Source: Pyropia yezoensis
Taxonomy: Eukaryota; Rhodophyta; Bangiophyceae; Bangiales; Bangiaceae
Length of the DNA: 64,000 bases
NCBI GenBank assembly: GCA_009829735.1
Contig: CM020619.1
Location: forward strand, 2,114,590 to 2,178,589
Direction of reading: 5' to 3'
Made by a program: the position numbers and the translations under genes. Shown one piece after another: positions 1-64,000 of this stretch. Each line of letters opens with the position of its first letter. The stretch's first letter is position 1. The notes beneath the pieces are model-generated. The model was given only the letters and a program-made list of their open reading frames with translations, was not told where the DNA came from and made no database searches.

Positions 1-97
1 TATCCTGGCGATACCCCATCCAAGTATCCTCCTCATCTTTCCCGCCTCTTACCCCCCCCCCCCCCCCTTGCCCTGCTTCCCTCCGGGCTCTGCAGCG

Positions 98-409
98 ATG
101 AGCGCCCGCACCCGCATCCGCCTGGGCCTCGTCGCCCACTGGGCCCAGTACCTGGTCCTCCCTGTCGTGGCGACGTCGGCCTATGTGATTATCACACGCG
201 ACAAGCGGGCGGCGGCCGAGGCCGGTGGCGGCGGCGTCTCTGCCCCCGCAGCCGCTGGTGGGGGCGGTGGTGGTGGCGGTGGCGCGGGCGACCCGGCTCT
301 TCCCGGAGGACGCGCTGGCGCCTCTGGGGCGGAGGACGCGTTTGTGGGCGACCGGGCGGTGGTGGGTTTGGGGGTGGCCGCCGGTGACAAGCCGCCGTCG
401 GCGGTCTAG
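98..409 (+). CDS. possible small single-pass membrane protein
   Basis: A 103-codon ORF opens at the ATG at 98 and ends at a TAG at 407-409. Residues about 9-28 form a hydrophobic stretch (LGLVAHWAQYLVLPVVATSA) followed by basic residues (TRDKR), which fits one transmembrane helix with a short N-terminal tail. The rest is Gly/Ala-rich low complexity. I do not recognise a family. In-frame ATG codons at 68 and 98 are both possible, and I prefer 98 because it directly precedes the basic and hydrophobic segment. The codon-dense GC context makes chance ORFs common here, so this is a weak call. Confidence 0.35.
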   Translation: MSARTRIRLGLVAHWAQYLVLPVVATSAYVIITRDKRAAAEAGGGGVSAPAAAGGGGGGGGGAGDPALPGGRAGASGAEDAFVGDRAVVGLGVAAGDKPPSAV

Positions 410-780
410 GGCGGCCGGCTGTAGGGAAGGGTGGTGGTCTTTGCATGGTGGCGATTGTGGTGGGGCCAGCTATGAAGCGCGATTCTTCTCAGAAGAGGGT
501 TCCCAACGTGGTGACCGGCGTCGTCGTGCGAGGCGGCGTCACCGAGACCTTTTGCTCGAGCGCGTGTCCCTTGGCTCGGTTCGACTATGGAGACCCGCTA
601 CCGACCGAAGAGTGTCTACTGTTTACCGAAATCCGCAATGTGCATCGTGTAGAACTGCATCTAGATATACCCTTGCTTTGATAGACTTGGGATACATACC
701 CTTGGTTAAAGTTTAGTTACATACTGTATACCCTTGAACAGCCCTGGTCTACATCGTATCTACCCACCGACTGCCTTGCG
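410..780. other. intergenic stretch, no gene seen
   Basis: This has a more balanced base composition than its flanks and contains overlapping short ORFs without recognisable domains. It may hold the 3' untranslated region of the small upstream ORF. I see no RNA gene or mobile element here. Confidence 0.4.
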
Positions 781-943
781 GTGCGCCGCGGCAGGTCCCG
801 GCTCCGACGGAGCGCTCCGACGGAGCCGGGACCTGCCGCCGCCCCGTCAGAGCCGGGACCTGCCGCGGCGCACCCCCCCCCCCCAACGGGGGCAGTGCCC
901 GCCGTGGCCTCCGCGGCGGCGGCGCGCGGGCCCGCCGCCGCAG

Positions 944-996
<53 letters not shown>

Positions 997-1449
997 CGGC
1001 CGTTGCCGCGGCGGCGGCGGCAGTGGCCCCTGCCGGCGGCGCCGTCGGCCGGGACGGCGGCGGTGGCGGTGGGGCGGTGCTGCCGCCGTCGCACGCCGGC
1101 GGCAGCGGCGGCAGTGGCAACGGTGGCGGCAGTGGCAGCGGCGGTGGCAGTGGCAGTGGCAACGGCGGCGGCGGCGGCGGCGGCGGCGGCTGTGGTGGCG
1201 ACGGCGGCGGCAGTGGCAGCGGTGGCGGCAGTGGCAGCGGCGGTGGCAGTGGCAGCGGCGGTGGCAGTGGCAGCGGCGGTGGCAGTGGCAGTGGCAACGG
1301 CGGCGGCGGCGGCGGCGGCGGCGGCTGTGGTGGCGGCGGCGGCGGCAGTGGCAGCGGTGGCGGCAGTGGCAGCGGCGGTGGCAGTGGCAGCGGCGGTGGC
1401 AGTGGCAGCGGCGGTGGCAGTGGCAGCGGCGGTGGCAGTGGCAGTGGCA

Positions 1450-1485
<36 letters not shown>

Positions 1486-1530
1486 GTGGCGGCTGCGGCG
1501 GCGGCGGCGGCGGCGGCGCGTTGGGGGCGA
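781..1530. repeat. GGC-type microsatellite and 18-bp Gly/Ser-like minisatellite
   Basis: An inverted GGTCCCGGCTCCGACGG motif at about 795-860 is followed by a long CCG/GCC triplet run (about 945-995). An array of units such as GGCAGTGGCAGCGGCGGT then runs from about 1,100 to 1,470. Blocks of about 130-150 bp within the array are themselves duplicated, each with an internal AACGGCGGCGGC spacer. All six frames stay open because of the triplet period, so long ORFs here are not evidence of a gene. Confidence 0.85.
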
Positions 1531-2158
1531 CGGCGCCGTTGTGGGGAGCGTGTCTCCCCTCGCGGACGGGACGCGCCCTCCTCTGGTTCCCCCGTCGAGC
1601 GGGCCCCCCCTCCCCGGCGGCGGCCGCGGCGGTGGCGGGGGGCGGGCAGCTAAAAAAGTCGGTGGCGGCAGTGGGGGCGGTGGGGCGGCTGCAGCCGCGT
1701 CCTAGCTGCCGTTACCCCTGGCAGAGATGGGGAGGCGTGGTCGGGGCCGCCCTGCGCGTCGCCGCCGACGGCGTGCGCAACGGCTGTCAGCGCCGCGACG
1801 TCGGCGGGGTTGTCTACTTTAGGCGGGGCGGCGGCGGCACCCCCGGGGTCGTGGAGAGCCCCCTCCCCCCCCCCCTCCCCCGGGAAGAGCGCCGGCAGGC
1901 CATAGCCGCCACCGAGGCGCCGACCATCCACCACCACCCTCCCCCGCCCCGTCGGGGCGTCCAGCAGCAGCGCACCCTTCCTCGCCATCATCTGGCTGGT
2001 CCACCCCCCGTCGGGGGGCGTCTGGACGAGGTGCCGCCGCCGCGGGGGCGGCAGGGACGCCGCCCCCGCCGCCCCCGCCCCCACCGCCGCGCCGCCGCCA
2101 CCGCCGGCCACCGCCTGCCACCGCCGCCGCCACCCCCCGGGCAACCGCCGCCGACCCG

Positions 2159-2196
<38 letters not shown>

Positions 2197-3480
2197 GGCC
2201 CCACCCCACGCCCGTCCCCGCGTGGCCGCCCGCACCAAACCAGCAGCCCGTCCCCGTATCATGACACCCGGCGGGCGCCCAGCCGCCGCTGCCCCACACG
2301 CCCGCCGAGCACAACCCGCCGGCCGCGCACGCGCGGCCGGCCGGCCGCCCCCGCAGGCCGCGGCCACCACAGCCGGCTGCCGCTGCCGCCGCCGCCGGTG
2401 CCACCACGGCCACTGCCGCCGCGGGCGGCGGCGGCCCGCGGGCGGCGGCGGCGGGCGCCCACCGCGGGCGCCAGGGGGCCGCCGCCGCCCGTGACGGCGG
2501 CGAGGGGGCCCAGACCCGCCGCCGCCGCCATTGGGCGCCACGCGCGGCGGCGGGCGGTGCCGCCGCCACCGCCGCCGCTGCCGCCGCCGCTGCAGCTGCC
2601 GCTGCCGCTGCCGCTGCCGCTGCCGCTGCCGCCACCGCCGACGTCGACGCCGCCGCCGCTGCAGCTGCCGCTGCCGCTGCCGCTGCCGCTGCCGCTGCCG
2701 CTGCCGCCACCGCCTACGTCGACGCCGCCGCCGCGGGCGATGCTGCCGCCGCGGCCGCCGCAGCCGGCGGCCGCCATGGCGGGTGGCACGCGGGCCAGGG
2801 GGCGCCCCCGCCGGGCTGCCCCGAGACTGGGCGTGCGGCGCGCCCAGCGCCGGGCGCTCCGTCGGGGAGCTGCGCCGCCAACCGCTTCCGACCCGCCCCC
2901 CGCCGCCCAGCGTGTTTCCCACGCTCGGCCCGGCGGCGTCGCTGCACGTCCGCTGCCAGACCCCGTCGCCAACCAAGTCGAAACGAGAAGGAGAAGCGAA
3001 GCGGCCGGCGGTGGCCGCGGCGCCTCGACGGCGGCAACAGCACGCGCGCGCGCGCCTTCCCCCTCGCTCCGCCCTCGGCCGGCCCGCGCCGCGGCCGCCC
3101 ACCGCGCCCCACGACGGCGGCCGGCCGTGTCGGCCCGCCGCGGGTCATCTCCTCCTCCCCACCCCCCCCCCCCCCCTTTTCGCCTGCCCCTTCACCATCG
3201 ATGGCCGCCGCTCTGCCAGCGGCTGTGGCTGCTTGAAAACGCGCTCTGGGCGTGCCGCTGGGGCGCGCCAACCCGCACACGCCGCCGGCCGCCGGCTGCG
3301 CCTCCCCGGCGGCTGCCGGCCGCGGCCAACGGTGGGTGCGCCCCGGCGGGGCGGTGGCGCCCGCCGGCGCCCCCAGCGTGGCCGCGGCCGCCAGCGGTCG
3401 CCGACGCTGTCGCGGCGGCCACCGGGCGGGGGGGGGTGGCGGCCGGGTTTGCACAGGTTTGTGATCAAAAGGAAAAAAGA
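1531..3480. repeat. low-complexity GC region with poly-C and CTGCCG arrays
   Basis: A poly-C run lies at about 2,160-2,193. CTGCCG hexamer arrays at about 2,577-2,640 and 2,660-2,712 are part of a roughly 75-bp tandem duplication bounded by CCACCGCCGACGTCGACGCC-like sequence. The rest is GC-skewed triplet DNA. Several ORFs exceed 300 codons, but all are Arg/Pro/Ala/Gly compositional artefacts on both strands. I find no conserved domain. A gene with introns cannot be excluded. Confidence 0.6.
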
Positions 3481-5192
3481 GAGAAGTCAAGTAAGTAGAA
3501 CATGACTAGTCTATCGTGAGCGGGGAGTGTCACCGCCGCCGCCTCTGCCGCCGCCGCAACAGCCGCGGCAGCAGAGGCGGCGGCGGCGGCGGCGGCGGCG
3601 GTGGCCGCGGCGGCGGCCACCACGGCAAGCGGCAGCGGCGCGGCGGCAGGGGCGCCCGGGAGGCATCACCGCCCCGCCAGCGGCAGCGCCCCCTCGCGGC
3701 GTACGCCCGCCGTCGCCGACGCCCCGACGCGGCGGGGCGCCCCGCGGGCGGTGGCAGGCGGCGTCGCCGCGGCCGCGGCACCCCCGTGCGCCACCTCCGC
3801 CATGGCCGCGGCCTGGACCTATTCGATGGTCCCGCTGCCGTCGGCGGCCATGGCGACGGCCACCAAGCCCGCGCGTACCAGTCTGTTGGCATGTAGGTGT
3901 TGTAACGACTGCTCTGGGCGATGTCAATTAACTAGAATGCTTGCCCGCAGAGAAACTGTGGTGTACTTGTAAGACGTAGCAATTTGGGACGCTTATGGTG
4001 GTGTTCGCTTTGCATCATGCGCTGTTCGCGTTGTGGAATAAGTGTTGATGAGTAAAGAGGAAATGGGACCGACCGGCCGCAAGAGCGGAAAGCAGCAGCT
4101 ATTACCGTTAAGGCAAAGAAGATAGTCCTTTATCACCCGGACGTTCGATGGGGAGCAAGCCGGCTCGGCAGGGACGGCGTGCCTCCACGTCGAAGGTAAG
4201 GACGAAACATCATGCCGGTCGAGCGACCGAGCGAAGGCCGAATGGCCGAGAGCTACGAGCATGGCAAACAATACGAAAGATCCCTCCAAAGCAAGGACAG
4301 ATAAACAATACAACAAAAAACGTAGTCCCCCAAAGAGCGAGACACAAGTGGTCTCAAACAAACAAGGTTAGGGCCTCCAGTCAGGGGGGCTACAAGCCTG
4401 TAAATACCGGAGTTCGGTATGAACGGCGGATATGCTAGATACATACCCCCATGGCATGCTTCGAGCCGTCCCGGCGAGGTCGTCGCAGGTGCAAATCGCA
4501 TACCGGTTGCGGGTCGATGGGTGGCCGTGTTGGCGCGGGCGGGCTCGATTGAGCCGTGCGAGTGTCGTAACCCACGTGTCGTGTGAAGCGCTAGTGGGGC
4601 CGAGCTGGCCCGGGGTCGGCAGCTTGCTGGGGTCGTAGGGGGTGGGCCGCGCGGCTCCAGGGGGTTCCCGTTGTCACGTGTGGTTACACTGCTCGCTGTT
4701 CTGCTGTTTGTGCAGGTGCAGGGTCACCAGGTTGACCCCTTGCGTGCTGTGCACGTTGTCCTCTTATGTGCTGTGCACGCGGTTCCCTTCCCGGCCGAGT
4801 GGCTCACGGCACGGTCTAGACACCGCGTGTGTGTGCGTGGGTGGCTGGCGAGTTGTCCTTCGATCTACGCTTTCGCCATTGGGTACCTTGGGCCGGTTGG
4901 CCACGCATCCGCTTCTCCTCGGCACGTCTGGCTTTGGCCTCGGCGACCCGTTAGGGCGCCCGACGGCGAGGAGGGGCGGAGGCTGGCCGGTTGGCTAGGC
5001 TGACGGCGGATCCGCCGGTTTCCGGGCGCGGTATGGTTCTTGGACCGTTTACTCCTCGTCCGCGTTGGAGCTGTGCAAGGGCGGTCAAGGCAAATGGGCG
5101 GCCAAGGGCGGCGTCGACGGCAAGGGCGGCCAAGGGCGGCCAAAGTCAAGGGCAAGGTGACCGTATGACTGCCCGAGTGGTCTAACGCCAGT
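3481..5192. other. intergenic region, no supported gene
   Basis: GC-rich triplet DNA runs to about 3,870, followed by normal-complexity sequence with no ORF that resembles a known protein. A short GGCGGCCAAGGGC-type tandem repeat lies at about 5,080-5,160. I see no tRNA-like fold. Confidence 0.4.
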
Positions 5193-5456
5193 ATGGCGGA
5201 TGGCACTGCCCCAGTTGGGCCGGGTGCTGCCCCAATGGGGCCGGCCGATATCGTGGCGGGCGCCAACCGGGCGGTGCGTGGGCACTACTGCAGCCGTGAG
5301 GCGACGTCGATGTACGAAGGGGTCGGCTATGTGGAAGATGCGCCTCTGGTGGCGGCGGCTCGTATCAACCGGCTGTTAGCCTTGAAACGCATTCGCGACG
5401 CCCGTTGGGCGGACGTGGAGCCGCTCCAAGACGCCACATTTGGCGGGGCGTCTTAC
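5193..5456 (+). pseudogene. unrecognised ORF start, cut by an LTR
   Basis: An ORF opens at the ATG at 5,193 and reads about 88 codons before running into a diverged LTR at about 5,457. The peptide has ordinary composition, including a segment VAAARINRLLALKRIRDARW, and so looks coded rather than compositional. Reading then continues only through LTR sequence. It could be the 5' part of a host gene or of an older mobile element interrupted by the LTR. I recognise no family. Confidence 0.25.
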
Positions 5457-5930
5457 TGTGGAAAAAGCCACTCGCGCACACAGCACCCAAGTTCGGGCGG
5501 TTCACAAGGGCTGCCTCCCGTGTCGGGGGAACCGGAAGAAGTGCAAGTCGCTCACACGCCATCTCTGTTGTGCGGCAATGCCCCCACGACGAAACAAGAA
5601 ATTGGTGTGTGGGCCAACAGTTTCTTGGTCGGGACGGGGAAGCGAGGCCAAGCCCCGCTGTCCCTCCCCTTATCCCTCCAGGGTCCTCTCAGAACCTCAC
5701 TTCTCAGAATCTTCCACCCCAGCACCTGCCTACCGGGCCACACGAGAATTCAAGACGATAAAAATGCAGAAAACCCTCAAAACCATGTTCGATTTACTAT
5801 CAAGCAAAGTATCCTTGACTTAGGCAAATTCGGGATCAAATGCAAAGGGAGGAACGGGTCAGACCAGTTGTCCCCCGCCCCAGTATGGCACGCTCTGCCT
5901 GTAGGGACCCTATGGGCCCTCCACGTGGGG
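5457..5930 (-). mobile_element. diverged solo LTR of the element 4 family
   Basis: The sequence aligns by eye along almost its whole length with the reverse complement of the 465-bp LTRs at 31,757 and 36,029. The order of shared blocks is conserved: the stretch containing GGAACCGGAAGAAGTGCAAG, the CAGTTTCTTGGTCGGGACGG block, the CCGGGCCACACGA block and the AAAACCCTCAAA block. It carries many substitutions and small indels, so it is much older than element 4. No primer-binding site is visible beside it and no second LTR pairs with it, so it is a solo LTR or a fragment. The right boundary is approximate. Confidence 0.8.
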
Positions 5931-6383
5931 GGACCTCGTAGAGATCGCGTGGTACCCCTGTGCCTACCTTCCTAGTGAGGAGGACGGGGCCGATTTGGCC
6001 CCTTGGGATTTTACTGGCTTCCGATTGGTCCCCTCCTATGGAGATGGGACCGGGTCGCCATTGGTTCTGGAGCCCATGTTAGGATTTCCAGTGTATGGGA
6101 ACTTCCCCTGACCGGAATTGGCCATTGGTCAATATTCCGGGATGGGATGCATTTGGGGTTTGGATTTTGATTGTGTATTTTGCGTGATTGTGAGATTGGG
6201 GAGATCTTCAGTGTTGGCACTGATGTCCGGCGGGGCTCCTCTTCCCCGTATCTTGGAGATTCCTGCCCCGCTGGCAGGGATGATCCGTGGGGGAGGGGGC
6301 CCTCCGGACATGTTGGAGGGTTTTGATTGGCCCGTATGTGGCCCGGTGAGGAGGGTTGCTGGGTGCGGGTGAGAGGGTAAGAG
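5931..6383. other. left flank of element 1, no gene
   Basis: No coding or RNA feature is recognised. The last nine bases before the 5' LTR (GGGTAAGAG) are also found directly before the 3' LTR at 30,727. Either the LTR begins a few bases earlier than I drew it, or the match is chance. Confidence 0.4.
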
Positions 6384-6590
6384 TGTGCGTGGGGGTGCGC
6401 GTTGCTTCCCCCTTCGAAAAAAAAAACAGACTTGCGTGTGCTTGAACACTGTCGTCCTGGTCGTGGATCCCCACGTGAACAAGCCAGGCGGTCGGAGGTT
6501 CAGTATCTCTCCGGTCTCCCCGCGTTCTTGGTGGGTTGTTTCTCTGTGTGTTATGGGTGCTAGGCGCCTAAGGTACGTAAAGCCACTACA
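6384..6590 (+). repeat. element 1 5' LTR
   Basis: This begins TGTGCGTGGG and ends CACTACA, giving TGT...ACA ends. It matches 30,727-30,933 over 207 bp with about three substitutions and an identical ten-A run after TTCG. It is followed by a primer-binding site. Confidence 0.88.
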
Positions 6591-6592
6591 TT

Positions 6593-6609
6593 TGGTGGAT
6601 CAGCGGGGG
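6593..6609 (+). other. element 1 primer-binding site
   Basis: TGGTGGATCAGCGGGGG starts two bases after the 5' LTR. It is near-identical to the primer site of elements 2 and 4 (TGGTGGAGCAGCAGGGG), so these elements share a tRNA primer that differs from that of element 3. The tRNA identity cannot be named from this window. Confidence 0.7.
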
Positions 6610-6706
6610 AGGGGACTAGGTTCCTTCTGGCCAAAGGGGTCTTCCCCTTCTTCGTACTCTTTCTGTGGTTGAGCTCTGTCTTCCCTAAGGGAACGCGGTT
6701 GTTGTG

Positions 6707-8051
6707 ATGTCTGATATCGAGCAGAATCCCCCTCGGGGGGAGACGGGAGTCCTGGAGGGCGGTTCGTCCGTGACGAGGGAGAGCGCGACGGGAGCTGCTC
6801 TTCCAACTCACGCCCTCGGGGCTGGAGTGGACGACCTGGCCACCCGTAGGGTGACCACCCGTCTACCCTCGCTGGAAATTGGTTCGGAGGGCCCTTCGGG
6901 CGAACCTTTCTCCCCGCCGCGGACTGGACGCGAGGGGGGGCATTCAACCGGCCTCGGCGACCTCCCTGGGGTCCATCCCGTGGCGGAGATGGGTTCTGAG
7001 GGAACGCCCACCCCTCCTGTTCCCCTGACAGTTGCATCGTCTCCTAAGGAGACACCTCGAGCGTTTGTAGCCCCCGGTTCGGATACTCCTACGGAGGATT
7101 GGAAGAAAGCAATGGTGGATGCCGTTAGCGGCCTCCTGACTCCACTCAACCAACGGTTGAGTTTTGTTGAGCGAAGTGTGCAGAAACGGGAGCGCCAGCG
7201 TGGCCGGCATCCCAGTTCGTCATCTGAATCGACTTCGGATTATTCCGGAGGGGAGGCTTCGCCTCTCGAGCGCCGTCGGCGCCCGCGACCTGTAGTCCGA
7301 GCGGTCACCGCTCAGGCTGGACCGGGGAGAGTCCCCCTACGGGAGATCCCTCCCAAGATTATTCCGCCTGACGACCGCTATGCGAGTCTTCTGGATTGTG
7401 AGACATATGCGCTCAAGAACAAGGACAACCGAGTATCGGGAGCCGAGGCCAAAGGCCTGGGTAAGAAGCGGAAGGACCTGACCAGCATATTTGGTCGCGA
7501 TTGTGAATGGGGGGGAGACCCTCCTCTGGGAGTCTTCGAATTCCTCAACCGCTTTGTGAAGGCGGCGAATGGTAACGGCCTCTCAGAGGGGCGAGCTTTG
7601 CTCCTCCTCCCGGAACTTACTAAGGATCCCTTGAAGAGGGACCTTTATCGAATTCGCCCGTCCGTCGATGACGGTCGCCGCACCGGGGAGGTGACCTCCT
7701 ATTTGGAACTTGTGAATTGGCTTCTGCGCGCGTACGCAGATGAGCATCTCCTGAATGAACAGGAGGCCATTTTCAATGGTGCCTCCCAAGAGGAGGATGA
7801 AACGGAGACGGCGTTTTACCGCCGCCTCATGGAGCTCCATGCTAAGTGTGGATATATACAAACCTCGGGCCAGGTCCGAGCCCGCTTTATGCAAGGCACA
7901 TGGTGGGAGATTCGGCATGAAGTGCGGAACTACGTTGCTGACCACCCCCATGCTCCTATCGAGCTGGTGGTGCAATATGCCCAACGGGCAGGGGATTTTC
8001 GACGGCGGATTCAGGCCGCCGCCGCAGAGCTTAAGGCTAAGGAGGACGCAG
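6707..8051 (+). CDS. element 1 gag, N-terminal part
   Basis: An ATG at 6,707 opens a reading frame of 448 codons up to the insertion point of element 2 at 8,052. The first 170 residues are low in order, with a Ser/Arg tract. A capsid-like helical region follows, starting near the motif PDDRYASLLDCETY and containing FEFLNRFVKAANGNG. The equivalent region of element 2 gag reads DDRFARALDYRTY and KVFTWLRKLVKACNDNG, so the two are homologous. The rest of this gag, with the zinc knuckle, resumes at 18,137. Gag forms the cytoplasmic particle in which reverse transcription occurs. Confidence 0.85.
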
Positions 8052-8695
8052 TGTAGCGTAATGGGACCCAGATTCCCGGACCCAGAAACCACAACCACAC
8101 ACACAGAGACCACAGTCCGAAGCCCAGGAAGGAACAGGTAAGAGCCCTTGCTGATCCACTCGCCCGCCACGATCAGAGGCAAAGGTAAACAGGACAAAAG
8201 CCCGAGGGAGAAGGAACCCAAAGTACTGTTGATTTTACAAGATGGCCCCGGGGAGAACCCCGGAGCACCCCTCAAGAACCTCCCCCCCTGGCCCCTCCAG
8301 GGGCCCTGAGCGAGGCCCCCAGAGGGCGCCCCCAGCGGGCCAAGTGCCAGCAAGGCACCGGCCGCTCACCGGGCCAACACACAAAAAGCAAGCGAAATCC
8401 CCCCACACACAAATGTCAATCCCCCAAAAAAACCCAGTGGGAAAAAGGGGAAAGACACGAAATCACGCAAGGAAAACAAATGCGAAAAATCAAACAAATA
8501 ACCCGAAGGTCAGTTTGCCCCAGCCCGGCAAGTCCACCGCTCCGGGTGACCAATCAGGGCACCGGGCGTGTCGCCACTGCCCCGGGCCACCGATGCAGGG
8601 ATCCTCGGCCAGCGCGTGGTTCCACGTAACGCTGCCAGCCGGTTCCCAAGTCAGTCTCCCGGGTTCCAACGGTCCCAGGGGCTCAGAACGCCACA
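8052..8695 (-). repeat. element 2 3' LTR (left)
   Basis: A 644-bp direct repeat of 17,488-18,131. On the coding (minus) strand it is preceded by a purine-rich tract, AGTGAGGGGGCCA, the expected position of the plus-strand primer. Confidence 0.93.
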
Positions 8696-9264
8696 TGGCC
8701 CCCTCACTAGGGCCGAGCGTCCCGCCGGCCAACAAGGAAACCGAGGCAAGGGACTGGGGAACGTCTGACAGGGTTACAACAGGGCCACAACGAACGGGTT
8801 GTGGGGCCAGTGTCTGTCAACAGGGGCCCCCCGACAAGTGTCTCGTGCCAGGGGAACCCGTTCAGACTGGCCAGGGGCGGGTACAGGAGAGGTGCAGGCC
8901 ACGCACAGGGGAACCAAAGGGGGTGTGGCGCAGCCCGCGCCGGCCGCCCACCTGCATTCCTCCTCCCCGTCGCCCTCCCCATGTGGCGCCGTACGCCAGG
9001 GGGGGTGACGCGGTGGAGGGGCACAGGCGGGGGCCAGCGGAACGTGGGCGCAGCCCTGGTACCATTTGGAACGCAGGGGGCCAGTGGATAAGAGCACCCG
9101 CACGGGTTCCCTCGTCCCCAGCACCCGGGTCCCATTGTACCATCGTCCCCGCGGCGCTTCCCGTGGTCACCTCGTTCTCCCTCGTTTCCTCGTTCCCCTT
9201 CTCCGTCTCCGTGCCCCCGTACCCCATCACCCGTACCCCCAAGTTCCCCTCCACCCTGGCCCCT

Positions 9265-11010
9265 ATGGTTACCGGCAGCGCGGCGGCGTGTTCGCCTGCT
9301 GGCGCGGGCCCTGGGGCCCCTGAGCGACAAGGTGACCGAGCTGGGCAAGGTGTACCCGCTCCTGGGTCCGGGGTACCAGCTGGGCAAGGTGTACGCGTTG
9401 CTCAAGGTGGCCCCGTTACTGGGCCAGACGTTCTCCCAATGGATCAAGAGGAAACCGGGGCGGGCCAGTCGTACGCGGCCATAGTTGGCGTGGTTCCTGA
9501 GGACTTCGGATCCGAGACGGTTACGGCGTGGCGTCGGGAGGAGGCGCGAGGTTGGGTTACTGGTACCCGGGCCCATGGGATCCTTCGAGCCGTGGACGGG
9601 AGCTGTCCGGGTAACTCGTTTCGCAAGCAGATGGCGGTAATGCCGGATGCTCGGATCCCTGTCCTTGCGGACCGTTCCCTGTCGATCACGGTTGTACGGC
9701 ACCCGGACGAGGTCGGGTACGTCGAACGGTTCAAGACGGTCCGCACGGAACTCCTCCAAGGAACCCTACCTGCCGCACCTTCACCCTGTTACCTGATCGG
9801 GTCTCCCCCGTACCTGAACCGTCCCGGGTACCAAGTGACCCTACCTAGCCTGGTGTTCAGTCGGCACCATCGTGACAAGAGTCGGTTCCTGGTCGGGTGG
9901 CATCACCAAGAGTTCCCCAGTTGTTCCGCGACTACCCGTGGGCTCCATTACGTTCGGGTTCCGCACTAGTTCGAGAACGTGAAACTACCATACGGGGCCC
10001 TTGTGGAACTTCCTGCGGTCCAGTGTTACTTCACGGAACTTCTTCGTTCGTCGGACGCGTTCGCCTGGTACGTGTTTCGAACGGAATGGGCTACCAACTG
10101 TGCTGTGTACCTGCTTGAGTTCGCCCGTCGGGAAGGTTACCTGTGACTCTTCTCTCGGCCCCTGCGTACGTGGATCCAGCGTGTCGGTACCCGTACCATC
10201 TGTCAGGGTCCCGGTGGCGTGGACGAGGCCGCCGTGCGGGACCTGGACGCCCTTCTGACCCTTAGTGACCAAGTGGTTTCCGCCGCGGGGCTCCGTGCGC
10301 GTCTCCACGCTTCCGGGAAACGTCGCAAGGATCGCGGTTCCTTCGTTCGGGTTCGGTTCGAGAGTCGGGACAGGGTATGAGCGGCCCTGGTAGACGAGGA
10401 CCTGGCCCCACTGGACCTACCGTACTCATCGGTCGTACTGGACGGGCGTGAGATCCTCGGGGCCCAGGACGAGAACGCTGGTCAGTCGGACGAGGTGGTT
10501 CCCGCAGGTCCCTCTGGGTTCCCGGGCGCTCGGTCATCGGGGTCAGCTGGTCATCGTTCCAACCCTCCCGGGGGTCGTACCGTGTACGTGGCTAACCTTC
10601 TGGACCATGGGGACGTGCCCGACGCGGAACTTATGGACCTGGAGGGAAACCTGACTACCACGGCGGTTCTTGGGCTACGCAGTTTCTTTGGGGGTCCCGC
10701 GGACGTCCTTGCGAACGCTCATGTCGGGCCCCTGTTGTCGGCTTCCCTTCACGCGACTGTTAACCTTGGGGCCCGTGTAGCCGAGTGGACCCGTGCTCAA
10801 GGGGGCTCCAGTATCCCAGACTACAAAGGGCTATTGAAACTGGTTGACCGTAACGGGATCCGTGGGGACCTTGGTACCGAGTTGGGTAACGCCGAGGCGG
10901 CCGCGCGACGTGCCTGGACGGGGACCCAGGAAGGTTCTCCTGTCCGTGGTCGAGACGACATGGACGAGGAAGAGTCTTCTCGTCCCGACAGTCGTTTCCG
11001 TAGGTACTAG
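9265..11010 (+). pseudogene. element 2 antisense ORF (aORF), three in-frame stops
   Basis: This lies between the end of pol (11,389 on the minus strand) and the 3' LTR, on the opposite strand to pol. From the ATG at 9,265 one frame holds for 582 codons to the TAG at 11,008-11,010, broken only by single stops at 9,967, 10,141 and 10,378. The product aligns by eye with the aORFs of elements 1 and 4. A block beginning LPYGALVELP and running through FRTEWATNCAVYLLEF matches VPYGFPALLP...LATQWLLEV of element 4. The C-terminal part is predicted to be helical, as in the others. No known domain is recognised. The maintained frame despite stops suggests recent inactivation of a real gene. Confidence 0.75.
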
Positions 11011-11388
11011 GTTAGCGAGGGTATGAGGGTTCTGTGTGCGTGTTCCATGTGTTGACCCTACGTCTTGTTGCTTGGAGAGTCATAAAATTTCCACTGCTTC
11101 TTGTCATCCTCTTGGTAGTCCTGCTCCCTTCCAGTAAACCCCCCTTTCTTGTAATCCCTGGATGGGAGGTGAGAGTAATGGGGAAAAGGGGGAAAGAGTC
11201 AACCCAAGGTTAACCAGAAACAGATTTCCAAGTAGCCCTCCTTTCAAAGGAAAACAATCTTTGCAGGAACTAAATGTTGCCCTTGGTGTCCCGAGTCGAA
11301 CCACCAACCTGCCCACCTACTCGGGTGTTTCAACCAGCACTTGGTCTCGGGGAACCGGCTGACCAGGTCAAGGGTGCGGGGCCCAGGG

Positions 11389-14300
11389 TTAGCAACGGGG
11401 ACACATGTCTGCACCCGGTTCAAGGTTCCAGGGCCACACAGCATAGATAGCCTTGAACGGTTCCAGTAGTACGATGGCCTCCTCCTCCCGCAGTGGAGGT
11501 TCGGTCCCAACGCGTTCACAGTACTGGATAACCTTGGCCCTGTTGAACTTGTGGTAAGGTTCCCGGGTATCCTCGGACTGGGCGTAGCCCCACCAGCGTA
11601 CCAAGAGCCAAAGGCTCCCTTCCTGGTCCCTGTCGTGCCCCAAGAAACGTTCCCAAACAAAAGGGGTGCCAGAGTCCTCGTGGTCCAGGGGTACAACCGG
11701 TTCCTGCGGACCATGTAACATGGACGTGGAATCCGTCTGGCCAGAGGGTGTGGGTGCACGGGCCACATGGTCACTACTGACCCGGTCACGGATCCCTTCA
11801 ACTAGTACCGTGAACGTGTGCCCATCCCGGTCCACGATCCGATAGGGACCCTTGACCCTCTGGTCCAGTTTCTTCCGACTGTCGTCGTTGGTATCCACGT
11901 ACACCCAGTCTCCCACGCGAAGGGTCTCGTTTACAGGCGTAACCCGTTCATCGTAACCCCGCTTGTACCGACGCTGGGCCAGGTCAAGGTTCTTGCGTAA
12001 CGTAAAAGCTAGGTTCCTTAGGTGGGCCCGTCTCATCTCGCGTACCTGGCGTGCGTTGCCACTGAACTCCTTGGGATACGGGGACCCTGGGAGCCGGTCC
12101 AGTGCAAAGGTACGCACGCGTTCAGGGATAACGAACTCAAACGGGGCCACGCCGGTACTCTGTTGTGGCCTGGTATTGTACGCCACGGTAAGCACGGAAA
12201 CCAATTCGTCCCACTGGTCCTGATGGTCCTCAATGTACGTACGTGACTGGGCCACGATAGTACGGTTAAAGCGTTCCACTTGCCCCTGGGTCTGCGGATG
12301 GTACGTGGTAGACGTTACGTGTTTGATCCCAAGCATACTGCAGACGCCACGGAAGTGCGTGGGCGCCAGCTGGGGCCCGTTGTCAGTCAGTAACGTTTCC
12401 GGGGGCCCGTAAGAAGCGACCCACGTATCCAAAAAGGCCGAGGCCACCACTTCCGCGTCCTGACTGCTAATGGGTACCACTCTGGTCAGCTTGCTAATCC
12501 TGTCCACGATAACCAAAAGGTACTTGTTCCCGTTCACTGTCTCAGGCAAGGGTCCCAACAGGTCAAGGCATACGTCCTTAAAGGGATACGTTGCGGGGAA
12601 CAGCTTCAACGGATTGGTACGTCGCCTTCCTTGAACCTTGCCCTTGGAACAAGCGGTACAGTTGGTAACAAAAGCGTGCACATCGGCCACCATAGTTTCC
12701 CAGTTGAACGTTCGTCTCATAGAGGTATACATCTTGTTAATCCCTGGGTGTCCCGCGTGGCCTGGTTCATGTTCCAAAGTTAGTACCTCCTGCTGTAGTT
12801 CCTTGGGGACCACAATCTGAACGGCTCGGTCCAGAGGAGCCAGTCGTACAAGTAACCCTTCAGGTGTTTCCCCGTACCGCGAGTTAGCGTTCCGGTTCAT
12901 CTCTTCCTGAAGTTCCTTGCAACGCTTATCGTTCCCCTGAGCCTTGAGGATCTTGTCAATCGACAGCGGTGGGTACCTCTTGTGTGTCTTGAAGTTCGGG
13001 CGGACCCATCCGGTAACGAAGTAGGCCATGGTTAACAGGGAAGGTATCTCCTCAGGTATAGGTCCTCGGTCGTGTCCCGTAGTTTCTAGCCTTGACATAA
13101 AGTCTGCAGCACGGTGGTGTTGACCAGGACGGGACTCAACGGTATAATGGTACTCAGCTAACCGGAGTCGCCAACGAGCCAATCGTCCATGGGCTCCGTC
13201 CATGTGTAACATCCACTTCAAAGCGGTGTGGTCCGTACGTACAACGAAGCGTGACCCCTCTAGGTACGGTTGTAACAAAAAGAGAGCCCAGACAACAGCG
13301 AGGCACTCGCGTTCCGTGGTACTATAGTTCCGTTCCGCTTGTGTCAGGACCCTGCTCCAGTAACCCACGGGCTTGTAGGCCCCGTCCTCTTGTTCCTGTA
13401 GCAAAACGCAACCAATCTGGGCAGCGCTCGCATCGGTATCCACAATAAACTGGCCCGAGCGTCGCGGAAGCGCCAGGATCGGTGTGTGGGTCAGACGGTA
13501 CTTCAGTTCCTCAAACGCGTCCGTCTGAGCCGGAGTAAAAGGAGGCAGAGGGTCGGGTACCTTGGTACTTGTCATAGCCAACAGAGGGCGGGCAACCTGA
13601 GCATAGTCCTTAACAAAGCGACGGTAAACGTTACACATTCCCAGGAAACTGCGTAGGCCCTTCTTGGTTCTCGGTGTCTTGGCTTCCCGTAGCCCGACTA
13701 GGTTCTTCTCATTCACGCGGAGCTGGCCCTTGCCGACGATATGGCCAAGGTACTCAACCTCGTCATGGAACAAAAAGCACTTGCTGGCCTTCAGGAAAAC
13801 ACCGGCCTTAGCGAGTAGCCCAAAGATCTCTTCCAGGTGCTCCAGGTGTTCCGTAGGGTTCTTAGAGAAAACAATAATGTCGTCCAGGTACACGAGGCAC
13901 GTCTTCCACTTAACCCCGGACAGGATCATGTCAATGGCCCGTTGAAAGGTAGCCGGAGCGTTCGTGAGACCAACGGGGAGCCTGATGTACCGGAAGGTTC
14001 CTTCGTGACACGTGAGCGTCGTCTTATCCTGGTCCTCGGCAGCAACAGGGATCTGCCAGTAACCACAGTTCGCCTCCAGCATCGAAAATACGGTAGCCTC
14101 TCCCAGAAAGTCGATACAGTCGTCCATCCTTGGTAACGGGTACGTGTCCTTAACCGTCACATCGTTCAGTCTGCGGTAGTCAACACAGAACCGCGGGGTA
14201 CCATCGGGCTTGGGGACCAAGACGACCGGGAACGACCACTCAGCCTGAGACGGCTCAATGACCCCGAGCTTGGTCTGCTTTTCCACTTGTTCCTTGATCA

Positions 14301-15573
14301 GGTCCCGATGATGGAGCCCGGTACGGTACGGTTGGGAACGAATAGGCTTGGCCCCGTCCTTCAAAGTGATCCGGTGGGGTGTTACGTCAATACGTCCCAG
14401 TTGTCCGTCCCACAGACCCTCATAGCGTTCCAAAAGTTCACGTACAGCCTGGTGCTGTTCAGGCGGGATCAGCTCGTACGCCACCTTGGGCATCTTGACC
14501 GGGGTTCCGTCTGACGTCTTGCCCTTTGTATCCGGCTCGGGTACCGTGGTTCCATCGGATCCCTCAGGGGTCTCGCCCTCCGGTGACGACGCTTGACCCG
14601 ACGTGTTCCCTTGCTCTGTTCCCAGCGTAACAACAGGGTCGGCCCCCTCACTAGGGGCCGGCAAGTAACCAGTGGGGACCTCGAGCACGGGTCCGTCGTA
14701 CGGGATAGCGAGGCCTACGGCGAAGTTCTTGGGCAAGTTGACCGCCCGGTTCGAGATGTTCATGATGTGGATCCGGAAGTTCCGCCGGGTCCGTACGTTA
14801 GCCAGGGCGTTATGCAGACGGAGCTCTTTCTTAGACATCTTGTGCGGTCGTTCATATAGTAAACAACGTCCGTTCATTCCGCACTTGACGTAGACCGCTT
14901 GGAGGGATCGGGGTGCCAAAGTTACACCCTTGGAGAGGTACAGGGCAGAAGGATCTCGGCGTACAGGGTTACCCTTCACAGGAAAAGCATTCTGGGTCTT
15001 TCTGTCCCACGTTCTCTTGGCGTAGGTCAGGAAACCCAGGTTCCAAAGCACAGACTCTGTTCCAGGGTAGATCGCCTTAACGTGTTCCTTCTGAAAGTCC
15101 ATCCCGAGGATCAACGGTACCGAGAGGGCCCTGACCACGAGGAACTCGAACTCCATCGGCTTCCCGTTCACGATCACCGATAGTTCCACGATCCCACGGG
15201 CCCGTAACAACTGACCAGAGGCGTCACACACATGCGTCGACTTGGGGGCCCTTGACGCCAGTCGTCGCCACCCTTCAGGGAGGACATCCTCACGTACCAC
15301 GCTTGGCCCTGCACCAGTGTCCAGAATAGCCGTAGTGTCCTTCGGTTCCTCCGTGTCCAGTCGAATCAAAGCGTTCAAAGCAATGTTTCTCTTACGCAGT
15401 ACAAGCAAGGTACCTTTGAACCCATAGGGCTTCTTCATTCCCATCCGACGTCGGAGCCCAGACTTGGATCGTCGTGCCAGAGAGTGCAAACAGGAACAAG
15501 GGTTTTTCAAAGTAATAGGAGACTCAGAACGTACAGGTATAACGGGGCCCTTAAAGATCTTGGAGAACCCCAA
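11389..15573 (-). CDS. element 2 pol: protease, reverse transcriptase, RNase H, integrase, chromodomain
   Basis: An uninterrupted frame of 1,394 codons. In order it holds: an aspartic protease with ILDTGAGPSVV near residue 85; a reverse transcriptase with VPKPDGTPRFCVDYRRLND, motif A FSMLEANCGYWQI, PVGLTNAPATFQ and active-site YLDDIIVFS; an RNase H with VDTDASAAQIGCVLLQE; an HHCC zinc-binding segment ending CTACSKGK; an integrase core with DLLGPLP, TDNGPQLAP and HPQTQGQVERFN supplying D, D and E; and a C-terminal chromodomain-like module containing WLLVRWWGYA. In motif A the usual catalytic Asp is Glu. The true start is uncertain because pol may be read by frameshift or as a gag-pol fusion. 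Confidence 0.92.
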   Translation of the reverse strand: MGFSKIFKGPVIPVRSESPITLKNPCSCLHSLARRSKSGLRRRMGMKKPYGFKGTLLVLRKRNIALNALIRLDTEEPKDTTAILDTGAGPSVVREDVLPEGWRRLASRAPKSTHVCDASGQLLRARGIVELSVIVNGKPMEFEFLVVRALSVPLILGMDFQKEHVKAIYPGTESVLWNLGFLTYAKRTWDRKTQNAFPVKGNPVRRDPSALYLSKGVTLAPRSLQAVYVKCGMNGRCLLYERPHKMSKKELRLHNALANVRTRRNFRIHIMNISNRAVNLPKNFAVGLAIPYDGPVLEVPTGYLPAPSEGADPVVTLGTEQGNTSGQASSPEGETPEGSDGTTVPEPDTKGKTSDGTPVKMPKVAYELIPPEQHQAVRELLERYEGLWDGQLGRIDVTPHRITLKDGAKPIRSQPYRTGLHHRDLIKEQVEKQTKLGVIEPSQAEWSFPVVLVPKPDGTPRFCVDYRRLNDVTVKDTYPLPRMDDCIDFLGEATVFSMLEANCGYWQIPVAAEDQDKTTLTCHEGTFRYIRLPVGLTNAPATFQRAIDMILSGVKWKTCLVYLDDIIVFSKNPTEHLEHLEEIFGLLAKAGVFLKASKCFLFHDEVEYLGHIVGKGQLRVNEKNLVGLREAKTPRTKKGLRSFLGMCNVYRRFVKDYAQVARPLLAMTSTKVPDPLPPFTPAQTDAFEELKYRLTHTPILALPRRSGQFIVDTDASAAQIGCVLLQEQEDGAYKPVGYWSRVLTQAERNYSTTERECLAVVWALFLLQPYLEGSRFVVRTDHTALKWMLHMDGAHGRLARWRLRLAEYHYTVESRPGQHHRAADFMSRLETTGHDRGPIPEEIPSLLTMAYFVTGWVRPNFKTHKRYPPLSIDKILKAQGNDKRCKELQEEMNRNANSRYGETPEGLLVRLAPLDRAVQIVVPKELQQEVLTLEHEPGHAGHPGINKMYTSMRRTFNWETMVADVHAFVTNCTACSKGKVQGRRRTNPLKLFPATYPFKDVCLDLLGPLPETVNGNKYLLVIVDRISKLTRVVPISSQDAEVVASAFLDTWVASYGPPETLLTDNGPQLAPTHFRGVCSMLGIKHVTSTTYHPQTQGQVERFNRTIVAQSRTYIEDHQDQWDELVSVLTVAYNTRPQQSTGVAPFEFVIPERVRTFALDRLPGSPYPKEFSGNARQVREMRRAHLRNLAFTLRKNLDLAQRRYKRGYDERVTPVNETLRVGDWVYVDTNDDSRKKLDQRVKGPYRIVDRDGHTFTVLVEGIRDRVSSDHVARAPTPSGQTDSTSMLHGPQEPVVPLDHEDSGTPFVWERFLGHDRDQEGSLWLLVRWWGYAQSEDTREPYHKFNRAKVIQYCERVGTEPPLREEEAIVLLEPFKAIYAVWPWNLEPGADMCPRC

Positions 15574-15638
15574 CGCAGTTGCGAACGAGCAGGTACTATC
15601 CCGACGATGGGGAGGGGACCGTTTCGATCCGCCCCCCG

Positions 15639-17346
15639 TTACTCTTTTCCCGAGGGTCCCGGCTCCTGGGAACCGTCGTTCACTTGGTACCCTTGGTCCG
15701 CCTCGTCATCCGAGAGGTTTATCCCTTCACAAAGGGCCTGAACCATAGCAACCCGGATCTGACGATGGAACCGGCGGTCCGCGTTCGGCTTTACATCGGT
15801 ACTCTGACTCCGTCCACGAGTGGCCGCAAGGAACGAGTCCCGGGCCTGGAGAACCGCTTTCCGTTGGACCTCAGACAACATGGAACATTGATGGGCCATG
15901 TGACCCGGTTCCCAACAAAGGTAACAACGGTACGGGCGTCGACTGTCCATGGTACGTACTCCCACGAACTGGGGCGTGGGCCCCTTGAACCCAAACACTT
16001 GAACCGACCCGTTCTTCTCAGTTTCCTTCTCGAGGGGGCCCTTAAGGATTGTAGAGGGGCCCATAGGATTAACAGCCATCAACGGGGACGAGTCCAACGA
16101 ACGATTTGGCCTCGGTTCAGTGGGTCTGCGGACGGTTCCAGAGGGGCCAGCCTTGGTCACAGAGGACCCTCGGGCCATCTTGATAACCTCGGTAGCCGCC
16201 TTGTTCTTGCCCGCAGTAAACGTTACCAGCTGCTGGTACGTACGGTCAGGGATATTGTAAACAAATGCGTTCGTACGTAGGTACTCAGGGAGCCCTTGAA
16301 TCAGCTGCTGTTTCATGGTACCTTCGGTGTGGATGTTCCCACATAGTTCCGTCAGACCCCGTAAGCGTACCGCAAGTGCCTCGATCCCCTCATCTGGTTC
16401 CTTAGCGGCCCGACAGAACTTGTCCTGCGCCAGTGCCAACGCATGGGGTTCAGCGTACGTTTCAAGGAACCAGTTAACGGCCTCAGGGGTAACTCGTGAT
16501 CGACGCGCCACCTGATGCGCTTGAGGAGTCCGGAAGGGCCCGAGTGTACCGCAGTTCCGCGTCCCCAGACAGGAAATGAGGGATCGCGTACAGCGCCATG
16601 CCCTCGGAAACCCCATTATCGTTACATGCCTTAACCAGTTTGCGGAGCCACGTGAACACCTTGAGGGCCTCTTTCCCAGAGAAATTAGGGTACCCAGCAA
16701 AAGAGTGTTTCATGTTACGAGCAACCCGTCCCATCTTAGGTGCTCCTCGCGTTCCATAGGTCGATTTCTTGTTCCGTAGGCGATACGTACGATAGTCCAG
16801 GGCCCGAGCGAAACGATCGTCGGAACACTTGATTACCTGGGGCTCGTTTCGTGGGTTCCGAATGGGTTCCAGGTCCTCCTCATCGAAGACGGATGAAAAT
16901 GTGGTACCAGGGGAAGAAGAGGAAGAGGAGCCACTCGAATGATGACGACGCCGGTGACGGCGGGAACGAGAACGATCGGAACGACTGGTATCACGGGACC
17001 CACCCCGGCCAGCAGGACTCTGGCTCAGGGCCTGGGAAACAGTAGCCATAATCTCATCTCGAAACGTTTCCAGTGTGGACACAATATCGGGGGACCCAGC
17101 AACAGTAGCCGAAGGTGGAACTCGGGTCCCCGACTCGGAACCCGCGTTCCCACGTGAATCCTGACCCATTGTAACCCGGATCCCACCCGGGGGCGCTGTC
17201 CCCCGACGAGGAATCCCTGTCGACCCGCCTCCGCCACGGTTCGACGGACCCAAGGGACCGCCGCGGCCACGGCCAGCGGGAGTAACCATCGAAACGTCCG
17301 ACGGCGCACCTCGGCCCCGGCCACCCGAAGGGACAGGGTCCGTCAT
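15639..17346 (-). pseudogene. element 2 gag with a frameshift near 16,520
   Basis: The ATG at 17,346 (MTDPVPSGGRGRG...) opens a frame with an RS-rich tract and a capsid-like region. Near 16,520 homology passes to another frame that continues to the stop at 15,639. The downstream part carries a retroviral-type zinc knuckle, CYLCWEPGHMAHQC (CX2CX4HX4C), for RNA binding. The frameshift lies within the capsid-like helices rather than at the gag-pol border, so it looks like a lesion rather than programmed recoding. Confidence 0.8.
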
Positions 17347-17465
17347 GTTGGCCGTGCGGCACTCGACCTGAACCAAACGATCTCGTTACCAGAAACGGGA
17401 ACCAAGGAACCCAACGCCACAGAAAAAGAAGAGGGCTGTCCCAATACGGGAGAAGAGTGAAGCCC

Positions 17466-17483
17466 TCCCCTGCTGCTCCACCA
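17466..17483 (-). other. element 2 primer-binding site
   Basis: On the minus strand TGGTGGAGCAGCAGGGGA starts four bases inside the 5' LTR end. It is the same site as in element 4 and nearly that of element 1. It fixes the transcription direction of element 2 as leftward. Confidence 0.75.
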
Positions 17484-17487
17484 TAAA

Positions 17488-18131
17488 TGTAGCGTAATGG
17501 GACCCAGATTCCCGGACCCAGAAACCACAACCATACACACAGAGACTACAGTCCGAAGCCCAGGAAGGAACAGGTAAGAGCCCTCGCTGATCCACTCGCC
17601 CGCCACGATAAGAGGCAAAGGTAAACAGTACAAAAGCCCGAGGGAGAAGGAACCCAAAGTACTGTTGATTTTACAAGATGGCCCCGGGGAGAACCCCGGA
17701 GCACCCCTCAAGAACCTCCCCGCCTGGCCCCTCCAGGGGCCCTGAGCGAGGCCCCCAGAGGGCGCCCCCAGCGGGCCAAGTGCCAGCAAGGCACCGGCCG
17801 CTCACCGGGCCAACACACAAAAAGCAAGCGAAATCCCCCCACACACAAATGTCAATCCCCAAAAAAAACCCAGTGGGAAAAAGGGGAAAGACACGAAATC
17901 ACGCAAGGAAAACAAATGCGAAAAATCAAACAAATAACCCGAAGGTCAGTTTGCCCCAACCCGGCAAGTCCACCGCTCCGGGTGACCAATCAGGGCACCG
18001 GGCGTGTCGCCACTACCCCGGGCCACCGATGCAGGGATCCTCGGCCAGCGCGTGGTTCCACGTAACGCTGCCAGCCGGGTCCCAAGTCAGTCTCCCGGGT
18101 TCCAACGGTCCCAGGGGCTCAGAACGCCACA
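17488..18131 (-). repeat. element 2 5' LTR (right)
   Basis: A 644-bp direct repeat of 8,052-8,695. Adjacent target duplication CGCAG lies at 18,132-18,136. This LTR should carry the promoter of the minus-strand genes. Confidence 0.93.
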
Positions 18132-18136
18132 CGCAG

Positions 18137-18513
18137 AGCGCCACGCCCGTCGTTTGGCGCGTCGCGCTCTGGCAGCTGTTACGTCGTCCCACCTGGAGGT
18201 GGGGGAGGCGTCTGGTTCGGTCTAAGAGGAGTCACAATTCTCTGGGGGGTCACGGGGGACGGACAGGAAACGAGAGCCCTACGCCTGCCATATCTGCAAT
18301 AGTACGTCACACTGGATGGCGGATTGCCCTCACCTCCCTGAGGAGACTCGGAATCGGATGACCAAGGCTCGCGCCGAGCGCAAAGCGGCTCGAGCCGCTG
18401 CTCGTGCGAGTGGGGCGGTCGCTGCAGTCGTGCCCTCCCCGACGGAAAAGGAAGATCGGGCGAGTTCTCCTAAGGGGAGCTCATCTGAGATATCATCTTC
18501 GGGAAACGCCTGA
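18137..18513 (+). pseudogene. element 1 gag, C-terminal part with zinc knuckle
   Basis: Reading resumes directly after the target duplication of element 2. A TAA at 18,223-18,225 interrupts the frame, then the same frame gives the zinc knuckle CHICNSTSHWMADC (CX2CX4HX4C) and a basic tail ending at the TGA at 18,511. The knuckle marks the nucleocapsid end of gag and shows that the two halves belong together. Confidence 0.85.
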
Positions 18514-18575
18514 GGGGCGGTTCCCCTAGAGCCTCCCCCAATGCGTCCAATGATGGGGGGGGGCCGAAGAGGATA

Positions 18576-19891
18576 TTGCGCCGCCCTCGAACGAATAAGC
18601 CTGCATTATTGGCACTCCCTAAGGGGGTGAAACGGGAAAACGTCATTTGCGCGGTCATGCCTTCATCCAGATATCAGCTGGCTGTACAACTGTTTGCTAC
18701 TGAAGGGTTAGAACATGCATTGCATGCTGTGTTGGACACCGGAAGCGGGCCTTCTCTGATTCGAAGTTCTTTGCTCCCTAAGGGATTGAGGCTCCAGCCC
18801 CTAGGGGAGCTGGAGAATATACTGTACTTCGACTTGAATGGGGGGTGGCTTCCCATTCGAGGAACTGTGCGCTTAGGTATACAAGTGAGAGACCAAGTTT
18901 CCTACGTTTGCTTTGGGGTAATCGATAATATGGCGGTGCCCGTCATATTAGGTAACTCCTTCGGAGATACCGAAGTGAAAACCATCTCCTGTGAGGACCA
19001 GACTGTCACCCTCCAGACAGGGATGGTCGCCCCCATCCTTCGGGATATGGAGGACGCGGAACCGGGTCCCACTAAGTGGAGCCCCGTATGCGCTTGTCCT
19101 AAGGTCAAGACCGCCAAGCTCAGTTTGTGTCACAAGCTGAAGCTCAAGCCTGGGGTTATCTCCCATGTGAAAGTGAGAGGGCAGTTCCCGGGCCACTGGA
19201 TTATTTCCGGTCAGCCCCGTCTCGCCCACAAGTACGGTGTTCACGTGGCTAAGGGCCCCGCGGAACTTAACCGTGATGCCCCATTCACCATACAAGTGAT
19301 GAATCCCACCCCACGCATGGTCCGTCTCCCCGTGGGGGCGGTGGTGGCTTCTATCTCTGCTTACGAAGGACCGGTGATGAGCGTTTCCCAAGAGGAGATG
19401 CAGAAGTTGAGTGAAGGCCCTACGGCCCGGATGGGTGATACCCACTCTGAGGTGGACCTCGGAAAGGTTCCTAACGCCCTACGCGGTCGGCTCTTGGAGC
19501 TGGTGGAGAAATACTAATCCCTATGGGATGGTACCCTTGGGCTTATCAAGAATACCGTGCACCGCATACGCCTAAACCCCGGGGCAACCCCGGTACGGCA
19601 ACACCCCTATAAGGCGGGGCACAAGAACCGCCAGCTGGAAGGGGAGCAGGTGGAACGGATGAAGAAGCTGAAAGTAATAAAACCCGCCGAAGGCGAGTGG
19701 GCTAGTCCTATTGTGATCGTGCCTAAACCGGACGGCACGCCCCGTTTCTGCATTGACTACCGGCGGTTGAACCTGGTAACGGTGAAGGACGCGTATCCTA
19801 TCCCAAGGATGGATGAATGCTTGGACTCCCTAGGGGAGGCTAGGGTCTTTAGCACCCTAGACTGTAACGCTGGATATTGGCAAATTCCCAT
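18576..19891 (+). pseudogene. element 1 pol: protease and truncated reverse transcriptase
   Basis: The aspartic protease has the active site AVLDTGSGPSLI near residue 52. The linker to reverse transcriptase follows, broken by a TAA at 19,515. The N-terminal reverse-transcriptase part retains VPKPDGTPRFCIDYRRLN and motif A FSTLDCNAGYWQIPIA with its catalytic Asp. The sequence then jumps at about 19,892 straight into integrase, so the YxDD palm motif, thumb and RNase H are deleted. This copy could move only with help in trans. Confidence 0.85.
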
Positions 19892-20994
19892 TGCCCACTA
19901 TGCTCCTGGTAATGTGTGACCGCTTCACCAAGTTGGTGAGGGCCGTCCCACTGTCGGACACAACTGCCCTTGGGGTAGCATCGGCTTTCATTGACTATTG
20001 GGTGGCTGCCTATCGCATCCCAGATTCTACACTCACGGACAACGGACCTCAGTTCGCTGCCGTGTATTTTCAGGGAGTTATGGGGCTCCTTGGGATCGCC
20101 ACGAGCTTCACGACCCTTTATCACCCACAGACCAATGGTCAAGTGGAATATTATAACAAGACGATTATGCGACAGCTACGGACGTACTCGTCCGAGCACC
20201 CACGGGAATGGGATCGCTATGTGTCCCTACTGACGACTGCATATAATATGCAGATACATTCGAGCACTGGGGTTGCCCCACTGACCTTCGTGAGCCCTCG
20301 GCGATTGGAGGCCTAGAATATTGAGCGTTTACCTAAGGTACGCTCTGTGGAAACGGAGGAACCTGACGCCGATTCGGCGGTGGTTCAATACGTGAAAGAG
20401 CTACGCAATCTAATCCCAAGGGTTAGGAAGAATTTGGATAAGGCCCAACTGGCCTACAAGCGTGTCTATGACGCGGGTATCCAAAAAGATAATGAGGCTA
20501 TGTCTCAAGGGGATTGGGTTTATGTGAAATCCTATGCTAAGGGGCGGACTAAGATGTCGTCTAAGGCAAAGGGACCGTTCATGGTGCTACGCACTGACGG
20601 TCAACGGTTTCTTATTGAAACCCCTACGGGAGAGCAGACCCAGAGTAGTGATAATGTCACGCGCGCTCCCCCGCCTAGGGCAGGGGATCCTGTATGGAAA
20701 CGGGCGCGGGAAGCCCGTGACGCCTTCAATGAATTTCCTGAGGAGGCCTCGGGGAAGGATGTGCTTGAGCAGATTGTCGGCCACCAATGGGTGGAAGACG
20801 ACAACGGGAAACCCGACTTGAACTTCCGAGTCCGTTGGTTTGGCCACGGACCCGAAGGGGACACTTGGCACCCCAAGAAGGGGGTACCACGAGCGGCTCT
20901 GCTGAAGTATGCCAGGAAGCACAAGCTCCCCATCGGGGGGCGGGACCAAGGGTCCCGACTGTTCCCCCTCGGGTGGATCGAAGAAGAAGGATAA
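19892..20994 (+). pseudogene. element 1 integrase core and chromodomain
   Basis: The frame begins inside the integrase core, just past its first catalytic Asp, and retains LTDNGPQFA and HPQTNGQVEYYN, the second Asp and the Glu. It ends with a chromodomain-like module (KPDLNFRVRWFGHGPEGDTW). A TAG at 20,314-20,316 interrupts it. The zinc-binding segment and the first catalytic Asp were lost with the deletion. The stop codon at 20,992 lies only about 80 bp from the end of the converging antisense ORF. Confidence 0.85.
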
Positions 20995-21076
20995 CAGGCT
21001 ATTCCCCTAGTGGGAGAACAATAGAAGGAGAACCTAATACTACCAGAGACGGCTCTATGAGGTGTCACAAAATGCA

Positions 21077-21934
21077 TTAGTACCCCCGGTGCCCATAAGG
21101 CTGGGCCCCATCATGGTACCGAGGGCCTTGCCCTCGGCCACCGTATGCGGCCTCGGCCGCGCCTCGAAGAGACAAACTCGGGATCTGCACCATGATGTCC
21201 ATGTTAGCTCTCCCGAGTTCTCGGTCCAGGCGCTCGGAAAGCGCCGACTGAGATAGCAATGGCAATGCCACCGGCGGGATATCCCGCCAGTCCCGACGAG
21301 CGGTGACAATCGCCGCAATGTCGTTAGCCAGGCCTGTATAGGCCCGACACAGCCCCATCACAAGAGAGTCTTCAACTGCTTCCCCAAGGGATGAGGGGGG
21401 CGGATCGAAGACCCGCCCCAATGCCGCTATGGTAGTACCCGGGATAGGTCGAGGCATTGCCAATGGCGGACCGCCCCAACGGAAGGGAGCTACTGGCTCA
21501 GGAACCGTTGCCCGTCGTCCGCTAGGCGACCGAATCTCCTCACTGGGGGGGTAGTTCCCCCGAGCGGACGTTCCAAAGGACCGTCCAGAAGAAGACGCGC
21601 CTTGACCACGGCTCCCCTTAGGAGATTTCGGCTGCATAGACGGGCCATACCGCTCCAGTCCAGACCCAGGGAGACTAGGCCCCTCTTCCTCCAGGCGGGG
21701 TTCGGGATTGGATACCCGCGTAGCGGCTGTCAACCCCGGTGGGTAAGGCAGCTCCTCGTGACCCAGCCCCTCTTCCAAGAAGAGAATCCCCTCGGCGGTC
21801 AACGACCGCGCGCACCGGACCAGCGCCCGAGTACGAAGAGGAAGACCCAAGAAGGAAGGCAAAGCCTTGTGATGGACATCCTCAATGAGGAGGAGGAGTG
21901 CCCGGAAGTATGCCGCAGATTCAGGGTTACCCTG
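21077..21934 (-). CDS. element 1 antisense ORF (aORF), C-terminal half
   Basis: A minus-strand frame ends at the stop at 21,077, tail-to-tail with pol. Its 5' end is cut at 21,934 by element 3. The remaining N-terminal half is at 29,389-30,332. The segment ending GLGHEELPYPPG matches GLGIGDYPYAPG of the element 4 aORF, and the rest is proline/serine-rich then helical. There is no known domain. The two halves are in frame with each other when element 3 and one CCCTG copy are set aside, for about 598 codons in total. Confidence 0.78.
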   Translation of the reverse strand, partial: QGNPESAAYFRALLLLIEDVHHKALPSFLGLPLRTRALVRCARSLTAEGILFLEEGLGHEELPYPPGLTAATRVSNPEPRLEEEGPSLPGSGLERYGPSMQPKSPKGSRGQGASSSGRSFGTSARGNYPPSEEIRSPSGRRATVPEPVAPFRWGGPPLAMPRPIPGTTIAALGRVFDPPPSSLGEAVEDSLVMGLCRAYTGLANDIAAIVTARRDWRDIPPVALPLLSQSALSERLDRELGRANMDIMVQIPSLSLRGAAEAAYGGRGQGPRYHDGAQPYGHRGY

Positions 21935-22781
21935 TGTGAGGAACCACCCACACTTGGGCAGCCCTCAACGTACTCGTGATGGTGTCAGCGACCCGTGCCA
22001 GCCAATAGGGCGACAGGGTGCGGGGAAGAGGATGGAGGTGGTGACGGTGGTGGGTCTGGGGAAGAGGACGGCGCGACGTCGGTGGTGATCGAGAGGGTTC
22101 AAAGGGTGAAGGTCGTCTTTGGTCTGTGTCTGTGGTTGCCCTTCCGGTCTCCCCCGGTGGCGCCGACACTCACGCACTATATACTCGCGTCGGGGCACCC
22201 GAGGTGCCCCAAAGCATGCATTTCCCCGTCGCTCCACCGGTAGGCACAAAACGGCCCAAAAACAAAGCATGGCTCTCAGAACAAAGCATGGGCGGGCGTG
22301 CGCACTAAAGGAGTGCAGCCCCAGTTTGCCCCAAACGAAGGGGTCCGGCGTGCGGCGCCTAGGGCGCCGCCCCAGCCGGCTCCAGACGCCAGTCGGCCCG
22401 AAGGTCCGAGAGGCGTGTAAGCACGATTCGATCGAGTCGGCCGAATCGGCCAGCCGGCTAGCCAGTCACATCGCTGCAATGCTGCAGCGAGGACATTTTA
22501 ACGGACTCGCCAGCTGTGGCAGATGTGGCTCGTCATGGGTGCTGACGGTGGCGCCTTTCGACAGGCCATGATGGGCTGTCGATGGCTGCTGTCGTGCGGC
22601 CGGCAGACACCGTGAGACAGCGGCTGACTCATCTTGCGTCTGGAAGGTACACCGCGTCATGCCCCACAATACAAGGAGTTGATCCATGTTGCCAGGAGTT
22701 GATTCGGCAGGATCTGTAAGGAGGGGTCCCAGATATTATCCCTTAAGTATTAGGCATGGGATTAGGAGGGAAATCCTTACA
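21935..22781 (-). repeat. element 3 3' LTR (left)
   Basis: An 847-bp direct repeat of 28,542-29,388. It contains the perfect inverted repeat GGGGCACCCGAGGTGCCCC at 22,192-22,210, a TATATA box (minus strand, 22,178-22,183) and three CAAAGCATG motifs at 22,210, 22,263 and 22,282. Confidence 0.95.
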
Positions 22782-22791
22782 CCTCCCCCCC

Positions 22792-25700
22792 TTAGGACGT
22801 GCGTCGAAGGAAGGCGTCGAGAACTTCAGGTGCGTTGTCGAGGTCTTGCGTGGTTAGCCAGGTGTTCTCACTGACATCGCAGCCTTTCCACTTGACCAGG
22901 TACTGCAGTCGTCCACGTCGTTTTCGTGACCGAATAATGGAGTCCACTTCGTACTCAACCGATCCGTCCGGAAATGATACCGGAGCTGGAGCGGGAGGAA
23001 GTCGACCATGCGGATCAGCGTTGTACGGCTTGAGTAGACTGGCGTGAAAGGCGTTGTGCACCTTTCGATCAAGGACTGCTTGAGGCAGATCCAGACGGAA
23101 CGTAATATCATTGATGTTTTCAGTGACTCGGTATGGTCCCGAAAACTTGGGCATCAACTTGCGAGCGCCCTGGAAGGCGTCCGGCATAAGGTTCTTGGTG
23201 CTCAGGAGCACGAGGTCGTCGACAGCGATCGTACATGGTCGGCGTCGACGGTTAGCGTACGCCGAGCGCGTCTCATTGGCCTTCTTGATAGCGGTAATGG
23301 CAGTCTCCTGAGCTTTTTGCAGACTGCTTAGCCAATCTGAGACTGCTGGTAGTTTCGATTCCTTGCTCTCGACGATGTCGACAGGTACTGTCCTTGGTTC
23401 AAAGCCGTAGTTCAGGCAGAATGGGGAGTACGTCGTGACCGCATTGGGTCACCGGTTGTAAGCTACTTCTGCAGCAACAAGGAAGAGGTCCCAATCACCC
23501 TGATGATGGTTCACGAAGTTTCGCAGGATTTCTTCAATCTTCTTGTTCATGATCTCGGTTTTTCCGTCCGTCTGGGGATGATAGGCTGAAGATGCCTTGA
23601 TCTTGACCTTGAGAATTTCGGTTAGCGACTGCCAGAAGTTGGAGAAGAAGATACGGTCTCGGTCCCAGACGACGTCGGATGGTAGCCCGTGATGACGGTA
23701 GACGTGATCATGGTAGAGTTGCGCTACGACTGGTGCAGTACAGTCGGGCTTCATTGGCGCTAGTCGAATCATCTTCGACAGTCTGTCCACAATGACGTAA
23801 ATGCCATTGTGGCCCCTTTGGGTCAGTGGAAGAGGGGTGATAAAGTCCATGGAGACACTTGCCCATCGTTGGTTCAGTGGATCTAGTGGTTTGAGGTGAC
23901 CCAGAGGTGAATGGGTGCCAGCTTTGTTCCGCTGACACAAATCACATGATTGTACGTATCTTTGGATGTCCTTCCGCATTGTCTTCCAGTAGTATTTGGA
24001 AGCAATAGCGTTGGTGGTTTTCTTAACATCCATATGTCCTTGGCTTGGGATGTCGTGGTAGTCATGGAGTAGTCTTTGGCGTAGAGTACCAACGGGGACG
24101 CACGTACGGTCACCTCGTTTCAACAACCTTATGTGAAGCCGGTAGGGAGATACCGGGTCTTTGACTAGGTCGGCAAACTCGGGATCCGCGTTGTACTCTT
24201 GGTCTAGGGTGGCAAGGTCTTGATCACTTTGGCTTATGGTCATGAGGTTGTTGATTTCAGTTTTCTTGGGTAGGCTTTCGATGGTCTTGGTTAGCACGCG
24301 ACTAAGGAGATCTTGATTGGGAGCGTGCTTATCGGGGGCGTCTTGTGGTTGCCTCGAAAGAGCATCAGCTACGGGGTTGGAAGTGCCCTTGATGGGGATG
24401 ATCTTGAAATCGAATTGCTCCAACAGCTCTAGCCACTTGACTTGGCGGTCGTTGAGCTTCTCTTGGGTTTTCAAGTACCTTAGGGACTCATGGTCGGTGT
24501 GCACCTCGAACGACCTTCCATGGAGGTAGCAGCGCCAGTGTCGAATGGCTTGTACAGCTGCGAGCAGTTCGCGCTCACGGATACTGTAGCGCTGTTCGTG
24601 GATGTTCAGCGTCAATGAGAAGTAGGCCACTGGGCGTCGTCCTTTTCCGTCATCTTGTTCAAGGACAGCGCCAACAGCATACCCACTGGCATCTGTGGAG
24701 ACGAAGATTGGGTACCTCTTGTCGAATGGCCTCAGTACTGGTGCACTCGTCGTCAGGGTTTGTAGTTGCTCAAAAGCCTTCTGGGCGTCAGAGTTCCATT
24801 CGAAGTCGACGTTTCCAGTAAGCCTTTTGAGGGGTGCAGCCACGGATGCCATTCCCTTAATAAATCGACGATAGAAAGTGACCATGCCGATGAAAGATTG
24901 CACATCTTTTTTGCTCTGTGGCGTTGCCCATGATCGAATGGCTTGGACCTTGTAGTCCTCCATAGAGAAGCCTTCGTTGGAAATGACATGGCCGAGGTAG
25001 TCCACAGTTGTTCGCGCAAATTGGCATTTGCTGAGTTTGGCGTAGAGATTATGCTCTCGCAGCTTGTCCAGGGCTTGCCTTAGGTGCTTTAGATGATCTT
25101 CATAAGATTCACTGTAGACCAGGATGTCGTCGAGGTAGACGCAGATAAACTCGTAGAGATAGGGTCGGAAGACGTCATTCATTAGGTTCATGAAGACCGC
25201 GCGGGCATTTGTTAGCCCAAAGGGTAGCACCGTAAATTCGTAGAACCCGTATTTTGTTCGGAACGCCGTCAGTGGGATAGTGTCAGGGTCAAGCCGGATC
25301 TGGTGGTAACCTGATCGGAGGTCGATCTTCGTGAAGTACTTGGCCTTTCGCAGTTGGTCGAAGATGTCGTCAATTCTTGGTAAGGGATATGCGTTCTTGA
25401 TAGTGGCTTTGTTCAATGCTCGATAATCGATGAACATTCGCCAGCCACCGTCCTTCTTTGCGGCAAAGAGTACAGAAGAGCCCCACGGTGACGCACTTGG
25501 TTGGATGAACCCCTTTCGTATGAGGGTTGCAAGTTGTGTCTTGAGTTCATCGAGTTCCCATTCAGATAGGCGATAAATGCCACTGCGACGTGGTTGAGCG
25601 TCCTCCGTAAGCTTGACGCTAAACTTGTGACTGCGTTCAGGACGAAGTCCATCGGGAAGCTCTTCCGGGAAGACGTCGGCGTACTCGTTGAGAATCTCTT

Positions 25701-26283
25701 GGATGTCATTCTTGTCTTCAGCTTCTCCCATTTTGATCGCATTGATGTCAAAGGTGCTGGAAGGATCTTCGGATTGCAGGTAAATGGCGAAGACAGGAAC
25801 TTTTTGAATAAGGTCCTTGGCGAGGCGTTGGCTACTAATCAGGCCATGGGGTTTCTTGAGGGAGGCAGTGATGGAGATGTTCTTTTGGTTAAACTTGAAG
25901 GAGATCTTGTTCTTCTTGTTGTTGATTTTGGCGTCCTTGTCGTCACGCCATTTCTTTCCGAGGATAATGTCGTACGCACTTAGGTCGCATACAGCAAACC
26001 GAAGACGTTCTTGGTATGGGCCGATGTGAATCTCTAAGGGTTCCATGGTCTCTGCGAGGACGTGGGAGCGACCATCGGGCATGTTAGCCGCGAAGTCCGT
26101 TTCTTTCGTGGTCACATTCAGGGTATTCACGAGGCGCCTTGATACGACGTTAATGGGAGATCCGTCGTCAAACAGCACCTTAACAAGATGTCCATTGACA
26201 GAGGCAGTAGAAAGCAGAAGCCCGAGACGCGGGCCTTCAAATGGTGACGACATGTTTTCAGGAACCGAAGAAGCGTCTGGCAC
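22792..26283 (-). pseudogene. element 3 pol: protease, reverse transcriptase, RNase H, integrase, chromodomain, one TGA
   Basis: One frame runs from about 26,283 to the stop at 22,792, broken only by a TGA at 23,446-23,448 in integrase. In order it has: a protease with LFDDGSPINVVS; reverse transcriptase with FIDYRALN, motif A KIDLRSGYHQI, LPFGLTNA and YLDDILVYS; RNase H with STDASGYAVGAVLEQ and HTDHESLRYL; the HHCC segment ending CDLCQRNK; an integrase core with SMDFITPLP, WDRDRIFFS and HPQTDGKTEIMN; and a classical chromodomain near the C-terminus with LQYLVKWKGCDVSENTW. All catalytic residues of reverse transcriptase are present. The chromodomain probably guides integration to marked chromatin. 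Confidence 0.93.
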
Positions 26284-26306
26284 CGGTTTTGATGACGGTT
26301 GCTGCT

Positions 26307-27176
26307 TCAGTTCCGCTGGCCTTTTAGGCAGTCCTTGGCCATATGTCCTTTCTCACGGCAGCGGAGGCAAAGGCCTTCACGCATACAGCGCTGACGCTCT
26401 TCAGGCGTGAGTTTCTCGACTTTGATGCTGGAGATTTCCATGGGAATGACACCCGTCGTGGATGGCCTCGCAGAAGTGCCGCCGAGGTGCGTCGAGGCAC
26501 CAGCCTTGGCAGCCTCCACGCGCAGAGCGTCAGTCATGAAAGATTCAAGATCCGAGTAGGTCTTGAGACAAAGAGCCTGCCAGATGTCCCGCTTCAAGCC
26601 TCGGGAGTAGCGGTCAATCTTCTCGGCTTCCGTGATGTCAGGGATGTCCAAGAGGACGCTCAGAAACGTCCTGTTGAACGTTCCGACGTCTTTGGTTTGG
26701 CGCCACGAGTGCAGCTTGTCTCGTGCCGCTTGTGTCTTGTTCAGTGGACTGAAGCGGCGAATTAGAGCAGAACGGAAGGATTCTCAGTTCGGGACAGCTG
26801 TAGTCTGACTGTAGACCTTCCACCAGTCGAACGCTTCGCCGTCGAGGAAGGTGCAAGCAATACTACACGCATCGTCGGGGTCACTCAGTCGCACATAGAA
26901 ATCCATATGCGAGCACCACGCTTCAACCGTCCCAGGTTTACCGGAGAAAGCCACGGGTTTGTTCGGCCTCGCGGATTTCATGCCACTAGTAGTGGCCCTG
27001 GCCTTGGCTTCGGACAGTTGCTGCTTAGCGTCGGCTAGTTCCATCTTATGAGCCTCGAGTTGTTCGCTCATTTGCGCGACAAACGCTGTAAGCTGGGTCC
27101 AGGCCTCCATAGTCGGTGCGTTCGAGCCCGAGCCCGGATTGGCCGGGTTGACACCCCCTGGGATTGGTGCATCCAT
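26307..27176 (-). pseudogene. element 3 gag with zinc knuckle, one TGA
   Basis: The ATG at 27,176 starts a frame that ends at 26,307. A single TGA at 26,781-26,783 lies where Ty3-type capsids usually have Trp (pattern W..F...L...F; here VPN-stop-ESFRSALIRRF), so it may be a TGG to TGA change. The capsid-like region precedes a zinc knuckle CLRCREKGHMAKDC at the C-terminus. Pol follows in another frame after a short gap. Confidence 0.88.
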
Positions 27177-27522
27177 GGTGTCTTGGGTTCAAGTCCGAGG
27201 CAAACAAACTTACAACCCAGATTTCACAAGACTTGCTTGGGGAGGACCCCAAGGAAGATCTCGGAGATGCGGGATAGGAGTTTGTCTGCAGCAGTAGTGG
27301 TGTACACGATTTGGATAAGTGCTGCGCTAGTTGCTGCAACGTTCCAAATGATGTACAGCACTACTTCGAGAAGCACAAGAAATTCGGTTGAAATCACACA
27401 AACGGATTATTCAGAAGCGTCCGTGCACAGGCCCGAGTCGGGTCGTGTCGGATTTCCAAGCGGGGGGATCAATGGGGGAAAATCGGGCTCCTAGGCCAGA
27501 TCCAGGGGCGTGTCAACAGGTG

Positions 27523-28302
27523 TTAATCGGTGCGGCGCGCCAGCGTGCGGTGATGATCCTTGCCACGTGTGTGCCGCTCGAAATGTTCCACCGACTCAAA
27601 TTCGCGACCGCAGGGTTCGCAACGGGGAAGGGTGTCCGGGCGGTTAATTACGTATCGTTGGCGACGGGATCCACGGTGATCACGCAGCACAGTGAGGCTG
27701 TTGCACCGCACACCGCACGGATTGCAAAGGAATTTCCGTTGCGCCCCACGGTGGCTCTTGGCAATTCGGCGTTGCTCACGCTGCTCACCCGCGCGCGCGG
27801 TGGTTGGCTTGATGTGACCAATCACCGGTGGCGGCGGGGCGGTGTAACGGCGCCCCGACTCTTGGGGGGGCAGTAACAGGCGACGGTTGACGCGGGCTGC
27901 CGTGTCCTTGGTGGCAGGGCCCTTGCCCTTGCCCGAGAGGGGGGGCTTGGGTGCGGCCCGGCCCGCTGAGGCGGGACAGACTGGGACCGCCGGGGTAGGA
28001 ATCGAGTGGGCGCCCGCCGGGGGGTTGTGTGCACTCGGGCGGGCGTGTGCCTGCGGGGAGCCGCGTGCCGACGGGGGGCCGCGTGCCGACGGGGGGCCGC
28101 GTGCCGACGGACCGTGGGCCGTGAAGGCGCCACGGGTCGTCGGGGGTGCGCGGACCGTCGGGGGTGCGCGGATCGTCGAGGGTGTGCGTACCGGGGGGGT
28201 GCCACGGGATGTGGACCCGGTATCGCGCGCCGAGGCCGCCGAGGATGTCGGGCCGGCCGCCAGTGCTGAGGAAGAGTATTCCGAATCTGATGTGGATCTC
28301 AC
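27523..28302 (-). CDS. element 3 upstream ORF: U1-type C2H2 zinc-finger protein
   Basis: A 259-codon ORF lies between the primer-binding site and gag on the coding strand. The first 110 residues are Pro/Ser/Arg-rich, with a short tandem repeat SARGPP (about residues 70-83). The C-terminal part has two zinc-finger-like units. The first is CNPCGVRCNSL, with H in RDH. The second is CEPCGREFESVEHFERHTRG, with a further His (CX2CX12HX5H, the U1/matrin spacing). These bind double-stranded RNA or DNA in other proteins. Ty3/gypsy elements normally have nothing but leader here. Capture of a host gene is likely but unproven. Confidence 0.75.
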   Translation of the reverse strand: MRSTSDSEYSSSALAAGPTSSAASARDTGSTSRGTPPVRTPSTIRAPPTVRAPPTTRGAFTAHGPSARGPPSARGPPSARGSPQAHARPSAHNPPAGAHSIPTPAVPVCPASAGRAAPKPPLSGKGKGPATKDTAARVNRRLLLPPQESGRRYTAPPPPVIGHIKPTTARAGEQREQRRIAKSHRGAQRKFLCNPCGVRCNSLTVLRDHRGSRRQRYVINRPDTLPRCEPCGREFESVEHFERHTRGKDHHRTLARRTD

Positions 28303-28520
28303 TGGGATTCAACAATCGGTTGACCAAAAGAAAAATTCCGTGAAAAAAAAACCACAAGGGTTGTGTCAGGAAATTGTTCGTTCGGTGTGATTCGTGGAAC
28401 CCGCTACGTTCGTATTACAATGCCCGTGGCAAGCCGAACGTAGGGGGCAACACGACTGCACAATCGCAGGGAGAGCCAAATCAAAAACGGAATCGCAAGT
28501 CACCGCCAGGTAGAAAAGCC

Positions 28521-28539
28521 AAACTATCTGAAGCTACCA
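28521..28539 (-). other. element 3 primer-binding site for initiator tRNA-Met
   Basis: On the minus strand TGGTAGCTTCAGATAGTTT begins two bases inside the 5' LTR end. It is exactly complementary to CCA plus the discriminator, acceptor 3' strand and part of the T arm of the tRNA encoded at 51,566-51,649. Nineteen consecutive positions match. Confidence 0.92.
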
Positions 28540-28541
28540 CA

Positions 28542-29388
28542 TGTGAGGAACCACCCACACTTGGGCAGCCCTCAACGTACTCGTGATGGTGTCAGCGACC
28601 CGTGCCAGCCAATAGGGCGACAGGGTGCGGGGAAGAGGATGGAGGTGGTGACGGTGGTGGGTCTGGGGAAGAGGACGGCGCGACGTCGGTGGTGATCGAG
28701 AGGGTTCAAAGGGTGAAGGTCGTCTTTGGTCTGTGTCTGTGGTTGCCCTTCCGGTCTCCCCCGGTGGCGCCGACACTCACGCACTATATACTCGCGTCGG
28801 GGCACCCGAGGTGCCCCAAAGCATGCATTTCCCCGTCGCTCCACCGGTAGGCACAAAACGGCCCAAAAACAAAGCATGGCTCTCAGAACAAAGCATGGGC
28901 GGGCGTGCGCACTAAAGGAGTGCAGCCCCAGTTTGCCCCAAACGAAGGGGTCCGGCGTGCGGCGCCTAGGGCGCCGCCCCAGCCGGCTCCAGACGCCAGT
29001 CGGCCCGAAGGTCCGAGAGGCGTGTAAGCACGATTCGATCGAGTCGGCCGAATCGGCCAGCCGGCTAGCCAGTCACATCGCTGCAATGCTGCAGCGAGGA
29101 CATTTTAACGGACTCGCCAGCTGTGGCAGATGTGGCTCGTCATGGGTGCTGACGGTGGCGCCTTTCGACAGGCCATGATGGGCTGTCGATGGCTGCTGTC
29201 GTGCGGCCGGCAGACACCGTGAGACAGCGGCTGACTCATCTTGCGTCTGGAAGGTACACCGCGTCATGCCCCACAATACAAGGAGTCGATCCATGTTGCC
29301 AGGAGTTGATTCGGCAGGATCTGTAAGGAGAGGTCCCAGATATTATCCCTTAAGTATTAGGCATGGGATTAGGGGGGAAATCCTTACA
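28542..29388 (-). repeat. element 3 5' LTR (right), promoter-bearing
   Basis: An 847-bp copy of 21,935-22,781. A TATATA box lies on the minus strand at 28,785-28,790. Three CAAAGCATG motifs lie upstream of it on the coding strand, at 28,817, 28,870 and 28,889. This copy should drive transcription of the zinc-finger ORF, gag and pol. Confidence 0.95.
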
Positions 29389-30332
29389 CCCTGACACAAA
29401 GTGTCAACAGGGCTCTCCTGGAGAGCGCGCAACAGGGGGATCGGGATGAGCCAAGCATGTCCGTAGTACAACCCCGAGGAAAGTAGAACATCGGCTACCT
29501 CCACTAGCCAACAGACGTTCAGGGCTGCCCTGGCCGCCGAGTCCGGACCGTGGGCCATCAATCGACTCCCCCGGACTGCAACTATGTTGCCGATACGCGC
29601 GGCCATGCCGCGTGGAACCTCATAATCGCTCCACCAAGTAGGGATGGCTGGGTACAACTTGAGACGTTCCCCATGGGAGAAGCACTCGACCTCCCGCTGC
29701 TCTGCGCAGGCGAAGATGCCATGGCGCCGACGGTGCCGATGTTCAGTCAACGCTTGGCGTAGGAAGTAACCGCGAGGACGTCGCCCAATAACCGGCAGTG
29801 GGCCCGGGTAATACGCCAAGTCAAAGACTGGCATTGACCCCGGCGGCAACGGCGGACGAGAGCAGGCGTCGTCCAGCTGCCGAGCAAGCTTCCAATCCTC
29901 CGCAAAGCAGAGCACGGGATAATCCGTCGGCGTCCCAATCGGGACCTCGTAGAGGTCCGGGTAGAGATGGCGGAACGTTGCCGACACCCCCGCCATGCGG
30001 CGCGGATCCACCAGAACCCACCGGTCGGTGACTGCGCCGGGATGTGGGTGAGGATAAGGCCGTTCCTTGTGGAAGGGGATAACTTCCCCGAAGGGGCCAG
30101 GCCCCTCTGAGTCCGCCAACGGTGGAGCAGGTACCTCGGCCGGTGAACCCGGACCGGCATCGCCCCGGCCACTCCCGGCGTCTTCCATCGGGACGTCGCT
30201 TGAAGCGGCGGGTGGCAACCCCGTGGCCGAAGGGCCACGGGGGGAAGAAGGAGCACGTGGGGACGAACCCACCCCATCGTCACCCATGGTGGCGGTGTTG
30301 TCCGGTTGCCCCGACGGGGCAGACATGTCCAA
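29389..30332 (-). CDS. element 1 antisense ORF (aORF), N-terminal half
   Basis: The ATG at 30,332 (MDMSAPSGQPDN...) opens a frame that runs cleanly into the right target duplication of element 3. After about 85 Pro/Gly/Ser-rich residues the protein becomes ordered. The segment TWWSDYEVPRGMAARIGN and the following LNVCWLVEV correspond to EWWPQVEVPYGFPALLP and ATQWLLEV of the element 4 aORF. It is encoded on the strand opposite gag and pol, reading away from the 3' LTR. Function is unknown. A promoter would have to lie at 30,333-30,726 or in the LTR antisense strand. Confidence 0.78.
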
Positions 30333-30726
30333 CCTCTCCGAAGGAGACGGGGGGGGGAAGGTGTGTGGGTGTCACCCCTACCCTTAGGGTGAGGGAAAGG
30401 GGGACGCGCGTAAGCCGGTGGTAGCGAGGAGGAGAAGGGGGGGAAAGGGAACGGTGGCCGTCCTTGCGGCTAGCACCCGTTGCCACTACCCCTCACTCCG
30501 ATCCACCCCTCTCGGGTGGGAAGGCGGCCCTCTTCTACCCCTCTGTCCCCCAACACGGGCCTGAGGAGGTTGCCGGGGAGGCCCCCTAACCCCTCGCTCC
30601 TGGCAACGCTAGGAGAGCCAGTCCCCTCACGTCCCCACCCTGTGTGGGCAGGGCCGTGGGAAGCGACGGGCCCTATCCTTGCTGTGTCCCCCACCCCTCG
30701 GGTGGTGGTTTTGAGGGGGGTAAGAG
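30333..30726. other. element 1 3' internal region and purine tract
   Basis: Non-coding DNA between the aORF start and the 3' LTR. It ends with GAGGGGGGTAAGAG, the likely plus-strand primer site. By position it would also contain the promoter of the aORF. Confidence 0.55.
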
Positions 30727-30933
30727 TGTGCGTGGGGGTGCGCGTTGCTTCCCCCTTCGAAAAAAAAAACAGACTTGCGTGTGCTTGAACACTGTCGTCC
30801 TGGTCGTGGATCCCGACGTGAACAAGCCAGGCGGTCGGAGGTTCAGTATCTGTCCGGTCTCCCCGCGTTCTTGGTGGGTTGCTTCTCTGTGTGTTATGGG
30901 TGCTAGGCGCCTAAGGTACGTAAAGCCACTACA
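30727..30933 (+). repeat. element 1 3' LTR
   Basis: 207 bp, matching the 5' LTR at 6,384-6,590. It is followed immediately by unrelated pol sequence. Confidence 0.88.
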
Positions 30934-31756
30934 CTGCCCCCCTGCGTGGGCCTGGTTCTGCCACAAAACTCTACGACCGCTTGGCCGCCTTACTGTCACC
31001 ATCTTTGTCGACCATGAACCAATGCTTTTTCTCTTTCCCGTAGTCAAGACCCTCTCAGTCCCCCTTATCCTAGGCTGGGATTTCCGGAGGCAGCATGTCA
31101 GGAGTATTCTGCCAGGAAAAGGAAAGGTGCAGTTTGACCACGGATTCATCTCACTTTTGCGGGAGCACTTGGACACCAAGGCTCGTGTAGTCAAGAGCAA
31201 GAAGGACAGTATCCCGCCTTCTACCCTGACGCTCTATAAACCAGTGCTGCTTCCTCCTCGTTCGGAAGCCAAGGTTCAAGTGACTACGCGGACAACGGGT
31301 CAATACCTGATATTCGGACGCAAGAAGTCTCTTGCGAAACACCGGTTGTATTTGGCCCATGGGCACCACCGGAAAGTAGAAAGGCACGTCCCATTCTCCG
31401 TGCTTGTCGTCAACGCGATAAGGAAGCCAATAACTCTCGCGAAGGGTACTCGAGTCGGCACGTCCGAGCCCTATCGAGGCTCTTCCCGCGCCCTGAGCAG
31501 GAAGGACCTCTTCAACGTGCAACAAGAACTAGAGTCCAACCTATCAGCCCTGGGCGTACCTCCGGAACAAGCACAAGCAACTGGCGACGTCCCAGCACCC
31601 GAAACACCTCCGCCCAAGACGCCGAATTTTAATCAAGATAATGTTCCTCCCGACCTGAAGAAGGCTCTGAAGAAGCTTCTCCAAGAATACCGGCATTTTT
31701 GCACTGGGGAGCTGGGCAAGATGGACGCCACCGTACACTGGATTCAACTTTAACCG
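30934..31756 (+). pseudogene. pol fragment (protease C-terminal part to reverse-transcriptase linker) of a related element
   Basis: The frame contains TLSVPLILGWDFRRQHVRSI, matching the post-active-site part of the protease of element 2 (ALSVPLILGMDFQKEHVKAI), and continues to the linker just before reverse transcriptase (GELGKMDATVHWIQL). The active-site DTG is absent because the left end is cut by the element 1 LTR. The right end is cut by the LTR of element 4. It is the relic of a third, related element. Confidence 0.8.
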
Positions 31757-32221
31757 TGGCAGTATTGACCCCCAGGTAGGGGGGCAACACGTGCCATGCA
31801 AGGGGCGGCAGGCCACTAGCCTGATCCGTTCCTCCCCCTGCATTTGGGTCCATATTCCCTAAGTTTGGGATAGTTAGCTTAGTAGTAAATCCAACTTGGA
31901 TTTGAGGGTTTTCTGCATTTATCGTCTTGAATTTTCGTGTGGCCCGGTGGGCAGGTGCTGGGGTGGGAGATTCTGAGTGGCGAGATTCTGAGTGGACCCT
32001 GGGGGGATAAGGGGAGGGACAGCGGGGCTTGGCCCTGCGTCCCCGTCCCGACCAAGAAACTGTTGGACCACACACCATCCTCTTGTTTGTCCGTGGGGGG
32101 TTTGCCCCACAACAGGGACAGAGTGTGTGCGACTTGCACTTCTTCCGGTTCCCCCGACACGGGAGGCAGCCCTTGCACACCGCCCCAACTTGGGTGCCGT
32201 GTGTGCATGTGGTTTTTGCCA
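31757..32221 (+). repeat. element 4 5' LTR
   Basis: Begins TGGCAGTATTGACC and ends TTTTTGCCA, with 5-bp terminal inversion TGGCA/TGCCA. It is the same as 36,029-36,493 except near the right end (GCATG against GCTTG). Confidence 0.95.
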
Positions 32222-32225
32222 CATT

Positions 32226-32242
32226 TGGTGGAGCAGCAGGGG
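32226..32242 (+). other. element 4 primer-binding site
   Basis: TGGTGGAGCAGCAGGGG starts four bases after the LTR, and is identical to the site of element 2. Confidence 0.75.
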
Positions 32243-32258
32243 AGACGATGGCCTCCTC

Positions 32259-33635
32259 ATGAGGAGGGGGGTATTCCAAGGGGCTGAACAACTTGTCGTC
32301 CCCGCATCCCTCAAGGGCAGTATCCTTGAGAGGGAGCACAACGCTCCCACGGGTGGACACCTGGGGTCTAGTAAACTGTACCAGACCCTGAGGATCAGGT
32401 ACTACTGGCCGTCCATGGTGGTGGACATCTACAGTTGGGTGGCTGCCTGTACAAGTTGTGCACAGCACCGTCTGATGGAACGGCGGCCTAGTACGGCTAT
32501 GCTATTGTTCCCGGCCAAGGAGCCCTTCGCCGCGTTGGCGATGGACATCCTTGGGCCACTGCCAGTGACCGAGGAGGGCAACCAGTACCTCCTGGTCATC
32601 TGTGACCGCTTCACGAAACTTACGCGAGCGATCCCACTGGCAGAGATCACGGCCATGTCGGTCGTGTCAGCCTTCCTAGATCACAGGGTTGCCGCGTATG
32701 GCATCCCGGATAGTACACTATCGGACAATGGACCGCAATTTGCGTCTGTACTGTTTCAGGGAGTGCTGGATATGTTGGGGGTTAAGGCAAACTATGCCAC
32801 CCCCTACCACCCACAAACTAATGGGCAGGTGGAGCGCTTCAACAAAACTATTGTTAGGCAGCTGCGCCACTATGTGAGTGAGCACGTGAAGACGTGGGAC
32901 CAATACATTTCTATTCTTACTACCGCCTACAATTCGCAGGTTCACTCATCTACCGGGGAAGTACCCCTCGCTTTTGTGACCCCCCGTCGTGTGCGGTCTA
33001 TTGCTGTGCGGCGGTCGCTCCCAGCTAGGGAGGATGGTGGCAGTACGCCTACTCCTACTGAGAGTAAGGCGGAGTTCGCTGCTAGGCTTGAAAACCTCAT
33101 CCCTAAAGTCAGGGCTGAGATGGACAAAGCACAAAAGCGCTACAAGCGTACCTTTGACAAAAAGGTGCGCAATGCTAAGCACGTCCCCGAGCAGGGTGAC
33201 TGGGTGCTGGTACACTCGCACACCCCAACTGGGGGTAAGCTGGTACTCCAGACGAAGGGGCCGTACCAGGTCCTTCGTACTGATGGGCGGCGCTTCACCA
33301 TCGAAAGTGACGATGGGGTCCGCACAGTGAACGGACATGACGTGGTCAAAGTTGCACCACCGCCTGCAGGCGACCCAGCTTGGGCGCGTGCTTTGGAAGC
33401 GTGGCGCCTCCCCTCACTGCCTGCGGCCAAACAGGGCCCGCAGGAGTACGTGTTCGATAAGTTCATCGACCACGGATGGGATGAGGACACTAACCGCCTC
33501 ATGTTGAGGGTGCGTTGGTTTGGCTACAAAGCCAAGGATGATACGTGGGAGTATGTGGAGGACCTTCCCGCTGAGAAGGTCCGGGCGTACTGTGCCCGGA
33601 ATGAGATAGACCCTAACAGCCCTCCCTCAACGTGA
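32259..33635 (+). CDS. element 4 integrase with chromodomain (pol remnant)
   Basis: An intact frame of 458 codons from an ATG at 32,259, although the frame is already open in the LTR. It shows the zinc-binding segment (H and H in HNAPTGGH, CTSC), the integrase core with AMDILGPLP, LSDNGPQFA and HPQTNGQVERFN supplying D, D and E, and a C-terminal chromodomain-like module (LMLRVRWFGYKAKDDTWEYV). No upstream pol domains remain. The ORF could still yield a free integrase if the LTR promoter is active. The start codon is a guess. Confidence 0.88.
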   Translation: MRRGVFQGAEQLVVPASLKGSILEREHNAPTGGHLGSSKLYQTLRIRYYWPSMVVDIYSWVAACTSCAQHRLMERRPSTAMLLFPAKEPFAALAMDILGPLPVTEEGNQYLLVICDRFTKLTRAIPLAEITAMSVVSAFLDHRVAAYGIPDSTLSDNGPQFASVLFQGVLDMLGVKANYATPYHPQTNGQVERFNKTIVRQLRHYVSEHVKTWDQYISILTTAYNSQVHSSTGEVPLAFVTPRRVRSIAVRRSLPAREDGGSTPTPTESKAEFAARLENLIPKVRAEMDKAQKRYKRTFDKKVRNAKHVPEQGDWVLVHSHTPTGGKLVLQTKGPYQVLRTDGRRFTIESDDGVRTVNGHDVVKVAPPPAGDPAWARALEAWRLPSLPAAKQGPQEYVFDKFIDHGWDEDTNRLMLRVRWFGYKAKDDTWEYVEDLPAEKVRAYCARNEIDPNSPPST

Positions 33636-33746
33636 GGGAAGGCCGAGCAACAGTGCCACGAGAGTGCTTCAAGTCGAAGTGGTACGCAGAGTGGCTTTTA
33701 ACTACAGCCCTAACCCTCACACACTCACAACAAAGGCAGCTGCCAA

Positions 33747-35513
33747 CTAGGCACGCATGCTAGACTCTCCCACTCCACGGCCCTCGCCCTCACGTGGAGG
33801 CGAGCGGCGAGACCCACGCCGATAACGGTCTCCACTCGTTGGAAGGGGCGGCGGCTCCAAGTCGGAACCGTCGCGCCCTTCACGGTCGCGCAAGTGGCGC
33901 CGACCGTGGCTACTCTTCTGCCTGGTCTTGCGCGCAAGTTTGCGACGCAGACGCTGGACAGACTCCGTCTCCGACGGGGTAGAGGACTCCGAAACGGAGT
34001 AAGACAACTCGTCTTCCGACACGGAGGGAGAGTGCCGCGAGTGTCGGCGACGACGGCGAGCAGGCGAGTATGCCCGGCTCGCGCGACGTTTGCCACGCCC
34101 AAGTGGGGCTGGCTGGGGCATAATAGCCCCAATGCGAGCCAACTCGGCTGTCATAAACTCCGCCACCGACTCGCAACTCGCGGTCGCCACTGCAGTACGA
34201 ACGCGCTCCTCAAGTTGAGGAGTCTCGGAACTTTGGAGGGTTTCGGTCGACGCGGCCAACCAGGTAATGGTGCGCACCAACGTGGTGATCATCATCTCTG
34301 AGGTTAGAGGCGTGGGCGGTAACACCAACTTGGGGTATACCGTCAGGAGGGTGGCCCGCAAGTTGGGGGACACCGGGGTGGATGACACCACGGCCACGCT
34401 GATCGGGATGTTCCTGTGACGCTGGAGAGGAACAGGAGGAAGCGGAGGGGCACGCCGAGGTGGCGGTACCCGGGTGTAACTGCGACCCCGACTTGGGGCC
34501 CCCGCAGTGGGTTGAGTCATATGGTCATCATAGGACGGCACGGCCATAACTATGGGCTTGTCCGGGGGTGGCGCAGTGTGGCGATCCACCCCCGGGGCAT
34601 ACGGGTAGTCCCCGATGCCCAACCCCTCTCGTAGGACCACATGGCCGTCGTGAAGTTCACGAGCGACCCACACGAACTGGCGAAGTGCGCCATCGTCCTT
34701 GGGCCCACGAGTGGGGCGGCGCAACTTGTGCTCAATGCTCTCCCACTCGATGAACTTATGGAGCCGGAGCATCTCCTCAAGTAGAGTGAGTTGTCCTGAT
34801 GAGCACCCCTCAGCAACTAGCTGAGGGGTGAGCTGTTCCAAACCTTTAATGAGCCGGAGGGGGAGATGCCAGAGCATCCCCCGCCGCTGAACACAAGACA
34901 CCCAGGTCGACATGACCTCGAGGAGCCACTGGGTGGCCAACATGGCCCACACCAGGTGATCAGGGGCAGCCGTCAACATGACGGAGCCGAAGTGGTCAAG
35001 CAACCGTGGCAGCAACGCCGGGAACCCGTAGGGGACCTCAACTTGAGGCCACCACTCGGGCTTCTTCGGATAGTACTGCTCCTTGCTGGCAGCAGACTGT
35101 TGAGGAAACTCAAGTTGAGCCGAGGTCACCAAGTAGGGACCTCGCCGGAAGTCTTTCTCCATCCGCACATCAAAGTGATGAGTGTGCGGATCGGCCTCGT
35201 GGAGGTACGGAGGGCGAGTTGCCACCGCGTCCCAAGTAAAGGTCGGCAAGTCGCCGGGACCCGGGATAGTTCCCCCGCGGTCCACCATGGCCTTGGCACG
35301 CTGAACGTCCTCAACCTCCTCATCGTCCAGGAAGGCAAACTGGTCCGTCCTGAAGCCGGCAGGGAACCCGACCCTACGGGGATACTTCTCCCGTAGGCGG
35401 TCCCATACCCGGCCCATCGCTGCGCCAAGTCGGCCACAGCGAAGAACAGTCAGCCCCTCCTCATAGAGGCCACGCGGGGTAAAACCACCGCCCCAAGGCC
35501 TCACGCGGGACAA
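33747..35513 (-). CDS. element 4 antisense ORF (aORF), intact
   Basis: 588 codons on the strand opposite integrase, ending 111 bp from the integrase stop. In the N-terminal half the motif EWWPQVEVPYGFPALLP, then APDHLVWAMLATQWLLEV and RGMLWHLPLRLIKGLEQL, form a predicted helical core shared with the aORFs of elements 1 and 2. GLGIGDYPYAPG follows, then a Pro-rich stretch, a second helical region, and an Arg/Ser-rich basic C-terminus from about residue 480, suggesting nucleic-acid binding. I cannot assign a known domain. Upstream, an overlapping minus-strand frame (from about 35,680) encodes a Gly/Pro-rich leader that may be the true N-terminus behind a frameshift. Confidence 0.8.
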   Translation of the reverse strand: MSRVRPWGGGFTPRGLYEEGLTVLRCGRLGAAMGRVWDRLREKYPRRVGFPAGFRTDQFAFLDDEEVEDVQRAKAMVDRGGTIPGPGDLPTFTWDAVATRPPYLHEADPHTHHFDVRMEKDFRRGPYLVTSAQLEFPQQSAASKEQYYPKKPEWWPQVEVPYGFPALLPRLLDHFGSVMLTAAPDHLVWAMLATQWLLEVMSTWVSCVQRRGMLWHLPLRLIKGLEQLTPQLVAEGCSSGQLTLLEEMLRLHKFIEWESIEHKLRRPTRGPKDDGALRQFVWVARELHDGHVVLREGLGIGDYPYAPGVDRHTAPPPDKPIVMAVPSYDDHMTQPTAGAPSRGRSYTRVPPPRRAPPLPPVPLQRHRNIPISVAVVSSTPVSPNLRATLLTVYPKLVLPPTPLTSEMMITTLVRTITWLAASTETLQSSETPQLEERVRTAVATASCESVAEFMTAELARIGAIMPQPAPLGRGKRRASRAYSPARRRRRHSRHSPSVSEDELSYSVSESSTPSETESVQRLRRKLARKTRQKSSHGRRHLRDREGRDGSDLEPPPLPTSGDRYRRGSRRSPPREGEGRGVGESSMRA

Positions 35514-36028
35514 CTTGTCCCGCCTCCGGGGGAGACCCCGCCGTCAACCCAAAGCCGGGTGACGCGGGAGTCCCATCCCCCGGAGCGATCGCGGAGCCCC
35601 CGCCGGAAGTCCCGGCGGGTGCTGCACCGTAGGTGGTGTCCTCCATACGCTCATCTAGAGAGTCCGTCTCCACTCCCGGGGTCGCCATGGCTCTCCCCAA
35701 GTTGGGGGGAGACGCTCTGGCTATCTCGGCACGAGACCCGCCTCGATTTGAGGGGTACTCGGATCGTGGGTATACGGGTGGCCTCCCCAGCGTGGGGCGG
35801 CCCAGTGGAAGGTGAAGGGGAGGTGGTGGTGATGGTGAAGTGTGAACTGAGGAGAGCAAGCTGCCGAGTGGGCAAGCTTGAGGAGAGGGGCGGTCAACGT
35901 GACCGCCTCCACATCCGTGTTACGTACTCGATGGGGGACAGCAAGTCGCGCCCCCAACGCCGAGACGTGCGTTTACGCACCCCCTCACAGGGCCGACCGG
36001 GTCGGTCGGAACTGAGGAGAGGGGAGTG

Positions 36029-36493
36029 TGGCAGTATTGACCCCCAGGTAGGGGGGCAACACGTGCCATGCAAGGGGCGGCAGGCCACTAGCCTGATCCG
36101 TTCCTCCCCCTGCATTTGGGTCCATATTCCCTAAGTTTGGGATAGTTAGCTTAGTAGTAAATCCAACTTGGATTTGAGGGTTTTCTGCATTTATCGTCTT
36201 GAATTTTCGTGTGGCCCGGTGGGCAGGTGCTGGGGTGGGAGATTCTGAGTGGCGAGATTCTGAGTGGACCCTGGGGGGATAAGGGGAGGGACAGCGGGGC
36301 TTGGCCCTGCGTCCCCGTCCCGACCAAGAAACTGTTGGACCACACACCATCCTCTTGTTTGTCCGTGGGGGGTTTGCCCCACAACAGGGACAGAGTGTGT
36401 GCGACTTGCACTTCTTCCGGTTCCCCCGACACGGGAGGCAGCCCTTGCACACCGCCCCAACTTGGGTGCCGTGTGTGCTTGTGGTTTTTGCCA
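36029..36493 (+). repeat. element 4 3' LTR
   Basis: A 465-bp copy of the 5' LTR, preceded by the purine tract. Confidence 0.95.
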
Positions 36494-36716
36494 CACAGCT
36501 CGAGGAGCGCCTCGGCGGGTACGTCATCTTCCTGCGGCGCATCTACCGCACGGCCGACAAGAGGTTCGACTACCTCGAGACGAAACAGATGGACCAGTTG
36601 CTGGCGAGGGAGTACGAGCGAGCAGTCCTCCTCCCCACCAACCAGCACCGCGGCACGGCCATGCGCAAGTTCCGCGCCCAGCGGGATACCTACCGCCTCA
36701 AGAACGCGGCATAGGT
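36494..36716 (+). pseudogene. unrecognised ORF tail following the element 4 LTR
   Basis: An open frame emerges from the LTR and ends at the TAG at 36,712-36,714. Its 73 or so residues are charged and probably helical (for example KRFDYLETKQMDQLLAREYE) with a basic end, so it looks like the C-terminus of a real protein cut by the element. It is not similar to the ORF start at 5,193. I recognise no family. Confidence 0.3.
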
Positions 36717-36746
36717 CGCCGCCTACCAAGCCGGGGGCAGCGACCT

Positions 36747-37718
36747 TGTAAGCATCTGCCCCTTAAGTACACGCCTGGAACCCAGGAGATATGGACTGGG
36801 ACCTCTCCTTACATGTCCTGCCCCGCTAACTCCTCCAAAGACAGATCAACTCCCCATTACCCTGGGCGACACCACGCTGTACTCCTGACATTCTGCAAAC
36901 GTCGGCTGGCCGCACGAAGACCGTCGTCAACTCACTGTCGGAACCTGGTCGTGGATGTCGAAACTCGACAACGAGGAACGAGTGACATCGTCGACCAACC
37001 ACGGGAGGACATCCCTGTCTGTGACTGCTAGAACTTTATTCTCTGCGCTGGCCGAAAGCTGGCAATCAAGAACGAGTCACATGATTAACCGACACCGAGG
37101 ACACCACATATCCTCGCTGGCGGCTCAGTGTGATATGACTGGCTCGCCGGCTTTTGGATTGACGGAATTCGGCCAGCTGGCTGGTGACTGGCTGGCCGGC
37201 CAAGGGATTGATTGAATTTGGCCCTGCTGGCCCTTTCAGCAGGTCGGACCTCCCGGCCGACCGGCGTTTGGAGCCGGCTGGTGTGGCGCGCTGGGCGCCA
37301 TCCACGGGACCCCCTTCGTTTCGGGAAAACTGGGGCTGCACTCATTTAGTGCGCACGCCCGCCCATGCTTTGTTCTGAGAGACATGCTTTGTTTTTGGGC
37401 CGTTCTGTGCCTACCGGTGGCGCGACGGGGAAACGCATGCTTTGGGGCACCTCGGGTGCCTCGACGCGAGTATATAGTGCGTGGGTGTCGGCGCCGCCGG
37501 GGGAGAGAAGGGAGGCAACCACAGACACAGACGAAGAACCCCATTTACCCTTTGTGCACTCGATCCTCACCTACGTCGCGACCATCTTCCTCCCCGGACC
37601 CACCCCCATCAAGACCACCGTCCTTTTCCCCGTACCCTGCCGCCCTATTGGCTGTCAGGGCCCGCTGACACCCCCACGAGTACGTTGAGGGCTCTCCGGT
37701 TGTGGGTGGGTCCTCACA
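36747..37718 (+). mobile_element. solo LTR related to element 3
   Basis: It starts TGTAAGCATCTGCC and ends GGGTCCTCACA, the same ends and block order as the element 3 LTR read on its coding strand, but strongly diverged and about 970 bp long. TATATA lies at 37,471-37,476. Three CATGCTTTG motifs lie at 37,364, 37,383 and 37,436 with the same spacing as in element 3. Flanking pentamers GACCT and GACAC agree at three of five positions, compatible with a decayed duplication. Confidence 0.82.
37471..37476 (+). promoter_or_regulatory. TATA box of the solo LTR
   Basis: TATATA within GCGAGTATATAGTGCGTGGG. The same block is conserved in the element 3 LTRs (minus strand at 22,178 and 28,785), although the surrounding sequence has diverged. 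Confidence 0.65.
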
Positions 37719-37924
37719 GACACAGCCGCGGCCGCCAAGCCCAAGCCAAATCCCAAGCCAAAGCCCAAGCCCAAGGCCGACAAGGCGGGCGGCGGCGGCG
37801 GAGGTGGCGGCCGCGATGAGGGCGGCGGCGGTGGCGGAGGTGGTGGCGGAGGTCACGGCGGGGGGCGGAAGCGCGGCCCTCGTGGCGGCGGCGGCGGCGG
37901 TGACGCCGCGGCTGCTGACGCCTA

Positions 37925-39533
37925 GGCTGGATTTTCCGGCCTCGCCGTCTGGGGTGGGCACCCCGGTGCCGACGGGCGCAAGCGGCCAGGCGGACCCAGA
38001 CCCCGCGTTACCGCCTTCGGTGCGTGTACGCCGCCGGTTGGAGGGCTGGCGGCGTATAGGGGCAAGCTCCTGGGTCCTGGATACCTCGACCCAGGGCATC
38101 TACCTCCCATGGACGAGCACCCCTCCCCGCTCGAGGTCCAGGGGGTACTCGACGGCGCCGGCGGACAAGGACTACCTGGAGAAGGAGATCGCGTGCGGGC
38201 TGCGGTGCGGCTTTTACCGTGAGCTGACGGCGGAGGAGGCGGCCCAGGCCCAGTGCATCGTGGGCGCGTTCGTCGTGGCCTCGCCGGGCAAGCAGCGGAT
38301 GGTTATCGACTCCCGTTTGCCCAACGCGTACTTGGCCGACCGACGCTTCAAATACGAGTCGCTTTTCGATCAAGCGCCGCAGCTGCGGCCGGGCGACGCG
38401 TTGCTTTCCTGGGACATCTCGGACGCCTTTTTCCACCTGGAGATCCGCCCGGCGGACCGCAAGTTCCTGTGTGTCACGGCGTTGGGGCGGGTGTTCGAGC
38501 CCGTCGTGATTTCGTTCCGCCTGCGGCTGGCCCCTTATTAGTGGACGAAGGTGTGCCGGCCGGTGGTGGCCGAGCTCCGGCGGCTGGGCTTCCGCATCTT
38601 CACCTACGTGGACGACTTTGGCGGGGCCCCTCCGTCGGCGCCAGGCCAACCGGCGACGCGCGAGGACGCGATCGCGGGCGGGAACATGGTCAGGACCCTG
38701 TTGGCCGACTTGGGCCTCAGCCTACACCCACGCAAAGCGGTGTGGGACGGTCCAGTCACGCTTCCCCTCCTCAGGCACATGGTGGACACGGCGGGGCGTC
38801 TGTGCGTCCTGAAGGCCGACCGAGCAGAGAAGATTATGCGCGCGGCCGGCCAGTTATTGAGCCGGGCCAGTCACCACCGCCGGTGGGTCAAGGCGCGCCC
38901 GCTGCGCAGCTTGGCGTGCCTGGCGGTCTCTTCCTCCCTTTCGGTGCTCTCGGCGCGGTACCACTTACGGGCGCAGTACTCCTCTCTCGGCGACCGCCGG
39001 TCAGGCAACGTTCGCCTCGACCACCAAGGGATGCGGGACTTGCACTGGTGGGCGGCGCTCACCACCCATCCGGGGCTGGGCCGCGCCCTCTGGCCTCCCG
39101 CACCCGCCCCCGTCATGCAAACAGGTGCAAGCTTGGGCGGATGGGGAGCGGTGCTGGACAACACGCTGCCCACACGGGGCTTCCACGCCCCGGTGCGTCG
39201 TGGCGCCCACATCAACCTGCTGGAGCTGGTGACGGTGCGGCTGGGGCTCCAGAGCTTTCAGCAGTTCCTGTCCCGCCGAGACACCTGGTTGCTGCTGAAG
39301 TCCGATTCGACTGTGACCGTCGGCGCGGTCAACTCCATGGCGTCGCGGTCCCCGGCGATCATGGCGGAGCTCCGCAACCTGCACTCCCTGTGCCACGCGT
39401 GGGGCCTCCACATTCGCGCAGAGCACCTCCCCAGCGCGGTTAGCGCGTACGCGGACCGCCTGAGCCGCGAGGGCGACTCCCCGGACTGGTCCCTGCCGCT
39501 GGACACCTTCGTGGAGCTGGAGGCGCGGTTCTG
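37925..39533 (+). pseudogene. DIRS-like reverse transcriptase and RNase H
   Basis: One frame with a TAG at 38,539-38,541 and ending at the TGA at 39,531. Reverse-transcriptase blocks include KQRMVIDSRLPN, motif A SWDISDAFFHLEI and the catalytic FTYVDDFGG. The TAG falls between SFRLRLAPY and WTKVCRPVV, in the conserved segment before the palm Asp pair. RNase H follows, with SLGGWGAVLD, INLLELVTVRLGL and LLKSDSTVTVGAVN. The DIRS-type RNase H end AEHLPSAVSAYADRLSR is clear. Confidence 0.88.
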
Positions 39534-39540
39534 ACCCAAC

Positions 39541-39939
39541 GCGGTGGACTGGTTTGCGACGGAGCTGAACGCCCGCTGCGGGCGCTTCTATTCCAAGGAC
39601 TGGGCGCCGGGGTGCGAGGGCGTGAACGCGCTCGCGCACGACTGGTGCACGGAGAACGACTGGGCTAACCCGCCGTTTCACTTGATGCCGGTGGTGATCG
39701 ACAAGGTGCTGCGCCCGGGCTGCGCGCTCACCCTCGTGGCGCCACACTGGACGGCGCAGCTTTGGTACTGGCGGGCGGTCGAGGGGTGCACCCAGCAGCT
39801 GAGATTGCCGCCAATGGAGGGCCGCTCCTTCCTCAGCAGCCGCCACTCCCCGGCGCCAAAGCCGGCCTGGGGCGTGGACGTCTTCCGGTTCGAGGCGCGG
39901 CCCCCCCTGCCCCCGCCCCGTTGCGCTTTGAGCGCCTGA
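39541..39939 (+). CDS. DIRS-like adenine-methyltransferase-type domain
   Basis: The frame continues the RNase H frame after one stop. It begins VDWFATELNARCGRFYS and has the catalytic-type motif NPPF (in DWANPPFHLMP) followed by LTLVAPHWTAQLWYW. Such a module sits between RNase H and the recombinase in many DIRS elements and resembles N6-adenine methyltransferases. Here it is probably no longer translated. Confidence 0.75.
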   Translation, partial: AVDWFATELNARCGRFYSKDWAPGCEGVNALAHDWCTENDWANPPFHLMPVVIDKVLRPGCALTLVAPHWTAQLWYWRAVEGCTQQLRLPPMEGRSFLSSRHSPAPKPAWGVDVFRFEARPPLPPPRCALSA

Positions 39940-40974
39940 TCGCCAAGCACGCGGGCCGCCGTCTGGGTGCCCACGAGGGCGCCCAGCGGGCCCGCGCGCT
40001 CCTGGCCGCTGCCTACACGCTGAACACCAAACGCAACTACATGACGGCGTGGGAGCGCTTCCAGTCCTACTGCACTGGTGCCTGGCTGCGGTCCTTGCCC
40101 GCCCACTACACGACGGTGGCTGGCTACGTCAGCTGGCTGCACACGGGCGGCACCGTGTCGGCCGACTCGATGGGGTCGTATCTCTCCCCGGTTGACACGG
40201 TCCACGAGCTGGCGGGATACCCTCCCCCGACCGCCCACCAGATCTTCCCCCGCCTCCGCATGGGCTACCTCCGCCTGTCGACCGCCCGCGCGGGAAGCAT
40301 GCCGCTGTACACCGCCCCGCTGCCCGCGGACGTCATCCAGCAGGCGCTGGCCCTCGGGACGAAAAACTCGACGACCGAGCAGCGGAGGGTGTGTGCTTGG
40401 TTGGTGCTTGCGTTCCTGATGTTTAACAGGCCGGGTACGGGCCGCCTCCATGCGGGAGGCCGACATGACCTTCACGCCGCAGGGCCTCCGGGTCCAGCAG
40501 GCGTTTGACAAGAGCGACGGCCGCACGCGCTCCCGCTCTGCCTTCCTCGTTGCGGTGCACGCGCACGTCTACTGGTTCGACGCCCCGCTGCGCTTCCTGC
40601 TTGAATTCCACCGGCACTACCTCGCTGCCGGCGGGTCCCCGTTCGCGCCCATCTTTGCGGCGGTGGGCGACAGCCCTGGCGCCCGCGTCACCTCCCACTG
40701 GTTGCGGCTGGTGCTTGGCTAGCTGGGCGCGTCTCCCCCCGTTGGCGTCCGCTGGTCGGGAAAGTCGCTGCGCAGTGGCGCTGCGTCGGCCGCCAACGCT
40801 GTCGGCGTGCCCCTCGCTGTCGTTGCCGCGTACATGGAGCACTCGCAGACGGCGGTCACCGCGCGCAGCTACATTGACGCGCGCTTCCTGCCGACCGCCG
40901 CGGCCTGGGACTTCTTCGGACGGTACATCTCCGACTGGTCTGGCATCCCTGGCCCCGTCCGCAAGGGTGGTTAG
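39900..40974 (+). pseudogene. DIRS-like tyrosine recombinase, frameshifted
   Basis: The N-terminal SAM-like part includes AYTLNTKRNYMTAWERFQSY. A frameshift near 40,435 moves the reading to another frame with DMTFTPQGLRVQQAF. A TAG at 40,720 follows VLG. The catalytic end is visible as KSLRSGAASAANAVGVPL, AAYMEHSQTAVTARSYID, holding the Arg, the usual GH position (here EH) and the Tyr nucleophile in SYID. It replaces integrase in these elements by recombining a circular intermediate into the genome. Confidence 0.85.
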
Positions 40975-42569
40975 GCTTAATTTTGCCTACAACATGCTAG
41001 TTACTGCTCTACTTGTTGCCCCCTCCCCTCGCCGCCCGGCACAGCTGACCGCCTGGCCACCTGCGGCTGGTGGCGTGCCTGGTGGTGCTGCGCCTGCCTG
41101 TCGTCGCCCGGGGCCTGCCTGTCGCCTGCACCTGGCGACGACTGGCGGGCCACACCGAGCGGGCCACGCGCCCAGCTCGTATTGCGGGGGGTGTCTCTGC
41201 GGTGCCGGGCGCACGGGGGGGGGGGGCGGCTTTGTTTGGCCCGCGGAGCTGTGCGGCGCGGCCCGCCGGCTGGCCCGGCACGTCCGCCCCTTCTCGCGCG
41301 CCGGCCCGCCCGCCTCACCCGTTTTCCCTCTGCGTCCGGGGGCAGTGGCCGCCCCCCCCTTCTCTTTGTTTTCGCCTTCCCACTGCCTGTGCCACCTGTG
41401 TTGTGGCCGCACCGGTCCGCTACTTGGGCGTGCCGGCGACCTGGGTGGCCGGCAGCGGGCCGGCTCGACTTGTTGCATTCCTCTCGATAGTTGGAGCCTC
41501 GTGAGAATTAAAACTGCGTCCACTGGCATCCCTGGCCCCGTCCGTAAGGGTGGTTATTCGTGGAATATATTTTAGTTTTGCTATAATTTTCATCCACGGT
41601 GGGGCGCAGCCCTGTCTTCTGCTCGGTGGGCGGACCGTGCATGACCATAACGGGTCCCAATGATTTCGCCCGCCTTCTTGCCTTCCGGCTGGCAGGCTGA
41701 CAAACCCTGTGGATGACACACCTTGGCCGCGGACGCTGTGGCGGGCGATGGTCCTGGGTGGATCCCCCCGTCGACCGCCCGTGCCGCCGCCGCTAGTGAC
41801 TGACAGGCGGCGTACCAGCGGGGGCGGGTCTCGGCGGCGGCGTGCTTCGGCCGCATCGCGCTGCCTGGCGCTTCTCCCCGCTGTGTTCCCTAGGGCGGCG
41901 TACGGCCTTCCCCCTCCCCTGCTCCCTTTCTCATCTCCCTTCCCCCTCGCTGCGCTTGCGCGCCAGCGCCTTGGCAGGGGCGGCCGCCACGGCGTGCCGG
42001 GGTGGGGCTGCCGCAGGAGGTACGGGCCCGCCTCTTCCCCGACCCTAACCGCCCCTCAACTCGGCGAGGACTACCGCCTGCTGCTGGAGGCAGTGCTCTC
42101 CCGCCTCTGCGCAGCAGGATGGGGGTGTGGCGACCCCTCCCCCCCCCCTCCCGCCCCCCTCCCGCATCGCGTCGCTGGCTGACAATCCGTGCCGGCCGGC
42201 AAGTCAGACTGGCAACGCAGTGGCGGCGTGTTGCAAGGTCCGGGGGGGGGGGGAGGGGGGGCGGTGGCAGCAGCCCAGCCGCCGGTGGCCGGCGCTTGTG
42301 CCGGGGCTCCGGGCGGTTGCGCCTGTGGCGGCAGCCGGGGCGCCCCCCATCTAAGCAAAAGGGCGGCTGATGTGCTCCTTTTTTCTCCATTCCCCGTGCG
42401 CACGTCCCTCCCGACCACGGCTCACCTCGCCTTTCGTGTAGCGCAGGGGTGTAGCGGGGTCCATCCGCCCCCTTCCCTACCCCGCCCGTGACCATCCACC
42501 ACCTCGTGCCCCTCGTCCGTCGACGGGCTGCGTGTGTCACTAGCCGCTCTGCCACCCCCCTCTGCCGCG
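40975..42569. other. DIRS 3' region and upstream region of the RCC1-like gene
   Basis: GC-rich, with G and C homopolymers (41,216, 42,242). It contains the second copy of the 34-bp repeat at 41,523. I see no further gene. The last few hundred bases should hold the promoter of the gene at 42,570. Confidence 0.45.
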
Positions 42570-43931
42570 ATGGTGCCCCCGACGCGCTCCCTCCTGGCCG
42601 TGGTCGCGGTGGCCACACTCGTGGCGGCGCCCGTGCGGGCACAGAACCTGCAGGACATTGTGTCGGAGCTGTTCGGGGACTTTCCGCGGGTGGCTCCGGG
42701 CTTTGGCTTCACGTCAGCTATCATCCCCCTCGAGTCGACCCTCTTCAACTGGGGCAACAGCTACCCCAATGCCGAAGCAGTGTATGGGGGCGTGCAGTTT
42801 GCGGCGATTGACGCCAGCCCCAACTACCAGTGTGGCCTCCGCCGTGACGACATGTCGCTGCTTTGCTGGGGGGGCGGGAACGAGGTTAGCCGCGCGCCCA
42901 CTGGCGACCACTTTCTCCGCCTGTCGACGGGCCAGGGCCACGCCTGCGGCCTCGCGTTTGACCCGACGCTAGTGGACGTGTCGACGGCAACCCTGGTGGA
43001 CAACACGGACGCTGGTCGTCGTGCTTTTTTTGCCACCATTGAGCCGCAGTGCTGGGGGTCTGCGCTGAGCTCGACCAACGACGCCAACCTGCAGGTGCCC
43101 AACATCGGTACCACGGATGACCCGCTGGTGAGCATCCATGCCGGTCGTTCCTACACGTGCGTGCGCACCTTTACCGGGCGCATAGGCTGCTCGGGCATCT
43201 TTGCTGGCGCCCTGGGTGAAAGCGAGACGGAGGCGTCCTCGGTGACGCCGTCGACGGCGTTCCGCACCATCAGCTCTGGTGAGTCGCACGTCTGCGGCGT
43301 GAATTTGGCGGGCGGGATGGAGTGCTTTGGCGGCTGCTCGGCGTCGGGCGAGTGCGTGTCGCCGGATGGGGAGACGTGGATGGGCGATGAAGGCACCGTC
43401 GCGTCGGGTCGCCAGTATACGTGCGCGCTCAACTCGGGCGGGACGCCCATCTGCTGGGGCTCCGACACCCTCTTTCAATCGTGGGTCGCCACTTCTCACC
43501 CGACGCCGACGAACGTCACCTTTTCGGAGCTCCACGGTGGTCGCTTCCACCTGTGTGGCGTCATCCAGTCACCTACCGACGCGTCACTGGCCGGCAACGT
43601 TCAGTGCTGGGGTCAGTGCGCTTTCGGGGAGTGTGACCTGCCAGAAGATAACCCCATCAACACGAATGGCGTCAAGTGCACTCGCCGCGCGGCGACCACT
43701 CGCAACTGCCTGCGGACAACGTCCGAATCGGACGTGTGCGAGCTGCGGACGTGTGGCAATGGGTTTATCTGGAGCCTCGACGGTGGCTGCGACTGTGACA
43801 TGAGGGAGGCGCCCCGTTACGTGGCCACCACCCAGATCAACGGGACAACTGGCGGGACGGGCTTTTACAACTGCGTCCTCGATGGGCGGCGCTTTATCGT
43901 GACGCCGCAGGACCCGAACTGCACGGCTTGA
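42570..43931 (+). CDS. secreted RCC1-like repeat protein
   Basis: A 453-residue protein from the ATG at 42,570. Residues 1-24 are a clear signal peptide (hydrophobic LLAVVAVATLVAA, likely cut after VRA before Q). The rest has Cys-rich RCC1-type repeats with the pattern CGL...LLCWGGG, CGLAF...PQCWGSA, CVRTF...IGCSG, CGVNLAGGMECFGG, CALNSGGTPICWGS and CGV...VQCWGQC. In extracellular proteins such as plant CRINKLY4-type receptors, similar repeats form a disulphide-tied beta-propeller. No transmembrane segment follows, so it is probably secreted to the wall. The C-terminal 100 residues form a separate Cys-rich module. An in-frame GTG at 42,534 is not needed as a start. Confidence 0.82.
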   Translation: MVPPTRSLLAVVAVATLVAAPVRAQNLQDIVSELFGDFPRVAPGFGFTSAIIPLESTLFNWGNSYPNAEAVYGGVQFAAIDASPNYQCGLRRDDMSLLCWGGGNEVSRAPTGDHFLRLSTGQGHACGLAFDPTLVDVSTATLVDNTDAGRRAFFATIEPQCWGSALSSTNDANLQVPNIGTTDDPLVSIHAGRSYTCVRTFTGRIGCSGIFAGALGESETEASSVTPSTAFRTISSGESHVCGVNLAGGMECFGGCSASGECVSPDGETWMGDEGTVASGRQYTCALNSGGTPICWGSDTLFQSWVATSHPTPTNVTFSELHGGRFHLCGVIQSPTDASLAGNVQCWGQCAFGECDLPEDNPINTNGVKCTRRAATTRNCLRTTSESDVCELRTCGNGFIWSLDGGCDCDMREAPRYVATTQINGTTGGTGFYNCVLDGRRFIVTPQDPNCTA

Positions 43932-44930
43932 GGCGGGGCCGCTGTTGTAGCGCGACAGCAACTTGTCTGGACTAACTAAGTAACTATTGTATGACGATGC
44001 TCAGTGCGGGGACAACACGCTCTGCGGCCTCCGCGCCGGACGCGCAGGGAATGGCGCAGCGGTCGGCCTTCAGTATGTGGACGATTGTGCGTGTTGAACG
44101 AAGGCGTGTATGCTGCACGTGGCCGGCGACCTGTACTCCCTGGCGAGCTTCTTGGGTACAGTACGATTAAGACGAAGAACTTTGGGACCGCTTGTGTGCG
44201 CCTATTGTGTCCGCGCGAGCACCCATGACTGTGCACGTGAGGTGAGCAGAACCCGGCGCCTTCCAGTCCCAAACCTGCATCGTCTCGCACATCCAGTCAG
44301 TTATCACCACCAAGTCGATCCCGCTCGCGCTCGCTACGTAGCGCACATTGTTGCTGGGGGTGTGACACGCCAGAACTAGGCGCTCCCGCGGCAAACCCAG
44401 AGAGATGCTTCCGTACAGTCGTGTATCGGAGTGAGCCGGGTGGGCGGGAGGGGGGCGTTATACACGACCCAGCGCAGAAAAATGTGCACACTCGGAGCAT
44501 TCACGCGTGGAGTGCAGTCAACACCGAAGCTCACTTACGCGATACCGCACGCTCTACGCCGCAGGGGTACGACACATCACAAGGCACAGCAGTCCTAAAT
44601 GCCACATGATATGGAAAATCTCCATCAACCAAGAAACAAAGGACTATGCAACAGCCTAGACCAGGCTGACAACCCACGCGCCTGCGCGAAGCTCAGCCTG
44701 TCCACGCGCCCACCCACCCACCCACCCACTCAACCCCTGCCCCATCGCACTGTACGACGGTCCAGCACGTCACGGCCCCAGCACCAATCAGAGGGTCCCA
44801 CCAAAGACCCGCCCGCCAGCCCTTCACGTACAACCACGCCACACGCAACAGGCGAGGCCTGCGGAAAGCGCCACTGCAACCCAGAAACCGGCCACCGGAG
44901 GAAGGAATATACTGTTCGGGAGACCCCCGC
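43932..44930. other. intergenic between convergent genes
   Basis: No supported gene. A CCCACCCACC run lies at about 44,707-44,727. Both neighbours end toward this region, so it holds their 3' ends. Confidence 0.45.
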
Positions 44931-45683
44931 CTACAACATCTTCCTGACGAACCCGTCCATCAGCTCGCCGCGGTTCCCTGCCTCACCGCCCTCGCACACG
45001 TGAATCAGCTTGCCCTTCTTGGAGAAGCCCCCCTTTGGTGAGTTCAGCTTGAAGGGCCACAGGAAGTGGTTGGCCTGCTTGAACGAAGGGCCCACGGTGT
45101 AGATCTCGTGGATAAGGTCCTCCATGCAAATGATGCCCTGCTTCGACAGGTTGGCCTCAATCACCCGGTTGTCTGACAGGGGCAGGCGGGACCAGCCCTT
45201 GGCGCGGCTACCGACCTTGCCAAACCCACGCTTGTAGATCAGCTCGCGGGTGGTCTTGAGGTTGGGGTACCCGTACGTGATGTACGGCTCCACGCGCTGG
45301 AGCATACGCAGAGTCGAATAGTTCAGCTTGACAAACACACCATTGTGAATCTGGCGCAGGCGCAGCAGCTGGAGAACCTTGCGGACCTTGGGCGCGAGCC
45401 CGTTGATACCGCGGATGCGCACCACAAACGCGACCTTGGCGCCGGCGGGGACGTAAAACTTGCCCTCCTTGCGGGCAGCCCGCTTGGCCTCAACCGTGTT
45501 GCGCGCGGCCTCACGGTACTCGGCGGCGTAGGTCTCGGCACGCTTAAAGTGCTCCTTCTTGGCAATCTTACGGGCCGCCCTGTCCTTGTGCGCCGCCGAC
45601 GCCCGCGCAGCCGCGACCTTCTCCGCCGTGCGCCGCTTCTTCAGCACCGACTCGGGCACAGCAGCAGGCACCTTGGCCACCAT
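44931..45683 (-). CDS. RPL7: 60S ribosomal protein L7 (uL30)
   Basis: An intronless frame of 250 residues from the ATG at 45,683 (context ATCATCATGGTGG). The N-terminal 85 residues are the basic eukaryote-specific extension. The uL30 fold follows: [57 protein letters not shown] and [11 protein letters not shown]. The C-terminal half has [16 protein letters not shown] and [14 protein letters not shown]. Length agrees with eukaryotic RPL7 (about 240-250). It is a cytosolic large-subunit protein contacting 5S and 25S/28S rRNA. A long C tract lies about 20-45 bases upstream on the coding strand. It is divergent from AAR2, 543 bp away. Confidence 0.97.
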
Positions 45684-46226
45684 GATGATTGAGTAAAGGG
45701 GACGGGGCCGGGGGGGGGGGGGGGGGGTCAGGGTGGCGAGCGTCGGCAGCGAGGCGAGGCGGCTGTGCAACAACTCAGGCGCATCGACGTCAACGTCACC
45801 GGCTCACCGACGGCGATAGACCCCCCACGCGCGAATGGTCGGGAATTCGCGTTCGGTCGACTGCACGATCGCCCGATGATCGCATAGATCGGCGACGCTT
45901 GCACCAAACGAAAGAGTTTGAGGGGCGCGGCACAGTCGCCGTGTCAAAGCAAAACAACCACCGTGGACAAGCTGTCTCTTGCGAAAGACATGGGTGCCAC
46001 ATGTTGGTCAAACATCAGACCAACGCAACTCAGAAAGGATCAACTATACAATTTTGTCAAGTTGGACAAACTAAAACTCTGCTGCACATTCAGATTCAGA
46101 TCCCCTTAGCGCGATTCGCAAAGCGCCTGTGCCGCCCTTGGTCCTTCACGTCTTGGTCGTGCTCGCCCACCTCACCATCGCCCCCCTTCTCTGCTTCCCT
46201 CCCGTCCCTCCTCCCCCGCCGCCCTA
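45684..46226. promoter_or_regulatory. divergent promoter region, RPL7 and AAR2
   Basis: 543 bp between the two start codons. It contains a G(C)-homopolymer at 45,710-45,727 close to the RPL7 start and an AT-richer part at about 45,900-46,110. No TATA box is obvious. A bidirectional promoter is an inference from the arrangement. Confidence 0.45.
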
Positions 46227-48188
46227 ATGGACACAGATGCTGCCGACGCCGAGGCTCTCCGCCGCCTCCCCGCCGATGAGGCCGCCCGCCGCGTCCGCAC
46301 CGGCGCCACCATCCTCCTCCTCCCCCCCCTCCCCACGGGCGCGGCGGTCGGCATTGATACCCGCGCCTACGCACCGACCGCTCGCTTCCGGGGGTGGAAG
46401 GGCGTGCCGCCGGGGGTGCCCCACCTGGTGCACATTCATGAGGGTGCCACCCCGTCCCCGAGTGGCGGGCGGGGGGGGGACGATGCCTGTGGCGGCGACA
46501 GCGGCGGCAGCCGTGACGGCGGCAGCGGCAGCGGCGGTGGCAGCGCCGGCGGTGGCGGCGGGGGTGGCGGCAGCAGTAGCGGCGCCGCTGGTGGCGCGCC
46601 CCCACGGGCGGCGCCCCATTGTCCCGGCGATGGCGGCGGCGCCGCGCCCGTCTCCGCCCCCCCCGGCGGTCGGGTGGGGGTGTGGGTGGTCCCCGCCGGC
46701 GGCAGCGTCACGGCGTTCCGGTACGACCCGTCCTCCGAGGCGCTGGTGGGCGTCGCGCACCCCCCCCCCGAGCTGCTGCACGCCGCCGCGTCGGGCCGCC
46801 TGGACGACGCGCTCGGCCTGTACCCCCCGCCGGCTGTGGCCGAGTGGGCGGCGCTCCTGGGGGGGGCCACCACCCCGGCGCTGGTGCGGGCGGGCATGCC
46901 CCCGGGCGTGCCCGTCCGGGGCGGGGAGGCGACGCGCGTCGAGGCGCTGGCGCCGGCAGCAAAGCTGGTGGGGGGGGGGTGGCGCCCGCCGTCCCCGCCG
47001 CCGGCCCCGGCTGAGTGTGCCAGCGCCGGCGCCGGCGCCGGTGGGGGAGGTGGTGACGGCGGTGGTGGCGGTGCGGAGCCCCCCCAAACGCCGCACGTGC
47101 GGGTCACCGCCCCCTCTTTTGCCTACCCCGACCGCGGCCGCGGCGCGCGGCGGCGGCCCGGCATGACGCCCGCCGAGGTGTCGGCGTTCAACCTGGACCG
47201 GTCCGACTATGTGGAGGGCATCCTCGCTAGCGCCTATGGCGGCGACCCGGCCGCGGCGGTGGCGGAGGTGGCGCTCGCGTACGTTGCGTTTAGCCTCCTC
47301 TGGGCCGTCGACGGCCTGGACGTGTGGGCGTCGGCGGTGGGGGCGGTGTGTGGGAGCGGCCGCCTGGTCTCGGATCGCCCCGGCTGGGTGGCGGACGTGC
47401 TGACACTTGTCACCGCACAGCTGCGCCACGCGCCTGGGGAGCTGTTTGGGGGGGGGGACGGACCAGACGGGGTGGGGGGGGGGGGGGCGGACGGCAGCCT
47501 CCGTGCGGGCCTCGCGCGCCTGGACGCCACCGTCGCGGGGGTGGTGGCAGACGCCAGGGGGGCGGGGGGAGCCGCTGAGCCGCCCGACGTGCGGCGCCTA
47601 GCCGCCGCGTCGCGCGCGTTGCGGGCGGTGGTGCGGTCGCGGTATGGGTGGGAGCTGCGCCGGCAGCGCCGGCGCCGGCGCGGGGGGACGGCGGCGCCGG
47701 CGCCGGCGGGGGACAACCGCCGCCGTGGGAGTGGGGTTGCCCCCGCCGGTGGCGCCCCCCTGGATGGGGGCGGGCTCGGGGGCGCCCGAGTCGGTGACAG
47801 CGACGGGGACAGTGTAGACGCCATCGTCAATGACAATGACGACGACGGCAATGGCGACGACGACGACGCCGTGGCCATGGGCGGGGGAGGGGGGAGCGCC
47901 GCCCCCCGCCGCCACCCCCCCCACTATGAGCCGGACGAGTGGGCAGAGGAGGGCGATGACCCGCCCGTGTACGTGCCGCTCGCAGAGGTGGCGAGCGCGC
48001 TGGGCGCCGCCGCCGACGCCGCCGCGGGGGGAGGGGGGGGGAGGGGGGGCGTCGCGCGCCCCGACGGGGGGGGGGTCGCCGCTGCCGCCCGGCGGGCGGC
48101 GCTGGCGGCCGCCCTCGACGCCGCGGGGGCCGCGACGGGGGGGGGGGCGGGGGATGCAGGAGCCAGTACCGGGGCGGGTGGGGGGTGA
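46227..48188 (+). CDS. AAR2: AAR2-like splicing factor (U5 snRNP assembly)
   Basis: 653 residues, no intron. The N-terminal domain has GATILLLPPLPTGAAVGIDT followed by FRGWKGVPPGVPHLVHIHEG, the typical AAR2 beta-barrel start, then GVWVVPAGGSVTAFRYD. The C-terminal helical domain begins GMTPAEVSAFNLDRSDYVEG and continues with LAYVAFSLLWAVDGLDVW and ADVLTLVTAQLRHAPGELF. AAR2 binds Prp8 and blocks Brr2 during cytoplasmic U5 snRNP maturation. The protein is much longer than the human or plant form (about 380) because of Gly/Ala/Ser-rich insertions at about residues 75-135, 265-290 and in the C-terminal third. Those insertions sit between, not inside, the conserved blocks. Confidence 0.88.
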   Translation: MDTDAADAEALRRLPADEAARRVRTGATILLLPPLPTGAAVGIDTRAYAPTARFRGWKGVPPGVPHLVHIHEGATPSPSGGRGGDDACGGDSGGSRDGGSGSGGGSAGGGGGGGGSSSGAAGGAPPRAAPHCPGDGGGAAPVSAPPGGRVGVWVVPAGGSVTAFRYDPSSEALVGVAHPPPELLHAAASGRLDDALGLYPPPAVAEWAALLGGATTPALVRAGMPPGVPVRGGEATRVEALAPAAKLVGGGWRPPSPPPAPAECASAGAGAGGGGGDGGGGGAEPPQTPHVRVTAPSFAYPDRGRGARRRPGMTPAEVSAFNLDRSDYVEGILASAYGGDPAAAVAEVALAYVAFSLLWAVDGLDVWASAVGAVCGSGRLVSDRPGWVADVLTLVTAQLRHAPGELFGGGDGPDGVGGGGADGSLRAGLARLDATVAGVVADARGAGGAAEPPDVRRLAAASRALRAVVRSRYGWELRRQRRRRRGGTAAPAPAGDNRRRGSGVAPAGGAPLDGGGLGGARVGDSDGDSVDAIVNDNDDDGNGDDDDAVAMGGGGGSAAPRRHPPHYEPDEWAEEGDDPPVYVPLAEVASALGAAADAAAGGGGGRGGVARPDGGGVAAAARRAALAAALDAAGAATGGGAGDAGASTGAGGG

Positions 48189-48835
48189 GGGGGTTGCGTT
48201 GAGGCTTTTCGGCTGGCGGGAGCTGCGGGGGGGGGTTGGGGGACTTCGTCGGGAGGCGCGTCCCGGAGCAGGGTGGCGACTCGCCGGCGCCTGTCTGGCG
48301 GGGGGGGATGGCGGGGGGAATCACCCGTGGCGGGGAGCGCCATTGGGCATCGGCCGTGCCCGAGGGGCGGCCACCCCGCCGGCGCCGCCATTGCCACCAT
48401 CGATGATGACGGCGGCAAGGCGGCTCCGCCGCTGTCGCTGTCGCTGGCCGCCATCGCAACGTCGGCAATTGGGGCTGCCGCCGCATCGACGCCGCCGCTC
48501 CTGCCCGCGGGCATCCCATCGATGGCGACGACACTGGCAAGACTGGGGGTGAGACGGGAATCATCTATCCGTAACGGTCAGTGCACCCGCGCCGCACACC
48601 CCGACTCTCGCGCCCTGTCATCCCCCCATTCATCCTCACGCCCGCCTCGCCACGCGCGCCCGTCACGCACTCGTGGAGGGCCGTCTCCATTCTTACGCGC
48701 TCCACGGGGTGGGCGGGCCCGCAGCCGCCCCCTGACATCACCCTCCTCATCGCCCGATCCTCTGCCTCAAGACGCACGAGCGCGTCCAACCCGTCGATAC
48801 ACGCCAGTGCGCCGGCCGGCAAGGCCAAGCCTGTT
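48189..48835. other. intergenic between convergent AAR2 and pebB
   Basis: GC-rich, open in several frames by composition only. No conserved peptide was found. It holds the 3' ends of both genes. Confidence 0.4.
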
Positions 48836-50248
48836 CTAGGCAGCGGGCGTGGCAGCCGCCGGGGGCGCCTCTCCCGGTGCACCTGGCGCCCCGCCCCCCC
48901 CTTCCTTGGCCGTGCCCTCTGCCTTGGGCACCGGCACCGAGTCGGAGAAGAGGAACTCGTGGGTAAACGCCTCGGCCCATTCGGGCCCAAAGTAGGTGGA
49001 GAAGAGCCCCACCGCGGGATCCCGCTCCGCCGAGTACTGGTCATAGTCTGCCTGCGCGGCGCGCGTCGCGGCAATCACCACCGGGTCTGTCTCGGGGGTG
49101 GCTGCTTTGAACGCCCGGATGTACTCGGAGAGGTACTCGACAAAGGCGGGGTAGAGCTCCACCTTGATGGGGTCCGCGTTGTCAAACTTGCCAAACGCCA
49201 GCTCTTGCGAGAAGAACCGGTTCTCGTCATAAAAGCGGCTGCTCATCTTACCGGCCAGCCCAGGGTACTTGGCCTTGATGGCCGACAGCGGCGAAATGTA
49301 CTTTTCCAGGTAGGCCGGCTCCTGAGACAGGGGCTGAAAGTCGAGGATGCACAGAACGCGCTTCTTCCCAAACGCCAGAAAGTCAATGCCCAGCAGCGGC
49401 AAGTCGTACGCGGGGTCGGGGTACCAGACACTGTTAAACACTTGCGCGGGGAGGCCGGCGTCAATGTAGGTGGCGCGGATCTTGCGGAAGCCGTCCGCCG
49501 AGAAGTTCCACGACTCAATCCGTGCGGGCTGTGGCGCGGGACAAAAGGACAGGTGGGTGGGAGAAAAAAAAGTCACAGAGCACAGGAAGCGCAGGCCGGC
49601 AGAGTAGACGCCCGTGGCACCAGACCCCATCGCGCAACGGGCAGGGACAGTCAGCACCGTGCACGCTGAGTCACCCTGGCCTCACACTGGCGAACCTCCT
49701 TGCAAGACGACAAAAGAAAAGTGGCAGACAACACAAGCCGCATGGGGCACGGGCCTCTCGCCGCACTTCCGTGCCCACACTGGCCTGCCCCCCCCAGTCC
49801 CACCTGCCGCCGCTTCACCCGATGCGCACCTGCCACCGCCCCCACCCGGCGAGCCCTCCAAACGCACCCGCTTCTTCCCCGTCTGCAGGCTCAGCGACTC
49901 CTCAAACGGCAGGTCCGCCACGCCCGTCAGCTCCCCCTTCATCACCCCCAGCATGTGGACGATAAAGTCCATAAACAGAAGTGGGAACTCCTCCCCCGCC
50001 ACGCTCGTCTGCCACGGCAGCGCAGCCGCGCGGTCCGAGCTGCCCACCAACGGCTCGGCCGTTGGCGCCTCGGTACTTTGCGCCTCTGCAGCCGACGCGG
50101 TCGGCACCGCCACCACCCGCCGCGACGGCCCCGCCGCCAGGTTCCCCGCCGGCCGCCCGCGGCACGCGCACCGCCGGGCAGCGGCGGTGGCGGCGGCGGC
50201 GCGGCGGCGCGGGGCGGCCGCGAGGCCAGAGGAAACAAACGCTGCCAT
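48836..50248 (-). CDS. pebB: phycoerythrobilin:ferredoxin oxidoreductase, plastid-targeted, two exons
   Basis: Exon 1 is complement 49,868-50,248 and exon 2 is complement 48,836-49,528, joined in phase 0 to give 357 residues. The 339-bp intron begins GTGCGT and ends CCACAG. The first 50 residues are Ala/Arg-rich, a plastid transit peptide. The mature part shows the bilin-reductase fold: FRKIRATYIDAGLPAQVFNS, YDLPLLGIDFLAFG, LCILDFQPLSQ, SRFYDENRFFSQ, and near the end DYDQYSAERDPAVGLFSTYF. The combination TYIDAG, LGIDFL and ILDFQPL fits PebB rather than PebA or PcyA. It converts 15,16-dihydrobiliverdin to phycoerythrobilin in the plastid using reduced ferredoxin, for phycoerythrin. Confidence 0.93.
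49529..49867 (-). other. spliceosomal intron of pebB
   Basis: 339 bp, GT-AG (GTGCGT...CCACAG) on the minus strand. Reading through it loses homology, and removing it joins GKKR to PARIESWNF in frame. Confidence 0.85.
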
Positions 50249-51303
50249 GATACGGTCTTGGATGGAGCAAGCACAATGGAAGGGATGAAAGGCAGAATGG
50301 GAAGAGGGGGCCGTGGTGAGCGTAGGGAGAAAGGGCGCTACGTCGAGCACCAGACGAGCACCAGGCGAGCACGAAGTCGGCGACGAGGGAGGTCAAGGTT
50401 GTGTGCGTGGGAGGCAGTCGTGATCCACCTCAGCGGAGCAGGAAGGATCTCTCACCTTACAGAGCTCAGAGGGGCATTGCAAGGAATTGTCCTGACGAGT
50501 TGTGCCTGCTAAGTCTATTTTTCTCTGCGGCTTACCGCCACAGGCTCCCGTGGTGCACCGGTGGGATCGGGGGCGGGCGGATGTGGGAACGGGGCGGGCC
50601 CCGCCGCCGTGCTCACCAGCGTTTTCGCGCCCCACTGCGGGAGTTCCCCGGTGGAGGGGGCGATGCGGCGGGTGAGAGGTGCGGGCAGCGAGGCGGCAGT
50701 CCGTCACTTGTCAATCTCCCATGTCGCCGTTTCATGACGGATTGGCTTGGCTGCCAGGGTGGGGCGAAAGGGTGCATTACCCGGTACAGAACTGAGGAGA
50801 TGGGGGGAGGTTGTGCGGGAAGGGCGTCGGACGCGCGGCGGGGGAGGCGGCCGCCACTGTGGGAGTAGGCGCACAGCGTCAACTTGACGAGAATGAGACG
50901 ACGGCCTAACGTCTGCTGGGGACTGCCACCCGTGACAAGCTAGGAGCAGGTCTGAAAGTCGCGGCTACCGCCGCCACCCCCCCGACCGCTACACCTTCCA
51001 ACAGGATGCTCATCTCTCGCACCTGACGTGAAAGAGCGCCAAACAAACGTCGCCACGGCAGTTGTCGATCAATCCCATCTCTGGCCGCCACATACAGCAC
51101 ATAGAGCAGCAGTTGCATCTGGCTGCCACGCTCGCGGCCGCCGCACGGCAGGCAAGGGCCAGTCCTCCCACACTCCTCATTCAGGAGCTCCCGACAGGGC
51201 TACTCGTACGTCTTGATCTTGCCGACTGTCCTCCTCGACTCATTTGTCAGCGGCAGTTGCCGCTGCGCCTCTATCTATGAACTTTTCTGCTAGATTATGA
51301 AGA
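50249..51303. other. pebB upstream region and intergenic DNA
   Basis: No further gene is supported. The first few hundred bases should contain the pebB promoter, but I see no clear TATA box or repeated motif. Confidence 0.4.
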
Positions 51304-51565
51304 AGGGTAGCTTTGGCGCCAAGCAGTGTCGCGTCGATCGCCGCCGCCGCCACCGCCGCTACGCGACGGTTAACGCACAGGGCGGGGGCAGTCCATTGTT
51401 GCTGAGGCAGGATTGGTGGACGTGGACGTGGAGTGGCTTGGTTCGTGGCGACGGTACGATAAAGGCGGCGGGGAAGTGGCCAGCCTCGCATGAAGGTCCT
51501 TAGCCTCAACATCAAAAGTGTAATATCGAGATATGAAAATATGCCGATGCGGGCGTTGGTATCAA

Positions 51566-51649
51566 AGCTTCATAGCGCAGTGGTACATCTCGCTTCAGCG
51601 CGCTGGGCCCATAACCCAGAGGTCGATAGATCGAAACTATCTGAAGCTA
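51566..51649 (+). tRNA. initiator tRNA-Met (CAU) with a 12-nt D-loop insertion
   Basis: Acceptor stem AGCTTCA/TGAAGCT pairs perfectly with an A1:T72 end pair. The anticodon arm CTGGG-CCCATAA-CCCAG has three G:C pairs and anticodon CAT. The T arm GATAG-ATCGAAA-CTATC has the initiator-type A54/A60 loop. D stem GCGC/GCGC encloses a loop of 19 nt instead of about 7. All of this marks a eukaryotic initiator. Total length is 84 nt rather than 72. The extra 12 nt between AGTGGTA and GCGC may be an ectopic intron, as known for D-arm introns in the red alga Cyanidioschyzon, or a true enlarged loop. Confidence 0.9.
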
Positions 51650-51708
51650 GATGAATCATTTTTTCTGTCCCTCCGTCCCACCCGCACGCTCACCTCACGA
51701 CTCTCACC

Positions 51709-52431
51709 CATGGTTTGAAAAAAAAGGAATTTTTTACAACCCAGATAGATTAATCTATAGATTAATGTATTGAATCTCGAATCTTTAATTAATTGATGTG
51801 TTTTATCCATGTGGAGGGGGACTTGCATTTGAGGGCTTTTCTCTCTGCCGCCGTCGCCACCCACAGGTTGCGCTCTCCTTCTGTTCCTTGGCCCGCGCCG
51901 ACTGCTGTGCATCTGCTTGCCAACAAAAGCTTGCCCAACACTGTCCGCCCCCCACCTTCCCCTTAGCACACGGCCTGCCGACGTGCCATGACGCTGCCCA
52001 CATGAGAGGCACCACCGCCAAGGAGCCCTCCCTCCTCACGTACATCGTGCCGAGGAGGCGTGCACACTCCCCGCCAGGCCCGCAGCCCGTCGCGCCAGAC
52101 CTGTACCCCGTGGCGGAGCGGGCAACAGCGGCGGCGACACCGGCGGCGGACGCAGCAAAGCTTGGAGGTAGGCGGGTGGCAGTGGAGAGAGAGCTGGAGA
52201 GGGGCGGCAGGCGACCGACCTTGACGGACTGCGCGCCCGTGCGGTGGCTCGCTGCCTTCCAAAAGATTGCCTCGCCCGGTGGGAGGGCGGGGGGGGGGGG
52301 GGGGGGGGGGGTCCCGCAATAAAGTTAAAAAACATACAAAAAAACGAGAAAACGCCGACTGATTAATCTATAATTAATCTATGTTTAATTCTATTTAGTT
52401 TAATGCATCGATTTTATTGGTGCCAACCATG
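51709..52431. mobile_element. non-autonomous hAT-like DNA transposon
   Basis: 723 bp flanked by an exact 8-bp duplication CTCTCACC (51,701-51,708 and 52,432-52,439). Ends are inverted: CATGGTT at the left and AACCATG at the right. The other arm of the inverted duplication retains the empty site with a single CTCTCACC followed by ATGTCC (about 53,860-53,875, minus strand), which proves insertion. The interior has AT-rich blocks with TTAATCTATA motifs near both ends and no transposase ORF. An 8-bp duplication favours the hAT superfamily. Confidence 0.85.
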
Positions 52432-52576
52432 CTCTCACCATGTCCTCAATGTTTATGTACACTCCTCTTCGACTGACCCGCTGCAGCCCAGCGGCAAACT
52501 TATGTTGTGCACGACCAGACGCATGTTTAACGTGGCTCAACCTGTGAAGCCGGAGAGGTCGTGCAGCAGACGACAA

Positions 52577-53485
52577 TGTTCAGAGGCGTCGGCGGCGGCA
52601 ATCGACCATATTCAGGGGTCACTACTCCAAACCTCTTGGCCAATGCCACTGCTATTCCGGGGCAAGTAAATAGATGCACGCAGACTCTATTTCAAGCGCA
52701 AGCATGCGGCGTCATGGTCGCTTGCTGTTTAGGAACTCCTTCAGATGACCCGAGCATGCACTCTCACATGAGCTCGGGGTAGGCGCCTCGCTGCACGGCA
52801 CGAGCACAACACCCGGGAGGGCTCGCAATGAGAAATTTTTGGGTACGGCGAGTTGGGTGCCGTCGGAAATGGGAGCTTTATGGAACGAGGGCACTTGTTG
52901 CACTCACTGGTCGATGCCTTCCACTGCTTCAGGACGCTTCCGGTTGAAATGGAACGAGGAGATACGATCGGTAGCGATGAGAGCCACGAAACTATGTTCC
53001 TCAGCTGGGTCAGCACCACTCGTGTGCGCCTTTCAACGTCCGTTTTCGTTCCATGATTACAGGTCGTCATCTTTTTCCCTGTCAATGATCCCACGCAGGT
53101 CGCCTCTGTCGACGTCTATGTACCCCTCGATCCCTTTCGGCCTGGCGCCTTAGCCGTGCATCGCGCCGGCTAGGCTGTCCAGCCTGTCCTTGCCAAGGTT
53201 CATGCCCCTTGACGTGACTCTTGGCCGCGCGAGCGCCACCCCTCGTCTTGTGTGGGCGCGTTCTATTTTTTTTGTTCCATTCACTTTCTCCATCCCCCCG
53301 CTCTACTGACGTTCATGACAGGATAAACGGGCTCGTCGAGCACGCCAGGTATGTACGCCAGAATGTACTGAAGACTCGGTATCTCACCAGTAAAAGTGCG
53401 CACGCCTCAGTCGGTGGGTCTTTGTCCGCGCTGTGAGAGTGAGCAGCTCATTCAGCAGTTCCACTGTTCAACGTGTCTGATACCA
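52577..53485. other. spacer between the inverted arms
   Basis: Ordinary-composition DNA without a recognisable gene or RNA. Several ORFs of about 60-115 codons have no similarity to known domains. Confidence 0.45.
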
Positions 53486-53534
53486 CAGTCGTCTATTGCA
53501 CGACCTCTCCGGCTTCACAGGTTGTGCCACAATA

Positions 53535-53653
53535 TAGTGCGTCCCGTAAAAAGTGGACGTGCACGTGTCGTGATCATGTCAATTATCGGCCACTGGACCA
53601 ATCAAACACACACTGCACGACCTGTGCACGTCCACTTTTTACGGGACGCACAA
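53535..53653. mobile_element. MITE copy 1, TA target duplication
   Basis: 119 bp with long terminal inverted repeats. The first 26 bases from GTGCGTCCCGTAAAAAG onward are mirrored at the right end. It is flanked by TA. The corresponding place in the left arm (about 52,535) has no insertion. TA duplication and short length suggest a Tc1/mariner-type MITE. Confidence 0.85.
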
Positions 53654-53729
53654 TAAACATGTGTCTGGTTGTGCACAACGTATGTTTGCCGCTGGGCTGC
53701 AGCGGGTCAGTCGAAGAGGAGTGTACATA

Positions 53730-53847
53730 TAGTGCGTCCCGTAAAAAGTAGACGTGCACGTGTCGTGATCATGTCAAATATCGGCCACTGGACCAATCAA
53801 ACCCACACTGCACGACCTGTGCACGTCCACTTTTACGGGACGCACAA
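53730..53847. mobile_element. MITE copy 2, TA target duplication
   Basis: 118 bp, nearly identical to copy 1 (a few substitutions and one A fewer in the right A/T run). The empty site in the left arm reads GTACATAAACATTG in this orientation, so one TA became two. Confidence 0.87.
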
Positions 53848-53922
53848 TAAACATTGAGGACATGGTGAGAGTCGTGAGGTGAGCGTGCGGGTGGGACGGA
53901 GGGACAGAAAAAATGATTCATC

Positions 53923-54006
53923 TAGCTTCAGATAGTTTCGATCTATCGACCTCTGGGTTATGGGCCCAGCGCGCTGAAGCGAGATGTACCACTGCGCTAT
54001 GAAGCT
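53923..54006 (-). tRNA. initiator tRNA-Met (CAU), second inverted copy
   Basis: The reverse complement is identical over 84 nt to the gene at 51,566, including the 12-nt D-loop insertion. Both copies look intact. Confidence 0.9.
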
Positions 54007-54268
54007 TTGATACCAACGCCCGCATCGGCATATTTTCATATCTCGATATTACACTTTTGATGTTGAGGCTAAGGACCTTCATGCGAGGCTGGCCACTTCC
54101 CCGCCGCCTTTATCGTACCGTCGCCACGAACCAAGCCACTCCACGTCCACGTCCACCAATCCTGCCTCAGCAACAATGGACTGCCCCCGCCCTGTGCGTT
54201 AACCGTCGCGTAGCGGCGGTGGCGGCGGCGGCGATCGACGCGACACTGCTCGGCGCGAAAGCGACCCT

Positions 54269-56910
54269 GGGCTGTACATTGGCATCTATACCCATCTCTT
54301 TAACGCAAGAAGAAAGCGCCAACAAGCTCAGAAACAGCGAAGGAGGCGAGGAGCTCCCCTGCGGTGGCCACAGCGACAGCCACTCATCGACGGGGGCGGA
54401 GGAGGCAACCTTGAGCGGCAGGATACCTCACTCCTTCCTCCGCGTGGTAGCCAATGTACGAGTAGATATGAGGCGGGAAAGGAACAGCGTATGGCGGGTA
54501 CCGCGCCGCACGGAGCATCCTGCTGGCCGATGGGCGCGCGGCCACCCGGCGGCCGCGGCGCAACGGCAAAAGGCGGGGCTGCCGCCCGGCGGGCGGCAGC
54601 CGCGGTGGCCGACCGGCGGCGGCTGGTGGGTCGGCCGACCAGCGCAGGCAAAGGGCGGGTGGGAGTGGGGGCACTCCCACGGCCGCCGTCGGCGACGGTG
54701 ACACCGCGCGGCGGCGGGGGAGGAGCCGGCTGCGTTGGCCACCGGCGGGATAACAGGCGCCGCTCGCGTCACCAGCCAGGGGCCAAAAGCCGGACGCCCG
54801 ATTTCGGTGCCGTTGCCTCACCCAAATGAAGCAGGAGTTGTGTGTGGGCGGGGGCAGCGACCCGCCCTCTACAGACGCACCAGGTCAAGTACTTACCCAA
54901 AGGAGGTGGACTGGCGACAGCGGTGGTGGTGCCACGGTCCCGTGTGCGTGTGGGCGGGCAGAAGAAACAACGCGGCGGCGGCTGGCGCCTGCGAGTGCCG
55001 TCCACTGCGGTGCGCGTGGCGCTTGGCGCGCTTGGCGCTGGGCGGTGGCAGGCCGTCGGATAGCCACGCCCTCTGTCCCGTCGGGGTCGGCGCCCCACCA
55101 CTCGCGCTGCACGGCCACGGCCGTGTTTCTCCTTCCCCCCCTCCACCCACCCCCGTGGCGGTTTGGGTGGCGGTGAAGAAACGGACGTTTCTCCCCTGCC
55201 CCCCCCCCCCCCCGACCCCTCCCTCTTTCTCTGCCTTCCCTTCCCCCCCTTCGACCACACACCCCTCCTAGCTAGCTCGGTAGCACACCTGCAGCCGCCA
55301 CGACCCCCCCCCCCCCCCCCACCCCCTCTCCCCTCCACAGACTGGCAGAGCCTCCCCGGCGGCCGCCGCCCGCCGCGGCGGGGCGCCGCCGCGCCCCGTG
55401 CCGCGTGGCCGTTTGGCCGCGCCCCCAAGGGCACCCGCGCCCCCCGCCAGCCGTCTTGGACCGCTGCCGGCCCCGTTTTTCTCCCCCCCGCCGCCCCGCC
55501 CGCCGGCGCCCCCCGTGTCCCGCCGCGTGTTCCCCCCGGTTCAGTCTGATGCGCCCACACCCCCTCCAACCCCCCCCACCCACCATCGCCATCACAAGGA
55601 TGATCCCCCACGGGCCACACCCGCCCTGACCTTCCTCCCCCCCGCCGCTCCCGTCGCTCCCCCGGCAGCCATCATCGCGTCGCTCGTCACGCCATCCTCA
55701 GCCCCTGGCCCGCCTGCCCCCCCCGGCCGCGCGCCCCCTGCGCGACGCGCCGTTTCCTCCCCCCCCCCCCCCCCACCCCCCCGTCGCCGACCCCGCCGGC
55801 GGGTGACCGTGGCGTGTCGGGGCACTGGGCACCACTGCCGGCGCCTCGCCGCGTTTCGACCCCCCCCCCCCCCCCCTCCCTTCAGTCGCGCCGTGGCGAG
55901 CCGCCGCTGCGGTACCTACCTACCCGCTGCCCCTGTCCACGCCGCCGCCACCGCCGCCGCCGCCGCCGCCATTGGCATTGAGACGGTGGGCGCGGCCGGG
56001 TCGACAGAGAGGGGAGGGGGCCGGGGGGGGGGGGCGTCGGGGGGGGGCAGGCAGCGCCGGTGGGGGGCGGGGGGGGTGGTGGGGGGGGGGAGAGCGACGG
56101 GGACCCCGCGCTGAGCACACGCGGCATTTCCGTTGCGCAATAGCCCGCCGCTGCACCCCTCGCCGCCCCCCGGTACACAGCACTACTCCCCAGCCCGCCC
56201 ACCCCTTCCTTCACCCCCCCTCCCGCCCGACCGCCGCCACGACCCCCTCTGGGCGCATGCGTTGCCCTTCCCCCCACCCCACCCCACCCCACCCCCCCCC
56301 TTCTTTCCCCTTCCACGCCACGTACGCGGCAGTGCGCGCAACTACCGCTTATTTCTTTCTCCCTCCCCGCCCAGACGGCGGTGGCGGGCGGCGGCCCAGC
56401 CGAGCCGCCACGATTCGACTTGATACCGCCGCAGCGGGGGGCGGCGGCGTGGCGTGCCTGGCGTTTTTTTTTTTCTTCCGCCCCCGGTTGAGAGGCGGCG
56501 ACGGCGGAGGGGGAGGGGGAGGGGAGGAGGAAGGGGGGGGGGGGGGGGGGGGGAGCGGGGGGGGGCATCGGGGACGGAGCGGTGGTGGGGGTGAGGCGGT
56601 GGACGGGGGGGGGGGGGGTTGGGGTGGGGGGGGCGTGGGAGGGAGGAGCTGGCGGGGGGGGGGGGTGCCCCGCGTCAGCGCCGTGGGCGCAACGGCCAGC
56701 CGGTGGGGGTGGGGCTTAAGGGCGGCCGCCGTCGGCAGCGGCGCGTGGCCCGCCGCTCCCCGTCGCCGGCCTCTCCCCGGTGTGGCAGCCTGCGTCGACG
56801 CGACGCCCGCCCCCCCCCCCCCCCCAACGCCCCTTCCTTCCCCAAACCCACCCACCTACCCGTCTTGTCATCTCCCCCCCCCGTCCCCCCCCTCCAGCTC
56901 CCGGGGGAGG
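54269..56910. other. GC-rich low-complexity region, no supported gene
   Basis: Contains many C and G homopolymers (for example 55,200, 55,303, 55,762, 55,860, 56,020, 56,527 and 56,609). Long frames are open on both strands by composition. The last part may contain 5' exons or leader of the Myb-like gene: a pyrimidine tract and CTCCAG at about 56,888-56,897 could be a splice acceptor. Confidence 0.45.
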
Positions 56911-57553
56911 ATGGACGCCGCCCCGGTCGTGGGCCGCGCCGCCGCCACCCCCCCGCCCACCACCACCACCCCGCCCGTCGGTGGGCGCGGCGGTGGCGGC
57001 GGCTGTCCCCCGCGGCGGCAGCGGCGGCGGCGCACGCAGGCTGCGGGTCTCCCCCCGCTGCCGGCCGGGGCGGCCGCCCTCCCCGTCGTGGCCGCCGGCG
57101 GGCGCGCCCAGCCGCCGCCGCCGCTGCCGCCGGCAGCCGAGGACGAGTCCCTGACGCTCGCCTTTCGGCTGCTCGCCGACATGCGCCGGCCGCCGGCGGG
57201 GGGATGGCCGGCGGCCGCCCCCCCCACCGCGCCGCCCACCCCGCCGCTGCCGTCGCTGCTGCCGCTGCCGTCGCTGCCGTCGCTGCTGCTGCCGCCGCCG
57301 CCGCCGCCGGCCGTCTGCGCGGGGGGCGGCGCCGGCGGCGCGGCCGCCGCCGGTGGGGGCGCCCGCGCCGTGCCGGGCGGCGGCGTGTGGGGCGGTGGGG
57401 GGGGCCCCGTGCCGGGCGCGGGGGGGGGGGGGGGGGGGGCGTGCCCCGCCCGGTGGGGGGACGGCGTCGCCCGTGGGGGCGCCTGCCCTCCCGTCCCGGT
57501 GGTGCCCAGCCGCAGGCGGGGGGGGGGGGGGCACGGCCGTGGGGGGTGGCCAA

Positions 57554-57588
<35 letters not shown>

Positions 57589-58280
57589 ACACGCAGGGCG
57601 TGCTGTGGTCGCCCCTGCGGCTGGCAGACGGGGACGGCGGGGCGCACGGCGGTGGCACTGGCGGCGGCAGCGGCGGCGGCGGCGGCGGCGGCGGCGGCAG
57701 CGACGCCGGCTACAGCCGTGGGGGTCTTGCCAATGGTGGCGGCGGCGCGGGCGGGCGGGTGGACGCGGGGCGCCCCCCCCCCCCGCGCCAACGGTGGGGG
57801 GTGACGGCCACGTCGCCGCCGCCGCCGCCCGCTTCCGCCGCCGCCGCCTCCCCGCGGTGGTCGCGCGTCGAGGACGAGGCGGTCGCGCGGATCTTTGCGG
57901 GCGCCGCCTCGGCGGCGGCGGCGCGGGCGCTTGCCGCGGCGCTGCTGCCGCACCGGCCGTTTGCGGCGGCGGCGGGGCGGTGGGTGCACACGCTCCTGCC
58001 GGCGGTGCTGGGGAGCCCGTGGACGCCCGCCGATGACGTGGCCATCCTCACCGCCGTCCTTGCCACGGGTGGTGGCGGGGGGGGTGGCGGTCGTGGTGGT
58101 ACCGGTGGCGGCGGTGGAGGGGGGGTGGTGGGGGGGGTGGGCAGGCGGGGACGCCGGCCGCCGCTGGGCGGCCATTGCCCGGCGGCTGCCCGCCCCGCGC
58201 TCCGCCGCCGCCGTCCGTGAGCGGTACGCGTCGGTGCTGGCGCCGGCGCTGGGGCGGGTGCGCCGGCCCCGCCGGGGGGG
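56911..58280 (+). pseudogene. Myb/SANT-domain protein gene, frame broken at G-runs
   Basis: From the ATG at 56,911 (MDAAPVVGRAAAT) one frame encodes a Pro/Ala-rich start. A first SANT-like repeat in a second frame reads PRWSRVEDEAVARIFAG, then GRWVHTLLPAVLGS. A second begins SPWTPADDVAILTAVLA and, after a glycine run, continues in a third frame as GRRWAAIARRLPAPRSAAAV and RERYASVLAPALGR. The tryptophan spacing and helix pattern fit Myb repeats, which bind DNA. The frame changes coincide with G homopolymers at 57,420, 57,521 and 58,077-58,137, so sequencing or assembly error is as likely as true inactivation or introns. Downstream to about 59,188 is low-complexity coding-like DNA. Confidence 0.6.
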
Positions 58281-59396
58281 GCGACTGCCGGCGGCGGGGG
58301 GGGGGGGGGGGGGCGGGGGGGAAGCTCGGCTGGGCGCTCACCGTCGTGGGGAGCGGCCTCGTCGGCGGCAGGGGGGGGGTGGGGGGGGGGGGGGGGGGGG
58401 GGGCACCGGCGGCCTTGGTGCCGTCACCGCCCCGTGCCGCCCGTTCCGGACGTGAGGGGGGCAGCGGCGGGCGGGGTGGGCGTGTCGGCGGGGGAGGAGG
58501 GATGGGGGGGGGGCTGTGTCTGCCGTGCGGCCGCCGCCCCCCCCGGTTCTTCCCCCCCCCCCCGTGCCGCTCGCCCCCGCGTCGCTCACCAAAACGGCCA
58601 CCGTGCCCCGTTTCTCCACCCGTCTTGTTGGCGCCAGCCGCCGTCGAGCCGCCGCTGGTGCGGCGCTCGCCGCCGTGCCACCGCCCGTGCGGTGGTTGCC
58701 GCCGCGCGCCGCCGCGCTGCGGCCGCCGCGCACGGGGCACGCCGCCCGCAGCAGCCACCGCCGCTGCCGCCGCCGCCGCCACTCCACACACGGGCGCGCC
58801 ACCAGCCGGGGCCGCCGCGCCACAACAGCCACCGCCACCACCCCCACAACCGCCGCTGTCGCCGCCGCCACCACCGCCGCCGCCGTCGCCGCCACCACCA
58901 CCGCCACCACCACCACCACCATCGCCACTACCGCCGTCACAGACAGCCGCCGTCCCTCAGGCAGCCGGCAGCTGCTCGGCGCCTGCCGGCCGCCACGCCG
59001 TCATCGCCCGGCGCGCACGCCGCCCCGGTGGCGGCAGCAGGGGCGCCACCAGGAGGCGGTGGCGGCGCTGCCAACGGCGCCCGTCTTGCCCGAGGCATCC
59101 CGTCTTCCCTCATCCTCCCCTCCTCCCCCCCCCCACCCCCTGCAATCCCTCCCGCATCACACACCGGGAGCCGAGCGCGCCGGAGTAGGGAACACGACGA
59201 TGGTGGGGGTGATGGCCTCGCCCCGGCAGGCGCCGAAGTCACGTTGCTGCGATGCCTCGTGGTTGGGCTGTCTTGACATCTTCATGGCGATCCTTACATA
59301 AGAAATAATTCTTCGGATTCCGAGGATTGTGACGAGGTGATACGATATCAGGATTCTTGCAAGAGAATTCCAACCTGTCCAAAATATCACCACATC

Positions 59397-59413
59397 TTCT
59401 GGAATATTCTGGA
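59397..59413. promoter_or_regulatory. heat-shock element
   Basis: TTCTGGAATATTCTGGA is a perfect alternating TTCnnGAAnnTTCnnGA array, the binding site of trimeric heat-shock factor. It lies about 700 bp upstream of the small heat-shock protein start. Partial units (TTCTTGCAAGAGAATTCC) lie at 59,354-59,371. Confidence 0.7.
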
Positions 59414-59420
59414 GGACGGG

Positions 59421-59441
59421 CCACGTGTAATGAACACGTGG
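59421..59441. promoter_or_regulatory. paired inverted G-boxes
   Basis: CCACGTG at 59,421-59,427 and CACGTGG at 59,435-59,441 form an inverted pair with a short AT spacer, 8 bp after the heat-shock element. In plants CACGTG cores bind bZIP or bHLH factors in light and stress responses. The role here is inferred. Confidence 0.5.
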
Positions 59442-60112
59442 TGACTCACCGCAGGGGTAGATCAAAGGGATTCGGAACCAGGCACCACTCGATCGCCGCG
59501 GTGCGTCACGGTCCGATCTGCAGATGCATATGAGGGGGGAAGCCCCGACGAGGACACGTCCCGCGGGGGGATTGTGCGAGAGGATCGCCCCCCAATCAGG
59601 GTGCGCTCCAGCGCGCGAACTCGTTGTGGTTTCGGGTGGAACCATCTGGTACGCCTGTGCATAGGCAGGTGTCGGGCGCCGCTGAAACGTTCCGAGGAGT
59701 GCGCACCTGCGCCGCTAGTAAACAGCGTCCGTCATCCCAGGGGGAGGGAGCTCGGGTGGCTTCCAGACTCTCCCGGGAGGAGCGCCCGTGGAAGCATGGA
59801 ACCCGCTCCTCTCCTACGCAAGAGCAGACCCGCGTTGCATGCACTTCCACAGCACTGGCCTGCAGCCAGCATGGAACGCCCGGCCAACTCGTCCGCCTGG
59901 CGTCCCCATAGCATAAGAAGAGAGCGAACCAAGCCGTGGACGCAGGTCAACGCTGGTCGCCACCGTTCCCTGTCTCCATACGCCCACCGTCTTTGCTGCA
60001 TCCACCGTGCAGACGACCACCCGCTCGTGTACTCGACGTTTCCGCCGCGCACTTCCGCTCTGCCTGCTCCACCCCTGCCTTTCCCGTCTCCTTCCCTTTC
60101 CCGACGTTCAAG

Positions 60113-60853
60113 ATGGCCTTTGCCTCTGCTGCCGCCGGTCTGGGCCTCCGTGCCCCCGCCGCCGCCGCGACAGCGCTGGGTGTTGCCGTCCGCCGGGTGC
60201 GGCTGGTCCCCCCGCACGCGTCTCGGGTGCGCATGACCACCGCCGCCACGCCCAAGGATGACAAGAACGAAGGGGCCGACACGCAGGGGTCCATGCAAGC
60301 CTCCTCGCGCGGGCAGGCGCCGGCCCGCCGCGGCCGTGGTCGCGGCCGCGGCTGGCGGGGCGTTCCCTCCCTGTGGGGCCTCTCGGCGATGCGCCCCGAC
60401 CTGGTTGCGGGGGAGTTGATGGGCGCATTGGACAGCCCCTTCTTTCGCACTAGCGGCGGCGGTGGCCTCTTTGCCGGCGGCTGGCCGTCGGCGTCGGGCG
60501 TAGACTGGGCGCCCCGCGCCGACTTGACCGTCTCGGCTGACGGGAAGAGCTACGAGTGGGCGGTGGAGCTCCCCGGTCTGTCCAAGGAGGACGTCAAGCT
60601 GTCGATTGATGGGGATGTACTGACTGTCCGAGGGGAGAAGCGCTCTGAGCGGGAGGTCCTGGGGGTCGGGACCGAACGCATGTGGGGTACGTTCACACGG
60701 TCGGTGGTGGTGCCGGCGGACGCAGACTTGGACAAGTCCAACGTCAAGGCGATCTCCAAGGATGGGGTACTGACTGTGTCCTTCCCCAAGACGACCCAGC
60801 ACGAGGAGCATGCGGAGAAGGAGGACAACACCATTCCCATCATGGGCGAGTAA
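60113..60853 (+). CDS. plastid-targeted small heat-shock protein (HSP20 family)
   Basis: 246 residues from the ATG at 60,113. Residues 1-40 are rich in Ala, Arg and Val, with VRMTTAATP after them, a likely plastid transit peptide. A basic Gly/Arg segment lies at about residues 65-82. The alpha-crystallin domain occupies about residues 140-230: APRADLTVSADGKSYEWAVE, LPGLSKEDVKLSIDGDVLTV, RGEKRSERE and KAISKDGVLTVSFPKT, including the GVLTV signature. There is no C-terminal IXI beyond NTIPIMGE, which could supply it as IPI. It forms ATP-independent chaperone oligomers. The upstream heat-shock element supports heat induction. An in-frame ATG at 59,936 would only add leader-like sequence. Confidence 0.93.
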   Translation: MAFASAAAGLGLRAPAAAATALGVAVRRVRLVPPHASRVRMTTAATPKDDKNEGADTQGSMQASSRGQAPARRGRGRGRGWRGVPSLWGLSAMRPDLVAGELMGALDSPFFRTSGGGGLFAGGWPSASGVDWAPRADLTVSADGKSYEWAVELPGLSKEDVKLSIDGDVLTVRGEKRSEREVLGVGTERMWGTFTRSVVVPADADLDKSNVKAISKDGVLTVSFPKTTQHEEHAEKEDNTIPIMGE

Positions 60854-61170
60854 ACAAGGGGGGAGTGTCGTGCCGCGAGAGGTGGGCGTGTGGGGCTATG
60901 CGGTGGCGTTGGGCTTCGATGCGTGCGTACGATCGCGGTTGGGAAAGAGAGTGAACTGGGATGCGCGCGGTCTGTCTCGGTCACTACAGTACCTACTATT
61001 TCGTGTTGTGTTCCTTGACTTGCGGAGAAATCCGGTTGTGTGTCTTCGTGTGAGAAATAATATGTGAAATCATCGGCACGAACGGAACCAGTGAATAGAT
61101 ATAGAGGGTCAATATGAATCAAGGAAAATATATGGCTTTTACCGGGCCGTGAACAAGAGCCCCTGTTGCG
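60854..61170. other. 3' region between convergent genes
   Basis: AT-richer sequence with no ORF of note, probably the 3' UTRs of the sHSP gene and the VMA21-like gene. Confidence 0.5.
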
Positions 61171-61669
61171 CTACGGAGGCATGTCGGCTGCAGCACTGGT
61201 CGCATTCGTCGTCACTGCAGACGGCGGCGCAGCTGGCCGCGCCACCGCCGCCCCTGTCTCACTGGCGCTCCCGCCCCCCCCGCCACCCTCCCGAGTCACG
61301 CCCGCCGCCGCCGCCTCGGCCACCGCCGCCGCCACCTCCGCCGCCGGAGGGGCGCCCCCCACCGCCGCCACCAGCCGCGCGTCCTCGATGAGCGCGCGGA
61401 GCACAAAGGCGCCCGTCACCACATTGACGGCTAGCACAGCAGCAAGGGCGGCCACCAGCGACGGCACCCGCGAGGCGGTGAGGAGCCGCGGCGCGGCAGA
61501 GACGAGGGCGGTGACCAGCGCCGATGGCGGCGGCGGCGGCCCGCCGTCGGTGACGACGGCAGCGGGGGAGAGGCCCCGGCGCACGAGGAAAAAGACGGCG
61601 ACGGGGAGCGCAGCTACGGCAATGGAGAAGAATATAAACTGGGAGAGCACGCTCACGTTGTCCTTGTCC
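61171..61669 (-). CDS. VMA21: VMA21-like V-ATPase assembly protein, 3' exon
   Basis: This exon follows a pyrimidine tract and CCCATCAG acceptor and ends at the TAG at 61,171. It encodes two transmembrane helices in VMA21 arrangement: SVLSQFIFFSIAVAALPVAV (then FFLVRRG) and, after a lumenal loop, VPSLVAALAAVLAVNVVTGA (then FVLRALIED). The family pattern is a helix with LP near its end and a second with NVV or HVV, ending in an acidic residue. VMA21 helps assemble the V0 sector in the endoplasmic reticulum. An Ala/Gly-rich tail of about 60 residues replaces the usual short tail, with no clear dilysine signal. The first exon with the start codon was not located, and reading through the intron gives an unlikely N-terminus. 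Confidence 0.7.
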
Positions 61670-62113
61670 CTGATGGGTGGGAGGGGAGAGAGGGGGGAGG
61701 GGGGGGTGGGGGGGGGGCAAAACGCAAAGAGACGCAACAACGTCCCCAGGAACGGCCGGGCACAGCGGGGCATGGCACAAGCGGGGAGTCGCCACCAGAT
61801 GGACAGAAATAAAAACACCCTCACAAGCAAAAGATTAAACCGCCGTTAGCGTTCCGCCGCCGTCGTAGAGGCGACCGCACCGTGAGCAGGGCGGGCACAG
61901 CTGGGAAAACCAAGAGCAGCGAAGGCGCGTCTTGGCGTCTGCAGCAGACGCCGCCAACCCCCCTTCTTGCCTCGCCCCCTCAGCACCCCTGGACGCCGCC
62001 AACCTCATCCGTCGGGTGACATCCGCCCATGCTTCCCCCCCCCACCCCTCTCCGACCTCCTCCCACTTTCCAACCCCACTCCTCCACCACCACCCCCCAA
62101 CTCCCTCGTCCCC
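61670..62113. other. intron or upstream region of the VMA21-like gene
   Basis: On the minus strand this should contain the intron and possibly the first exon. I cannot place a donor with confidence. Confidence 0.35.
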
Positions 62114-62335
62114 CTACACGTACTGAAGCACCACTTGCAAGCCTTGCACCGGCGACAGCTGCAGCCCCTGTGGCCTCAGCACGGGGACAAGTCCCGGTGG
62201 GGGGTCAGGGGCGGTAACAGCGACGCTGACGGAAGCGGCAGCGGCGGTGGTGGTAGCGGCGACATGGCCGCCGCCTGGGGCGTCGGCGGTAGTCGCCCGA
62301 CGCCGCCGGACGGTGGGGTGTGTGTCGTTGGCCAT
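62114..62335 (-). CDS. hypothetical small protein
   Basis: A 73-codon ORF from the ATG at 62,335 (MANDTHPTVRRRR) to the TAG at 62,114. The end LSPVQGLQVVLQYV has non-random composition and may be a conserved C-terminus. A CCACAG at about 62,170 on the minus strand could be a splice acceptor before it, so this may be the last exon of a larger gene. An alternative is that part of it is the first exon of the VMA21-like gene. No family is recognised. Confidence 0.35.
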   Translation of the reverse strand: MANDTHPTVRRRRATTADAPGGGHVAATTTAAAASVSVAVTAPDPPPGLVPVLRPQGLQLSPVQGLQVVLQYV

Positions 62336-63528
62336 GGCGGCGGTCCGGTAACGGCGACAAGCGTAGATGGGCAAGGGAAGAGAGAAGATGATAGGCAGAG
62401 CGGTGGCCGACGGACGGTGGCGGAAGGTGCGGCCGGTGGGGGTAGAGAAAGACCAGTGGGGGTAGAGAAAGAGGAGCGGGGAGGGAATAAACAGACGGCA
62501 GTCTGGGTTTGTCGGGGAGGGTGGTGGTGCCCATGCGTGCGAGAGAGGTGCGAGAAGCGGCCAACCACTCAAGAGGAACCCCGACCAACAGTGTATGTAC
62601 TTGTGACGAATTTAAATACAGGGCACCAGCCATTGTCCAAAAAAATATTTTCAAAAAAAGAGAATAAACACTGGTTTCTTCTCTGAAGTCCGTCGATCAC
62701 CATCGGTCGGGCCCTTTGCGAAAAGAGGGGGTAGGGGGCGGCGGCGACCATCCACCCCCCGCCACTCGCCTGCAGTAGGTTCTCCTTTCCTCCACCCCTG
62801 CAGTTGCCCGCTTCCGGCGCACCGTAGTCACGCTATATAACCAGTGTGAGGAAGGCACCATCTTGGGTCTGTACGGGGGGTGAAGAGGGTTGTCCCCTAC
62901 TCCCTCTTCCTCCCTGCAGAGGCAGATATGAGGGACTTGCACCACCGCCCCCGATATATTCGAAGCGCTCTCGGGCACCATAGCCGAGATCATTTGCCTC
63001 CACCCAAGCCCCGGTATTGGGAGTGGCCCCCGCTGCACAGTCCGCCTGCCACCACACGAACGCGCCGCCGCCGACGTTCGCGCCGCGGACCGCGTGCCGC
63101 GCGGTGGATGTGGCCGGGTGCAGCCAGCCGCTCTTCTGCCATCCCGGCGGTGGCGTGGGTTTCGACGCTTCCCGTGCAGACGGTTGTGGGAGACTTGGTA
63201 CGAATCCCACACGTGCATCCACACCAGGTTTGGACAACATTCGAACAAAATCTATTTGAAATATTCATTGGTTGAAAAAATGGGATACCTCCCTTTTCGA
63301 CGGACCTGGTCCCTGGCGGCGTCCCGCAGTCAACCCCTTCGTCTCGTACCGCCCGCTCGCCCTCCTTCCCGGCGGCGCCCGCGGCTTCGCTCTCCCGCTG
63401 TGGCGGGTGGTAGCCCCCATCCCCTCTTTGGTCACCGCGGCCGTCTTTCTTGCGCTGCTTGTGTCTCTTCCACTTCCCCTGCCCCCTACAACTCCACTGC
63501 TGCCCTTCCCACGCCCCCCACCCCGTCA
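62336..63528. other. intergenic region with a possible TATA box
   Basis: GCTATATAAC at 62,832-62,841 is a good TATA box for + strand transcription, but no convincing gene follows within 400 bp. An AT-rich block lies at 63,238-63,290. No RNA gene was seen. Confidence 0.4.
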
Positions 63529-64000
63529 ATGGCGGCGGCGCCGTCGTCCCCCCTTGGGGTCCTCCCCCCGCCCTTCCTCCCCCCCCACCCCCTTCGGGAC
63601 GTCCAACCCTATGGCAATGCGCTGCTGTCCGGGGCCCCCCCCAGCCGCCGCACCGCCGACCTGGGCGCCCTTGCCATCCTCCCCGACGGCCTGCTGCTGC
63701 GCGTCCTCGGCGCCCTCCCGTCCGGCGCCGACCTCGACGCGGTCGGCGCCGCCTCCCGCACCCTCCACGCCGCCAGCCGTGACGCGGGGCTGTGGCGGGC
63801 GGCGGTGCTGCGGCGGCTTCATCCCACGCAAGGGGTGTTGGGCTTTGCGGGGAGCTGGCGTGCCACGTACATCCGAGGTGCAACGGCCGAGGTGGGGGGG
63901 GTGCGCTGGGGGGGGCAGGGAGGGGCCGGCGCCGAGGGGGGGGGGGGGGGGGCGGCAGCCACGCCAGTGCCAGTACCGTCGACGGCCGGCGAGGGGCGGG
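63529..64000 (+). CDS. F-box protein, N-terminal part (runs off the window)
   Basis: From the ATG at 63,529 the frame stays open to the window end. After a Pro-rich start, residues about 45-110 resemble an F-box: DLGALAILPDGLLLRVLGAL, DLDAVGAASRTLHAAS and DAGLWRAAVLRRL, then GSWRATYI. The run of LP, LL, VL and LW plus the trailing GSWR-TY segment recalls F-box proteins fused to JmjC domains, but the downstream part is outside the window. It would link substrates to an SCF ubiquitin ligase through SKP1. The G-run at 63,890-63,950 may disturb the frame. Confidence 0.6.
   Translation, partial: MAAAPSSPLGVLPPPFLPPHPLRDVQPYGNALLSGAPPSRRTADLGALAILPDGLLLRVLGALPSGADLDAVGAASRTLHAASRDAGLWRAAVLRRLHPTQGVLGFAGSWRATYIRGATAEVGGVRWGGQGGAGAEGGGGGAAATPVPVPSTAGEGR

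What the first reader, a model, noticed from the sequence alone, without database searches (positions are those of the whole stretch)
21077..35513. A conserved antisense gene in three different Ty3/gypsy families
Elements 1 (29,389-30,332 plus 21,077-21,934), 2 (9,265-11,010) and 4 (33,747-35,513) each carry a 580-600 codon ORF on the strand opposite gag-pol, always between the chromodomain end of pol and the 3' LTR and tail-to-tail with pol. The products share blocks, for example WWPQVEVPYGFPALLP (element 4), TWWSDYEVPRGMAARIG (element 1) and VKLPYGALVELP (element 2), followed by an alignable helical stretch ending WLLEV/WLVEV/YLLEF. Another shared block is GLG..(D/E).PY.PG. LTRs and pol have diverged strongly, so conservation of position and protein suggests selection on a real gene of unknown function. 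Antisense ORFs at this place are described for some plant Tat-lineage elements (Grande, RIRE2). I know of none for an algal chromodomain element.
Basis: partly seen in the sequence, partly recalled or inferred. Interest (0 to 1): 0.88.

Follow-up and report, generated by a model that had tools for sequence, protein, structure and literature searches.

The report
Antisense accessory gene in seaweed retrotransposons
Many families of retrotransposons in the nori seaweed carry the same extra gene written backwards behind their main genes; it is a real, selected protein of a new kind, yet whole subfamilies have multiplied without most of it, so it is probably a shared helper rather than a required part.

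Summary
The window is Pyropia yezoensis. Elements 1, 2 and 4 carry homologous genes antisense to pol, tail-to-tail, before the 3' LTR. The window's copies are imperfect: element 2 has three in-frame stops, element 1 is split by element 3, element 4's frame is broken near its 5' end. Intact relatives (543-705 codons) occur in several diverged families. Of 16 representative loci 11 have pol nearby, all on the opposite strand. Selection is purifying (dN/dS 0.17-0.28 in the clearest pairs; 0.17-0.86 over 16 pairs). Gene and integrase trees agree in their main branches. No Pfam, PDB or PHROGs family matches; it is not the plant TRP28 antisense gene. Two results go further. Among element-1-type pol ends 25 of 48 have the gene's core within 3 kb, 17 only an N-terminal stub; in the element-2 clade 54 of 107 have the core, 13 a stub, 40 no match; several core-less copies have long open pol frames. 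A repeat unit of about 22 copies, without LTR or pol in the two copies read, also carries the gene. Best reading: a trans-acting or dispensable regulatory accessory protein. Function is inferred; transcription is untested.

The parts
33747..35543 (-). Element 4 antisense gene, 598-codon open frame (stop to stop); the start codon of close relatives lies at 35688, in another frame in this copy
35461..35688 (-). Element 4: N-terminal part of the antisense gene (begins with the Met of relatives), in another frame here
29389..30326 (-). Element 1 antisense gene, N-terminal 312 codons (with the core), up to the element 3 insertion
21077..21934 (-). Element 1 antisense gene, C-terminal part beyond the element 3 insertion
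9265..11010 (+). Element 2 antisense gene (element 2 runs on the - strand); one frame throughout, with stops at 9967, 10144 and 10378 before the end at 11008
31992..33635 (+). Element 4 pol remnant: integrase zinc-binding and core, weak chromodomain; no reverse transcriptase match in this frame
11389..15705 (-). Element 2 pol (protease, RT, RNase H, integrase; 1438 aa open)
18489..20994 (+). Element 1 pol pieces (broken)
6689..8051 (+). Probable Gag of element 1 (455-codon frame; assigned by eye and by its place; no significant Pfam match)
6375..6590 (+). Element 1 5' LTR
30718..30933 (+). Element 1 3' LTR
8052..8695 (-). Element 2 3' LTR (flank CGCAG shared with the other end)
17488..18131 (-). 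Element 2 5' LTR
21935..29390 (-). Element 3, a clear chromodomain element without this antisense gene, inserted in element 1's antisense gene
31756..32223 (+). Element 4 5' LTR
36028..36495 (+). Element 4 3' LTR, preceded by a purine-rich tract (36008-36027)

Best explanation
A clade of Ty3/gypsy elements in Pyropia yezoensis carries an accessory gene that was probably present in the common ancestor of the families compared. The gene is antisense to gag-pol, tail-to-tail with pol, and its start codon lies about 340-570 bases from the 3' LTR in the window elements. It encodes a protein of 543-705 residues with a Pro/Gly-rich N-terminus, a conserved core of about 200 residues (motifs around Q-E-F and WW..-EVP-G), a Pro/Ser-rich linker and a C-terminal part. 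SHOWN: homology across families, single open frame, purifying selection, fixed arrangement, main-branch agreement with integrase, and loss of the core in subfamilies that multiplied, some copies of which have long open pol frames. INFERRED: it is expressed from its own promoter between gene start and 3' LTR or in the LTR, as reported for maize Grande; the protein acts in trans, probably in the nucleus, to favour expression of the element or to counter its silencing, so that copies without the core can use protein made by others. My odds: real selected gene 0.95; trans-acting or dispensable rather than needed in cis 0.75; regulatory/anti-silencing role rather than a replication or particle role 0.4.
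For: Single open frame of 543-705 codons in 11 copies, the other five frames of each carrying 4-24 stops, 0 of 2000 single-base shuffles open for each. dN/dS 0.17-0.28 in three moderately diverged intact pairs; family medians 0.21 (11 sequences) and 0.38 (13); frame controls on two pairs. Arrangement: of 16 loci 11 have pol in the stretch, all 11 opposite strand and tail-to-tail, stop-to-stop gap 80-697 bases; 5 have no pol match. Genome pairing: 42 of 48 element-1-type and 67 of 107 element-2-clade pol ends have the gene or its stub tail-to-tail within 3 kb, and no match lies in any other arrangement within 3 kb. Gene and integrase trees share their main branches. Loss: 17 of 48 and 13 of 107 stubs; 4 of the 17 and 3 of the 13 have pol frames of 1342-1343 and 1438-1442 codons with no stop in the match. 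Relatives in other sequence sources (P0001-P0011).
Against: No RNA, protein or localisation data were available, so transcription is untested. A basic cluster that could be a nuclear signal is present in only 4 of 12 proteins scanned. Structure prediction failed (mean pLDDT 40.3 and 47.4) and Foldseek on the core model gave 0 matches at E 0.001. Selection is weaker in recent pairs (L050/L051 0.86, L052/L053 0.74, L039/L041 0.59, element 4/L006 0.48) and the L052 family is near neutral (0.78). 40 of 107 element-2-clade pol ends have no gene match within 3 kb. Spread of core-less subfamilies can also mean that the protein is simply dispensable.
Confidence: 0.55

Rival explanations
1. A structural or replication accessory protein (capsid-like, nucleocapsid, chaperone or envelope-like) that works in or on the particle, merely encoded on the other strand.
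For: Conserved core predicted largely helical (low-confidence model) and, in the element 4 family, a basic Ser/Arg-rich C-terminus. A simple hydropathy scan puts 3 of 12 proteins (L052 2.15, P0007 1.85, P0005 1.76) above the usual 1.6 mark (mark recalled).
Against: No similarity to the elements' own Gag (hhalign probability 0.14%); no significant Pfam match; subfamilies lacking the core multiplied, some copies with long open pol frames.
Confidence: 0.2
2. The antisense RNA is what matters (self-limiting dsRNA or read-through control) and the protein is secondary.
For: Tail-to-tail pol and antisense gene give complementary RNA if both are transcribed; the review PMC7264820 (parts 1 and 2 of 3 read) names this possibility for plants; core-less copies keep the upstream part and N-terminal codons.
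Against: Protein-level purifying selection specific to one frame and protein similarity between families whose silent sites are near saturation.
Confidence: 0.12
3. A degrading passenger: a captured gene still visible because copies are young, with no current use to the element.
For: Frequent loss of the core, stops in many copies, near-neutral ratio in the L052 family.
Against: dN/dS 0.17-0.28 in moderately diverged intact pairs; 116 of 116 scored element-4-type matches have no stop (116 of 4378 candidates were scored).
Confidence: 0.1
4. Spurious: an open frame produced by high G+C content opposite a sense gene.
For: The genome is G+C rich and the window holds many long chance frames.
Against: No sense frame is open there (sense-strand frames of the 11 copies carry 4-24 stops); 0 of 2000 shuffles open; frame-specific selection; homology across families.
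Confidence: 0.01

Closest known systems
Retand-lineage antisense TRP28 gene of flowering plants
   Same: Antisense ORF between pol and 3' LTR, conserved through one Ty3/gypsy lineage, function unknown, regulatory role suggested (PMC11963269, abstract and passages).
   Different: No TRP28 or other Pfam match in 13 members; host is a red alga; pol-to-3'LTR distance about 2.4 kb (element 4) and 2.7 kb (element 2) against 2.9-6.6 kb reported; Retand is described as non-chromovirus, here a weak chromodomain is seen in two of three elements.
Grande gene23 (maize) and RIRE2 antisense ORF (rice)
   Same: Antisense before the 3' LTR; for Grande own promoter upstream of the gene and nuclear protein (as told in PMC7264820; primary papers not read).
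   Different: No direct sequence comparison was made; transcript and localisation are untested here.
Antisense ORF of Boty (Botrytis cinerea)
   Same: Non-plant element with an antisense aORF, named in PMC7264820.
   Different: Not compared by sequence.
HTLV antisense genes (HBZ, APH-2)
   Same: Retroelement gene on the minus strand, nuclear protein (as told in PMC11963269).
   Different: Retroviral; no comparison made.
VANC anti-silencing proteins of VANDAL transposons (recalled, from no call)
   Same: Proposed parallel in mode of action: a transposon protein acting in trans for related copies.
   Different: DNA transposon of plants; no comparison made.

Membership tests
Ty3/gypsy LTR retrotransposon | LTR pair and pol order protease-RT-RNase H-integrase | tested here: met
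   Element 2 pol: RVP 122-205 (19.5 bits, just under its cut-off 20.7), RVT_1 497-657, RNase H 723-852, integrase 966-1137; LTR pairs
Chromovirus | Chromodomain at the end of integrase | tested here: inconclusive
   Element 4 22.5 bits and element 1 20.4 bits, below Pfam's 25.1; element 2 none at E 0.1; element 3 57.2 bits
Retand/TRP28 antisense aORF | Antisense ORF between pol and 3' LTR | tested here: met
Retand/TRP28 antisense aORF | Transposase_28 domain (PF04195) | tested here: not met
   0 families at E 0.1 for the 13 members of A1; none for P0005-P0008 at E 0.05
Retand/TRP28 antisense aORF | Own promoter and nuclear protein (Grande) | not testable with these tools
   No RNA or cell data
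Envelope-like aORF | Sense orientation downstream of pol | tested here: not met
   Antisense in all 11 loci with pol and all 109 paired pol ends
Envelope-like aORF | Transmembrane segments | tested here: inconclusive
   Hydropathy maximum 1.09-1.59 in 9 of 12 proteins, 1.76-2.15 in P0005, P0007 and L052; no dedicated predictor was run
Captured Gag copy | Similarity to the elements' Gag | tested here: not met
   hhalign probability 0.14%, E 0.42
Phage or prokaryotic gene family | Relatives in viral or prokaryotic contigs, or PHROGs | tested here: not met
   51 and 77 pattern matches, none confirmed (one scan each); PHROGs 0 for 5 proteins

The most novel reading that the evidence does not exclude
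A red-algal, lineage-wide trans-acting factor system: one ancient element-encoded protein serves a community of mobile DNA. Gene-bearing families pay for it, core-less subfamilies with intact pol live off it, and a separate non-LTR mobile unit (L052 type) has captured the gene, as would be expected of a diffusible anti-silencing or mobilising factor.
Probability: 0.2. Interest if true: 0.82.

Novelty: new variant of a known kind. Interest (0 to 1): 0.62.

Why it matters
The antisense accessory genes named in the two papers I saw are from flowering plants and a fungus, with no function shown. A protein family without recognisable relatives in the same place in a red alga points to a repeated evolutionary solution. 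The natural set of matched subfamilies, with and without the core but with closely related pol, makes the open question of what such genes do testable by counting insertions, transcripts and silencing marks of existing copies.

Tried and rejected
Gag origin of the protein: rejected. TRP28, Pfam, PDB and PHROGs membership: none significant (the two Pfam matches at E 0.25 and 0.14 and the two PDB matches at E 0.48 and 0.85 are taken as chance). Viral and prokaryotic contigs: no confirmed relative. Promoter scan of 35400-36500 uses a bacterial consensus and says nothing here. L052-type unit: no LTR or clear terminal inverted repeat by BLASTN between its ends, no Pfam match in four of its frames, so its class is open. 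Paper searches (listings only) showed no algal antisense retrotransposon gene; the library holds open-access papers only. One search found none of its terms in PMC6317226. A larger profile run timed out and was repeated smaller.

Counts and dropped rows; 16 pairs, dN/dS 0.17-0.86. One search used 14 of 18 L052-family copies (L053 dropped because my coordinates put it out of frame, L078-L080 because of stops), 11 of 20 element-1 copies (the 9 with stops counted apart: median 0.39) and 13 of 15 element-2 copies. A first pairing used only part of the gene rows (59 of 127, and about half of the 150 listed) and 86 element-2 pol ends; I repeated it with all 127 and all 150 listed gene rows, 48 of 150 listed element-1 pol matches (56% identity or more, reaching query residue 220) and 107 of 150 listed element-2 pol matches (70% or more, reaching residue 230). 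One search used 12 of the 16 loci. Search lists are capped by the tool (best candidates only; one search found 152 matches and listed 150).
Full report
WHAT THE WINDOW IS. The window is G000:C2:2114590-2178589 of a 107.5 Mb assembly. Its three large contigs (43.59, 34.33 and 29.39 Mb) equal the scaffolds of 43.6, 34.3 and 29.4 Mb given for Pyropia yezoensis in PMC7423979 (passages seen), which gives 48% repeats with LTR retrotransposons predominant. The left half of the window is a nest of LTR elements. Element 1 (+) holds element 2 (- strand, flank CGCAG on both sides) and element 3 (- strand). Element 4 in this window shows integrase, the antisense gene and LTRs; no reverse transcriptase was found in its frame.

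CHECK OF THE OBSERVATION. The three frames exist on the strand opposite pol and before the 3' LTR. The copies here are not all intact: element 2 has in-frame stops at 9967, 10144 and 10378, element 1 is interrupted by element 3, and element 4's frame lacks the N-terminal part of its relatives, which is present in another frame. Window-only BLASTP supports element 4 with element 1 (E 7e-13 and 8e-4) but not with element 2 (0.051). With intact relatives from the genome the link is firm: hhalign probability 94.3% for the element-2 clade against the element-4 family, 91.3% against the element-1 family, 98.0% for elements 1 and 4. Over six pairs the true scores are 46.8-116.8 against 11.9-22.1 for shuffled columns; the weakest pair is L059 with element 4, probability 73.1%.

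HOW WIDESPREAD. Searches of the own genome gave 116 matches for the element 4 protein, none with a stop inside (only 116 of 4378 candidates were scored), 127 for element 1 and 152 for element 2, many of the latter two with stops, many others with open frames of 600-800 codons. Five groups are separable: the element-2 clade, L059, element 4, L050/L051 and element 1. Element 3, a clear chromodomain element, has about 9 bases between its pol frame and the LTR, so no room for the gene. Public protein data gave P0001-P0003 and P0004-P0011. P0005-P0008, from two other sources, form a branch of their own beside element 1 and L050/L051, which suggests other species carry the gene; their organisms are not named. 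No relative was confirmed in one scan each of viral and prokaryotic contigs.

IS IT CODING. Eleven representative frames of 543-705 codons are open while each of their other five frames has 4-24 stops; none of 2000 single-base shuffles of each was open. Differences fall on third positions (108, 70 and 260 for L013/L022). dN/dS is 0.17, 0.25 and 0.28 for L013/L022, L030/L056 and L006/L055, and 0.17-0.86 over all 16 pairs; the highest values are L050/L051 0.86, L052/L053 0.74 and L039/L041 0.59, all low-divergence pairs, and L030/L059 0.52, a nearly saturated one. For L013/L022 and L030/L056 the other five frames give 1.16-2.26, except one reverse frame at 0.33 and 0.38 where third positions coincide and which holds 11-22 stops. 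Integrase in five comparable diverged pairs gives 0.10-0.15, in two young pairs 0.25 and 0.50; in six of the seven the antisense gene's ratio is clearly higher, in L013/L022 about equal (0.15 and 0.17). Family medians are 0.21 (element 1), 0.38 (element 2), 0.39 (element-1 copies with stops) and 0.78 (L052 family).

ARRANGEMENT AND DESCENT. Of 16 representative loci, 11 contain pol in the fetched stretch and all 11 have it on the opposite strand, tail-to-tail; 5 (L049, L052-L055) show none. Gene and integrase trees agree in their main branches: the element-2 clade, then L059, then elements 4, L050/L051 and 1; L057 pairs with L060 in both. Some joins are weak (69/72 and 74/91), forks inside the element-2 clade of the integrase tree are poorly supported, element 3 is a very long branch, and the tool warns of long branches meeting in the gene tree. 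The simplest reading is one acquisition before the families split, followed by joint descent.

LOSS OF THE CORE. Pairing of pol ends with gene matches gives, for the element-1 family, 25 of 48 with the core within 3 kb, 17 with only an N-terminal match ending at residue 78-103, and 6 with nothing within 3 kb; those 6 have a match on the expected side and strand 4.3-21.1 kb off, as nested insertion would give. For the element-2 clade 54 of 107 have the core, 13 a stub and 40 no match within 3 kb (4 of them have one on the expected side within 25 kb). In neither set does a gene match lie within 3 kb in any other arrangement. Thirteen core-less loci were read: seven of element-1 type (L081-L087), three of element-2 type (L091-L093) and three of the 40 without a match (L088-L090). 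The ten compared by BLASTN with intact relatives (L081-L083, L087-L093) keep the upstream region and about 62-78 codons and then turn into roughly 615-720 bases unrelated to the gene, up to near the pol end. The replacement segments of the two element-2 sublineages are related to each other (80% over 457 bases) but show no useful similarity to the element-1 one, so the core was probably lost at least twice. Four of the 17 element-1 stubs have pol frames of 1342-1343 codons, three of the 13 element-2 stubs 1438-1442, and L088-L090 1437-1438, all without a stop in the match. The core is therefore not needed in cis for spread.

A SECOND CARRIER. 22 nearly complete copies (84% identity or more; 15 of 22 without stops) of a shorter version exist. 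In the two copies read it lies in a repeat unit of about 5.9 kb with sharp ends and no LTR, and no pol was seen. In the trees it falls on the element-1/4/L050 side. It looks like a capture of the gene by another kind of mobile unit, of unknown class.

MECHANISM. No domain is recognised and the models are too poor for a fold. A simple scan found no zinc finger, a basic cluster in 4 of 12 proteins, and a strongly hydrophobic 19-residue stretch in 3 of 12 (L052, P0005, P0007), so membrane contact is not excluded for those. From frame-specific selection, loss in amplified subfamilies and co-descent I infer a trans-acting accessory protein, most likely one that helps the element's expression or counters its silencing, transcribed from a promoter in the 339-569 bases between its start and the 3' LTR, by analogy with Grande (told in PMC7264820). 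The analogy to VANC proteins is recalled. Structural roles, an RNA-level role and plain dispensability remain possible.

COMPARISON WITH WHAT IS KNOWN. It works like, in place and strand, the antisense aORFs of Grande, RIRE2, Retand and Boty (PMC7264820, parts 1 and 2 of 3 read; PMC11963269, abstract and passages). It is not a member of the TRP28 family by the sequence test available. I found no description of such a gene in an alga in my searches. I file it as a new variant of a known kind: a protein family without recognisable relatives, in a known genomic position, in a new host lineage, with repeated core loss. The mended counts (in place) did not change my odds.

Noticed in passing
L052, L053, L061, L063 (G000:C3 around 25777177; G000:C1 around 8162312): A repeat unit of about 5.9 kb with sharp ends, no LTR and no pol seen (two copies read), carrying a shortened relative of the antisense gene; 22 nearly complete copies of that gene in the genome.
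   Followed up: partly
L081-L087, L088-L093: Core of the antisense gene replaced by about 615-720 bases of unrelated sequence at a similar codon position in three sublineages; probably at least two independent events.
   Followed up: partly
31746-31755 and 36496-36505; 6365-6374 and 30934-30943: No matching target-site flank beside the LTR pairs of elements 4 and 1, unlike element 2 (CGCAG both sides); recombination or misplaced LTR ends are possible.
   Followed up: no
51304-54268: Inverted repeats of 405 bases, 99% complementary, 2155 bases apart, with a short direct repeat near one end: looks like a young DNA transposon with terminal inverted repeats.
   Followed up: no
37669-40986: Long frames that read like a DIRS-type reverse transcriptase and a tyrosine recombinase by eye; Pfam gave no match at E 0.001.
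   Followed up: partly
5457-5897: An element-4-type LTR in opposite orientation (88% over 306 bases), possibly a solo LTR.
   Followed up: no
37311-37718: Stretches similar (82-90%) to element 3's LTR in inverted orientation.
   Followed up: no
44934-45803, 48836-49681, 59912-60850: Host genes: ribosomal protein L30/L7e family, ferredoxin-dependent bilin reductase, HSP20.
   Followed up: no
1-4000 and 54001-60000: Very G+C-rich stretches (72-82% in 2-kb windows), the first with many short G+C-rich repeats.
   Followed up: no
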